This document shows positions 1-64,000 of a stretch of 64,000 nucleotides of DNA, piece by piece; the stretch's first letter is position 1, and every line of letters begins with the position of its first letter. A program made the translations under genes and the position numbers. The DNA comes from Diplonema papillatum (lineage: Eukaryota; Euglenozoa; Diplonemea; Diplonemida; Diplonemidae). Under the pieces are notes generated by a model. The model saw only the letters and a list, made by a program, of their open reading frames with translations, was not told the origin of the DNA and searched no databases. The DNA is taken from positions 1 to 64,000 of the forward strand of contig JAPJBO010000488.1 of assembly GCA_030068145.1 (NCBI GenBank). Reading direction: 5' to 3'.

Positions 1-118
1 CCCACCAGCGGCCCCGCCAGCGGCCACACCAGCGGCCCCGCCAGCGGCCCCGCCAGCGGCCCCGCCAGCGGCCCCGCCAGCGGCCCCGCCAGCGGCCCCG
101 CCGGCGGCCCCGCCAGCG
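1..118 (+). repeat. 12-bp GC-rich tandem repeat coding PAAP
   Basis: About nine tandem copies of a 12-base unit (ccagcggccccg and close variants) fill the left edge. In the frame beginning at base 2 each unit codes Pro-Ala-Ala-Pro, giving a low-complexity linker at the visible start of the zinc-cluster ORF. The array probably extends beyond the window. Confidence 0.85.
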
Positions 119-352
119 GACGCGGCAGCGCAGAAGAAGAGGAAGACGCCGGAGCCGGCAGGGGACGGGCCGGCTCCCGCGGGAAGCGACGCCCGGATGG
201 ACGGTGCAGAGCACGTCCACGCCTTCGGGACCCCCACGAAGGCCGCAGCCGGCTACACCTGCGGCGTGTGTAGGAAGAAGAAGGCGAAGGGTCAGCTTCG
301 CTTGGAATGCGAGGGCTGCGACGTCAGCGCGTGCAAGACTTGCACGAGCTGA
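2..352 (+). CDS. Partial ORF: PAAP repeats, basic patch, C-terminal zinc cluster
   Basis: The frame is open from base 2 to a TGA at 350-352; the start lies outside the window. In order it shows PAAP repeats, a basic QKKRK stretch that could be a nuclear signal, and a C-terminal cysteine cluster with three CxxC pairs (YTCGVC, ECEGC, CKTC). Two readings fit. It could be the end of an ORF1/gag-like protein of retrotransposon copy 1. It could instead be the terminal zinc ribbon of a piggyBac-type transposase, which also ends in paired CxxC motifs. The same frame stays open after the stop for another 1.6 kb into the AlkB-2A-endonuclease region, and the stop sits in a TGA-CTA context, which favours one expression unit. 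Function is not established. Confidence 0.5.
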   Translation, partial: PPAAPPAATPAAPPAAPPAAPPAAPPAAPPAAPPAAPPADAAAQKKRKTPEPAGDGPAPAGSDARMDGAEHVHAFGTPTKAAAGYTCGVCRKKKAKGQLRLECEGCDVSACKTCTS

Positions 353-556
353 CTACCTCCACAGCCCGCACCCGGCGCCAGTGGCCCCGCCAGCCCATTA
401 CGGGTTGCCCTGCGCGCGAGGCCCTCGTTCGGGCTGCCGAGTCCTAGCACCCCTGCTAGGCAGTTCGATCACGCAGAGACGGAAAAAGAGAATTCCTGCT
501 CCTCCTCTTTTCCCCTCCCTCTCTCTCACGGCGCGCCTGGCCTCAATCGCCCGGGA

Positions 557-1981
557 GTGATACCCCGAGGGCCCGGTTTTGCGCACAAACAATCCCCCTA
601 CAATAGCCAGTGTGCCCGGCCAACTTGCAACGAGGGCCCCCCCGCCAGGGTGGAGGGACCCATCCCGGGGCTAAGTTTCCAGGCGATCCCTCGGGATCTT
701 CTGGATAGACTGAGCCGAGCACCCGAGCTCAACCCGGAAGCCCCATGGGGAAGGCTGGGGGGTGGACACAGCAGGGAAACCCAGCAGTGGGGGCACGCCT
801 ATCGACTAGGTGAACCCCCGATCAGACTGGAACGGGGTATCCCCGAGGGGCCCCTGAAAGAAGCGGCGGATCTCATACGTGACCGCCTTGGGTGGGAACC
901 GGACCAGTTGCTGGCCAACTGGTACCGGAGGGGAGTGGGGATCAACCCCCACAAAGACCAGAGAGAACTGGGTCCGAGGGTAGCGACCATATCGCTCTTG
1001 AGCGACACGGTCATGGAATGGGAGAGGGGGAGCCGGAGACTGAGAACCCCTCTGCCGGTCGGCACACTGTGCCACATGGAAGGCGAGGCCAGGAACCTGT
1101 GGACACACGGGATTCGTCCCGATGATGTCGCACGCGACCGGGTCTCGCTGACCTACAGGGCCGTGCGCGAGGCCGCCTCCCAAAGTTTGCAAGGCCGGGA
1201 CACCCCGCAAGAAGCTCCCATACCCCCCCCGCCCAGCCCTCAGGCATCCACTGCACCCCCCCAACATCAGTCCAGCCCCGCGCCACGGACACTTTTGCTT
1301 CATCACCAAAGAACTCTACAATCAATCAAAGAATCAGCAAGACAGCGGCTGATAACCGCGGGGGACGTCGAACAAAACCCTGGTCCCGGCCGCGCGGAGA
1401 TGAGGTTCGCGACGTTAAACGTAACCAACCTACTACAGTATCTCCCAGCGGCCGACGCGGTGGAAGCGGATCTTCTCTGCTGCCAGGAGGTGACACTCCT
1501 TCCGTGCAAACGGGTGCAGGCGGAGGAATACCTGCGGAAATGGTGCTGCCACTGGGGTCTGCCACCACCCGGAAGACTCTGTAGGAACTCCGGTAGTCGC
1601 TCGACGATGAACGCCGCGAACGGAGGGCTCTCCACTCTAGTACTGAGACCGATACCGGCGTACGATACGATGACGGCGCTCTCGCACGCAGCAATACGGT
1701 CCCCGGACCGAGTGAGCCATACGGTAGTAGCAACAGGGGCCGGCAACACGTTCGTGCACGTGTTCAATGTCTACTGCCCTTCCGGAAACGGGAGGGCGGA
1801 GAGCGAGGAGCGTGAGGACATGCTGGAGAAGATCCTCTTCGCAGCGGCGGATAGCCTCGGTGACGTCCCCATAATGGTGATGGGTGACCTGAACAGAAGA
1901 AGACCGGTCCCCTGTACTGCGGAAGGCACTAAGGAATGGATGGTCCGACGCAGCGGAACTGCACCATGCGCGTACCGGTGA
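557..1981 (+). CDS. AlkB-like dioxygenase - 2A - APE endonuclease N-terminal part (copy 1, frameshifted)
   Basis: The frame is open from 353 to 1981 and has no ATG before about 1015; position 557 is only the first GTG. Codons at roughly 650-1170 match AlkB-type 2-oxoglutarate/Fe(II) dioxygenases: an N-x-Y lead-in (LANWYRRG), the iron-binding HxD as HKD (His 950-952, Asp 956-958), the distal His in WTHGI (1106-1108), and the 2-oxoglutarate arginine motif RVSLTYR (Arg 1139-1141 and 1157-1159). A Pro/Ser-rich linker follows, then a 2A peptide (1364-1387) and the start of an APE endonuclease (TLNV, CCQEV, GDLN). AlkB proteins oxidatively demethylate alkylated nucleic acids; RNA or cDNA protection is the obvious guess. 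Relative to copy 2, two bases are missing near 1895, so this frame ends early at 1981 after unrelated residues. Confidence 0.8.
   Translation: MIPRGPGFAHKQSPYNSQCARPTCNEGPPARVEGPIPGLSFQAIPRDLLDRLSRAPELNPEAPWGRLGGGHSRETQQWGHAYRLGEPPIRLERGIPEGPLKEAADLIRDRLGWEPDQLLANWYRRGVGINPHKDQRELGPRVATISLLSDTVMEWERGSRRLRTPLPVGTLCHMEGEARNLWTHGIRPDDVARDRVSLTYRAVREAASQSLQGRDTPQEAPIPPPPSPQASTAPPQHQSSPAPRTLLLHHQRTLQSIKESARQRLITAGDVEQNPGPGRAEMRFATLNVTNLLQYLPAADAVEADLLCCQEVTLLPCKRVQAEEYLRKWCCHWGLPPPGRLCRNSGSRSTMNAANGGLSTLVLRPIPAYDTMTALSHAAIRSPDRVSHTVVATGAGNTFVHVFNVYCPSGNGRAESEEREDMLEKILFAAADSLGDVPIMVMGDLNRRRPVPCTAEGTKEWMVRRSGTAPCAYR
1364..1387 (+). other. 2A ribosome-skipping peptide (DVEQNPGP)
   Basis: The in-frame octapeptide DVEQNPGP fits the class-1 2A signature D-V/I-E-x-N-P-G-P exactly, with a suitable upstream stretch (RQRLITAG). 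Skipping would occur between Gly (1382-1384) and Pro (1385-1387), releasing the AlkB-containing part from the endonuclease-RT. The endonuclease methionine (EMRF) begins only four codons later. 2A peptides are known in trypanosomatid L1Tc and in some animal APE-type LINEs. Confidence 0.9.
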
Positions 1982-2093
1982 CACACCACCACCACCGACC
2001 TTTACCAGCGCCCGGACATCGGGCACGAGGATCGACCGCATACTCCTCAACCGAATAACGACGGGAGCTTTCCGCCAATGCGTCACCACCGCG

Positions 2094-5000
2094 GTGAACG
2101 TGCCGGGACACCGGCTCGTGACAATGACCCTGGACATTGCGGCGCTGCGCCAAATCGTGTGGCGATTTAAAGTACCGCGGGAAATCTCTACGGAGGGGGG
2201 ACCCAAGTGGGGCCTCTCGGACACAGAAGCTTACAGGGAAGCCGTACAGAGACTGGCCAACTCCGATTTCGCAGAACGGCTGGCAGCACAGCGAGTGGAA
2301 GAGGCCTGGCTCGAGTGGTCACGAGTCAGTGAGCAGTACTTGCAGGATGCCTTCGGAATCCCTGCGGAAGAAAGGGGAAGAAGTACCGGCCGGGGGATAA
2401 AGACGTCACCTAAAAGAGTCTGCATCACGGCAAGCACTGCGAGCGACGGGTCGGGGGCGGCGAACAGCAGACAGCTACGGCTCCGGAAGGCCATCCACAG
2501 GATGGAACGCATCTGCAGCTACCTTGCGCAACGGCGCGGGCCGGAGGCAGTTCCGCATGAGGTATCCCGTTGCTGGCAGAACAGCAGGCGGCTGGCACAG
2601 GCGTGCATGAAAGATGGCCAAGGGACAGAAGGATTCCCGGATCATGAGGAGGCGAAGCAGCTTCTCACGGCATTGCGGGAAGAGACGAGCAGGCTCGGAA
2701 AGGAAGGATCGGCGGCCAGGTTTACGAAATACCGAGACAAGCTGAACGAGAGGGCCGATGCGAGCAGACGATGTCTGACAACCATCTGCGCCGGACGCGC
2801 TGAGCCGTCGGGGGTGTTGCGAAAGGGGGCGGGAGTGACTGCAAATGTTGACGAGATGGACGAGGTGCTGAACACTGCGTGGGACCCTATCCTGCGTAAG
2901 TACAAGGACGGGCCAGAGCCGGAGTACGAGCCGTTTCGGGATCGGTTCCGGGATCACATCGGCCCACATATGATGGAAGCCGGAACAATCACGGGGGAGG
3001 AGCTGCGAATTCTGCTGAGGAAGAAGCCGAAGAAAAGCGCGTCAGGGGTGGATGGCTGGCGTATGGCTGAACTGCGGGAGTTGCCGCTCCCCCTGCTGAA
3101 TGCACTTGCAGACGTCATGAACCTGGTCGAAGCAACTGGAGACTGGCCGGCAAGCATGACAACTGCGCTGGTGTCGATGGTGCCGAAGGATGAGAGTCAA
3201 GACCCGCTGCACACAAGACCGATAACCGTCACATCCGCCGTGTACCGCTTATGGGCCTGCCGCAGGCTGGCGGACATAGTTCTGTGGCAAGAGGAATGGA
3301 TCGAAGAAGGACAGAAAGGCTTTCGACCGGGTCACCGGATCGAGGACGTCTTGATGGAAATTGGGCTCGAGATGGAGGACGCCTTGTTAGACGGGGAGCC
3401 GCTCTACGGTGTGGCGCTGGACTTCCGGAAATGCTTCGACATGGTCCCGCGAGAGATAGTACTGCGCTTAGCCGAGGACTTAGGATTGCACAATCGGGTT
3501 CTCAAGCCGCTGAGGGCTATCTACAGACTGCTCGCGAGACGCTTCAAGCTACCATTAGGGGTGGGCAGGGAGTTCAGTGTGACCAACGGTATCCTTCAAG
3601 GGTGCCCTGTATCCGTCATACTCATCAATGCCCTGCTGTCGGTAGTGATGAAAGCGGTCAAGAAAGAAGCGGAGGGTGTGAGTCCAAAGTCATACGCGGA
3701 CGACGCCACACTGCTGTCCAGGCTGTCGGAGGCCGCCCTGCAAAAGGGAGTGGACGTAGTAGACGAGTTCTGCACACTCACCGGGATGGAGCTAAACCTC
3801 CAGAAGACGGTCGCGTTCTCGACGAGACGTAGGCATCAGTCGACTCTCAAACTCCGCAGCGTGGATGCGCTGCTGCGGTTTAGCAAATCCGTCAAGTGCC
3901 TCGGGGTCCTAGTCTCGACGGCGAAGAATAGGACGGAAAGGTCCGACTCGGAGAGGGTGGAGAAGGCGGCTGCCCTGGCGGAAGGCCTCCGCCATGCGCC
4001 GTTCCGGTACGAAAAGCGGGTCCGGATTGTGCAGTCGAATGTGCTACCGGCGGCGCTGTCAGGCTGCTCTTTCGCGCCGGTATCGAAGGTGGCGATGAAA
4101 CGGCTGACGACGTCGGTGATGGGACTGATCTGGGGTGGATCCAACCCGAAGCGCGCGAGGGAGATGGTCCTAAACTTTCAGGAGAAGGGCCACCTGACGG
4201 ATCCCGGTACATGCCTAGCATATAGGGTGACGACAGCGTTTTACGCGGCGTGCGAGAGGTTGCCACGACTGCTGCCTCTGATGGAGAGCATCCGGGGAAG
4301 ATACGCCGAGGGGGACCTACCCCTGGGGCCAGTTGGACTGGCGATGAGGAGCATGGAGGAGTGTGGACACGTATGGGGACCCGGGCCCCTGTCTCGCACG
4401 CTGAGGAATGGTGCAACATATGACCCGTTAGCCTCGGCACCTTCGAAGAGGGGACATGAAGTTAGGGCGGACTTGAGGGCGAAGACGTGGTCCCGACTGG
4501 TGGCGAGGCGGCCGGGATTTGAGGGCATACAGAGAGCCGACCTGGAGCGGACGAACACCTTCTGGAGGATGCGTGAATGTCCCGCGCACACCGCGAGGCT
4601 TATACGTGTAGCGTTGGCGGGGGGGGTGAACACGGCTGAGTACACGTCGCGGATGAGGCAGGCCGGAGCTGAGCCGCAGGCGCCCAGCTGCAAGCACTGT
4701 GGAAGCGGCGACACCGAGGACGAGAAACACGTATTCTGGGACTGCGGAGCGTACTCGCACATACGGCGACGAGAGGCACATGCCGAGCTGATGGCAGCCA
4801 ACCGGGCCGACTGGCCCAGATGCACGCTGGAACACGGTGTGGTAGTACCCGAGAATGCCCAATTCTCGAGGCGGCTCCAGGAGATGATGGCTGAAATCCT
4901 TGCGGAACGGGCTGGGCTCGAAGCACGTGGCTGGGTGGCCAGGAACCCCACGACCCCCTGGTCGAGAGCGAATGCGATGCCTGCCGAGAAATTTGACCAC

Positions 5001-6383
5001 CCCTTCGCGCGGATTGCCCCGGCATGGACGTGGGAGCGGAACAAGACCTGGGGACTACCGACGTTTTATGCGTTGGTAGCGTGGCTGTCGGACATGCAAT
5101 GGACCGAGAACGGGCAGGCGTCAATGCTGGAGCTTGCGATCGACTTTGAACTCTTCTCGGGCCTCAGCATGCCGCTGCACGGGAATGCGCCGAAGGGGGT
5201 GAGAGAACGGGGAAACGTCCTGCGCTGCATGATGAGCGCGTTGGACAAGCTGGCGGCACAGCAAGGGCTGGGAAGCTGCATGAGAGGAGAGAGGGTGTGC
5301 CCGACGACGTCGCTGTCGTTCATGGGCATCACGGGGATATCGGGTATACGGCCCAGGCCACGCTTTCGCGAGGCACACACGGGGACGATACTTGAGGAAC
5401 AAGTGAAAGGAAGCGATGTAGGGACGCAGTGCCCGACGTACCCTGACTGGACGATCGGGAGAGCGGCGAGGTGGGCCCTGCCTGCCCCACCACAACTGCA
5501 CCCAGACCCCGTGCATATGCCGGGTGTCGGTATAGAGAAGGCACTCGTCACGTGCGCGACCCATCACAAAGGGAAGTGTGAGGCGTGCAGAGCACTCGTC
5601 CGAAGGGACGTTCCCACGGTAGAGATGTGCTGCCGGCACCATCACCACGCGAACGATGGGCAGCCGATCGCGGTGTGCACAGAGCACAGCACGACGAAGT
5701 GCGGCGAGTGCAAGACGGCGGCGGCGTGTTGCCGCAGCGGGCATCATGCCTGCCGCACGCATGGCAGAGGAACCTGCCAAGAGTGCAAAAGGCTCCCTAC
5801 GCTGACGCAGAGGCGACCGGCGGCATGTTGCAGCCGCGGCCACCACCAGTCCAACAAGCCGAACGTCCAGTCAACCCCCGGACGCAACAAGAAGAAGAGG
5901 CCCTCCTCACCCACCCAGGTGGGTGTACAGCGGGAGACGCCATTAGGAAAGCGAGCGGCGCGAGCGGCGCGAGCGGCGCGAGCGCCGCTCGCGGCAACGA
6001 AAAAGGAGACGGCGGCAACCGGACGGGCGACCAAGAGGCCGCCACCAACGCCAGGAACCAGCGAACGACCAGCGCTGAAGAAGAGGGTGCTTGGCACCCC
6101 GAAGGAAGGCCCGATCGCCGGCCGCAAGCGGAAGAAGACGAAGGCAACCACCCCCGACTCAGGGGTGCATCGAAGGAAGAAGAAGGTTCCGAGGGCAAGC
6201 AGCTCTCAGAAACGACCGGGGACCACGGGCACGCCAATGCCCTCGAAAGTGAAAAACGGGCACACGTGCCCGCCCTCGTACTCGCCGACTCAGTCTCTGG
6301 AATCGCAAGAAAGCCAAACCCCGCTAGCTCCACAAATGCTTAACCTTGACGACGCAATGGCAGGTGACGACGTCATCCGATAA
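2094..6383 (+). CDS. Reverse transcriptase part of retrotransposon copy 1 (downstream of frameshift)
   Basis: This frame is open from just after the 2-base deletion (about 1896); 2094 is only its first in-frame ATG. It codes the end of the APE domain (GTRIDRILLN, PGHRLV), then a LINE reverse transcriptase: motif A ALDFRKCFDM, motif B NGILQGCPVS and the catalytic YADD box at 3693-3704. Further on come a C-x2-C-x9-H-x4-C knuckle (4689-4745), typical of the C-terminus of APE-class LINEs, and a threefold Cys/His array (5553-5849). A Lys/Arg/Pro-rich tail with several KKR patches ends the protein. No RNase H domain is seen. It is close to copy 2 throughout. Because the start is separated from the endonuclease N-terminus, it is a broken gene, although the RT itself keeps its catalytic residues. 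Confidence 0.85.
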   Translation: MNVPGHRLVTMTLDIAALRQIVWRFKVPREISTEGGPKWGLSDTEAYREAVQRLANSDFAERLAAQRVEEAWLEWSRVSEQYLQDAFGIPAEERGRSTGRGIKTSPKRVCITASTASDGSGAANSRQLRLRKAIHRMERICSYLAQRRGPEAVPHEVSRCWQNSRRLAQACMKDGQGTEGFPDHEEAKQLLTALREETSRLGKEGSAARFTKYRDKLNERADASRRCLTTICAGRAEPSGVLRKGAGVTANVDEMDEVLNTAWDPILRKYKDGPEPEYEPFRDRFRDHIGPHMMEAGTITGEELRILLRKKPKKSASGVDGWRMAELRELPLPLLNALADVMNLVEATGDWPASMTTALVSMVPKDESQDPLHTRPITVTSAVYRLWACRRLADIVLWQEEWIEEGQKGFRPGHRIEDVLMEIGLEMEDALLDGEPLYGVALDFRKCFDMVPREIVLRLAEDLGLHNRVLKPLRAIYRLLARRFKLPLGVGREFSVTNGILQGCPVSVILINALLSVVMKAVKKEAEGVSPKSYADDATLLSRLSEAALQKGVDVVDEFCTLTGMELNLQKTVAFSTRRRHQSTLKLRSVDALLRFSKSVKCLGVLVSTAKNRTERSDSERVEKAAALAEGLRHAPFRYEKRVRIVQSNVLPAALSGCSFAPVSKVAMKRLTTSVMGLIWGGSNPKRAREMVLNFQEKGHLTDPGTCLAYRVTTAFYAACERLPRLLPLMESIRGRYAEGDLPLGPVGLAMRSMEECGHVWGPGPLSRTLRNGATYDPLASAPSKRGHEVRADLRAKTWSRLVARRPGFEGIQRADLERTNTFWRMRECPAHTARLIRVALAGGVNTAEYTSRMRQAGAEPQAPSCKHCGSGDTEDEKHVFWDCGAYSHIRRREAHAELMAANRADWPRCTLEHGVVVPENAQFSRRLQEMMAEILAERAGLEARGWVARNPTTPWSRANAMPAEKFDHPFARIAPAWTWERNKTWGLPTFYALVAWLSDMQWTENGQASMLELAIDFELFSGLSMPLHGNAPKGVRERGNVLRCMMSALDKLAAQQGLGSCMRGERVCPTTSLSFMGITGISGIRPRPRFREAHTGTILEEQVKGSDVGTQCPTYPDWTIGRAARWALPAPPQLHPDPVHMPGVGIEKALVTCATHHKGKCEACRALVRRDVPTVEMCCRHHHHANDGQPIAVCTEHSTTKCGECKTAAACCRSGHHACRTHGRGTCQECKRLPTLTQRRPAACCSRGHHQSNKPNVQSTPGRNKKKRPSSPTQVGVQRETPLGKRAARAARAARAPLAATKKETAATGRATKRPPPTPGTSERPALKKRVLGTPKEGPIAGRKRKKTKATTPDSGVHRRKKKVPRASSSQKRPGTTGTPMPSKVKNGHTCPPSYSPTQSLESQESQTPLAPQMLNLDDAMAGDDVIR

Positions 6384-6453
6384 CCTGACTTTCAAGGCAG
6401 TGCATGCTAATCCATGTGGTTCATGTACTTAAAAGAACTCAATGCTTAACGGC
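6384..6453 (+). other. 3' UTR and terminal hairpin of retrotransposon copy 1
   Basis: From cagtgcatgc onward this tail is identical to that of copy 2. It contains a 7-bp stem (gtgcatg 6400-6406 with catgtac 6422-6428, one G-U pair). It ends in aactcaatgcttaacggc without poly(A). A structured, tail-less 3' end suggests the RT recognises the RNA by structure. Confidence 0.7.
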
Positions 6454-9400
6454 TGCACGGAGATGAAGTTCGCGACGCTCAACGTGACCAGCATGCTGCA
6501 GTACATAGTAGCGGTTAACGCGGTGGAAGCCGACCTTCTTTGCTGCCAGGAGGTCACACTCCTTCGATGCAAACGGGCACAGGCGGAGGAATACCTACGG
6601 AATTGGTGCTGCCACTGGGGTCCGCCACCTCCCGGGAGACTCTGTAGAAGCTCCGGTAGTCGCTCGACGACGAACGCTGCGAACGGGGGACTCTGCACTC
6701 TAGTACAGAGGCCGATACCGGCGTACGACACGTTGGCAGCGCTCTCGCACGTGGCGTTACGGTCCCCGGACCGGGTAAGCCATACTGTAGTCGCAACAGG
6801 GACCGGCAGCACCTTCGTGCACGTGTTCAATGTCTACTGCCCATCAGGAAACGGGAGGGCGGAGAACGAGGAACGTGAGGACATGCTGGAGAAGGTCCTC
6901 TTTGCGGCGGCAGACAGCCTCGGCGACGTCCCCATACTGGTGATGGGAGACCTCAACACGGAAGAAGATCGGTCCCCTGTTCTGCGGAAGGCACTTAGGA
7001 ACGGATGGTCCGACGCAGCGGAACTGCACCATGCGCGCACCGGGAACACGCCTCCGCCACCGACCTTTACCAGCGCCCGGACGTCAGGCACGAGGATCGA
7101 CCGCATACTCCTCAACCGCATAGCGGCGTGTGCATTCCGTCAATGCGTCACCACCGCGGTGAACGTACCGGGACACCGGCTCGTGACAGTGACCCTGGAT
7201 ATTGCAGCGCTGCGCCAAAGCGTGTGGCGATTTAAGGTGCCGCGGGAAATCCCGACAGAGGGGGGGTCCAAGTGGGACCTCTCGGAAGCAGAAGCCGACA
7301 GGGAAGCCGTACAGAGACTGGCCAACTCCGAATTCGCGGAACGATTGGCGGCGCAGCGGGTGGAAGAGGCCTGGCTCGAGTGGTCACGGGTCAGTGAGCG
7401 GTACTTGCAGGATGCATTCGCCGTCCCTGTGGAAGAGAGAGGAAGGGGTACCGGCCGGGGGATGAAGACATTGCCGAGGAGGGTCTGTGTCACGGCGGGC
7501 ACTGCGACCGACGGGTCGGGGGCAGCGAACAGCAGGCAGCTACGGCTTAGAAAGGCCATCCACCGGATGGAACGCATCTGCAGCTACCTCGCGCAACGTC
7601 GCGGGCCGGAAGCTGTTCCACATGAGGTGTCCCTCTGCTGGCAGAACTGCAAGCGGCTGGCACAAGCGTGCATGGTGGGCGACCAAGGCGCAGGGGGGTT
7701 TCCGGATCATGAGAAGGCGAAGCAGCTGCTCACAGCGTTGCGGGAAGAGACGAGTAGGCTCGGAAGGGAAGGATCTGCGGCCAGGTTTACGAAGTACCGA
7801 GACAAGCTGAACGAGAGGGCGGACGCGAGCAGACGATGTCTAGCGACCGTCTGCGCCGGTCGCGCTGAGCCGTCGGGAATGTTGCGCACCGGAGCGAAGA
7901 TGACTGCAAATGTGGACGAGATGGACGAGGTGTTGCACACTGCGTGGGACGCTATCCTGCGTAAGTACAAGGACCGGCCAGAGCCGGAGTACGGTCCGTT
8001 TCGGGATCGGTTCCAGGAGCACATCGACACACACTTGATGGAACCCGGAACGATCACGGGGGAGGAGCTGCGGACTCTGCTAAGGAAGAAGCCGAAGAGA
8101 AGCGCGTCAGGCGTGGATGGCTGGCGCATGGCTGAACTGCGGGAGTTGCCGCTTCCCCTGCTGAATGCGCTAGCGGATGTCATGAACCTGGTCGAAGTGA
8201 CTGGGGTTTGGCCGGCGAGCATGACAACTGCCCTGGTGTCGATGGTGCCGAAGGATGAGAGCCAAGACCCGCTGCACACGAGGCCAATAACCGTCACGTC
8301 CGCTGTGTACCGCCTATGGGCGTGCCGCAGGCTTGCGGACATAGTCCTGTGGCAGGAGAAGTGGATCGAAGAAGGACAGAAGGGCTTTCGACCGGGTCAC
8401 CGTATCGAGGACGTCCTGATGGAGATAGGGCTCGAGATGGAGGACGCCTTGCTAGATGGAGAGCCGCTCTACGGGGTGGCGCTGGACTTCCGGAAATGTT
8501 TCGACATGGTCCCGCGAGAGATAGTGCTGCGCCTGGCCGGTGACTTAGGGTTGCACAATCGGGTTCTCAAGCCGCTGAGGGCGATCTACAGACTGCTCGC
8601 GAGACGCTTCAAGCTGCCTCTAGGGGTGGGCAGGGAGTTTAGTGTGACCAATGGTATCCTTCAAGGGTGCCCTGTGTCCGTCATCCTCATCAATGCCCTG
8701 CTGTCGGTAGTGATGAAGGCGGTCAAGAAAGAAGCGGAGGGGGTGAGCCCAAAGTCGTACGCAGACGATGCCACGCTGCTATCCAGGCTGTCGGAGGCCG
8801 CCCTGCAAAAGGGGGTGGACGTAGTAGACGAGTTCTGCACGCTCACCGGAATGGAGCTAAACCTCCAGAAAACGGTCGCCTTCTCGACGAGACGTAGGCA
8901 TCAGTCGACGCTCAGACTCCGCAGCGTGGATGCGCTGCTGCGGTTTGGCAAATCTGTCACGTGCCTGGGGGTCCTAGTCTCGACGGCGAAGAATAGGACA
9001 GAAAGGTCCGACTCGGAGAGGGTGGAGAAGGCGGCTGCCCTGGCGGAAGGCCTCCGCCATGCGCCGTTCCGGTACGAGAAGCGGGTCCGAATTGTACAGT
9101 CGAATGTGCTACCGGCGGCGCTGTCAGGCTGCTCTTTCGCGCCGGTGTCGAAGGTGGCAATGAAACGGCTGACGACGTCGGTGATGGGACTGATCTGGGG
9201 TGGGTCCAACCCAAAGCGCTCGAGGGAGATGGTCCTAAATTTTCAGGAGAAGGGCCACCTGACGGACCCCAGTACATGCCTAGCATATAGGGTGACGACG
9301 GCGTTCTACGCGGCGTGCGAGAGGTTGCCACGACTTCTGCCTCTGATGGAGAGCATCCGGGGAAGGTACGCCGAGGGGGACCTACCCCTGGGGCCAGTTG

Positions 9401-11436
9401 GGCTGGCGATGAGGAGCATGGAGGAGTGTGGACACGTATGGGGACCAGGGCCCCTGTCTCGCACGCTGAGGAATGGTACAATGTTTGACCCGATAGCCTC
9501 GACACCCTCGAAGAGGGGGCATGAGGTGAGGGCGGATTTGAGGGCGAAGACGTGGTCCCGTCTAGTAGCGAGGCGGCCGGGATTCGAGGGTGTGCAGAGG
9601 GCTGACCTGGAGCGGACGAACTCCTTCTGGAAGATGCGTGAATGTCCCGCGCACACCGCGAGGCTTATACGTGTAGCGTTGGCGGGAGGAGTGAACACGG
9701 CTGAGTTCACGTCGCGGATGAGGCAGGCCGGAGCTGAGCCGCAGGCGCCCAGCTGCAAGCACTGTGGAAGCGGCGATACCGAGGACGAGAAACACGTATT
9801 TTGGGACTGCGGAGCGTACTCGCACATACGGCGACGAGAGGCACATGCCGGGCTGATGGCGGCCAACCGCGCCGACTGGCCCAGATGCACGCTGGAACAC
9901 GGAGTGGTAGTACCCGAGAATGCCCACTTCTCAAGGCGGCTCCAGGAGATGATGGCTGAAATCCTAGCGGAACGGGCAGGGCTCGAAGCACGAGGCTGGG
10001 TAGCCAGGAACCCCACGACCCCCTGGTCGAGAGCGGATGCGATGCCTGCCAAGAAGCTCGACCACCCCTTTGCGCGGATTGCCCCGGCATGGGCGTGGGA
10101 GCGGAACAAGGCCTGGGGACTACCGACGTTTTATGCGTTGGTGGCGTGGCTATCAGACATGGAGTGGACCGAGAACGGGCAGGCGTCAATGCTAGAGCTT
10201 GCCATCGACTTTGAACTCTTTTCAGGCCTCAGCATACCGCTGCACGAGAATACACCGAAGGGGGTGAGGGAGCGAGGAAACGTCCTGCGCTGCATGATCA
10301 GCGCGTTGGACAAGCTGGCGACACAGCAAGGGCTGGGGAGTTGCGAGAGAGGCGAGAGAGTATGCCCGACGACGTCGCTGTCGTTCATGGGCATCACGGG
10401 GATATCGGGGGTGCGGCCCAGGCCCCGCTTTCGCGAGGCACACACGGGGACGATCCTCGAAGAGCAGGTGAAGGGAAGCGATATAGGGACGCAGTGCCCG
10501 ACGTACCCGGACTGGACGGCCGAGAGAGCGGCGAGGTGGGCCCTGCCTGTCCCACCACAGCTGCACCCCGACCCCGTGCATATGCCGGGTGTCGGAGTAG
10601 AGAAAGCACTCGTCACCTGCGCGACCCACCACAAGGGGAAGTGTGAGGCGTGCCGAGCACTCGTCCGAAGGGACGTACCCACGGTAGAGATGTGCTGTCG
10701 GCACCATCACCACGCTGACGATGGGCAGCCGATCGCCGTGTGCGTGGAGCACAGCACGACGAAGTGCGGCGAGTGCAAGACGGCGGCGGCGTGCTGCCGC
10801 AGCGGGCATCATGCCTGCCGCACGCATGGCAGAGGAACCTGCCAAGAATGCAGGAGGCTCCCTACGTTGACGCAGAGGAGACCGGCAGCGTGCTGCCGCC
10901 GCGGCCACCACCAACCAAACGAACCTAACGCCCCGGCAACCCCCGGACACAGCAAAAAGAAGAGACCCCTCTCACCCACCCAGGGGGGCGTACAACGTGA
11001 AACGCCGGCGGGAAAGCGCGCGGCGCAGGCGCCGCCCGCCGTAGCGAAGCAGAAGACGGCGACGACCGGACGGGCAGCCAAGAGGCCGCCACCAACGCCA
11101 GGCACCGGCGAACGACCAGCGTTGAAAAAGAGGGTGCTCGGCACCCCGAAGGAGAGCCCGATCGCCGGCCGCAAGCGGAAGAAGGCGAAGGCGACCACAC
11201 CCGAGTCAGGGGTGCAACGAAGGAAGAGGATGGCCCTTAAAGCAAACAGCTACCAGAAACGTTCGACGTCCCCAAGCACTCCAGTGCCCTCGAGAGTGAA
11301 AAACGTGCAAGATTGTCCGCACCTGTGCCCCTCCACGCAATCTCCAGAACCGCAAGAAAGCCCAGCGCCCCTGGCGCCACAAGTACTCGACCTTGACGAC
11401 GCAATGACAGGTGACGACGTCATAAAGTATCCTTAA
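6442..11436 (+). CDS. APE endonuclease - reverse transcriptase polyprotein (copy 2, intact ORF)
   Basis: One uninterrupted frame of 1664 codons. The first residues (MLNGC) come from the 3' tail of copy 1; the native APE start is the Met of EMKF at about 6463. Domains: APE endonuclease, about residues 8-250 (TLNV, CCQEV, NVYCPSG, GDLNTEED, GTRIDRILLN, PGHRLV); a linker of about 250 residues; reverse transcriptase (ALDFRKCFDM, NGILQGCPVS, YADD at 8758-8769); a C-x2-C-x9-H-x4-C knuckle; a threefold Cys/His array (10618-10914); and a Lys/Arg-rich tail. The enzyme would nick target DNA and prime cDNA synthesis from element RNA. All catalytic motifs I can check are present, so it may be active, but the copy has lost its natural 5' region and any promoter there. 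Confidence 0.9.
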   Translation: MLNGCTEMKFATLNVTSMLQYIVAVNAVEADLLCCQEVTLLRCKRAQAEEYLRNWCCHWGPPPPGRLCRSSGSRSTTNAANGGLCTLVQRPIPAYDTLAALSHVALRSPDRVSHTVVATGTGSTFVHVFNVYCPSGNGRAENEEREDMLEKVLFAAADSLGDVPILVMGDLNTEEDRSPVLRKALRNGWSDAAELHHARTGNTPPPPTFTSARTSGTRIDRILLNRIAACAFRQCVTTAVNVPGHRLVTVTLDIAALRQSVWRFKVPREIPTEGGSKWDLSEAEADREAVQRLANSEFAERLAAQRVEEAWLEWSRVSERYLQDAFAVPVEERGRGTGRGMKTLPRRVCVTAGTATDGSGAANSRQLRLRKAIHRMERICSYLAQRRGPEAVPHEVSLCWQNCKRLAQACMVGDQGAGGFPDHEKAKQLLTALREETSRLGREGSAARFTKYRDKLNERADASRRCLATVCAGRAEPSGMLRTGAKMTANVDEMDEVLHTAWDAILRKYKDRPEPEYGPFRDRFQEHIDTHLMEPGTITGEELRTLLRKKPKRSASGVDGWRMAELRELPLPLLNALADVMNLVEVTGVWPASMTTALVSMVPKDESQDPLHTRPITVTSAVYRLWACRRLADIVLWQEKWIEEGQKGFRPGHRIEDVLMEIGLEMEDALLDGEPLYGVALDFRKCFDMVPREIVLRLAGDLGLHNRVLKPLRAIYRLLARRFKLPLGVGREFSVTNGILQGCPVSVILINALLSVVMKAVKKEAEGVSPKSYADDATLLSRLSEAALQKGVDVVDEFCTLTGMELNLQKTVAFSTRRRHQSTLRLRSVDALLRFGKSVTCLGVLVSTAKNRTERSDSERVEKAAALAEGLRHAPFRYEKRVRIVQSNVLPAALSGCSFAPVSKVAMKRLTTSVMGLIWGGSNPKRSREMVLNFQEKGHLTDPSTCLAYRVTTAFYAACERLPRLLPLMESIRGRYAEGDLPLGPVGLAMRSMEECGHVWGPGPLSRTLRNGTMFDPIASTPSKRGHEVRADLRAKTWSRLVARRPGFEGVQRADLERTNSFWKMRECPAHTARLIRVALAGGVNTAEFTSRMRQAGAEPQAPSCKHCGSGDTEDEKHVFWDCGAYSHIRRREAHAGLMAANRADWPRCTLEHGVVVPENAHFSRRLQEMMAEILAERAGLEARGWVARNPTTPWSRADAMPAKKLDHPFARIAPAWAWERNKAWGLPTFYALVAWLSDMEWTENGQASMLELAIDFELFSGLSIPLHENTPKGVRERGNVLRCMISALDKLATQQGLGSCERGERVCPTTSLSFMGITGISGVRPRPRFREAHTGTILEEQVKGSDIGTQCPTYPDWTAERAARWALPVPPQLHPDPVHMPGVGVEKALVTCATHHKGKCEACRALVRRDVPTVEMCCRHHHHADDGQPIAVCVEHSTTKCGECKTAAACCRSGHHACRTHGRGTCQECRRLPTLTQRRPAACCRRGHHQPNEPNAPATPGHSKKKRPLSPTQGGVQRETPAGKRAAQAPPAVAKQKTATTGRAAKRPPPTPGTGERPALKKRVLGTPKESPIAGRKRKKAKATTPESGVQRRKRMALKANSYQKRSTSPSTPVPSRVKNVQDCPHLCPSTQSPEPQESPAPLAPQVLDLDDAMTGDDVIKYP

Positions 11437-11501
11437 GCGGCGACACAGTGCATGCTAATCCATGTGGTTCATGTACTTAAAAGAACTCAATGCTTAACGG
11501 C
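6451..11501 (+). mobile_element. Non-LTR retrotransposon copy 2, 5'-truncated, inserted directly behind copy 1
   Basis: Copy 2 begins within a base or two of the last base of copy 1, at a shared ggc, and aligns with copy 1 from about 1388 onward. It therefore lacks the AlkB domain and the 2A peptide but keeps everything downstream. It ends at 11501 in the same aatgcttaacggc tail. The two copies are highly similar, so the tandem is fairly young. No target-site duplication can be read, because its left side is copy 1 itself. Confidence 0.85.
11437..11501 (+). other. 3' UTR and terminal hairpin of retrotransposon copy 2
   Basis: Same tail as copy 1, with a stem formed by gtgcatg (11448-11454) and catgtac (11470-11476) and a final aatgcttaacggc. 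The bases after 11501 (ttatcacgtg) are unrelated flanking DNA, which defines the 3' end. Confidence 0.7.
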
Positions 11502-12714
11502 TTATCACGTGGGCGGCCCTGAGATTACCCCCTCAGGGGACACCACTTTATCTTTAGCCATACTACAACTCTCTTCTTCATGGAGACCCGCCCCCGGCAT
11601 CCCGACTGTCCAATCACTGTCGAGAAAGTTTGCGCCTATTGTGATGAGGTGGTTGACCAGGCCCCCACGAAGCCTTACACACAACACGGCTACAACACGA
11701 GGATGCAGTCCTGCTTAGGTGTGCACTCAGCCATCAGGCCATTGGCTGCTAAGCACCCCCCGACCGGTCGATTGCCACTTTTGCGGCTCTATTCGCCGGG
11801 CGGTGCTGTCAGCACTTGTTTCGCGTCGCATCAAGTACATGATGCTGGCGGTTGGGGGATCGGCGACCGCGACTCAATTAAGGTGCGGTCAACAGCGTCG
11901 CCACGTGAAGGCCCCCCCATGACACCATCTCTCCCACGAAGAAGAAAAGAAAAAGAAAAAATAAAAAGGCCGCTCCTGGTCCAGGAACGTGACAGTCAAC
12001 CGCAGCTTGCAAAGCTTGAGTCGGAGGCAGCACAGTGCCACAACCCCGTCCGCTCTGCCCTGCGGCTGACCGTCTTGACGAGCTTGTGTTCAGCGCGAGC
12101 GCCAAGCTCCAAGGTGCGCCACGCCTTGATGCTTTAGTTTGGGAAATCGGTAGCCACTTGACCCGTAGGCCCGTGGCTCTGCAGTACCGCCGAACACGTG
12201 AAGCTTGGCTCCCGTGTAGCAGGCTTTCCCTGGTACCTCGGGTCACCGACGAAGAAAAGAACAGTAAAGCAAGACCTGCTCCCTGCGCCTGCTGTCTCCG
12301 GCGGCTTCGGCAGACGACACATACTACTACTAGTTTGAACCCGCATAACAAGTTCAAACTACTACTACTGGTGCCCCCGGCGCACATCAAAATCAAAGCA
12401 CCAGAGGTAAAATAATCCCGATTCAACCGACATGTGTCCGGCTCGTCGGAATAGGGGTAAGCTCGAGAATTCAATTCGAACAGGCCGATACACCACCACC
12501 TACGCATACCCGCACGCCCCCTTCCAAACAGACTTGAGATATCAAAAAGCGAGGCCAGTGACACCTCAGTTACACAACACGCTCCTTGATAGATCCGAGC
12601 GCAAAGGAACAGGACATTGCTGAGAGCGCAAACAGAAAGGAAGAAAGAAAAGAAAGGGAAGCGCTCGCCCGTTATTTATTTGTGCCGACTCTCAGCTCCT
12701 CCCCTCCATCACCA
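11502..12714. other. Gene-free stretch between retrotransposon and SPX gene
   Basis: No convincing coding region. A segment at about 12095-12275 resembles 15222-15390 (shared pieces include gtgcgcc, cgccttga and gaagaaaagaac), so it is a dispersed repeat. Purine-rich aaagaaaagaaaggg lies at about 12640-12660 just before the SPX start. A core promoter cannot be recognised. Confidence 0.4.
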
Positions 12715-14871
12715 ATGAAGTTTTGCCACAAGTTGCGGGAGCAGCAGGAAGTGTTTGCGAGCGACGCAGTGCAGTTCGTCCTCGACTACAAGCGGCTCAA
12801 GAAGAGCATCAGCATTTTGAAGCAGAGCATCGGCGCGGACCCCCAAGGCGGACTGTCTGAAGACGACGTCCGTGCCTGGTTCGACGAGTTCCTCGGCGAA
12901 GTCAAAAAGTTCGACGATTACTTCAACGAGACATTCGACAGCTGCAGGGAAACAGTCTTAAGGTTGCCATCCCCCCTCTCCTCCGTTTTCTTTTTTGAAT
13001 ACGCACCTATTTTGTCGGAAGTACAGCGACCGCCCGAAATCGCAAAGCTCGCTGCGAGATAGCTAAAAGTCCGGTGATACCCCTCAACGGCTGTGGCACG
13101 CATTGCACAACACCGGTCCGGCGAGAGCAAGTGTGCGCCGGTCCACCCCTGCTGATAGACTGCTGTTAGACTGCTGATAGACTGCTGATGGACTGCTGAT
13201 AGACTGCTGATAGACTGCTGCTAGGCTGAACGTTGAGGTTAACATGCAAAATATCTGTAGCGATGGCCATCGCGTGTAGCGAGCCAGTGGCTAATGCAGG
13301 CTCTGATAGTTTGGGCTAGCTTGGATTGGAATGCAAACATCCTGTGGCAATAATTTGCATCGCCGGTTTCGCGGTCATCTTTTCGCACGTGAAGTACCAT
13401 GCCTTCGCTTTCAGGCGCGCGCTTGGCTTCTCCTTCGTGTGCCCGATCGGCTTGTTCGGTTGCGCATCGACGGTTTCTCTTAACTTCGGCTAGGCGATGA
13501 TGGTGTTGACTTCGGTGGGAAGGCCGAGGTGGACATTCGCTTCTTTGCCTGCGCTCGATTCGCACTCGACCGTTTTTTCGTGCGTCTTCAGCTGCGTCCG
13601 GAAGAACCAGCACCACGTTGGCGCTTAGCTTGCTTCGGCGGAGCACTTCGCCGTCGTCATGCACGTGGCGCACTGCGCCTTTCTGTGCTCCGTGCCTATC
13701 TTCACCGCGAGGCCATCGTCTTTCCTGTGGTGGGTCTCACAGCCTCGCCGCGCCGCTTACACACGAGGCGTACTTTACTTTCTGGTGCGGCACACCTTTC
13801 ATGTCACCGCGTTAACAGCGAAAGGGGCCGCGATCGGATGCAGACCGTCTTGTCTGACACTGGCATGGCCTCCGTTTGCAACACGAGCAACAGCCACGTG
13901 GGTAAGTGCCACAACCCCTCCTTCCCCTTGAAGTTTGATTTCTGCGTATTCGCGCCATTGTCTGGAACACCGTATTAGGATGCTATCTCGGCGGCAGTGG
14001 TGAGCGTCAGCCGTTTGGTCTGGGACACCACATCAAACCGCTTAGTCTGGACACAAGAACGTTAGAGCCTAAAGAGTACTTGGCCACCCTTTCACTAGGC
14101 GCACTTCAAACGTTTTCGACGTAGCTGTCCCCTTGAAACAGCGTCCTTGCGCTGTATCCAATCCCACCCACCGTTCATACAGCATGGAGAAGCTTATCGC
14201 CAACAAGCGAGCTGTGAAGAAGATGCAGCTAAAAGATGTTTACCTTGAGCTTCAAGAGCTGAAATTCTTCCAGGAGCTGAACAAGACCGCGGTACGGAAG
14301 ATTCTGAAGAAGTTCGACAAGAACATCCCGAGTCACGATTTCTCGAAATGGCGCGACGAGGATGGCAGCCAGCTGGCATCGTTCACAACCGAACCTGTCA
14401 TTGAGCTGTCCCAGAGGCTGGTTGCCGTTTACGCAGGTATGGTTGTTCAAAGATGCGCACGGGGAGGACTATTTAGCCCGTTTGCGAACGAATATGATCT
14501 CCTCCCAACCACCGCCAGTTTTCTGTATATCTCTATGGTAGCAAGCTTGCTTGTCTGTATCAAAAAGTGTCGGATGGCAGCGTGCTGTGTTAAATCACTC
14601 AAAACAGGGTTTACACACGTACGCACAAACAAAGTGTTCCGACAGATCCGTTCGTGAACAAACATGCACGATAGGCAGTTCTGCCTAAACGTTAAACGGT
14701 TGTTCCCCCCACCTCCCGAATTCATATGAAACCGCCGCGCACACAGCTTTCTGCACGGGGGACCGGGCGAAGATTGCGGAAATGGAGCTCGATTACCACG
14801 TCAGCTGCGTATCTGACATCTTCTCGTTCATGATGGGCCACTCGGGACTCGTCAAAACGGCCGCGCTGTGA
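12715..14871 (+). CDS. SPX-domain protein (three exons recognised)
   Basis: SPX domains bind inositol pyrophosphates and report cellular phosphate status. Exon 1 (12715-12962) starts MKFCHKLREQ, the canonical SPX N-terminus, followed by YKRLKKSI. Exon 2 (14183-14436) carries the SPX C-terminal helices, including LQELKFFQELNKTAVRKI and the hallmark LKKFDK. Exon 3 (14747-14867 or to the stop at 14869-14871) adds FCTGDRAKI, resembling the F-x-x-G-D-R segment after SPX in many family members. Phases agree (2, then 1). Exon 3 either stops at TGA 14869-14871, giving an SPX-only protein of about 208 aa, or is spliced at ct|gtgagc (14868) to exons I could not find. Hence it may be a regulator or the N-terminus of an SPX transporter or polyphosphate polymerase. 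The exon 1 donor (ag|gttgcc) is weak. Confidence 0.75.
13151..13228 (+). repeat. 11-bp minisatellite in SPX intron 1
   Basis: About seven tandem copies of tgatagactgc with one- or two-base variants (tgttagactgc, tgatggactgc). It lies immediately before two inverted copies of the dispersed ATGCAG-hairpin motif. Confidence 0.8.
13236..13370 (-). repeat. Two copies of dispersed ATGCAG...TTTGCAT hairpin motif
   Basis: Read on the minus strand, 13236-13275 and 13327-13365 each give an ATGC-rich left arm, a middle of the form ATCGCTACAG or ATTGCCACAG, and TTTGCAT followed by a CTAACC-like end. The same motif occurs at 15983-16290 (plus strand), 25958 (minus) and 58623 (minus). Here it precedes a minus-strand Cys/His ORF relic, as it does near 26 kb. 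Confidence 0.6.
13640..13745 (-). pseudogene. Relic of retroelement Cys/His domain (minus strand)
   Basis: Minus-strand translation gives CETHH, then DGLAVKIGTEHRKAQCATC and M-T-T-A-K-C. This matches the pattern C-x2-H-x4-C-x2-C-K-T-x3-C-C of the retrotransposon C-terminal array and the related relic near 26.4 kb (DGLAVKYCEKH). Some metal ligands are lost (Cys to Gly in IGTEH, Cys to Ser after AKC) and a stop follows soon. It is a decayed fragment inside SPX intron 1. Confidence 0.55.
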
Positions 14872-15915
14872 GCCGGGACCCGGCGGAAAACCAGCATTCC
14901 GGGTGTGGCAGCGGGGACAAGACTCCGTGTTGAGTTCGACCCTAGTCTGACTTTGCGCAGGACGGCTTCATGGCCGCCGTTGGTCGAAACTGGCTGCTGC
15001 GGCTCTGCCCTGGCTCCGCCTTTTTGTCACGGGGACCCATCTCCTCCCTCCAGATTCTGAACGGGTCTGACGAATAGAGAGGGACGGGAGGGAACAATCT
15101 CTCTCGCACAACGGGGATGAGCTGTTGACCCTTTGCTTGGGCGAGCTCCTGCTGTGCTGATGCATCCCCGGCTGCCTTCCAAGCGCTCCTCACCTCTTCT
15201 CACGCCAGAGTGTGTACAGGAGCCAAGCTCCGAACCGTCTGACGTCGAAGTCATACGAACCGCCCGAACGTGCGCCGCGCCTTGACGCTTCGAAAACCGG
15301 TGGACCCGGCGCCCGCCGATGACGTGAAGCACGTGTTGTGCAAGCCGTTTTCCTTTCGGAACGGCAGAAACGAAGAAAAGAACGATTGCGAAGAGTTTTC
15401 GTACACTTCTCTCTCCCTTACAGCCCGCCCCGCCAGTCTGAAAGCAACGTACACTGAACCTGTCCCGCAGAGAGTCAGGAAGGAGTAGGCACTAAGGCCC
15501 ATCTCGATGCAACACAGCTCTCTTTCACTTCTTATTCTCTTTTTCAGCCGCATGTGAGAAAACTGAACCGCCGCCGCGCCCGGTAGTCCTGGCTGTGATG
15601 ACTCATTGCTGTTCTACCAGAGATAGCAGAAACGAACACCGAACACACGAGCAGATGGCACGAGTACTGTAAGCTAGGCCAATTGCTACGAAGCCTGCCT
15701 TGAGCATATTTGTACAAGAACCCACCGCCACGCCTTGTTTCTCAGGGGTGTCCTGTTTTTTCTTCTTTTTCTCACTTGCCCCCTTGTATTGCTGAAGGTC
15801 GTCGTCATTCTTTAGAAGGGTCTGGCGAAACCGATCTTGCGCACGGCTCGTCCAGCACGGCTGCGAACACAATTTGCAGGTTCCCTTGATGACATAATCA
15901 GCTCTTGTCCGGCAG
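14872..15915. other. Gene-free stretch with repeat fragments
   Basis: No exon recognised. 15222-15390 resembles 12095-12275. 15545-15590 (gccgcatgtgagaaaactgaa region) matches the start of the dispersed family also seen at 16398, 31838 and 63398. Confidence 0.4.
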
Positions 15916-15918
15916 TCC

Positions 15919-16335
15919 AGTAAGTTGGTCCACCTCTGTCCTCTGGAACTGCATCGAATTGCCTGCCGCTGGTCTGTCAGGAGTGACTAATGCAGGCCAT
16001 CGCTACAGGTATTCTGCATTCTAGCCTCAACTGCCTGCCGTCTATCACAGTCGAGACAGTTTATCAACCTAGTGACTAATGCAGGCCATCGCTACAGATA
16101 TTCTGCATTCTAACCTACAACTGCCTGCTGTCTATCACAGTCGAGACAGTTTATCAACCTAGTGACCAATGCAGGCCATCGCTACAGATATTCTGCATTC
16201 TAGCCTCAACTGCCTGCCGTCTATCACAGTCGAGACAGTTTATCAACCTAGTGACTAATGCAGGCCATCGCTACAGATATTCTACATGCTACCATCACGG
16301 AACACCGCAGTCTACGAGGACGGACCGGCTTACAG
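15919..16335 (+). mobile_element. Long MITE-like element with internal 90-bp tandem array
   Basis: The ends are imperfect inverted repeats: gtaagttggtccacctc on the left, and gacggaccggcttac on the right (reverse complement gtaagccggtccgtc). They resemble the gagccggtccatccc ends of the 172-bp MITEs at 22881, 59445 and 60708, and the left part also holds the reverse complement of their gcaattcgatgcag segment. Inside, gtgactaatgcaggcc recurs at 15983, 16072, 16162 and 16251, a period of about 90 bp. Each unit holds one ATGCAG...TGCAT hairpin motif. No clear target duplication. Confidence 0.6.
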
Positions 16336-16339
16336 TTGA

Positions 16340-17340
16340 GTTCCTACTCTGCCACGTTAGCCGTCTCAGGCTGCTTCGGCGGCTCAACGGCTCGACGACC
16401 TACATGCAAAACGTGTGAGGAAAACTGAGCCACCCGAGTGATCAGGAACACCTGCCACCTGTGTCAGGGTCACGCGGTTAACGAAAAACATTTTCTTTTC
16501 CATTCTCGTTTCTATGTTCTTTTTTGCTTGCTGTGTTACCGAGCCATGGTGCCTGTGCCCTCACAAGTCCGGCCACTGCCGGTTGCTCTAATTCCTAGCC
16601 CCCCACCCCCCCGTGTACGCGGTGAACCTCAGCTGTAGAAGCTGGGGTTAGTCCTTATACCCAGAACGCGTGTACACCCGAAAAGCGGGCGGGTGCCACA
16701 CCTTTTACCAACTCTAGTTCCAGGATCCCCCTGGAGGCTGGACTCCACCGTGCAGTTGTCGCCCCTTGCCCGCGCTTTGCGAATGATAGAGTTGTCAAGG
16801 CCTTCGCGCGATTCGTTGCTTCTGCAAACCCGAGGCTGGACTCCACCGGTATGAGCGTGCCCTTACCCCAAGGGGCCTGGCTGTGGCTACGTGGTGCGAC
16901 TCTGGCCGACAGAACAATGTAGGTAAGGGAAGTCGGCAAACTGGATCCGTAACTTTGGGAAAAGGTTGGCTCTGAGGACACATGCGGGATTGTCAGTGCG
17001 GGTTTAGGTCTGGGCTCAGATTGAAGGTGCTGTGAGTGGCACTCGCGGGGGCTGCCCGCGGCTCCTGATTTCTTCCAGGCCTTCTTGCATGTTGTGCCCG
17101 CAATGAAGTGCCAGGGCCGCTCTGCGTGGCGCGGATCCAGCAACGAAGATTCCTTACCCAGGGCAGTCAGTACCATTGCATCGGGCTGGATGGCCAGAAG
17201 GCGCACCCCTTCCCCGAGTGAGCAAAGGCGGGCCGGGCGCTTTCACTTTGAGACGGATGGAATCGTCCGTTAACGGCAGTCGGTAGAAACCGACGAGCAA
17301 ACGGACCCCAGGATGCCAACGGCAGACTCTTTCCTTTTTG
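16340..17340. other. Gene-free stretch
   Basis: No gene recognised. About 16398-16470 begins with a fragment of the acatgcaa...gtgaggaaactgaa family. The phrase aggctggactccaccg occurs twice (about 16734 and 16832). A piece around 16640-16700 (cacccgaaaagcggg) has an inverted counterpart near 24625-24645. Confidence 0.4.
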
Positions 17341-17344
17341 GCTG

Positions 17345-17670
17345 CTTTGTGATAAACACCTGCTTCGGAGGAAAAACTCGAGAAGGCCGCCAGTTGCAAA
17401 AAATCGAAACCCATGCGGTAGAGCTGGGTTTAATGCCGGCATAAGCGTTCACAGAGTCAGTCAAAAGATCATCCAAAACGCAAATGTGTTGGACTTCTAA
17501 CAGGAGTTGACACCGTTTCTTTTGGAGAAAAAAGGTTGACGCCGATGGAAACATCGGACTTCTGTAGGACTTGGGTCGGGGCTGGTAGAACCAGCATGAC
17601 CTTTTGTATTATGTCTCTAGCCTATCCTTCGAAATACTACTGGGTGGCTCCGAGCGTTTCTGCCGGACCG
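17345..17670 (+). repeat. Interspersed family C copy (SINE-like), interrupted
   Basis: Diagnostic phrases occur in order: cacctgctt, gaggaaaaactcgagaaggc, ccagttgcaaaa, gctgggttt, cataagcgttcacaga, then ctagcctatccttcgaaat and actgggtggctccgagc. The same order is seen at 28860-29100 and 31165-31400. About 100 extra bases separate its two halves. Confidence 0.55.
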
Positions 17671-19200
17671 ACAAGAGACTTCTGGGAAAACATGGGCCCG
17701 AACGTAAGAGTTGTCGTGGCTCCAAAAATGGGACACCCGGGGAACATGAAAGAAGAAAACCAAGCCCAAACACACACCCACGCACACACCCGTGGTCGTA
17801 CTTTCGTGAAGGGAGGCACCACGTTAAAACAGGTCTGTAACATCCACGCACACATACACACGTTCCTGGCGTGGACGCACTCTCGCTAAGAGGGGGCCAC
17901 GTTGAAATAGGTTCGAAACACACATTCCTGGGCTATACTCCGCGTCAGGTGTTACCCATCGTTGAACTCCACCATATACACACTGACTCGCGACGATATC
18001 GAATGCACCTACGTTTGGGAGGTACGCGTACACGCATAGAAAGACGAAGCGAAACGAAACCGGTAGTTGAAGGCTTCAGATGATGAAGCCGCAACCCACC
18101 CTCAAACAACCGCCCTTCAATACCGGCACTTCGCCCCAGGGGGCGTGTTTTCGCGCCTGGGGACGTGTTCGCAGTTTCCCAAGCGGCTTATAACGGTCTT
18201 TTTTGACGTGACAACCGGGGTTGTTCCTGTAAGGAAGTCTATGCCCGTCCCCCGCGGTCCTTGGCATCCCCTCCGCCTGCCGCGCACAATTCTGTTCCTG
18301 TTTCCCGCACCTTCCTTCTTTTCATGCCGCGCAACCCGCTCTCGTGTTTCTTCTTTGTGAACCTCGCGCGCGTCATTTCGATTCACGCATTCGCTTCCTC
18401 ACTCACAGCTGAGAGATGAATTCTATCGAGCCGTACATTAGGGGCACTATTGCGAGGTTGGTGCTTGATCGTGCAATACCGAGTCGTTTGTTTCGTATGC
18501 GAAAATTGCATCGTCGTGAAAAGAACTTCTGCCGCTAAGTCAGGTGAACCTTGAGTCTTAAAATTCCGATACCTGGGACATCCTGTATGGCATAGGATGG
18601 AAGCTTCAGCTTGCCCGATGTCCCTTCATTCCGAACCCCGTATTCTCACACGAAACCTTCACTCTAAAGCACCGGACCTACAACCAAAAACGGGGGACGA
18701 GCGCATTTTCTGGTAGTCGGAGCGCGGGTTTTCAGACTTATGTTTCAAAGGAACGCCTTCAACCGAGAATGCTGTACCCCGTCCCCACCCCCTCCGAATA
18801 CGGGAAGAGAGACGGAAGCGAGACAAATTGCGTTCGAAGGCGCCGCCGAGCCGTTCACCCATTTTTGTTTCTTAGAACTTCATTTGTACTGAAGGGAACA
18901 TTTCCAGAAACAACGGTTGCACATGAAAGAGAAGACGAAGCCAACGAAAAGCTTCGATCCCCCAGCAGAGTTATACCCTGCGAAGAACAAGGAAACATTC
19001 GCCTCATGGCTTTCCCTTGACCAGCTGATGCTGATCGTCCGTTACTTCGCTCATCAGTGCAAGCCCCAACTTCGGAAGTGTTCTTTAGATAAGTACCTCT
19101 TCTTAGGAGATACTCGGAAGTGTTCTTTAGATAAGTACCCGCTTCTTAGGTAATACTCGAGGCGCGGCCGCCGATTACCCACGCATACAAAGGTAAACTG
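17671..19200. other. Gene-free stretch with short duplications
   Basis: No exon recognised. A CA-rich patch lies at 17765-17870. A 42-bp direct duplication (cggaagtgttctttagataa) sits at about 19071-19150. Confidence 0.4.
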
Positions 19201-19224
19201 GTATTTGTTTAGACGCGCAATAAA

Positions 19225-19310
19225 AACGCTACCAAGGCAGTTTGTAGTTGTTTTGTTCCCACCCCTCCAACCACCGCTCGAGATGAATCGGGGGCGCCTC
19301 CGAGTATTCT
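19225..19310 (+). repeat. Family C fragment
   Basis: Only the 3' part is present (tttgtagttgttttgttccc, ctcgagatgaatcggggg, cctccgagtattct), matching the second half of the copies at 28860-29100 and 59005-59260. Confidence 0.5.
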
Positions 19311-19804
19311 CCTTTTCTTCGTCTTTTTCTCCGTTCTTCGTCTAGAGCTGTTGGTGTGACCTGACCCCCCACCGCCGGCGCTGGCGCACAGCTCGGCGCA
19401 TGTGAAGGTTCACATTTGAATACGTGTGTGTAATTCAAGGTTTTCGAGACAAATTAAACGCTACCCATTGATTGGTGCCCGAACCGCCAAACCAGCACCA
19501 TCGTCAGTGTCTTTTGTCTCCGGAAGCTGTCCTTTGCACTGCGCGCACTTCGCACGGAGCAAAGTCAAAAGCGTTCGTGCTGCTAAACGAGCCCGCAACC
19601 CCATCGATCCCGTGCCCTGTTTGCAGACGCCTCAGGTTCCACGACGATGCTGGCCGCCTGATGTGACTAAAGGACCAAGCAACCGTGCAGATCGGACGCC
19701 GTGCTGACAACGCACGTTCTTGGCATCCCCCCCCTGCCACCTTTGAACCAGACTGTTTTCACCCCTCTCCCCATTGTGCCCCCACCTCGTAAAGGCGAGC
19801 TACG

Positions 19805-19985
19805 AACAGCCGCCTGACAAACCAGACTCACACCGCTGTCCTGTCTGCAGACACTCAGGTTCCGCGCTGATGATGGTCCGCCTTATGTGTCCGTGGCTTA
19901 AAGGGACCGAAACACGGCGCAGACGGGACCAGTGCGGTGTTGAGCACATATCCCCTCCAAACACGTTCTTGCAAATCTCCCCATT
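19805..19985 (+). repeat. Interspersed repeat family A copy
   Basis: About 180 bp nearly identical to 46958-47128, running from cagccgcctgacaaaccaga to cacgttcttgcaa. A more diverged copy lies at about 19590-19700 (gtttgcagacgcctcaggtt) and a weak one at about 28030-28110. The two good copies have different flanks, which defines the ends. Confidence 0.75.
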
Positions 19986-20119
19986 GTGCCCGCACCTCGG
20001 AAAACATAGCCCGCCCGTAGAAAGTCGGGGGCTCCTTGCTGAGCACGCGACCCGGCGCACATGCCGAAGAGTCGAAGCCTGGTCGGAGCTCCCGTTTCCA
20101 CGTCAAAAATTACGACCAC

Positions 20120-20330
20120 CCCGCCCTATCCAACCGCAAACCATCCCCTAAAACGCGTTGAAAACACCCGATCCGATTCCACGATATAGAGAGAAATCAC
20201 CCAACGACACCCCCCCCTTCCCCCTTCTTCTTTCCCCTCACAATTTTGGCCCCCCAGCTTCAACGGTCAGCCGGAAAGCTCTTAAACCCCGGTCTTCGAA
20301 CCACCAAATACTCCAAAAAGGAAAATGATG
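20120..20330 (+). repeat. Interspersed family F copy
   Basis: Resembles 29290-29505: a C-rich tract, then a caacggtcagccggaa-like piece, then aaaccccggtcttcgaacca and caaatactccaaaa (compare accgaccttctaatccacaa, then ataacactaaaa). The second copy ends right at the acceptor of the exon at 29509. Confidence 0.45.
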
Positions 20331-21074
20331 GTTGGGCAGCGCATCGTGTAGAAACTACCTTTCAAACAGGTGATTCCACACGTGCGCACAAACAACTGTT
20401 CGAATACAGTGCACCCCATCCTTCTACCGGCAGTCGGCGACCTTTGTCCATTCCACTCCCGCCAAAAATCCTGCGAGCAGACGCGAGACAAGAGTGTCCT
20501 GTGAGCTCATGTAACGCATTCCCCCCTCTTGTAAGTCACACTCTTCATCCGTGGGCGTAGATGAGCGACAGCCAGCACGAAATGAGTCAGCCAACGCCAG
20601 TCAGTTCTCACGCAGAGGGTCCTGGGCCATACACGACAGGCGCTTTGGTTTCTTTGTGCGTGCCGGTTGCTCGACGTGCCGCCTGTTCTTACCCTGTTTC
20701 TTGCTCAGGAATGCTGAGCAACCTTTAAGGCACGCCGTCTTCGTTGATTCCGCCCTTTTCACAGTGGACCAAACGCCACACAAAATTGTGAGTACCAAGC
20801 AGAACTATACAAGAGTCGGCGAAGTACCCGGCTGTGCGTAGGCCGGCTACGAGGACCCCACCTCACCTCAAAACGAGGCCTTCTGTAGGATGCGATCGGC
20901 TTACGCGAAAGTTGTGGTCGGGACCGTCCTCCCAAAAAAGAAACGCGGACTCAGGGACCCGAACCCACCCGGCCCTCTGACTGGGCGTTGGTCCGCCTCA
21001 GAGCGCTTCCTTTTCAACCAACACACTCGAAATAATCGCACTCCGCGTTATCCAGGGCGCGGTTTCCGCCATAC
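20331..21074. other. Gene-free stretch
   Basis: No coding region, inverted repeat or recognised repeat family was found here. Confidence 0.35.
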
Positions 21075-21300
21075 ATGGCGCTAACCACCACTTCACCACT
21101 TCACCGATTTTGCGTTTATTATTTTTATTTTACACCACTTCACCACTTCATCATAGCACTCACTGCTCGCCGCTTCACCACTTCATGCCTTGCTGCGCTT
21201 AGCCACTTCATCGTCACCACTTCATGCTTTACTGCGCCAGTTTACCACTTCATACCGCACTGCGCCACCGCTTCATGTTTGTCAGCACTTCATTGTGCTG
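21075..21300 (+). repeat. Degenerate CACTTCAYC repeat cluster
   Basis: About a dozen occurrences of cacttca with variable spacers, alternating with gctgcgc-like words. A related accacttcacgagcgtctgc occurs at about 22032 and again at 22168. Confidence 0.65.
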
Positions 21301-22880
21301 TGTCAAAATCAGAAAACACGCACGACCAAACTTTTGTTTCCGATTCCTTTGGAATCCGGTGCCCAATACCTTCCTGGTGAGTGGTTCGTTACGCGCTTAG
21401 CATTCCCACGATGGATCGACACAACTGCTCTTGTACGTCCGCGTGGCTTGAACTCGTGCTTCCTCTGCATCTCCTTTCCGTCCAGTTTTGGAAGTCTCAC
21501 AGTTTGAGGTCTCCACCGCCATTTGGGAACGTGCACTGCTACCTGCTCCGGACGCTATCAAGAATGGCCACAGGTGACGGGGCTTTTGTTCCGGACGAAA
21601 TGCACACCGTGACAACGGATGTGGGGTACGACACAAGGACCAGCATGACGTGCACGACTTTCTGCTAGCCCTGTTTTCCCAGCTCAACAGAGAGCATCGG
21701 CACAGTGGTGAATGGGTGCGACTCCTTTCCTCCGTAAGCTTACATCAAGGTTTCAAAGTTTGACTGCTTCAAGTGATGTAAACATGCTGCGAAACCCGTC
21801 GATTCACTAAGTGGATGCCCTGCTGAAGAGACGTTGGTCGGCGCCGGAGACATTCGATCTGGACGAACAAGTGGGAAGTGCATTGCGCAGGCTGACTGCG
21901 ACGGACGGTTGGGTCCCAAGCCAGCTACTGAAAGCCACACAAGGTGCTCAAACGTTGATGCTAGTGAAGGCTGACTGGCCCCACACAAGACAAGCTGAGG
22001 GGAAAAGAATTATACTACCTCGGATGGCATTTTACCACTTCACGAGCGTCTGCCTCGCCGCTCAAGCGGCCACCTTATGTCACTCGTTTGTTTGGAAAAA
22101 TTGCTCCGTTCTTCTCCCTGTCTTGTTCCCGGATTAGGATGACACATACTACTACTACTACTACTACCACTTCACGAGCGTCTGCCTCGCCGCAAGTTAG
22201 CACCATGTATGGAAAGTTTCCGCGGCGCAAAAAGGAAAAAAAAAAAAAATACGCGTATCACCAGCAGGGGTTTACATCGGGTTAGGCCGTCAGGGGTCTG
22301 TGGTAAAGAAAGCCGCCTTTGGGCGCCGGAAAGCTTTTTTTTGCCGGATGGGACGTCGGTGGGAAAAAGCCTTAGGCAAATTATCACCTGCCGTGCCGCC
22401 ACGCATCGTGGGAAATTGTGTTTCTGATTTGTTTTCAGTGGGGTGAAAATCATTTATTCTGCAGCTTGCAGCGCACTGCTGGAACTCTTGGTTCTTCAAC
22501 TTTCTTCGTCTTGGTCCTGACCAAATCTGACCGAGCAGACCGGATTGGGAATAGCTATTCCGAGAGAAAGTTGTAACTTTACGTTGTTTTTTTTTGTCGT
22601 ATAAGATCGAAGATCTTGGAAGATTAATACTATTCCGACGAAAACGAACACTTGTACAAAGGTTATTACCCCGTTGCTCCCGAGAAAAACACCGTATTTT
22701 TACCCCTCGCTTGAAGTTCGTGGCATACACACGAGAATCTCTGCATGACCTTTCTACGTTTGTTACGCACCATCAATCTGGCATCACGCAGCAGCAAGGA
22801 CAAGAGCAGCGAGTACGGAGCAGCGAGACGGGCGAGGAGGAGAGTATTAGCATGAGTGTTTCCGGATTCGGGCCCCGAGT
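21301..22880. other. Gene-free stretch with an ACT microsatellite
   Basis: No gene recognised. 22147-22168 is a short (act)n run. The phrase cgagcgtctgcctcgccgc occurs on both sides of it (about 22041 and 22177). An A-run lies near 22236. Confidence 0.4.
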
Positions 22881-23054
22881 GAGCCGGTCCATCCTCTTGA
22901 TAGACCGTGATAGACCGAAGAATACAGCACCGGGCAATTCGATGCAGCTCTAGGGACTAGGGATGGACCTGATAGACCGTGGTGGACCGTGATTCATTGT
23001 GATAAACAGCCGCACTTCAATGCAGTTTCAAGAGATAGGGACGGACCGGCTCAC
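22881..23054 (+). mobile_element. Family D MITE, copy 1
   Basis: About 174 bp between gagccggtccatcc and ggacggaccggctcac, which are mutually inverted ends. The interior holds repeated tagaccgtgatagaccg and gggcaattcgatgcagctc. It is close to the copies at 59445 and 60708. No target-site duplication is readable here, so the copy may have been rearranged at its edges. Confidence 0.8.
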
Positions 23055-23639
23055 GTGGCAATCCGCAAAACTCGAATGCAAGACGAGGCAAGAAGAGGGC
23101 TTTTTCACCTGCCAGACGACTTTGAGACCTGCGAGCGGCTATTCTTAGGGACAGAACTTGTAGAGAGCCCTTGAGGCGCGATGCTCGGCTTAGAAGCGCC
23201 TGAATTAAGATGCGGAAGACCTAAAGTGTCTACAGTGCAGATAGGTACGTCTACAGTGAAGCAGCCCACGAGCAGTGAAGCAGAAAAGTTAGCAGGCAGG
23301 GTGAAAAAAAAATCCTTTCTATCACCCCGATCACCATGGGGGCACTCGGATGGAGACTCTCGCAAGAACCTCTCCATTTCGCCGAAAGGTCGGCCTGAGC
23401 CCGGAGTTTTCAAGCGAACTTTCACTTCAAAGCAGAAAAACAGCACTCACCGCAGTTGTGCCTCCGAACTTCAGTTCACGTTAAAGTGCAGTCAGCGCGT
23501 CGAGTCGACCTCCCCGATGAGATGCAACAGACTTTTGATTTTCAACCTCTCACCATCGGAAATGAGAGCACGCTGTAAATAAGTCGGCAACATCCGGATC
23601 TATATGCCCCAGCACCCGAGTGACCCCAGTGTTCGCGCT
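23055..23639. other. Gene-free stretch
   Basis: Open frames occur here but have no recognisable domain or coding character. No repeat recognised. Confidence 0.35.
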
Positions 23640-23890
23640 AAGGAAAAAAGCGGCTGATTTCAGCCGGAAAATGAAAAACTGACCGGCTGATAATCAGCCG
23701 GCTGATTTTTGGAAGGTCTGCCGATCAGAAGGGGTTTACGACAACATCTTGCCGGTGCATCAAGCTGATTCCGCTCCATGGGCGGCGTAGCCAAAGTTTA
23801 CACTGTTGACAACCGGCTGATTTTGTGCGAGTCTGCCGGTAAAAGAAAGGGCGCGAAATTTAATCAGCCAGAGCCGGCTGATCGCGCGCA
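23640..23890. repeat. CCGGCTGAT palindromic cluster
   Basis: The word ccggctgat or its complement atcagccgg recurs at least five times, including the palindrome aatcagccggctgatt near 23691-23706. Outer copies lie near 23652 and 23875. The layout could be the ends and subterminal repeats of a small inverted-repeat element. Confidence 0.55.
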
Positions 23891-24394
23891 CACTAAGTGA
23901 CCCACGAAAAGAAGAGACAGGGGATTAGCTTCTATATCCACATTTGGACTGTCAGTCCAAATTTGGAAAAGCCGGCGGGGAAAAAGAAGAAAATAAATGG
24001 CACTGCACCATCACCCAGGCCCCCGGCAGAGGTGGCCAATGTGCAATCCGAGGCACTCAGGGCCCAGCATTGTCGTGAAGATACGTCGCGTCGCGCTGTG
24101 TTGAGCCCATTCCTGAGTGAGGACGCAAAAAGCCGTTAGCGGTCCAAATTTGGAAAATGTGCCGGAAACCAAGCTAATGCCCTGGAAGAGATGGAAAAAA
24201 CACAAAAAAAACACAAGCACAAAAACGGTTTCGGGCCGAGCTTCGACTGTACTGAATCAGTGATCATTCTGCGGAAAAAAGAAGCCGCGCCCTGCGGTGC
24301 GCGCGGAAGCGGGGGGGAAAATAAAATCAAAAAAAGGCAAGCCGGTTCTTTCCTTCTTTTCAACAAAACTACGCGTTTTCTTCTCTTTTGAATC
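23891..24394. other. Gene-free stretch, A-rich
   Basis: No gene. The phrase gtccaaatttggaaaa occurs twice (about 23955 and 24143). A piece around 24035-24120 weakly resembles family A. Confidence 0.35.
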
Positions 24395-24580
24395 CGAGTT
24401 GGCACCTGCTTCGCAAGGAATACTCGAGGCCGCCATTCATCCACAAAGTACGCAAAGGGAAGCGAGCATGCTGCCCGCCCTGTGAAAATCCGCATGTAAA
24501 TCTGGGTTACATGGCGGTGTGGAGCGCGCTCAACAACATAAGGCGTATTTTGAGCTTGTTGTGCTTCTTTACTACGCGGT
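24395..24580 (+). repeat. Family C copy, diverged
   Basis: Shares cacctgcttcgcaaggaata, ctcgaggccgcca, aaatctgggtta and the following g/t-rich stretch with the better copies at 28860 and 59005. Confidence 0.45.
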
Positions 24581-24777
24581 GGAGTCCATCCTCAGAAGCT
24601 GGGGTTGCAGCTGGAGTGTCACACCCGCTTTTCGGGTGTGTACTTTTACGCGTTTTCGAAATAGTTACTACACACCTTCGTGAGTGAACAACTTTTTACA
24701 ACACTAAAATGTGTCTAAATTAGTCTAAAATCAGTTACCCTCACACCCAGTGAGCATAAAGTCCACTTTCTATCATA

Positions 24778-27003
24778 ATCCACCTGGTCCGGGCTCCTGG
24801 TAAGCTCCCCGAAACTCCCCGCAACTCCCCGAAACTCCCCGATACTCAGCCCGATTTTTGTGGGAAAAGTGGGGCTGCCTGTGGGTGGGCAAATGTACAG
24901 GTTGGTAGTTGAGTGGACAGATGGGTGGATGGCGGTGGGCAGGTCGGTGGATGGGTGAACAGGTGGGTAGTTGGGTAGACGGGTGCGGGGAAGTGGGTGA
25001 GGTGTGCAGGTAGGTGTGCTCGTGTGCTTCGGACGCGGCTCTCTTGAGCCGTCCGTGTTCCTCTTCCTCCGATCCTCTTCCTCTACTAACCGGATGCATC
25101 TACCAACTGTAGCTTGGACTCCTGGGCAGTTGTTGAGGCACACCCTTCAGCCTGCGGATTCGGAGGGCCTCAAGGCGAACCAGCAGTTGCTGGAAAACCT
25201 GCAGGACCTGCCTTTGAGTCCTTGGACACAGGGAGGCGTCTGAACAGGACGCGTCGTGTGCATGAGCGCAGGTTCAACCATCATCTGGTCTTCTGTTTGC
25301 GGTTGCAACCTTCGGTACCACGAGTTTGCCATTCTTATGTCAAACTCTCCAATCCCCTCTTGGGTTTTGGTTTGGGCAAAAAGTATTCGCGCCCGCCATC
25401 TCCCGATGACCTTCCCACTTCTGACCACGCTGCAGCAGTCACGTGTAAACCGGGCAGACCCAGTCGTCCCCCATCTGGTCCCGAACGACGAGCACCGCTC
25501 CTGCACCCGAGTTTAGCCTTCGATGATTGGAAGCCGCATCGGAAACAGTGGGTCAACCCATCCCGGAATTCTGAATTCGTGCACCCGGTTGAAAGGAGTG
25601 TCCACTTCGGAGTCCACGTTCACTTATGTGGGGAGTTGTAGAGTACGGGAGGAACCGGAAATCTCCGGAAAGATGGTACCCGCATTCCAACTCGTCTCGG
25701 GAATGGTCAGTCGACGACCGTATGCAGGTGGGTGGAGGCCCTGGGACTGCGAAGGTGTGACCACCCCATAAGGAGGACTCTCTATCTTGCGTTATCTCTC
25801 TGTCCCAGTCGCCATAGCAACCGTATCCTTGGCCAAGCATCATCCTGCAACCCTGCTTTCGGATGGCCATCGTGCCTCTCATTTTGGTTATCAACCTTAC
25901 TCCTCGCTCGAATTGCCGTCTTCGACCGTAGCTGCCCCTGGTCCTGGTGGTTAGGGTTAGCATGCAAAGAGCCTGTGGCGATAATCTGCATCTGCTCTCT
26001 TTCGTGACTACCTCTTCGTGCTACCTCTCTTCGTCACTGGTACCTTATCTTGACCTCTGCCCGCCGCGGAGTGCACGTCTCTGTCTTCGATGATGGCGAG
26101 TCCTTACGCCGCCGCTTCGTTGCAGCGGCCGTCCTAGTGTCGTCGCCTTGTCTTCGGCGTTCTCGATGGCGGTGTTGGCGCCGGCATCCGCCGCTTCCCT
26201 TGTGGCGCTTTGGGCCGATGGTCGCAGCCTGCGTCTCGACTTCGGTGTCGCTTCGGGCGTCCCCAGGGGCGAAGGCCCGCGCTTCCGTCTCTTTGCCGCC
26301 GACTCCGCACATCGGCATATCGTGCTGCAGGCAGGCATCCGCGGTGTGAGTTCCTGCAGCATTCCGCGATCGTCTTGCACGTCCCGCACTGCGTCATCCT
26401 GTGCTTCTCGCAATACTTCACGGCGAGGCCGTCCGGATGTCTCGTGCACACTCTCTCGTCCTTGGTGGTGGCCTGGGCACGCCTACCTCCATGCACTGGG
26501 TCTCCGCCGCCCACTAAATTTACCCTCTTCTGCCCCTTCTTGCCGGAGGTGCCGTCTTCGAAGGCGTCCCACCAGCACGTCCGCCCATACGTGGAAAATA
26601 CGTCCATCCCCCAGACCTCATCATTGAAGGCGTGCCTGTTCGTCCCCAGCTGCGACTCGAGCACGAGCATTGTCTCTGTACCCGCACGACCTCTGGTGGA
26701 ACAGTTCCTGCTCTCCTTGCCGCAGCGGTTCCTGTCGCTACCTGTGTCAAACCGTGCCAACCTGTACCTCCCAGTCTGTCCTTCCTTCGCAGCCCCTATC
26801 TTCGTCTTCGGGGCATAGCCAAACACGGGACCGCTCTGCGCAAGGTAGGGCCATAATAGCGTAGCCCCCTCCCCGCCTTCGCCAAGGCCGGCTGCAGGGA
26901 AAGTGGTCGCCACAAAGGAAATACCCCGAAACTCCCCGAATTTCCCCGAAGCTCCCCGAAACTCCCCGATACTCCCCGATATTTTCGTCTGGACCAGGTG
27001 GAT
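24778..27003. mobile_element. 2.2-kb composite bounded by inverted 13-mers
   Basis: atccacctggtcc at 24778-24790 is inverted as ggaccaggtggat at 26991-27003. Just inside each end lies an array of actccccga units (24803-24848 and 26923-26985), but both arrays run in the same direction. The interior holds a g/t-rich ggtgggtgg tract (24870-25010), unexplained sequence and a minus-strand Cys/His ORF relic. It could be one decayed element or nested insertions; I cannot assign a class. Confidence 0.45.
26050..26770 (-). pseudogene. Mobile-element ORF relic with Cys/His domain (minus strand)
   Basis: On the minus strand a long open frame contains FNDEVWGMDVFSTYG, CWWDAFEDG, a basic linker and then, at about 26330-26445, CTRHPDGLAVKYCEKH, QCGTCKTIAECC and RNSHRGC. 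The last part has the same spacing as the retrotransposon array (CTEHSTTKCGECKTAAACC). The protein continues into a basic, Arg/Lys/Pro-rich tail as the retrotransposon does. Upstream residues do not match the retrotransposon; FNDEVWGMDVF faintly recalls the F/Y-N-x2-x-G-x-D of piggyBac transposases, which is weak. The minus-strand 3' side carries an ATGCAG hairpin motif (25958-25995), suggesting a 3' UTR. Confidence 0.5.
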
Positions 27004-28399
27004 AATATATATTTGTATATTTTTATATATCTTTACGCTAAAAAGATTTCGTAAACAAATAAACGCTAAAAAGATTTCGTTGTAGGACAGTGGTAGGGCT
27101 GAGGACATCCGCTTCGGGTGTGACTCAGGCACACCCTCTTTAACTCCAGCTTCTGAGTCTGGACCTCACCGTGTACTGGTGAAAAAAGAAGAGTGGCACC
27201 TCAGAGTACTTTTTCTTTTTACCAAACGTGAATGTCGGAGGAAATGAGAAGCTCGCCACTGCAAACCGTGGCGTTTTTCACTTGCGTCCTGAATCTAGCT
27301 CAACGATCAGGCACGGCGTTCAACTGAAAGGATTTGCCATTTTTTGCCTCCATTTTCCTCGCGAGAGAACCCATCCACCTCGGGAAGCCCCGTATCATTC
27401 ATTACCTGTGCTCTACAAACAGTGATATTCGTGCCTTGCGTGCAACCTGTGTTAGAGACAGAAGTCAGCTTGTGAGTTTGATCAAAGCAGCGTCAAGGCA
27501 GACCAGCCACAGTCAACACCGCGTGGGTGCGGGCTTCAGATATTAATTTCAAACCCCCGATTGACGTTACCTGAACGCACCCGGAGGGTGTCGGTGGTAC
27601 GAAGGTGCAGTTGCCCGCATCCAACCGGCAATCAGCTCACCTCGGGGAGGTGACGCTACACACCTGGACGAGGTGTCCTGCTGTCCCTGTTAGCGACAAC
27701 ATTTCTGAGTCAATTCAATGTTTCTCACACACCAGCGAGCCAAAGCAGGCGTTCACTGCTGAATCCGGTTCGTCAGGCAGTTCATGGCTGTTGAAGCCAC
27801 GCTCGTGCGAGCAGCTGAAAGCGTACACCATACCGATGCGGGTCACGCGTGTTCTGAAGCAGGTGTTCGCCATGAACGTTTCGGAGTGAACATCAGGGGA
27901 TCGCCGTCTTCAGCAAACATCGTGAAGTAGTTCACGACTTTCTTCATCATTAGATACGTGCAAACACCCCTCTGTGCCTGAGCGTAGCGGGCCACGAACA
28001 ACCATGGGGCGTACCAATCTCATCGAAACAGATTCCGTGCTGATGATGATCCGCCTGTTGTGCCCAGGATGAAAGGGCCTGAACACTGTGCAGATAGGAC
28101 CCGTTGTGCACTGTTCGAAGCACAACCTCGTATACCCACGGCCCACCCCGGTCTTGAACAACTGCCAGTCGAGGTTACCGGCCGTTTGACCAAGCAGCTT
28201 TTGACTGATTTTCTGAGCGGCCACGTCGAGAAAATTGCTCAAATGAGTCTTTTTGAGTGGCAGCAGGACATGCGCGGAAAGAAACCGACTGTGCTCATTC
28301 AACCAGGCATGCTTCACGTGCTGCACACGTCAGCAGACCGCTGAAAGAAAAAAAGGAACATCTGGCCACAAAGCGCACTTTGAACAACTCTTCCCCCCA
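27004..28399. other. Gene-free stretch
   Basis: A/T-rich start with a short direct repeat (cgctaaaaagatttcgt at about 27038 and 27064). A weak family A fragment lies at about 28030-28110. No exon recognised. Confidence 0.4.
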
Positions 28400-29991
28400 A
28401 TGACGTTCATCATATCCTTCCTCGCCACGAAGCTGAGCTACAGCAGTGACCGTCTGGTGAAAGCAGAGTCGAGGCGGCGGGTTGCCGCCATCTCTCACTC
28501 GTTGACGGCCACCAGTGACGACGCGAAGCGAGTTTTCGCGAAGGCGAAAGCGTTGCTGGCGAGGGAGGATGCGACGACCGGCATGTACGAAATAACCGGC
28601 ACGAAGCTGAAGCCCATCGCGTGGGGAGACGAGGCGGTGCTGCTGGACATGGAGTACCTCAACGACGTGCCTCCGGACGTGGCTCCGTTGCTGGTAGCGG
28701 AGCGGGTGGCGCAGGTACGCCCGTCGTTGCAGTTGGGGGGGGGAGGGGGGCCATTCACCAAAAAAAGCTCTGATCGTGATCAATACTCAATTTTGCCACC
28801 CTGAAGCCACTCCAGGATTTGGGCTCAGGGTAGTGAGGTCAACGAAAGACTTTAGATTTCTTTTCTTGTATACGCACCTGCTTTGTAGGAAATGCTTAAG
28901 GAGACTGCCCGTTGCGAAAGATCAAAGGAGGTAAATGTGCTGTAGCCCACACGAAACACAGGTAAATCTGGGTTCAGTGGCGGGCGTAAGCGTTCAACAG
29001 AAAAGACCCACTTTGTAGTTGTATTGTTTTCTCCCCCTCTAGCCTCCTTCGAAATGAGCACAAGGCAGTCCCTCGAGTATTTTTCTTTCTCCTAATCTCG
29101 CAGTGTATTGTGGTGTGCGGGGCGACACGTGTGCACAACAACCACCCTCAAGAGCACGCAGAGCACAAAGGATATCTTCCCATATCGCCGAAGGTGCACA
29201 CTCACATGCCCTGCTAAAACAATCCATTTAACAAAGGTCATCCGGCGGTCCTAAAATCCCGAATACTCAAGCGAACTTTATCTCTAAAACGCCGCAGCAG
29301 ACCTACCCGATCCCAAACACCCCCTAAACGCGTCAGGGGACTTCACAAGGTTTCGCAACGGAAATGACACATCACCCGAAACGGGCAGCACCCTCTCACT
29401 TTTCTCAACCTTCTCAACCCCCCCCTCCTTACGCAACCAAGCCTCTACGGTCAACCGGAGACTTTAAAAATACCGACCTTCTAATCCACAAATAACACTA
29501 AAACGCAGACGCTCGAGAAGCGGAACACCAGCGAAGAGCGCGCTTTCGCGGGCAGCCTCGGGTTCGGCGTCCTGACGGGAGCCTGCGTCGTGAACTGGCG
29601 GCTCGGGCTCCCCGGCACGCTCCGGCGGGCGTACACGCTGGGCGTCCTGGGCGCCGCTGCCGCGGCGTACGCGCTGACCAGGTCCCCAGCGTTTTCGGAC
29701 GGGTCCCTGGGCTTGAAGCGGATGCTGCAGTGCGTCGGCGAGGCTGCGACCGTGCCCGACTTCGACCGCGCGAGCGCCTTCGCGCAGCTGCTGGCGTTCG
29801 AGCAGGCGAAGCTGGACGACACCTACAAGCGGGCGCAGGAGCTGCGCGACCACGCGGAGGCGGGTGAGGTCGCCGTCAGCGAGCCCGGCCGGCCTCCGGC
29901 GGGTGTGGCGGCGATGGCTGTGCAGCTTGAAATGAAGGACGCGCAGCATCGAGTGGAAACAGTGCGCGAGTTCTTGAGGCAGCGTGCCTGA
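28400..29991 (+). CDS. Two-exon gene of unknown function with hydrophobic segments
   Basis: Exon A ends at 28714 (gtggcgcag|gtacgc, phase 0). Exon B runs 29509-29991 (acgcag|acg, phase 0, TGA at 29989-29991). Both have strong C/G third positions and charged helical sequence unlike the surroundings, and joining them keeps one frame. Exon A begins MTFIISFLATKLSY if the ATG at 28400 is used; an acceptor at about 28443-28446 is equally possible, so the true start is uncertain. Exon B opens with TLEKRNTSEERAF, then two hydrophobic stretches (GFGVLTGACVV and TLGVLGAAAAAYAL), then a helical tail (FAQLLAFEQAKLDDTYK). A small two-pass membrane protein is plausible. Family C, B and F repeats sit in its intron. 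I recognise no family. Confidence 0.5.
28785..28855 (+). repeat. Family B fragment
   Basis: ttttgccaccctgaagccac, then ccaggatttgggctcagggt and gaggtcaacgaaa; shared with 31885-31965 and 63455-63525. Confidence 0.65.
28860..29100 (+). repeat. Family C, best-preserved copy
   Basis: About 240 bp: gcacctgctttgtaggaaat, ggtaaatgtgctgtagccca, cacgaaacacaggtaaatct, ggcgggcgtaagcgttcaac, ctagcctccttcgaaatgag and ctcgagtattt. At least seven other copies occur in the window (17345, 19225, 24395, 31165, 35605, 36595, 59005), all on the + strand. It looks like a SINE or other short non-autonomous element; no pol III boxes were confidently identified. Confidence 0.7.
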
Positions 29992-30800
29992 GCCCGAGGC
30001 TGCCTGAGCCTGCGACCTACCAGGGCCACCCGCCCTCAGAAGAGTCCTGCTGGATTACCGGGCGAACGGAGTTCCATGTGTTTCGGCAAGTTCATCTCAT
30101 AGAAGCTTGACTGCAGATGGGGCACACCTGAGCTGCACGACCACTCGGTTCGCGAGTTCTTGAAGTAGCGGGCGTGCCTGAGCCCGAGGCTGTCTGAGCC
30201 TGAGACCTCCAAGAGCCACTTACCCTCATTGTCCACGGAGAGGAGTCCTGCTGGATTGCCGGGCGAACGGGGTTCCATGTGTTTCCGGGCAGCTCATCTC
30301 ATGCAGGAGCGGCGTGCCTACTCGGCATCGAGAGAGTTACCTGGTCTCCGCAGCTGTGGCGGCGATGGCTGTTCTGCTTGAAATGACGGACGCAGCAGTG
30401 AGTGGAATGAAGCAGCGTGCCTGCTGCCTGCCCCCAAGGGTCACCTGCCCTCATCGTCCACAGAGAAGAGCCCTGCTGGATTGTCGGGCGAACGGAGTTC
30501 CATGTGTTTCCGGGCAGTTTATTTGACTAAAGGCGGGCACACAGGGGCTGCGTGCCTACTCGGCAACAGGGGAGTTACCTGCTAATGCACTGGTGGGTCT
30601 CCGGCAGCTGTGTCGGCGATGTTCAGCTGGAAACGGATGCGCAGAAGCGAATGGAAGCGGCCCGCGAGTTGAAATTACTTGAAACAGCGTGCCTGAGCCT
30701 GAGGCCTCGCGAAGGGCCGCCCCTCCCTCATCGTCCAAGGACTGTCGGACGAGCAAAATTCGATGTGGATTCGGGCAGTTCATCTCACATAGAAGCTGGC
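29880..30800 (+). repeat. Decayed tandem copies of a terminal exon and 3' flank
   Basis: The end of the upstream gene (gtggcggcgatggctgtgca, cttgaaatgaaggacgc, gcagcgtgcctgagcc) recurs in degenerate form at about 30355-30425 and 30605-30705. Its 3' flank (gtcctgctggatt, gggcgaacggagttccatgt, gggcagttcatctcat) recurs at about 30045, 30245, 30470 and 30750. Copies carry stops and indels, so none continues the reading frame. Confidence 0.7.
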
Positions 30801-31164
30801 CGGAGCCTACACGAGCAGCACCCAGCAACTGCAAGGTGGCCCTGGAGCAGTTATCACGATTGGAGTGTCTGCATTTTTTGCGTCGAGGCCTCCGGGTACT
30901 ATTTCGGGATGCGAGGAGATAACGCAACTTCAGGAGCTTTAGTAGCGCCGTCATGTCAACGCACCCAAGTTTTGCTCCCGTGATACAGGCTTTGACACAC
31001 GCCGTATCCGTGCGCGGCACGACCGGACAAGGCTGCAGAGGCGACGTGGGGCATTGCTGCGCCCGGAGCAAGTAACGAGACTCCGGAGGACTCTCTTTTG
31101 TCGTCGCCGCGCTCTGAAAGCGCCTTCCTAACCCCGCAGCTCGTTTCGCTTCTTTTTTAGATCG
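30801..31164. other. Gene-free stretch
   Basis: No coding region or repeat recognised between the decayed exon copies and the family C copy. Confidence 0.35.
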
Positions 31165-31400
31165 AACAAGGACCTGCGTGGCAGGAAATACTCAAGGGGG
31201 CCCCCAGTTGCAAAATCACGACGGAGGGTGCTGCAACCCACACGAAACCCTGGCGAAGCTGGGTCACGTACCGGGGTGTGGGCGTGACAACAGAAAAAAA
31301 GGACCCGTTTCTGTAGTTACGTTGCTTCTCCCCGTTCCCCCCTTCCCTCTAGCCTCCGTCGAAATAGGGCACTGGGTGGCGCTTCCGAGCAATTGCGTCT
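31165..31400 (+). repeat. Family C copy
   Basis: caggaaatactcaagggg, cccccagttgcaaaatca, gctgcaacccacacgaaacc, gcgtgacaacaga and cctccgtcgaaatagggcac follow the family order. Confidence 0.65.
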
Positions 31401-31837
31401 CTTCAAAACACCTTGCCGTCCCTGTCTCTGCTTGGGCCGCTGCTGCGCCTTGGAATTTCATCTCAAAACCATTCCCTTTCTTCACGTGAGTCGGCAGACG
31501 GTCGGATGTGACAGGAAGGGTTCGAACGCGATGTGTCAACGGCTCCAATGCTAAGCGCTCATTGTCACGATTGTCAAGCCGTTGTTCTGGGAGTGCCCTT
31601 TCTGAGCGGCTGTATCAAGTATCGTGAAAAATGAAGGTGGACCGGCGGACATGACAGGACCAATACGACACCCGGAGCAGACTCCTCAGCAAAAACTTGA
31701 AAGTCCACAACAAGGAATAGGATAAGGCAACTTGAGCTTCTGCCCCGAGAGTCTCGTCCACGTGCCCGAACTGGCAAGGCAGCAAGCACACCGCTTCACT
31801 AGAAGCCAGGTATCCCTAGCTGTATTTTTGTTTTAGT

Positions 31838-31990
31838 CACATGCATTGTGAGGACACTGAACAGCCGAAGGAGGACCTTCTGATGATCATTTGCCAATTT
31901 GCCACCCTGAAACCACGTCCAGGATTTGGGCTCAGGGTAGTGCGGTCAACGAAAACTCTAGTTTCCCTTTCTACTTTCTCCTACTCTCGT
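31838..31990 (+). repeat. Family B copy just upstream of the coiled-coil gene
   Basis: Begins cacatgcattgtgaggacac, continues gatgatcatttgccaattt, ccaggatttgggctcagggt and gcggtcaacgaaaactctag, and ends near ctcgtggtgtacg. Nearly the same sequence stands at 63398-63560. Confidence 0.75.
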
Positions 31991-32046
31991 GGTGTACGGT
32001 TTCCACCTGAAACAGGAAAGGGAGTAGGTGGTGGGGGGGGCACCCG

Positions 32047-34443
32047 ATGTCAGTGTACCGGCCAGCGCGGCCACCACCTACGACGCCACGCAGTTCGAGC
32101 CCCTTCGGGATGGACGTCCCGCTGACCCCGGGAGGCCTCGAAGACGGCGGCGCGAGCGCGGTGCAGGGCAGCATCCTGCGGAACAAGCTCTCGTCCGCGC
32201 AGAGCGAGCTGGCGCGCGCGAAGCGCGACTTGAAGACGGCCAACGAAAAGCTCCTGCAGACGTCCCTCAAGCTCAACGAGGAGAAGGTCGCGAAGGTGGC
32301 CCTGACCAACAAGTACGGCGCCGTCGTCCAGCGGGTCCGCGACATCGAAGACCGCATGCAGCACACCGACGCCGCCGTCAACGCCGAGAAGTTCCACGCC
32401 AAAGAGCTCCAACGCACCGTCGACCACCTCCGGGACCACCTCAAGCAGAAGCAGGAGCAATGCGAGACCCTCTCCACCGAAATCGCGCGGCTGCGCGAAT
32501 CGGAAGCCACCGAGCGCGGCAGCCCGGGCAGTCCGGCGAACCAGCACGACTCCTTCGCGGAGGACCGGCACGCCCGCGAAATGGACCACCTCCGGTCGCT
32601 GATGAGCGACTCGTTCACGAGGCTGCTGGAGGATAAGGAGGCAAACGACGCCCGCTTCGTCGTCCTCGCGTCGGAGCTGACGACGACGGTGGCCGAGCAG
32701 CAGCAGATGCTGCACCGGCTCCAGATTGAAAACGACGCCATGCGCGACGGGCTGCAGTTCCTCGTCCGCGAAGTCGAGGAGGACAGCACGGCGCTGGTCC
32801 TGACGCTCCTCCGCGAGAACAAAGAAGTGTGGGCGCAGCTGCACTCAACACGCTCCGAACTCGCCCGCCTCCGAGAAGTTGAGCGGGGACGGTCGAAACT
32901 GGCCTCGCAGGCGACGCTGCAGGAGCAGAACGACCACCTGCACGCCGAGAACCAAAAGCTTGAAGACCGCCTGCGCCGCATGGTCGCGTCCCTCCGGCAG
33001 CACACCGACAAGTCGCGCGACCACGAGCTCTCCCTGCAGAACCTCCTCCACGCGCTGCAAGCCGCCGAGGCCGAAAAGACCCACATGGCGTCCGAGCTCT
33101 CCGCGGCCAATTTGACCTGCAAGGAGTACCAACAGCAGCTCCACCAGTTCGACTCCTTCAAGTCGGAAATCACCCGCATCACAACCGCCGCGCAAAAGGC
33201 GGAATCCGCGCTGGAAGCCGAGCGGGAGAGGTTCGTCAAGGCCGAAACCGGGTGGAAGCTGGCCGTGCAGCAGGCGAAGGCCGACTCCGACCGGGAGAGA
33301 ACGAAGCACGCCGACAGCGAGCGGGACTGGAAGAAGAGGGCCGCCGACGCAGCCGCCGAACACGAGCGGGCCCTGTCCGAGCGCGCGAGGGAACTGGACC
33401 GGGTCGACGCCGCCCGCCGCGCCGCCGAATCCGACCGAAATTCGGCCGTCCAGCACGCCCGCGACGAGTGGGCCTCCGCCCGACTCGCCTGGGAAGCAGA
33501 AATGGCCGAGCTCCGAGGCCTCTGCGACCAGCGTGACCGCGACCTTCAAGACCTCCGCGGAGCCGCGGAGAAGGAGAAGCTAGACGCCAGCGCGATGCGG
33601 CTGGAGTTCGGGACTCTGACCAAGTCGGTAGTCGACTTGCGGTCGGAGAACCAAGCGCTGCACGCGGAGACGAAGGCGCTGATCGAGAAGCTGAAGGAAA
33701 AAAGCAGGGAGCTCGACGGCAAAAGGCAGGAGGCCCTCGAACTCGACGCCGACCTGCGCCACGCCCTCCAAGAAAGCACCCGCCACCGGGTCGCCGAGCA
33801 GGAGCGCCTGCGCAAGTCGGACGAGGAGTTCCGCAAGGCGAAGGCGGCGGCCCAGGCGGCAACCACGAAGCTCGAGCAAGCTGAGCAGAGGAGGAAGGCG
33901 TTGGAGTCCGAGGTGCGCAACCTGGCGCAGCAGCTGGCCGCGGGCAGGTCCTCCGGAAGGTCGAAGGAAGCACTCGAGAAGGACAAGGAGCTGCTCTCCA
34001 CCGAGAACCAACGGATCCTCAGGCAGTACGAGGACGTCAACGACCAGAACGCGCGCCTGCTGTCCGAAGTCGCCCGCCTGCGCGACCGCCACGCCGGGGA
34101 GCAGGTGCTCCACGACCAGATCGCGATGTACCAGAGGCAGCTGGCCGCCTTGGAGCAGCAGGTCGAGGAGATGCAGGAGCTGCGGGAGCAGCTCGCCCGC
34201 TGCGAGGCGGAGGCCGACGAGCTCCGCGGGGAGCGGGACGCCGTGCAGCTCAGGCTCGACGGCATCCTCGACGAAACGTCGTCCCTCCACCGGAAGGAGG
34301 CCGAACTCGACCACTGCGTCGAGGCCGCCGACCAGCAGATCAGAAGGCTCGAGCAGCAGATGGAGCGCGCGTCCCTCTTCGCGTTCCGCCCCGCGCAGCA
34401 ATCGCCCCCGTCGCCGTACGATACCCCCACCAAATACTATTAG
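32047..34443 (+). CDS. Long coiled-coil protein (798 aa, single exon)
   Basis: One intron-less frame from ATG (MSVYRPARPPP) to TAG. After a Pro/Ser-rich head of about 45 residues, almost the whole protein is heptad-type sequence rich in Glu, Gln, Arg, Lys, Leu and Ala (for example LSSAQSELARAKRDLKTANE and EQQVEEMQELREQLARCEAE), ending in a short PSPYDTPTKYY tail. No enzymatic or ATPase motif is visible. Such proteins are usually structural parts of the centrosome, flagellar base, Golgi or cytoskeleton, but sequence alone does not choose. Third positions are strongly G/C. The ATG stands only about 55 bases after a family B repeat, so an upstream exon or a TE-derived 5' leader is possible. Coiled-coil length makes the gene call strong and the function weak. 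Confidence 0.85.
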   Translation: MSVYRPARPPPTTPRSSSPFGMDVPLTPGGLEDGGASAVQGSILRNKLSSAQSELARAKRDLKTANEKLLQTSLKLNEEKVAKVALTNKYGAVVQRVRDIEDRMQHTDAAVNAEKFHAKELQRTVDHLRDHLKQKQEQCETLSTEIARLRESEATERGSPGSPANQHDSFAEDRHAREMDHLRSLMSDSFTRLLEDKEANDARFVVLASELTTTVAEQQQMLHRLQIENDAMRDGLQFLVREVEEDSTALVLTLLRENKEVWAQLHSTRSELARLREVERGRSKLASQATLQEQNDHLHAENQKLEDRLRRMVASLRQHTDKSRDHELSLQNLLHALQAAEAEKTHMASELSAANLTCKEYQQQLHQFDSFKSEITRITTAAQKAESALEAERERFVKAETGWKLAVQQAKADSDRERTKHADSERDWKKRAADAAAEHERALSERARELDRVDAARRAAESDRNSAVQHARDEWASARLAWEAEMAELRGLCDQRDRDLQDLRGAAEKEKLDASAMRLEFGTLTKSVVDLRSENQALHAETKALIEKLKEKSRELDGKRQEALELDADLRHALQESTRHRVAEQERLRKSDEEFRKAKAAAQAATTKLEQAEQRRKALESEVRNLAQQLAAGRSSGRSKEALEKDKELLSTENQRILRQYEDVNDQNARLLSEVARLRDRHAGEQVLHDQIAMYQRQLAALEQQVEEMQELREQLARCEAEADELRGERDAVQLRLDGILDETSSLHRKEAELDHCVEAADQQIRRLEQQMERASLFAFRPAQQSPPSPYDTPTKYY

Positions 34444-34767
34444 CGACCCAACGGTCGAACCGGCGTCTCGAGACAATGCCAAGAGGAGGAGGGCGGGGTT
34501 TTGGCAGAACTGTTCTAGCAAAGGTACATGTGAAGGTGTGCGATCGCAGGCACATCTAAACCCAGAGAAACGGGGAGTTCTGCTCAGAAGTAGGCTTCCC
34601 GGATGGATTTAGGCCCATTCGGTCTCAGAATACGGGTTCCGGAGGGTTTAGGTCGGATGCCCCACACGCACAACATCGCGCTTTGCCAGAAGTCTTCTGC
34701 CCAAACCCCTCCCATTTGTGGCATTCTACCAAACAATGCCTCGGCCCGCCGGTCACACCTCTCGAAA

Positions 34768-35046
34768 CTCTCTAAAAACCTTAAACTAAAAAGGCTTTCA
34801 TACGGTCTTCAAGCTGACCTCATGGGAGAGGGACACGTTCAAGAAAAAGTCTCCAAGACCAGCCTTCATGTGGACGTCGACAACATAGCCAGACGCAATG
34901 CCGGCGCCTCTAAAAACTTAAACTAAAAGGCTTTCATTCGGTCTTCAAGCTGACGTCATGGGAGAGGGACACGTTCAAGAAAGTTTCCAAGACCAGCCTT
35001 CATGTGGACGTCGACAACATAGCCAGACGCAATGCCGGCGCCTCTC
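34768..35046 (+). repeat. 139-bp direct tandem duplication
   Basis: Two adjacent copies share gtcttcaagctgac, tcatgggagagggacacgtt, gaccagccttcatgtggacg and cagacgcaatgccggcgcct with only a few substitutions and small indels. Confidence 0.85.
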
Positions 35047-35604
35047 TTTTGCTGCGTGCTGGCCCTCATGGTACACGCGGCTGAAGAGAGACACTGGGCA
35101 AATTTCAGATGAATGGAACCCTCCAAAACCCCTCAAGAAGAGAGCCGTCGAAACTCCGGTCAGGAACCGCCGCTCAAGAACCACTTTCCGATCGATTCGC
35201 GAAGAAGAATACACAAGAAAAAAGTCCGCAAATCCCCCCATAAACGAAGGGAGCCGCGAAAACCCCTGCGCGTTTTGATTTATCGACCAGCACCAAAAGA
35301 TTAGAATAGATCACCCACCCCCGTTCTTCTTCGAAGACGACTTGATGGCATCAAACGTGCATGAGAGGCAGTGTTCTGTCTAAACATTAGTTTAAGGCTT
35401 CCCCCCCGGCGGTGTTGCGAGACCTTTGCTCTTCCGAACCAAGGCAACGCGCGTACCGGGGCAGAGGAAAAACCGGCGGGTGGTAGCCGACCAGCAAGTT
35501 GGGCACGAATGCGCCTGCAATACATCATAATGCTGGCGGTCAGCTGCGCTGTAGCCAAAAGCCGTCCTTCACGAGAGCAGGAGAAGAAAAGAAAGGAAAA
35601 CCCG

Positions 35605-35740
35605 ACTTTTTTTGTACAAGCACCTAGGAAATACTTGAGGAGGAGCTGCCTGCAAAAGGTCAAAGGAGGTAAATGTGCTGTAGACCACACGAAACACAGG
35701 TGAATCTGGGTTCAGTGGCGGGCGTAAGCGTTAAACAAAT
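35605..35740 (+). repeat. Family C copy, 5' half
   Basis: acaagcacctaggaaatact, aggtaaatgtgctgtagacc, cacgaaacacaggtgaatct and ggcgggcgtaagcgtt match the copy at 28860 closely, then the match stops. Confidence 0.7.
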
Positions 35741-36594
35741 CTTGATCAGGGGATCCTACTCGAGTGGTCCCGTTTCATCACGCATTCTATGATGACTCGA
35801 GTTCGCCCACCCGGACAAGGCCGCGACCCACACCACGCTTTCGATGACACGGCCGAAGTCCTGCCTTGCCTTTTCGCTTCCAGTTTGGCGACGGCTTCTC
35901 GAACCTCCTCGAGCCTCAACGGTAACGCTTGACGTGGCCGGACCATGACCGACAGCCTCTGCAACCCTCGATAAGAAATTGCAGGTGCGCGTGTGAACGT
36001 GGTGCGTGTTGTATGAGTGCACGACCTATGGTTCACACGCTGCACCGCACGCTCCAGTTGACTTCGTTGCAGTAGAAGAGTCCATCTAGACAGTCTCTTC
36101 TCTCAACCTATTGCTTTCTGTCAGAAACCTGACTAAGCCAACGCCCAGTGATTTAAACAATGGCCGGCCTGTACCCCCCCAAGGCGGCGTGCATTACCAA
36201 TCGCTGCTTTAGACGATAATCCGACAATCTAGAAGCGACCCATAGGGTCCATACGAGAACTGACAAGCTCTTTGCTTGTACTGCATCCGCGTAAACGTCG
36301 TTGCACGCGTCACCCCAAAAGTTGAACTCTTGGAGTTTCAGTTACGATCTCTGGAAAACCGCGTGCACCGTTGACCCGATCACCTTTTATTTGTTTAACT
36401 GAAAAGTAAGGTTCCCGTCTCTCGATATTTTTTCTGTTTTCCCTGTTCCTCTTTTTGTTTTGTTTTCCCTTCTGCCGTAGATTGTGTGCATAAAAACGAA
36501 CGCTCGTGTGTTCCGTCGGTAATTCCTCTTTTCTTTCTGTTTCCATGCGGAGCACACCTTCCCGGTCCTTTTTTTTTTTTTTTTTTTTTTTTAC

Positions 36595-36700
36595 ATAAGC
36601 GCCAGCTTGAAAGGAAATGCTCGACGATGCTGCCCGACAAAGAACAGAAGGGATCCAAAGTGCTGTAACTACCGAACCACGTGTTGAACGGACGTGAGGT
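36595..36700 (+). repeat. Family C fragment after a T-run
   Basis: taagcgccagcttgaaaggaaatgctcgac-like sequence, then aagtgctgtaac and accacgtg, diverged from the consensus. It directly follows about 22 T residues. Confidence 0.4.
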
Positions 36701-37663
36701 CATGCGGGTCTACCCCTACACGACAAATCACACAAACACAACAGGTCAAAAGTCCTGAGTGAGAAAATCTGTAGATCAGACCCTTGAGCCACAGCGGGGA
36801 GTCGCCAATGCTTGCACCGTGCCAGCCACGCCCACGCCGCTGCCGGGGCGAAATCGTGGTGGTTGCAACAGAACAGCTCGCGCCTTTCATGCGTGGTAAA
36901 CCATCAGAAAGGTAGCGACCCTTCCATCCATCCAGAGGCCCTAAGGTTCCAAGGAGGAGATGATTCCCTCTCCAAAATGGGCATCCAGCCGCTCGTCCTT
37001 CGAGCCTCTGCGTCTGGCATTCGTGCGTCCAACTCAGAGCGATAGTTGCGCCCTGGGGGCAAAAAACCCTGTACGAACGAGGCGTCACACCGCCTCCGTA
37101 CGTTTTCTCACAAAGCAGCGTTTCTGGGAGCCTTGCTCGTTCCTCGAGCGGCATGCGTTACGGCTGTCATGGTGGAGAGAAGGCCGAACTTCATAAAAGG
37201 GGCGCGACTGAAAGCGTGCAAAAGAGCGACGCAATACCAGGTCGATGATGCTATAGCACAACCTAGACTGCGCGCACTCCACTCCAACCTGAACGAGTTT
37301 GAGAGCCTGCGAAGAAGGCCGGAAATCTTTTGAATTTGTTCGTCGTGATAAGAGATCGTGCCGGTTGCGAGCTGAGGAGGCCGAGGTCGCCCAGGTGGAT
37401 TGTAGTTGGCATTCTTACCTCGACGTGCCTTCACAGACATTCGGGGCGCAATTCGGACCAAACACAATAGCGCATATCCCCCCACCCAACCCGCGCACTC
37501 CGCCTCTCGTTGTTGTCTCGTGCACACGAGAAAGAAAGGAAAACGAAGAACCCCAAGAACAGCTCTTGGCGCGCGGGCCCCTTTCTCTTCGACACCACAC
37601 CAACTGCACGCATCTCCCGCACAAAGTGCCCCCCCCGGCGCATTGAAATATGTGGGCAGAGCG

Positions 37664-40600
37664 ATGCTTCAAATCCGAACTGTGGTGCTGCTGACGTGGC
37701 TTGCGGCGCATGCCGTGAGGGCGGTTAATGAGTGCGTGGCCAACAGCGGCGTCTGCGATGCCGGTGGGCAATCATGCGGCGACCCGGATGACAACGTGTC
37801 CGGCGACTGGTTCTGCGCTTGCACAGGCAACACGGTCGGCAAGCAAGAGCGTGGCCTAGCGACGTGTACATTGCCGCAAATCCCGGAGCCGACCGTCTCG
37901 CAAGAGGATGACGACGGTCTCAGCGATGAGGCGATTGCGATTCTGATTGGTATGCGCTTTTTTTTGCTTTGGGTCTGTCTTTTTTGTGTTAACAATGCAT
38001 TGTTGGTACTAAAAATTAGTAGTTGGCAGCGTACGACATGAAACTTACCAAAGCAGGTGAGTTCCGCTAGTGCGCACAAACAAAAGAAAGCGCCATACTA
38101 ATTTTCTTTCACCAACCACCGGGTTACCACCCTGGGCGGCTTTAATTTCACATCTAAATGACACCTCGATACATGATGTTGTCGACAACGTACAAGTAAA
38201 CTTATAGAAGGAAGCTGCGTATTTCATTTGTGTTCCACCTCGCAAGCATGAACCTGCCACTTTACACGGGCGGCGACGGAAACAAACATGAAGACGCAGC
38301 CAAGACCGAAGGGCACTTTCTTTGCCCATTTCTGTCGAGTTGCTGAATCCTTCCCTCCCGAAACGTACCCATTCGTTCACTATCAAATTGTTAGCCGCAG
38401 GCCACGCAGTGGCCAGTGCCCGCCGCGGATCAAGCGGACCCCTTTGCAAGGCGGAGAGGTCGCCGTCATGTTTAGGAGCAGCCCCTTGGCAGACATGGAG
38501 GGCGAGTCTTCATGGGTCTGGATGTCTTTTTCGTGTCTTCATGGTGGGTCTTCTGTGGCTTATGCGGCTGTCGGACAATTTTCTGGGATGTGTCTGTTTT
38601 GTCTTTCAGGGTTTGATGTGGGGCCCGAAGGGTGGGCTGTTGTGGGCGTCTCTTGGGTATTGGGTTTACTGTGCGGTGGGATCGTGGGTCGTCATCCTTT
38701 AGGGCTGTTTTGATGCGTGTCTCTTGATCTTCGGTGTGTCTCTTGCGTATAAGTCGATCTTTGAATGCGTGAGCCCCTCCGAAGAAAGGTCCATCACACG
38801 CGTAGTTTGTGCGGAGTTCTTGCGTACTTCGGCGTGTCTCTTGCGAGTCTGCTGCCTTTTTCTTATAGGCTAATTTGTAGCCAGTGGCTGTTTCTTGGTT
38901 CTGCTGCGGGTCGACAGCGCCTTCGGCCTCCGGAGCATTTTTCGCGTGTTTCCTTCTGCTTCAATGAAAGCTTTAGGGTATTCAGCTCATCAGCGGCACG
39001 CAAAAACCTTAGAAATTTAACTCCAAAATCGAAGCTTTGCTATTGATCCGAAATGAAGGTTCACGCGATGTCCTGTGGATTGTCATCTAGTTCGCTTGTT
39101 CGGCACTAAGCTTGGGCACTGACATCCGGTCAGAGTTGTCGGAGGAGTCTGGGACCAGGTCGGACAACACACGACAGTGTTGCTGCCATGCATAGATGTA
39201 GGAGATGCTGGTACCCTCTACAGGCGGTGGCTCCCAATTCCCCGTTTCTCGGTACGCGTCACGTTAACAGGTCCAATCTATGAGTTGGAAGGGAAAATCA
39301 AGAGAAGATAACGCAACCAAGAGGAGAATGCGAGCACTTGGTTCCGTCACCTGGAGCAGGAGTCGAGATGTGGCAACAGTCTGGACCCGCCGGAGGTGCA
39401 AAGGTTAGGCTACATTCCCGAGGTCGAAGGTTCGTATAGTCAGACGGCCTTGCGGTTTGCATCATACGGATTGGAGGGTTCAGAGGAGACGGGGTTTGTC
39501 CAGTTGCCATTGCTAAACCTCTGAGATCTCTTCCGGAGGCGTGTGAAGGCTGTTACTGACCGAGAGGTTGGATACCTCTCGGTCAGTACTCTCCCGTGGA
39601 GTCGAGGTCACGCACACACTGAACTGCAGCGGTTTCCCCCTGGACTGAGTGGAATGGACTGCCGATTTGTTGTTGCGATATGAGCACCATGGAGTAAGAC
39701 CAAATATCATGAAAGGTCCATCTCTGGTCAGAAGCACCCGTCTGCTGCTGTTTCTATCGTACCGGCGTCCGCGCACTTGCACTTCCACAAGTTCCCAATG
39801 CTGTCCGCATTCCCGCGTGCCTGTGTTTGCGTATGCCATGCTTTCGTGTGTACTAGTGTATTTGTAGTCCGTCCTTTGCATGTGCTGTGCCCGTTTTGCC
39901 TCCGACGATGACAAAAACCACACAGCGCTGGCGAGCGTCATCTTCTTGAGCCTGCTCGTGTTCCTGTGTTGGATGCTACTTCGGCGGCCGGCGCAAGCAA
40001 CGAGGAAAGCCCCGCCGGTGCAGATCCCGCCGGTGCAGACGGAGTTGATAGACACCGACGACTCGGACGCGGAGGGTTTGCCAACAGCTAGAGGAGAACG
40101 GGAAAAGAGGGATGCTGCTCAGGAGCACCAGAAGACTAGGAACGAAATGATTGAAATGATTAAGCTGATCCGAGCACAGGAGACGATCGAGAGGTGCGAC
40201 AGGAGTGAAAGGAGTGAGAGAAGACGGGAGCGGAGAGAGAGGCGAAGAGAAAGGAGGAGGAGGAGACGGGAAAAGAGGAGGCAGCGCAGAGAGCTAGAGG
40301 CGGCGGACTCGTTCGACGACTGGTCCAGCGAGGGAGAGTCACTTTCGATGTCCCGAACCTCTTCGCTGCAAGGGGGAACGTTGCGGTCGCATTCATCTTC
40401 AATGTTTGCATCGGACTTCCCGTACGCAGCGCAGGAGTCGTCATCAAACTTGCGCTCCACCCTCCTTTCCGAGAACAACAAGTCCCGCAACGTCGTCCGC
40501 GTCGTAGCGCCAGACGACGCTCTCGTCTGCAGTCCCCCGAGCGAAATCTCGCCTCGCTACGTGTTTTCTTCCCCGCCCCGGCCTCAACCTCAGCCGGCGG

Positions 40601-41127
40601 GTCTCTTTTCGCCAGGCCAGGCCGTCGGTCTTTTCGCTGCCGGCCAACCGGCCGGTCTGTACTCGCCCAGCCGCTTCTCGTCCGCACGTTCCGTTGGCCA
40701 GCTCAGCGCGTACCAACCACCCAACCCCCATTCATCGTTTGCTGCGTCCGTTCCACATTATAGCGTGCATGACCCCTTCGACGATACCGCACGCTCACAA
40801 GTCACTGAAACCGGGTCAGTCGTGAGCCAGTCTGACCCAGCCTTCCACAGAGTATCCGGACTTGAACCTGCTTTCCCGAGCCGCTTTACGCACGAAGCAA
40901 CGGCCAGCTGGAGTCCGGCAGCAGCTGTCAACCACTCGACAGCTTACGGCCCACAACCACGCCGCGTGCCTCTTCCCGTTCCCGGTGAGGAACCCCTGAG
41001 CCGCCGCTCCTCCGCCGCCTGGTCCATGGATCCTCCGCTACAGGTCCTTGACTACACCCGCGCTCCTGTCGACCGCCCTGTCTTTAGAAACCAGCAATCG
41101 CACCCGCTCATGTGGTCGTCCACGTAA
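37664..41127 (+). CDS. Type I membrane protein: signal peptide, EGF-like module, TM, basic tail
   Basis: Two exons, 37664-37949 and 39926-41127, joined in phase 1 (ctgattg|gtatgc to ccacacag|cgctg), giving 495 aa. Residues 1-20 are a signal peptide (MLQIRTVVLLTW...VRA). Residues about 23-80 form an EGF-like module with six cysteines (NECVANSGVC, GGQSCGDP, DWFCACTGN, ATC). After an acidic spacer the splice creates one continuous transmembrane helix (AIAILIALASVIFLSLL), which supports the join. The cytoplasmic side has an Arg/Glu-rich helix (SERRRERRERRRERRRRRR), a Ser/Asp-rich patch and a long Ser/Pro-rich disordered tail. EGF modules mediate extracellular contacts; a surface or secretory-pathway role is likely but unproven. 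A related gene lies at 49.8 kb. The intron (about 2 kb) holds a perfect hairpin. Confidence 0.8.
38470..38960 (+). other. G/T-rich tract inside the EGF-gene intron
   Basis: The + strand is strikingly G- and T-rich here, with recurring gtgtctcttgcg and tcttcggtgtg words, in contrast to surrounding sequence. No gene is seen. Confidence 0.4.
39554..39588. other. Perfect 15-bp hairpin in intron
   Basis: tactgaccgagaggt (39554-39568) and acctctcggtcagta (39574-39588) are exact reverse complements around a 5-base loop. Confidence 0.85.
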
Positions 41128-42645
41128 ATCCGCATCCTTCTCAAAATCCATACAGAGGAAAGAGTTTCTTCGGATCCTACAACACACTCGCGCACGTATC
41201 TACAACTTGTACTACACCTTTTTTTCACGAAAGCGCGTTGTCGTTGGCCTCTCGTGATTCACGAACAAGCGCAGCCCGCGAAGGCACTTATACAGCCTTG
41301 ATTGAAAACAGACCGCATTGAAAAAATAAACCTGCCATCCGAGCAAGCAGCTGTTGGGGCTCCCGATGCACGCAAAGCCCTCGACGGCTGAACGAAAAGC
41401 ACCACCATGTGTGAAACCCCCAACCAAGCACACCGTACGAAGCTGCCCACAGCGACCTAACAAGCAAATCAATGGTAGATACACCAACTGGTGCGGCTGG
41501 CGAAGAAGCCAACGCTGTCCTTCCCTTCAACAGGATCAGTGGAACCAAAACATTCGACAAGTAGTACTGCAACTGGAACAGCTGTTTTTCTCCTTGTGTC
41601 GATCTGGTTCAGCTGGAGGCCGTGCCGCGGACTGGACTAGCATTGTCGTCTTCGGCTTAGAAGGAGACTTCAACAGAAAATTCACATTTCTCAGTTGTTT
41701 ATCCATCTTCAAAAAGTACTCACATTTTCCTACGAACGCGAGAACAAATGTAGCCTCCCATATGCGCACGTCTTCTCTCTCCTAAGGACTAACGAACGAA
41801 TTCAAATCGGTCATATGGGCGATACACTTTATTGCTGGGTGGCAGTGTTGTTGCTTATCAGGCAGGTAGGGCTTTCAACTTCGATCCAGGGTTACCTTTA
41901 TGAATGGCCATTTGCAAAACATTTTACCTGAGAGAAGTTTCGAGCACATTCAGTACGACAACTGACAGCTTTCTTCCTGTTCTAGCACGGACACAAGAGG
42001 CGAACTCTAGAGCTAAACTGTCATACTGTGCCTCTGCCCGGAACCTTTTGAAGCGCGAGTATTCTTGTCCATTCTTGCCTGATAGGACGACAACATCGCC
42101 GGGCCGATCTCTCCTTGAGGGATAGAATTCATTACACTTAAAGAAAGAAAGCAAGAACCTAACGCCATGAGGTTATTATTGTACCCACCCTCTTTATGTT
42201 TGAGGTATTCTTTGAAGGTCTGGTCTGACCACTTACAGAAGAGGGTCAGGAAAATTTGGGACACGAACTGTTGAGGCAAACCCCAATTCATACTCAGGAG
42301 AAGTTAGTACGTCAGAATTGAGAACCGAAAGAGCATTTGGAAGATGTTGCGGCTGATCTTTCAAATGCGCACCGGAGCTAAATGAATGTCACAGAATGGT
42401 CACACGAAGCTTCAGACCAAAAATATATCTGCGCAAATCACCAGGCAACCCCTAAACTAGATTTCTTCTGGCAAGCCAACAGGGCAAGGCAAGTGCCCCT
42501 TTAGACAACTGAAGCATCGTCAACACCGCGTGTTGGATTCCTCAACCATGGTGTCGTGTCCGGTAAGTCACCTCAGCAGACGACCGGAAACCACAATTTG
42601 AAAATAGTAGTCACGAGTCGTTTCCTGGCGAGAACGTACCACGGT
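41128..42645. other. Gene-free stretch
   Basis: No coding region recognised. At 42549 accatggtgtcgtgtccg precedes a textbook donor (gtaagt), which could be a tiny first exon, but nothing to join it to was found. Confidence 0.35.
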
Positions 42646-44222
42646 GGCGGTTTTTTTTTTTTGGCCCATGTCCGCGCGCGCGTAAATTTTTGGAACCCCC
42701 CGGAAAAAAAAAAACTTTTGCAAAAAAAAAACTTTTGGGATCTGTGCATTGGAACCGGTCGTGAGAGCGACTGCAGGCGTAGTCACGAGCGTGTCCGGCT
42801 CGGGAAAAGTCGAAAACCTGTTCCTCACACCGATACTTCACGGCGATGCAAATCGCGTAGACGTTGTTTACCTCAGTGTGTATTGACTTTGAAGCCGACT
42901 GTGCCCGGTGCTGGGTTGGTGCGCTGGGCAAGCAATATCGTGATACTTTGACGTTGGTGCCAATCTAAACAGCAAGATTTGCGTAGCTTTAGCCAGCTCC
43001 TGCTGGACGCAGTCGAAGCACGCGGGATACAAGCACAGCCTCAGCCTCGAAACCGTGCGCGGTTTTACCGGCAAGGCATGTCGGGGGGTTTTTTTGCCGC
43101 TGTGGTGCGATTATCACACAGAACCAGTCCGCGGGCAGTGCACGCGTCTATGCCTTCCGACGCCTGGAGCAGCTACTAGTAGGGACGTATCTGAGACTCG
43201 ACTGAGGAGGCATTAAAAGGACGCAGGGCAAGCGATGCGTTCGCGGTGCTTGCGACATAGTGCTTTGCACTTGACCGGCGGCAATGCTTGTGCCGAGGTA
43301 TATTTGCGAAGAAAACGGCACTCGGACCGTGACATCGCAATGGGGCATGTCAGAAGAGAGATACAAGATTGACGGACACCCGCACAATCGACAGTCCTCT
43401 GGTTCACTGCTTTATCGTTCGCGGCGTACCCGGCGAACCGCGATCTCGAGTTTAAACCCGAGTGTTTTTTCTCCTGTGGCATCGTCTATCCTCTGCAGCC
43501 TTCGACTATGGAACTGTTGAACTCTAGACTGCCACCGCAACCCCTCGGACACATCAAGCTCACCACATTCATCTTTGAGCTCATCGTCCAGGAATTCCAC
43601 CAACAACGGGCACAAAAGTGCCAACAGCGGACCGGCCAGTAGTATAGCCGGTACATACGGTGTGAAGCGGTAGGTAGAGCCGGTACATACGGTGTGAAGC
43701 GGTAGGTAGAGCCGGTACATACGGTGTGAAGCGGTAGGTAGAGCCGGTACATACGGTGTGAAGCGGTAGGTAGAGCCGGTACATACGGTGTGAAGCGGTA
43801 GGTAGAGCCGGTACATACGGTGTGAAGCGGTTGGTAGAGCCGGTACATACGGTGTGCAGCGGTAGGTAGAGCCGGTACATTCATACGGTGTGAAGCGGTA
43901 GGTAGAGCCGGTACATACGGTGTGAAGCGGTGTGTAGCCGGCATACGGTGTGAAGCGGTGTGTAGCCGGTACATACGGTGTGAAGCGGTGTGTAGCCGGT
44001 ACATACGGTATGAAGCGGTGTGTAGCCGGTACATACGGTATGAAGCGGTGTGTAGCCGGTACATACGGTATGAAGCGGTGTGTAGCCGGTACATACGGTG
44101 TGACATCCAGTAGCAGAAAGTCTTGTGGCAAAAGTTTTTTTTTTCTGAAAAGTTTTTTTTTTGCGCGCGCGCGCGTAAATTTCTGTGGGCCGACGGACAT
44201 GGGCCAAAAAAAAAAAACCGCC
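42646..44222. mobile_element. TIR element, unit A of a near-identical pair
   Basis: Left end ggcgg + T-run + ggcccatgtccg followed by gcgcgcgcgtaaattt; right end carries the same in inverse (cggacatgggcc + A-run + ccgcc, with aaatttacgcgcgc inverted). Subterminal caaaag + poly-A/T + ctttt blocks also mirror each other. The interior has about 900 bp without a convincing gene, then a minisatellite. No transposase seen, so non-autonomous. Confidence 0.75.
43647..44105. repeat. Compound 32/30-bp minisatellite (unit A)
   Basis: Seven 32-bp periods beginning gccggtacatacggtgtgaa and ending gcggtaggtaga, one 36-bp variant, then about six 30-bp units ending gcggtgtgta. Matching array in unit B at 45278-45768. 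The 32-bp unit shifts reading frame each period, so every frame stays open over long spans without meaning. Confidence 0.9.
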
Positions 44223-44277
44223 TACCCTAACAACAAAATTATTTGTCGGTAACAAAAATTGTTTATCGGTAAGGGTA

Positions 44278-45884
44278 GGCGGTTTTTTTTTTTTGGCCCA
44301 TGTCCGCGCGCGCGTAAATTTTTGGAACCCCCCGGAAAAAAAAAACTTTTGCAAAAAAAAAACTTTTGGGATCTGTGCATTGGAACCGGTCGTGAGAGCG
44401 ACTGCAGGCGTAGTCACGAGCGTGTCCGGCTCGGGAAAAGTCGAAAACCTGTTCCTCACACCGATACTTCACGGCGATGCAAATCGTGTAGACGTTGTTT
44501 ACCTCAGTGTGTATTGACTTTGAAGCCGACTATGCCCGGTGCTGGGTTGGTGCGCTGGGCAAGCAATATCGTGATACTTTGACGTTGGTGCCAATCTAAA
44601 CAGCAAGATTTGCGTAGCTTTAGCCAGCTCCTGCTGGACGCAGTCGAAGCACGCGGGATACAAGCACAGCCTCAGCCTCGAAACCGTGCGCGGTTTTACC
44701 GGCAAGGCATGTCGGGGGGTTTTTTTGCCGCTGTGGTGCGATTATCACACAGAACCAGTCCGCGGGCAGTGCACGCGTCTATGCCTTCCGACGCCTGGAG
44801 CAGCTACTAGTAGGGACGTATCTGAGACTCGACTGAGGAGGCATTAAAAGGACGCAGGGCAAGCGATGCGTTCGCGGTGCTTGCGACATAGTGCTTTGCA
44901 CTTGACCGGCGGCAATGCTTGTGCCGAGGTATATTTGCGAAGAAAACGGCACTCGGACCGTGACATCGCAATGGGGCATGTCAGAAGAGAGATACAAGAT
45001 TGACGGACACCCGCACAATCGACAGTCCTCTGGTTCACTGCTTTATCGTTCGCGGCGTACCCGGCGAACCGCGATCTCGAGTTTAAACCCGAGTGTTTTT
45101 TCTCCTGTGGCATCGTCTATCCTCTGCAGCCTTCGACTATGGAACTGTTGAACTCTAGACTGCCACCGCAACCCCTCGGACACATCAAGCTCACCACATT
45201 CATCTTTGAGCTCATCGTCCAGGAATTCCACCAACAACGGGCACAAAAGTGCCAACAGCGGACCGGCCAGTAGTATAGCCGGTACATACGGTGTGAAGCG
45301 GTAGGTAGAGCCGGTACATACGGTGTGAAGCGGTAGGTAGAGCCGGTACATACGGTGTGAAGCGGTAGGTAGAGCCGGTACATACGGTGTGAAGCGGTAG
45401 GTAGAGCCGGTACATACGGTGTGAAGCGGTAGGTAGAGCCGGTACATACGGTGTGAAGCGGTAGGTAGAGCCGGTACATACGGTGTGAAGCGGTTGGTAG
45501 AGCCGGTACATACGGTGTGCAGCGGTAGGTAGAGCCGGTACATTCATACGGTGTGAAGCGGTAGGTAGAGCCGGTACATACGGTGTGAAGCGGTGTGTAG
45601 CCGGCATACGGTGTGAAGCGGTGTGTAGCCGGTACATACGGTGTGAAGCGGTGTGTAGCCGGTACATACGGTATGAAGCGGTGTGTAGCCGGTACATACG
45701 GTATGAAGCGGTGTGTAGCCGGTACATAGGTATGAAGCGGTGTGTAGCCGGTACATACGGTGTGACATCCAGTAGCAGAAAGTCTTGTGGCAAAAGTTTT
45801 TTTTTTCTGAAAAGTTTTTTTTTTGCGCGCGCGCGCGTAAATTTCTGTGGGCCGACGGACATGGGCCAAAAAAAAAAAACCGCC
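44278..45884. mobile_element. TIR element, unit B of a near-identical pair
   Basis: Same structure as 42646-44222 with very few substitutions (for example aatcgtgtagac against aatcgcgtagac, and gactatgcccgg against gactgtgcccgg) and one extra 32-bp minisatellite unit. The 55-bp spacer between units and the sequence after unit B both contain taccctaaca and repeated atcggtaacaaaaa, probably outer subterminal repeats. Confidence 0.75.
45278..45768. repeat. Compound 32/30-bp minisatellite (unit B)
   Basis: Same order of variants as in unit A (including the ggttggtaga and gtgcagcgg variants and the cattcatacgg insertion) but with one additional 32-bp unit, showing slippage after duplication. Confidence 0.9.
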
Positions 45885-46957
45885 TACCCTAACAGAAAAT
45901 TGTTTATCGGTAACAAAAAATTACATATCGGTAACGTTCCGATAAGTAATTTCCCCACTTAAGTGTGTCCGGTATGGTTAGTCCTCATAAAAAAATGGTA
46001 TCGACGATGACGATGCGTTTCTTATAACGATAGAGCTATGCGTACCAAGACGGGGAACACGACCTGCCAGGTCTTATTCGTGTGTGTGTGTGTTCTTCGT
46101 TTTTATTGGAATGGGAACAAAACTGACGACTGTCTTCAACAACGAAGAAAGACAAAAAAAGTTGTCATCACATTTCGCCACCGCGCATAAAAGCAGCTTC
46201 GCAGATCGACGCCCAGTGAACTACCAGCTTCCCCCAGCAGAATCGAGCACCGAATAAGCGGATTTGCAGCTTGAGTCGCAACGAGGTGCCCACCGGCGAT
46301 GCTACTTCGCTGCTCGCATTAACGACACCAAAACGAACGAGTGAACTGAAGAAAAAAATCATCTGAACTTACACCGGCAAAACCCACAGACTCTAGTACT
46401 CGTCGGTGTGCAGGGGGCAACACGAGTACTCAGAGCAGGAACCCACAACGAAAGGTGAGGAAAGAAATAAGAGGTATCGGTCCTCCGTCGATGGGTCTTC
46501 TGGAGTCTTGCGGTGGCCAGTTTCCTCCATTTTCATGCGATAATTAGTAACTGCCTCCCAAGAGAGCATACTTGTTACTGCTAGAACGAACGTCGACTGC
46601 GGTTTAACCTTAGGTTAATTCGTACAACTGCGAGCATTACCTGATGCTAACTCAAACAAATAAACGCTGCAAAACGAAAGGCAGGTGTCCTGCCCACAAA
46701 ACTCAGTCATTCTTTGAGGACGCTTGTGCTGCTCACGAACGCGGAGGTCGGATGAGCCGAAGACGCGGCCAAAGAGCTCCCTTCTCAGCAACTACCAAGA
46801 ACCGAGACTCAACTATTCCCCTCTTTTCTTTCCCCAAAAAGCGCCGGAACTTTCGCCGGCCCCAACGTGCTCACAATCACAAAAAATAAAAACCCCAGCA
46901 TAAAACAAAGCAGGCGCTGCGCTCAGCAGCTAAATCCACCCGGAGACCCCCCCCCCC
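45885..46957. other. Gene-free stretch
   Basis: Begins with atcggtaac repeats of the TIR-element edge. No exon recognised, including no EGF-like exon that could serve the gene at 49.8 kb. Confidence 0.4.
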
Positions 46958-47128
46958 AACAGCCGCCTGACAAACCAGACTCACACCGCAGTCCTGTCTG
47001 CAGACACTCAGGTTCCACGCTGATGATGGTCCGCCTTATGTGTCCGTGGCTTAAAGGACCGAAACACGGCGCAGACGGGACCAGTGCGGTGTTGAGCACA
47101 TACCCATTCCGAACACGTTCTTGCAATC
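46958..47128 (+). repeat. Family A copy
   Basis: About 170 bp nearly identical to 19805-19985 (gtctgcagacactcaggttc, ggtccgccttatgtgtccgt, ggaccagtgcggtgttgagc). It ends directly before a C-run that starts the next element. Confidence 0.8.
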
Positions 47129-47134
47129 CCCCCC

Positions 47135-48424
47135 CCCCCCCCTAGGGCTATGTAGGATGGAAACGTTGGAAACGTTTCCGTTTCCGTTTCCGTTTCCTTC
47201 TTTTTGGCGGTGGATGGAAACGCCGTTTCTTTTCAAAAGAAACGGCTGGTATGCCACTAGTATACTGGCTGAAGGTCCGACCGGAAATGTGTTCCGAACG
47301 GCGGACCCCGCAATCCAGTGGGAAACCATGGACAAGGAGGCTCCGAAAAGGAGGGAGGAAAGAAGCATAAGAGTTGCGACCGCGTGGAGCAGACGCAACC
47401 ACACGCATCCGGTTGTGATGACTTTGAGATCTGCAGCTCTTTACACCAATGGCTGTGGCGACGATGCTCTGTTATGCGAGGCCGTTGGCCAACGCGCTGA
47501 AGACGATCGGGAAAGCACATCCGCTTCCAATAATAGACTCTACAGATACGATCGTTCAGCGCCACAGGCTACAAGACCGGGGTTTTTCGGCGGCGTAAGA
47601 CAAAGAGGGAGTGCAATCAGCATCAGGAGGTGAGAAGGGCACACGTATGCCGGGGCAATGTTGAACCCGCCAGAAAAGCGATGGCCACGCAGCAACGTGT
47701 GCGTTAAACATCACTTGCCACAGTGCACCTTGCATACGACGACGGGTAGCAACCGTCACCGGAAGGGGCGCCATCGGGCGGTGTTGTCGGAGCATAGACA
47801 ACGACGGCAGGAAGAACCACCAACAATGCAGAAGAGGACGGCAGATTCAAAAAGCCCCACTCACATGAGAACGTGGGTTGGAAGCAGCAGAAGACGAAGT
47901 GGTAGGCACAGAGTGGAATCTGGTGTCAGAAGACATCCACACGAGACGACATTCTGCATCACTAGCTTGTGGTTACCAATTTGCTCGTGCCAGATCGCCG
48001 ACGAAAGAAATGCGTAGTTTTGTTTGTGAAAGCGGTGAGCACCGGCGACTGCTCTGCACAAACGAGACCGCGACGCCACACAAGAAGGGGCCGAGCCAAG
48101 TCGAAGAACAGCCCAGGAAGGGCCCTGAAGAGTCAGAGAGCCCGCCAGAAGACGGAGGAAGAGAAGTGCCCGCTGGTAGATCAAAAGAAGAAGGTGATCC
48201 CGCCCTCTGAAAGGAAAGCCAAAATTTGGCTGGAAACGGACACCCGACGGACACACAGAAGGACCCGCGAAGTGGTATCCTATAGGACCCCTCAGCATGA
48301 GGAGCCTTCCGGCGTTTCTTTTAAAAGAAACGGAAACGTTTCCGTTTCCGTTTCCGTTTCCGTTTCCATATTTCGAAAAAACTAAAAGAAACGGCGTTTC
48401 CATCCAACTTAGCCCTAGGGGGGG
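47135..48424. mobile_element. TIR element with CCCCCCCTAGGGC ends and TTTCCG repeats
   Basis: Left end ccccctagggctatgtagga + tggaaacg; right end, inverted, cccccctagggctaagttgg + atggaaacgcc. Both ends carry subterminal (gtttcc)n runs and ggcgtttctttt / aaaagaaacggc. About 1.29 kb. The interior has open frames but no recognised transposase. Confidence 0.8.
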
Positions 48425-49640
48425 TCAAAAGCTGTCAAAATAGGTCATTTTTTTGGGAACCACATAGGGGCTCCTAAAAGGCAATAAAATTTGGTAAACC
48501 GCCCCAGAACCGTATAGAAATGCCTAAAACATGCTTTTTGGCTGCTGAAGTGCCCCGAAAAGGCCTTTTTACGAGTGCCCAATTTTTGGACTCAGGGTGG
48601 ACACCGTTTGGTACCGGTGTTCTTCTTTTTAGGTGACAACCCCAAAAATAGTGACAGCATGAACCGAAGAAGGAAAACAACACTGCCCAAACCTATGTAT
48701 TTTTACTCAAAAGACTTTCCTGAGAGTTGGGGATGGTGGGGCTTCGTAGGAGGCATCGACAAGCGACTCAATGAGGTACGGCTTCGTAACGTGCCGCCCC
48801 CTCGAGTCCTTGACGTCAGCGCCAGCTTTCGTAGTGGCCTGTGTCGTGTAGCGTGCTACCGCAAGCTGCAGATACCCTGCCCTGAGCTGCTATGTCGTGG
48901 CAGCCCTATGAATCCACCGCCGAACCTTTTCGTTCAAGTCCAGTTTTCTATTTTTGTTCAAGCTCAACGTGCGTTGGGGTTAGGTACCAGATACACCCCG
49001 GTGACCAGTATTGTCTTCCGTGCGTGTGCAATGCGACCCTTTCGGGGTGGTGTACGAAAGGCGAACTTGAATAAAAGACACTGTCGCGTGCATCCCTTCA
49101 ACAAAAACGTTGGGATCTGGAAAATCCCACTACGGATGAGAGCATCTCATTGTTTTTCTCGGAAAGACATCGAACTTTGTGAATATCGCCCCAGCAGCAG
49201 TTCGGGGAAGAGCTGCTGCCTGCGGTGTCAACAACACCTCAGCTTGCGCAAGACTCAGAGAGCCTTTTGGGACGTTGTTAACCATCCAGACGAGCAACGT
49301 TCATAGCTGCCTTCCTCCTGGGTGTCGTTTGCCCTTTTGTTGCTTCCATTTGTGGCTGCCTGCACGTGATTGTAGCCTCATCTTTGCATGGTATGAACAG
49401 TGAAGCACACACACAGGCAGCTAGCCGGTACCAAACGGTGTCCACCCTAAAACCATCAACTAATACACCCCCCCCTGGGCCATTTTCCATGAAACTTTCC
49501 CCAAAAACACGTTTCCGGGCATTTCTGAGGCGGGTTGCAGGTTTTTTTAGCCTTAAACTGCCGTTAAGTCTACAGGCTGAAAATGTCACCATTTTGACGC
49601 AAAAAAAGACCTTTTGACCCCCCCCCCCCCCCCCCCAATC
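48418..49640. mobile_element. TIR element with GGGGGTCAAAAG ends
   Basis: Starts gggggtcaaaagctgtc and ends tttttgcg-inverse ... ccttttgacccccc. The roughly 200-bp ends are imperfect inverted repeats, best at the outer 11 bp and at an inner block agggtggacaccgtttggta (about 48595) inverted as taccaaacggtgtccaccct (about 49430). It shares its first G-run with the previous element, so the two abut. Interior about 800 bp has no recognised gene; a short cysteine-bearing frame at 48892-49074 was considered and not accepted. Confidence 0.75.
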
Positions 49641-49791
49641 CCTTATTCACGGAGTCTTCCCCTTTTTTCTTATCCCTTCAATTCCATCATCTTCGAAGTA
49701 AAACTTGATGCCTGCATCAGAAGGTGCATGGGGAGGAGGCAGTGTTCTCCGGTCAACCATTATTCGAATAACTTCTCCCTTCCCGACACAG

Positions 49792-51068
49792 CGATTCCCG
49801 TGATCCTCCTTTTGCTCCTCGGGGCGTATTTATGGTCAAGAGAGCGCGATCGCGCGACAGAGAACGAGCGGCCGGTAATGGGCGAGCCGCCGCCGGAGAA
49901 TAAAGAGACGAGCGATGCGTTGGAGGACTTGCGGCAGCTGCTGAAGGAGAACGAGGAGAACGCCGAAAGGCGGCGCTTCAGCGAGGAGTTCAAAAGGAAC
50001 AGGAGGAGGGAAGAGCGCCGCGAGCGGCGCAAAGAGCGGCGGAAACGGCGGCGGAAGACACCCAGCGCCACTTCGTCCGACGACGACACGGAGTTCGACG
50101 CCTCGCGCACGGGCTTGCAAAGGAGCTCCCTCCGGAACTCAGTTGCCGGACCTTCCCTCGACGGCCCACCCGTGGTCTACCATTGCACAACCTGCTCCGC
50201 CCCCATCACCAATCCAGCCAACGATACCTGCCCGCTCTGTAGAGGTAAGTTGGAACCAGCCCTGTCCCTACACCGCCCGTACCTCGCCTCAAAGACGCCC
50301 GACGGGCCGACGACTCCCCCGTTCCAAGGCATGCGAACCGTAACCTTCGCTCCTTCCAGCCAGTCATCCCCTGTGCCGGCTCCCCAGTACTCTGTGACGG
50401 ACCACAGCCCAAATGACCAGAGCTCCCCGGGGTCCCGTGGCTTTGTAGACCAACCCGACACGCCTTACGGCACCGGCGCCGAGTACAGCAATAATAACGG
50501 CTACTCAGGGTATTCGAGCGGCGCTCGAACTGTGGCCGTCGCGCCAAGGAGTCCGGACGCGTCGCCTGTCAGACACCCACTCGTTTACCCGTCGTCGACC
50601 GCAAACCCGATTTGGGCCGGCGACGACTTCGGGCAGGCCTTCCCGTATGGCCGGCAACAGCCCACGCTCGGTTACTGGGAAGCGGCCAACCCTACTTTCC
50701 GCGCGCCGTCTCCCGTGATGTCGTACGCGTCCCCTTCGCACCGAAGTGCGTCTCCTCCCCCGCCCGGGATGCCCTGGGGTCCTGTCAGCCCTACGTCTCT
50801 ACCGCCGCGGGCAGCCAACGACACTCTACCAAGCGCTGCGTTCATCAGCCCCACGCGGCGGCCCTCTCGGGCAGGCAGTTTCCACGGCTCCATTGCACCG
50901 TCGTTGCCAGGCGACGAGCAGCGCCCTTTGTCACCCGCGTTCCATGTCCACACCGCGCCTGCAGACAACTTGCCCCAACTTTTACCCCCCGGCTACACGC
51001 AGTCCCTTGACGAGTTCCGAACGGCCTTCACACGCTATGCAAACAACGTACCGTACCCAGACATCTAA
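49792..51068 (+). CDS. TM plus basic-tail exon of an EGF-gene paralog (5' exon not found)
   Basis: Exon begins at cccgacacag|cgattccc, the same phase-1 junction form (cacag|cg) as exon 2 of the gene at 37.7 kb. It codes a transmembrane helix (AIPVILLLLLGAYLW), an Arg/Glu-rich helix (RRREERRERRKERRKRRR), an acidic Ser/Asp patch, SRTGLQRSSLRNS (compare SRTSSLQGGTLRSHS in the paralog), and a Ser/Pro-rich tail ending NNVPYPDI. Unlike the paralog it has a small zinc ribbon (YHCTTCSAPI ... NDTCPLCRG). The frame runs open upstream to 49614, but that part lies in transposon sequence and I do not count it. The signal-peptide/ectodomain exon expected upstream was not seen; two elements occupy 47.1-49.6 kb. 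Confidence 0.7.
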
Positions 51069-57939
<6,871 letters not shown>

Positions 57940-58221
57940 CGCCGAGGCTACAAGCTTTCGAAGGTCTTGCAGCAGAACGCCATCGACGGTCGCTGCAGCC
58001 CGTCCGAGTCTCGGCACGACGTCGATTCTCAGCGAGCTACCGCCCGTGCACTCTTTGTCCATGTACGCCACGGCGTGACGGCAAATGCCGCGCACCGTTT
58101 CAAGTACGGCGGCGTAGGCACTTGTCTTTTCTATTCATCGCAAAGTGGCAGCCTCGCTACTACCGGTTCACAACAAAACAGTTTGCCCAAGCGGAGGGGG
58201 GGGGCGGTGGCGGACACCCTA
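57940..58221. other. 3' flank of the kinase gene
   Basis: No further coding sequence; a G-run (58195-58204) precedes the MITE. No clear polyadenylation signal was identified. Confidence 0.35.
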
Positions 58222-58741
58222 CACGGTGCACTAGTCATTTGAAAAACAGCGTAAAGTTTACTAGTCATATGACTACTAAAAAGTGCTTACTACTGATTCG
58301 ACGCGACTAGTCACATTACTACTGAAGAGTGCGTACTTTTCAGTAGTAATATGACTAGTTATTCTTACTAGTGGTCAAATATTCTTACAAGTGATTTTGA
58401 CTTAGTGACTACTGCATTTTGTGAAGGAATCCCTTCATAAGGCGTAATTTTTCTGACTGAAAGCATAGACACAAAGATAGCTCAAAGCATCTGCAGAATA
58501 ACACGAAAGGCCTCTAGGCAAAAACCCGTTTTCACATTTCTTCCACACAAAAGTGGACTCATTCACTTGTAAGAATGATTACTGCAGTAGTCATTCTTAC
58601 TACTGACTGTAGTCATGTGTTTGGGTTAGAATGCAAATGTGGCGATAATCTGCATCGGTGCATAGTCATATGACTTGTAAGATTTATGACTTGTAAGATC
58701 AGTAGTAGGTGACTAGGAAATGGCATGGCTAGTGCACCGTG
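58222..58741. mobile_element. 520-bp MITE with TA target duplication
   Basis: cacggtgcactagtcat (58222-58238) and atggctagtgcaccgtg (58725-58741) are inverted ends with one mismatch, flanked on both sides by TA (58220-58221, 58742-58743), as in Tc1/mariner-type elements. The interior is rich in tagtcatatgact-type inverted words and contains one ATGCAG hairpin motif (minus strand, about 58623-58661). No transposase. Confidence 0.8.
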
Positions 58742-59004
58742 TATAATATTATATTGTTCCATGGTGTTGCGGAGATTCCGAGAAGGTTTCCGTGTCAACG
58801 GCAAAACTGGACTTGGGCGCGGCCCGAGGGCAAGGGGGTGCAAATGCCGCCCCCGCCTCAGGAAAAGAAGGCCGAAGAGACCTCAATCTACGGGATCGTC
58901 GGAAACACAAAAAGAGAAAGGCGACGTGCAAGAATTGCCGGCAGGGAATGCGTGAACACGCAACCCGGGCTGTCCAATGGGTACTCGACGAGGCCGCCCA
59001 GTTG

Positions 59005-59260
59005 CGAATTACAAAAGGAGGAATGTACTGCGTTATCCAGCAGGCGCATACCCCAAGTCCACAAAAATCCCAGATTTTCATTTTGGTGCCACAACTGGTG
59101 CCAAACTCCTACGAAACCCGACTTTTGCGGTTTGGATAACACCAGTAAATCAGGGTTCAGTGCCGGGGTGAATTGTTTCGGTGTAGTATGACCATTTGTG
59201 GTTGTATTGGTTCTTCCCTCTCAGGCCTCTGTCGAAATGAGCACCGGGCGACCGTTTCGA
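59005..59260 (+). repeat. Family C copy, 3' half well preserved
   Basis: aaatcagggttcagtgccgg, tttgtggttgtattggttct, caggcctctgtcgaaatgag and accgggcgaccgtttcgagt follow the family order. Confidence 0.65.
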
Positions 59261-59444
59261 GTGTTTGAGATAGACCTGGCCAAGAGTTCTGGAACGTGAG
59301 CAAAATCCGCAGGGAATGGTTGACTAGATCCCTCAAGCTAGGGCTGCTCACTACTGCGGGAGTCGGAGAACCTTGCAAGCCTCAACGCAGGGCTGCCTCG
59401 TCCCCTTCACGGGTGAAACAAAGACCCTCCTTTCTACTATCTGT

Positions 59445-59616
59445 GTGCCGGTCCATCCCCTCTTGATAGACAACGATAGACCGAAGAATACAGCACCGGG
59501 CAATTCGATGCAGCTCTAGGGATGGACCCGATAGACCGTGGTGGACCGTGATTCACTGTGATAAACAGCGGCAGGCTCTTCGAAGCAGTTTCAAGTAATA
59601 GGGACGGACCGGCTCA
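59445..59616 (+). mobile_element. Family D MITE, copy 2
   Basis: 172 bp bounded by gtgccggtccatcccc and gggacggaccggctca, inverted ends. Flanked by atctgt on both sides (59439-59444 and 59617-59622), a 6-base target duplication. Confidence 0.85.
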
Positions 59617-60366
<750 letters not shown>

Positions 60367-60539
60367 GAATTCAATGATGGGTAACCCCTGATGCGGAGTA
60401 TAGCCAGGTTTTCAGCTATAGTACGTTACGGCTGAAGGTCCTGCCGGCTGCTCGCGGTGATCACGCGCTGTTCGGAACTGTAGCCTTGATTGGTTCAGGC
60501 TTCCTGCTTCGTGCCCCGTGTGCAGCTGGTTGCAGCATT

Positions 60540-60610
60540 AGTCGCCTCTTTTTACACGTGGCGCAGCGGCGGGTGTTGTGCTTCTCGCATTTCACCGCTG
60601 CATTACCTGA
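60540..60610 (-). pseudogene. Relic of Cys/His domain (minus strand)
   Basis: Minus-strand translation AVKCEKHNTRRCATCKK matches the C-x2-H-x4-C-x2-C-K part of the retrotransposon array and of the relics at 13.7 and 26.4 kb. The second CC-x2-H half appears in a shifted frame, so the fragment is broken. It lies about 100 bases before a family D MITE. Confidence 0.5.
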
Positions 60611-60707
60611 TCGCCTCGCCGTTGGTGGGCGGCGAGACCGATGGCCGCTTGCGCCTCTCTCCTGCTCTATGCCCTTCCACTCTGCCGTTTCCTTCCAAGC
60701 CGCATGT

Positions 60708-60879
60708 GAGCCGGTCCATCCCCTCTTGATAGACTGTGATAGACCGATGAATACAGCACCGGGCAATTCGATGCAGCTCTAGGGACTACGGATGGACCTG
60801 GTAGACCGTGGTGGACGATGTGATAAACAGAGGCAGGCACTTCGACGCAGTTTCAAGAGAAAGGGACGGACCGGCTCAC
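60708..60879 (+). mobile_element. Family D MITE, copy 3
   Basis: 172 bp from gagccggtccatcccc to gggacggaccggctcac. Flanked by gcatgt on both sides (60702-60707 and 60880-60885), a second independent 6-base target duplication. Confidence 0.88.
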
Positions 60880-60885
60880 GCATGT

Positions 60886-62349
60886 GTGTGTGTGTGCGTG
60901 CGCGCGTGCTCACCACAAAACCTCGATGGACCGACCATTTTGTTGCCCTGGCCTTAACAAAACAGAAAATAGCGAAAAAGAGAAGAAAATACGCGGGGTA
61001 AAAAAAAGAAGTCTCCTCGTATGGGGGGCCCTGGAGTCCGTTGGCCTTTCAAGCCTCGCACCGAGCCACGCCCTTTGTATAAAAGCACACATCTAACCGG
61101 TTCCCGTGTCCTGAAAACAGTGTTGGAAATTAAATAAATGGAAAAAACGTGTTTCCCGAGAACAAAGCACATGCTGCAGGGTTTCCTTCCTGGCAGGCAA
61201 ACATCGGCCAAGAAAGTTGAAGTCTGGTTGGGGATCTAGTTGATAATGTAGAATCCCCGGCGAACTTTGGGTGCTCCGACTTAACGCTTCGATTGCCAGT
61301 GACCAGGGCAAGTCCATGACGCGAGTCAGCAGAGGAAAGTGATTTGCCAAGCTCTTCTCTTTGGCTCTAGCTATCCGAAACTTCGGAAAGAGCCTGGCTA
61401 CGAGGTAATTTGACGGATCTTTCGCCCCTCCGCCAAGCCTATGTCCAGAGCTGGCCAGTCCATGCTGCAAGTAAGCACTGGAAAGCGATTTGCCAAGCTC
61501 TTCGGCGGGGGAGAGGGGACGTGCTTCCCTCTAGCTCGCGAAAACCTTCGTTTTTTTCTCGTAATTTCCGCCGTGTCGGGCTAGGATTCTTTCATCTTTT
61601 TCGTCATTCATTTCCGTTTCCGTGTTCATGCATACAGGTCCAAGTGTCCCTGTAGAAAGCAGGGTCTGGCAATCAGCCGCTTTCCGGCATGCCGCTTGAT
61701 GGAAACGCGCAAGCGGAATTCGCATTTATTCTGATGAAGGGCTGCGATATTTGCAAATTCTTTCATTAACTTGATCGATTCCAATGCTTTCCACCGCACA
61801 GCTGAAAGTGCTGCGTTCATACGAGTTTGCCACCATACGGGCTATTGCGGTCGTGGGGAAGTCGTTCGCACGCCGCCCGATGTCAGCTATTCGTTTGCGT
61901 CTCTTTTGCCCGGGTTTTCGTGTACTAGATTGGTCCCTGACACAAATACAGACGCCCGTGCACCGCTGATTGCATCCCCGTGTCCAGGACAGGAGCGCCT
62001 GATGTGTGGCGTCGAAACTTGATAGCTGCAAACGGCAACCACGAATCCCACCATAGTTTCGTACCCCCCACGTTCTATCAATCCGCCTGCAGGTCGCGGG
62101 CGGTTGAGTCGAGTCTAACAAGCATGCCGGTGCTTGCATCAAGAAAAGAACTCTTCTCATCTAAAAAAACGTTCGCCGTACGTGTCCCCCAGCAGCATGA
62201 GCACGGCGCCTCATGCTGGATATTCGTAGACCCCCGCTCTCAGGCTTGGGCTTTGCCTTTGCTTTCTTTTCCTGCGCTGAGTGTAATGTTTAAGTTTACG
62301 TACGTAGCTCTTCAACAGCCGAGGTCGGTGGGAAGAGAGGGGGCTTTTC
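60886..62349. other. Gene-free stretch upstream of membrane-protein gene
   Basis: Starts with a short tg/cg run. The phrase gcgatttgccaagctctt occurs twice (about 61350, as gtgatttgccaagctcttct, and 61484). No exon recognised. Confidence 0.35.
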
Positions 62350-64000
62350 ATGAACACAGATGTTGACGAAGGCCGGCAGAATGAGGGCGTGGTTAACCTC
62401 GAACTGGGGACAAACTTCGTGCCTTCGATGGTCATCACGCTGTGGGTCTGCATAGTGTTGGGGCTGGTTCTTGATGCCGTCATCGCTTTTGCCGCGGTGC
62501 GGGGAAGTGACGAAGTCTTCCTCGACTACGACGAGGACTTCAACTTCTGGGCGACGAATTTCTCTTGGGCGCCGGTCGCCACATCCCGCATTCGAGTCAA
62601 CTTCACCGACTGGGAGGAACCACTGGCGTCGCATTACCCTCTGCGCTACAGTGTCAGCTTCAGTGGTATGCATTTTGATTTCAGTCGAGCCGCTTTCAGC
62701 AAAGGACATCCGGGACGCACTCCCGAATGTCGTCAACTGACGTGGGCGATCTGCATGCCAAGGGAACGTCTCCGAAACAACGGTTGCGCATTATTCGCTC
62801 AACGAAGTCAACGATAAAATTGCTCTTACAGAACTCCCCTTCCCAGCCCCGGAATCATCGACAAACCTGACCACTAAAGATGATGTGCTCAGGCCTGAAT
62901 TAGGCGTATCCGGGAGGTGTGCTCAGGGGTTTTTATGTACGACACAATCAGTAGTAACAACACCCTCAACACATGATGTTCTCGACAGCGAACAAGTGAA
63001 AATGTTAACAAACGCATCTCTTCTACCAACAGGAGCCGATGAACGGACCATTGAACGTGAGAAGAAGCTCGCATGCGACGCGGACACGCGGATTTGCGGT
63101 CCATTGGACTTGTCGGACAGCTTCCGGCAGTGGTGGCAGACGCCGTTCGGCGACCCCATCTCGATCAGCTTCCAATTGCTCGCTGGCACCAGCCCCGAAA
63201 TTATTGACAACCACGACCGCATTAGAGTTGAGGTGCTCCCCATCAGCGGCGTTTACACGGCGGCCTGCTATGTCCTGGGGGCCATCCTTCTCATCTTCAC
63301 GATCCTCACGTTGGTCAAGTTTGTGTACTCCCTGTACAAGAGTTCGCAGCGCATTGGGTCCGATCAGGTACGCCCTTCTCTTGATCCATTTTTTTAAACC
63401 ACATGCAATGTGTGAGGAAACTGAACCGCCCGAGTAGGCGGGATGATCATTTGCCAATTAGCCACCTGAAATCACGTCCAGGATTTGGGCTCAGGTTAGT
63501 GCGGTCAACGAAAACTCTAGTTTCCCTCTCTACTTTCTTCTACTCTGGCGGTGTGCGGGTTTTTGTGCTCACAAAGCGTTGTTGGTACTAAAAATAGCCA
63601 AGAGTCAGAGTATAGCGTCGATGATACACCCTGGCTTTTCCCAGATAAGTAGAACGACCATCACTTACCCAAGGAACGTTTTGTCGCAGCTCTTGCCAAA
63701 ACTGGCAGAAGAAGGAAGGCGCTTAGATTTTCTTGCTTTTTATCACGAAAGGGGGGTCGGTCCTGCGGGTTATGTAAGCCTTTCCGGCCCCTGCGAGAGC
63801 AGAACAAACCCGTCAACTATTCCCCGCAGTGTTATTAGCACACCTTCGAGAAGCAAAAGAGCTGCCCGTGGCAAAAAGGAAACGAGAAACGAACTGCGTA
63901 GGGTTGTTTTGTTCGCTGTCAGAAATACAAACCAATCCCGCAGTACCTCGTCGGGATTTTGACGCTGCTGTCGGTGTGCAACTTCTACTGCTTGTTCTCA
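62350..64000 (+). CDS. Multi-pass membrane protein, N-terminal part (Wntless/TMEM181-like topology)
   Basis: Three exons: 62350-62665, 63033-63367, and 63944 to the window edge; phases 1 and 0 agree (agtg|gtatgc to caacag|ga; gatcag|gtacgc to cccgcag|tac). Residues about 25-50 form a first helix (MVITLWVCIVLGLVLDAV). A mainly extracytoplasmic domain of about 155 residues follows with two cysteines (KLACDADTRICGP) and two N-glycosylation-type sites. A second helix (AACYVLGAILLIFTILTLVK) and the start of a third (YLVGILTLLSVCNFY) follow. One helix, a luminal domain, then several helices is the layout of the Wntless/TMEM181 (GOST-like) sorting proteins, but I see no decisive motif. A small extra exon between 62665 and 63033 cannot be excluded. 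The gene is cut by the window end. Confidence 0.6.
63398..63560 (+). repeat. Family B copy in the membrane-protein intron
   Basis: Begins acatgcaatgtgtgaggaaa, continues gatgatcatttgccaattag, tccaggatttgggctcaggt and gcggtcaacgaaaactctag, ending near ctctggcggtgtg. Very close to 31838-31990. Confidence 0.75.

What the first reader, a model, noticed from the sequence alone, without database searches (positions are those of the whole stretch)
557..6383. LINE retrotransposon that joins an AlkB-type dioxygenase, a 2A peptide, APE endonuclease and RT
Seen: AlkB ligands (HKD, distal His, RxSLTxR), an exact DVEQNPGP, APE motifs and a YADD reverse transcriptase in this order. Known: AlkB demethylates alkylated bases in DNA or RNA, and plant RNA viruses such as flexiviruses carry AlkB domains. 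Inference: the element may repair its own RNA or cDNA, or erase host methyl marks, using an enzyme released by 2A skipping. I do not recall a described LINE with this order, but novelty is unverified.
Basis: partly seen in the sequence, partly recalled or inferred. Interest (0 to 1): 0.88.

Follow-up and report, generated by a model that had tools for sequence, protein, structure and literature searches.

The report
AlkB demethylase shared by diplonemid transposons
In a marine protist, abundant jumping genes carry a conserved AlkB-type enzyme domain of the kind that strips methyl groups from DNA or RNA, placed behind a leaky-looking stop codon and in front of a 2A peptide, and close relatives of the domain sit in unrelated transposons of the same genome, which suggests a tool that mobile elements trade.

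Summary
The window lies in what I take to be the Diplonema papillatum genome. Copy 1 encodes, in order, an AlkB domain (662-1171), a 2A motif (1364-1387), APE endonuclease and reverse transcriptase. AlkB is no chance neighbour: 146 AlkB-part matches were scored (of 446 candidates), 145 without internal stop; AlkB dN/dS is about 0.2; catalytic residues are kept; the AlphaFold model (pLDDT 91) matches ALKBH6/2/8/5.

Corrections: the element begins upstream with ORF1. ORF2 follows ORF1 in the same frame after one UGA, followed by CUN in all 7 families read (two share one junction). Three of four AlkB families have no ATG before AlkB. So AlkB is probably a readthrough extension of ORF1p, and 2A frees APE-RT, not AlkB. 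Sister families have UGA-CUN and 2A without AlkB. The window copy is frameshifted in APE.

Beyond the finding: related AlkB domains sit in an OTU-bearing LINE of another type and in Helitrons of the same genome, as one clade (99/95). My (capped) literature listings showed no AlkB in a LINE or Helitron; nearest is orchid Ty3/gypsy. Substrate and expression are untested.

The parts
2..352 (+). 3' end of ORF1 (gag-like; 12-nt Pro/Ala repeat at 1-130, Cys-rich end), stop TGA 350-352; cut by the contig start
   Evidence: frame read; repeat; same in L031
350..355 (+). UGA-CUA junction: ORF1 stop, ORF2 open in the same frame from 353
353..661 (+). linker between stop and AlkB, open, without ATG
662..1171 (+). 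AlkB (2OG-Fe(II) dioxygenase) domain
   Evidence: dN/dS
1364..1387 (+). 2A motif DVEQNPGP
   Evidence: aligned in four families
1391..2135 (+). APE endonuclease region, frame broken near 1900 in this copy
   Evidence: intact in L031
3207..3908 (+). reverse transcriptase (RVT_1), YADD
5556..5855 (+). Cys/His-rich C-terminal region
   Evidence: read by eye; no Pfam match
6381..6450 (+). ORF2 stop TAA and 3' tail ending CAATGCTTAAC
6454..11436 (+). second copy, 5'-truncated just after the 2A, no AlkB; open frame 1664 aa; C-type by eye

Best explanation
A two-ORF, APE-type LINE of Diplonema papillatum whose polyprotein has gained an AlkB dioxygenase between a leaky UGA stop and a 2A peptide. Shown from sequence: order, conservation, selection, catalytic residues, predicted fold, and one in-frame UGA-CUN between ORF1 and ORF2. 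Inferred: most ribosomes stop at the UGA and make ORF1p (gag-like, probably RNA-binding); a few read through and make ORF1p-AlkB-2A; the 2A then frees APE-RT, so AlkB and APE-RT are made one to one and AlkB stays tethered to the ORF1p/RNA particle. Inferred, less sure: AlkB oxidatively removes methyl groups from the element's own nucleic acid (RNA, cDNA or target-site DNA), more likely to lift host methyl marks that silence or flag transposons than only to repair damage, because the same AlkB clade is also kept by Helitrons, which have no RNA intermediate.
For: AlkB fold and residues; 146 scored matches of 446 candidates; AlkB dN/dS 0.18-0.26 between families other than the near-identical A-A' pair; ORF1-TGA-CTN-ORF2 in one frame in A, A', B, C, X60, X65 and X49, and a TGA and no other stop inside 26 of 27 match rows of X49; no ATG before AlkB in A, A', B; UGA CUA is a published high-readthrough context in human cells (PMC4359377, passages); AlkB of the same clade in an OTU-bearing LINE and in Helitrons.
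Against: No expression, readthrough, skipping or enzyme data. Family C has an ATG before AlkB, and the OTU-LINE and the Helitron have one just before AlkB (by eye), so AlkB may be started on its own there. The linker before AlkB is only weakly constrained (dN/dS 0.53-1.03). Some NCBI gene models (P0033, P0050) bridge ORF1 and ORF2 without the stop, so splicing is not excluded. A-A' AlkB dN/dS is 1.17 (0.25-3.5), uninformative. The window copy itself is frameshifted. The ORF1 model is weak: pLDDT 72, pTM 0.42; its top Foldseek hit is an adenylyl cyclase, an RRM protein (Prp24) comes second.
Confidence: 0.6

Rival explanations
1. Splicing or a separate start, not readthrough: a cis- or trans-splicing event removes the UGA or makes a separate AlkB-2A-APE-RT mRNA started at a non-AUG codon (or at the ATG in family C).
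For: Diplonemids trans-splice a leader and have introns (PMC10161547, passages); gene models P0033 and P0050 bridge the stop; the linker of A holds a pyrimidine-rich stretch near 505-530; family C has an ATG.
Against: One in-frame UGA, always before CUN, is kept in 7 of 7 families read and inside 26 of 27 X49 match rows, with no TAA or TAG in those rows; splicing would not need frame, UGA or CUN. Full-length B starts with the spliced leader before ORF1, and no leader was seen before ORF2.
Confidence: 0.2
2. Housekeeping repair: AlkB repairs alkylation damage (1meA/3meC type) on the element's RNA or single-stranded DNA, as proposed for plant RNA viruses, without a host silencing mark being involved.
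For: Fold near ABH2, ALKBH3 and other repair enzymes; viral AlkBs are thought to repair RNA (PMC9289625, passage); both elements have single-stranded stages (recalled).
Against: AlkB-less sister families are abundant too (34 X60 and 26 X49 copies scored), so repair is not essential to a LINE here; the fold does not tell the substrate.
Confidence: 0.3
3. AlkB acts on a host molecule (tRNA, mRNA or chromatin) to make the cell permissive.
For: Best sequence match in PDB is ALKBH8, a tRNA enzyme; NCBI names P0002 a tRNA methyltransferase.
Against: No RRM or methyltransferase domain as in ALKBH8 was found; tethering to ORF1p would keep it on the element's RNA.
Confidence: 0.1
4. Chance: a host AlkB fragment next to a LINE, or an assembly artefact.
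For: Copy 1 is at a contig start and is frameshifted; copy 2 lacks AlkB.
Against: 146 scored matches in several families with open frames; selection; host-type AlkBs are at most 34% identical to the LINE AlkBs.
Confidence: 0.01

Closest known systems
AlkB-bearing Ty3/gypsy elements of Phalaenopsis orchids (PMC9289625; passages read)
   Same: A retrotransposon lineage that fixed an AlkB domain; activity on m6A RNA was shown there in vitro
   Different: LTR element, separate additional ORF, no UGA-CUN or 2A layout described in the passages seen; plant host; single class
AlkB domains of plant RNA viruses (flexiviruses, closteroviruses; PMC9289625 passage)
   Same: AlkB inside a replication polyprotein of a selfish RNA
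   Different: RNA viruses; no reverse transcription. Fold similar at 14-28% identity
2A-bearing LINEs of trypanosomes and sea urchins (recalled; 2A-like LINE signal paper PMC4981915 seen in the listing only)
   Same: 2A next to APE-RT in a LINE; euglenozoan hosts for the trypanosome ones
   Different: No AlkB and no ORF1-UGA-CUN layout that I recall
TRAS LINEs with a viral helicase (PMC5563155, abstract start in listing)
   Same: LINE ORF2 that gained an accessory enzyme domain and kept it
   Different: Helicase in insects, not AlkB
Candida Tca2, gag-UGA-pol (PMC2194720, abstract start in listing)
   Same: Retroelement ORFs split by one in-frame UGA
   Different: LTR element, no AlkB or 2A mentioned there
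TET/JBP genes carried with fungal KDZ transposons (recalled, no call)
   Same: A base-modifying 2OG dioxygenase moving with transposons
   Different: TET/JBP, not AlkB; DNA transposons of fungi

Membership tests
AlkB-type 2OG-Fe(II) dioxygenase | profile match and fold | tested here: met
   PF13532 over cut-off; model pLDDT 91 and Foldseek AlkB hits
AlkB-type 2OG-Fe(II) dioxygenase | HxD...H iron ligands and the two Arg | tested here: met
   invariant in 28 rows
AlkB-type 2OG-Fe(II) dioxygenase | oxidative dealkylation activity | not testable with these tools
   needs an assay
APE-type non-LTR retrotransposon (LINE) | APE plus RT in one ORF, no LTR integrase | tested here: met
   PF03372 and PF00078 in copy 2, no integrase match; LTRs were not specifically sought
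APE-type non-LTR retrotransposon (LINE) | dispersed copies, 5' truncation | tested here: met
   many loci; truncated copy 2; target-site duplications not established
2A / StopGo | D(V/I)ExNPGP | tested here: met
   four families
2A / StopGo | ribosome skipping | not testable with these tools
   needs translation assay
Programmed stop-codon readthrough | in-frame single stop in a leaky context, kept across families | tested here: met
   TGA-CTN in 7 of 7 families read, two sharing one junction
Programmed stop-codon readthrough | protein-level selection just after the stop | tested here: inconclusive
   frame open for 89-145 codons, dN/dS 0.53-1.03
L1Tc/ingi clade of LINEs | RT phylogeny | not tested
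   no RT tree was built; named near RTs are D. papillatum, others unnamed environmental or transcriptome proteins

The most novel reading that the evidence does not exclude
An AlkB eraser is a shared counter-defence module of the diplonemid mobilome: one AlkB clade has passed among an APE-LINE, an OTU-bearing LINE of another type and Helitrons, where it lifts a host methyl mark from transposon nucleic acid; in the LINE its dose is set by double recoding, UGA readthrough followed by 2A.
Probability: 0.4. Interest if true: 0.88.

Novelty: new variant of a known kind. Interest (0 to 1): 0.76.

Why it matters
If AlkB in these elements erases a silencing mark, unrelated transposons in one genome share or trade an epigenetic counter-defence, which would point to a methyl-based defence in diplonemids and give a natural test system for it. 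It also warns annotators: the genome paper reads 'a dozen' AlkB homologs as host regulation (PMC10161547, passages), while a large share of the AlkB matches scored in the assembly coincide with mobile elements, and the non-ATG layout hides AlkB from gene models (P0005 and P0007 begin after it). ORF1-UGA-CUN-linker-2A-APE-RT, with or without AlkB, would be an unusual pairing of readthrough and StopGo in a LINE.

Tried and rejected
Chance neighbour or artefact: rejected by copy number and selection. UGA read as sense: ORF2 of L031 has 35 Trp codons and no internal stop in 2007 codons, so not supported. Viral origin: a scan of viral contigs with A1 (two peptide patterns) gave no relative; fold matches to giant-virus and RNA-virus AlkBs exist at 14-28% identity in the rows shown. 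Rfam: nothing at gathering threshold in the window; no tRNA. NCBIfam: nothing for the window ORF. A U2 snRNA search for organism identity did not complete and was dropped; identity rests on DIPPA_ protein names, genome size and the spliced leader. A genome-wide count of spliced-leader 5' ends did not complete. Not done: full ORF1s of each family, target-site specificity, an RT tree, Helitron AlkB as a database query. Literature searches for AlkB in LINEs, Helitrons or diplonemid transposons: 25 of 406 papers listed; 1 of 1; 10 of 10; 15 of 17; 15 of 935; 15 of 305; 12 of 47; no listed title or abstract start reported it beyond the orchid gypsy paper; the lists are capped, and subscription papers and preprints are not in that library.
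Full report
1. Where it lies. The window is the start of contig C488 of a 271-Mb eukaryotic assembly of 2910 contigs. The nearest protein relatives are named Diplonema papillatum DIPPA_ genes, and one element 5' end carries a euglenozoan spliced leader: 38 of 39 nt of the sequence listed as 'Euglenozoa 14' in PMC3795323 (one passage read; that text does not name Diplonema; that this is Diplonema's leader is recalled). I take the organism to be D. papillatum (assembly about 280 Mb in PMC10161547; passages read).

2. The observation. AlkB, 2A, APE and RT are present in the stated order. PF13532 E 2.4e-12, RVT_1 E 1.1e-20. The APE of copy 1 scores below its Pfam cut-off because the frame breaks near position 1900; copy 2 shows it clearly (E 1e-10). 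The AlkB part alone matches ALKBH8 (E 1.2e-6) and S. pombe P8A3.02c, the Ofd2 entries 5yl6/5ylb (about 1e-5), in PDB sequences. An AlphaFold2 model of 611-1189 with a 28-row alignment has pLDDT 91 and pTM 0.85; Foldseek finds ALKBH6 (E 2e-12, TM 0.71), then ABH2, ABH8, Ofd2 and ALKBH5 between 8e-11 and 5e-10. HxD, distal His and both Arg are invariant in that alignment.

3. Not a chance insertion. In the genome 146 AlkB-part matches were scored of 446 candidates, 145 of 146 without internal stop, in three identity groups (94-100%, 85-86% and 77%), many in open frames of 1,990-2,046 aa. I call the representatives read A (L031), A' (L034), B (L032) and C (L033). By Nei-Gojobori counting, AlkB dN/dS is 0.22 (A-B, 95% bootstrap 0.11-0.45), 0.18 (A-C, 0.10-0.29) and 0.18 (B-C, 0.10-0.30); A-A' is too close to judge (1.17, 0.25-3.5). 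For the five pairs other than A-A', APE is 0.09-0.17, RT 0.05-0.07, the AlkB-2A linker 0.36-0.66 and the linker before AlkB 0.53-1.03. So AlkB is kept by selection, nearly as strictly as APE.

4. The element is longer, and looks recoded. Upstream of AlkB lies ORF1: 480, 618, 650 and 460 open codons in L031, L034, L032 and L033 (L031 looks 5'-truncated), with a Cys-rich end. The ORF1 model is of middling confidence (pLDDT 72, pTM 0.42); its Foldseek hits are weak, first an adenylyl cyclase, then the RRMs of Prp24 and other tandem-RRM proteins. ORF1 ends in UGA and ORF2 continues in the same frame: TGA CTA (A), CTC (A'), CTG (B), CTG (C). Of 30 A-type loci (the window's own included) 29 keep TGA CTA and L003 differs; these are near-identical copies, not independent witnesses. 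In A, A' and B no Met codon stands between the UGA and AlkB; in C one does. UGA CUA is a published high-readthrough context in human cells (PMC4359377, passages); PMC4207609 and the gag-UGA-pol element Tca2 (PMC2194720) were seen only in the search listing.

5. Sister families without AlkB. X60 (P0012; RT 60% identical): 5 of 6 loci read show ORF1-TGA-CTA-linker-GGDIEENPGP-APE and no AlkB; in the sixth (L058) the sequence before the APE differs. X65 (L064, one locus; 65% identical to P0012): ORF1-TGA-CTC-linker-GGDVETNPGP-APE, no AlkB. X49 (P0033; RT 49%): 26 candidates scored gave 27 match rows; 26 rows have a TGA inside (25 one, 1 two) and none a TAA or TAG; the row without is the downstream part of the copy on C13. 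Only one X49 junction was read: TGA CTG, then two 2A motifs. So UGA-CUN stands in 7 of 7 families read, 6 junctions if A' and X65 count once. UGA-CUN plus 2A thus appears older than AlkB, and AlkB came into the linker between them. A' is a recombinant: its ORF1 equals that of X65 over the aligned stretch (100%), 175 of its first 180 nt from the UGA match X65, and from +198 it is A-type with AlkB. Among the 85 RT-related proteins, 10 show a strict 2A-like motif, 4 carry a precomputed OTU domain and none PF13532; gene models often begin at an ATG after the 2A, as those of the AlkB family itself do (P0005, P0007), so this absence is weak.

6. AlkB in other transposons of the same genome. A PF13532 search scored 150 of 250 candidates; the best 20 became loci, the other rows were not read one by one. 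They led to: L056, an ORF of at least 2256 aa with AlkB, a weak OTU match (E 7.5e-4, below cut-off) and an RT that aligns to the first LINE's RT at only 22% over 200 aa, while the AlkB part is 69% identical over 210 aa; its C-terminal part looks like a restriction-like-endonuclease LINE by eye, not tested. L055, an open frame of 2965 aa with AlkB, Helitron_like_N, PIF1 helicase and UCH. L052-L054, a second Helitron-like family, and G (L049-L051, L057), a decayed Helitron-like element with AlkB and an OTU-like part, both judged by eye. Helitron AlkBs are under selection too (E-F dN/dS 0.25, 0.14-0.37). For a tree, 44 rows were aligned (13 of the 20 loci, six other loci, 25 database AlkBs) and 3 short database rows dropped; the ten transposon AlkBs, some of them near copies, form one clade, support 99/95, apart from nine host-type Diplonema AlkBs and 22 database AlkBs; the metagenome protein P0089 is next (82/81). 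Limits: 'host-type' is my label for loci without visible transposon domains; the database rows were found with a query of five LINE-borne AlkBs; named ALKBH families were not in the tree. Host-type AlkBs are at most 34% identical to the LINE AlkBs, Helitron ones 41-45%.

7. How it probably works. ORF1p is the main product; readthrough adds AlkB; 2A frees APE-RT. AlkB therefore probably rides on ORF1p in the ribonucleoprotein, one for each APE-RT. In the OTU-LINE and the Helitron an ATG stands just before AlkB (by eye), so the readthrough layout belongs to the APE-LINE, not to AlkB as such. That Helitrons keep the same AlkB clade argues that the useful substrate is shared by RNA- and DNA-borne elements: their mRNA or their DNA. 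5mC and base J pathways are annotated in D. papillatum (PMC10161547, passages), but AlkB action on either is not known to me; I rate mark erasure above pure repair, both unproven.

8. Novelty. No listed title or abstract start in my searches (most lists capped) reports AlkB in a LINE or Helitron; the orchid gypsy AlkB (PMC9289625, passages) is the nearest. Relatives of the AlkB part among proteins of LINE length were only three D. papillatum gene models (2379 candidates); standalone AlkBs found with the domain alignment are at most 42% identical, over about half the domain (25 hits among 7993 candidates). The parts are known kinds; the combination, the recoding layout and the sharing across transposon classes are new as far as I could see.

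Noticed in passing
window 6381-6454 and 11436-11560; L031-L034: Copies lie head to tail: the 5' flank of each of four copies read ends in the same tail (..CATGTACTTAAAAGAACTCAATGCTYAAC) as the element's own 3' end, and a common stretch GGCTTATCACGTGGGC..TTTAGCCATACT follows the tail in four of the five 3' ends with outside flank read (not in L032); perhaps site-specific insertion.
   Followed up: partly
L032 780-817; L034 760-772: Element 5' ends begin with 38 nt or 13 nt of the spliced leader straight after the tail of the preceding copy: retrotransposition of a trans-spliced mRNA.
   Followed up: partly
L065 (X49 family): Two 2A motifs in a row between the UGA-CUG and the APE.
   Followed up: no
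P0002, P0001, P0003: Transposon AlkB is misread in gene models: P0002 is named a tRNA methyltransferase; P0001 and P0003 look like fusions with unrelated sequence.
   Followed up: no
window 26134-27132 (-): An ORF whose Cys/His-rich part resembles by eye the C-terminal tail of another LINE family (P0027); probably a LINE remnant.
   Followed up: no
window 43642-44103 and 45273-45765; 60135-60364: Two arrays of one 32-bp unit about 1.2 kb apart (a duplicated stretch) and a 115-copy TG repeat.
   Followed up: no
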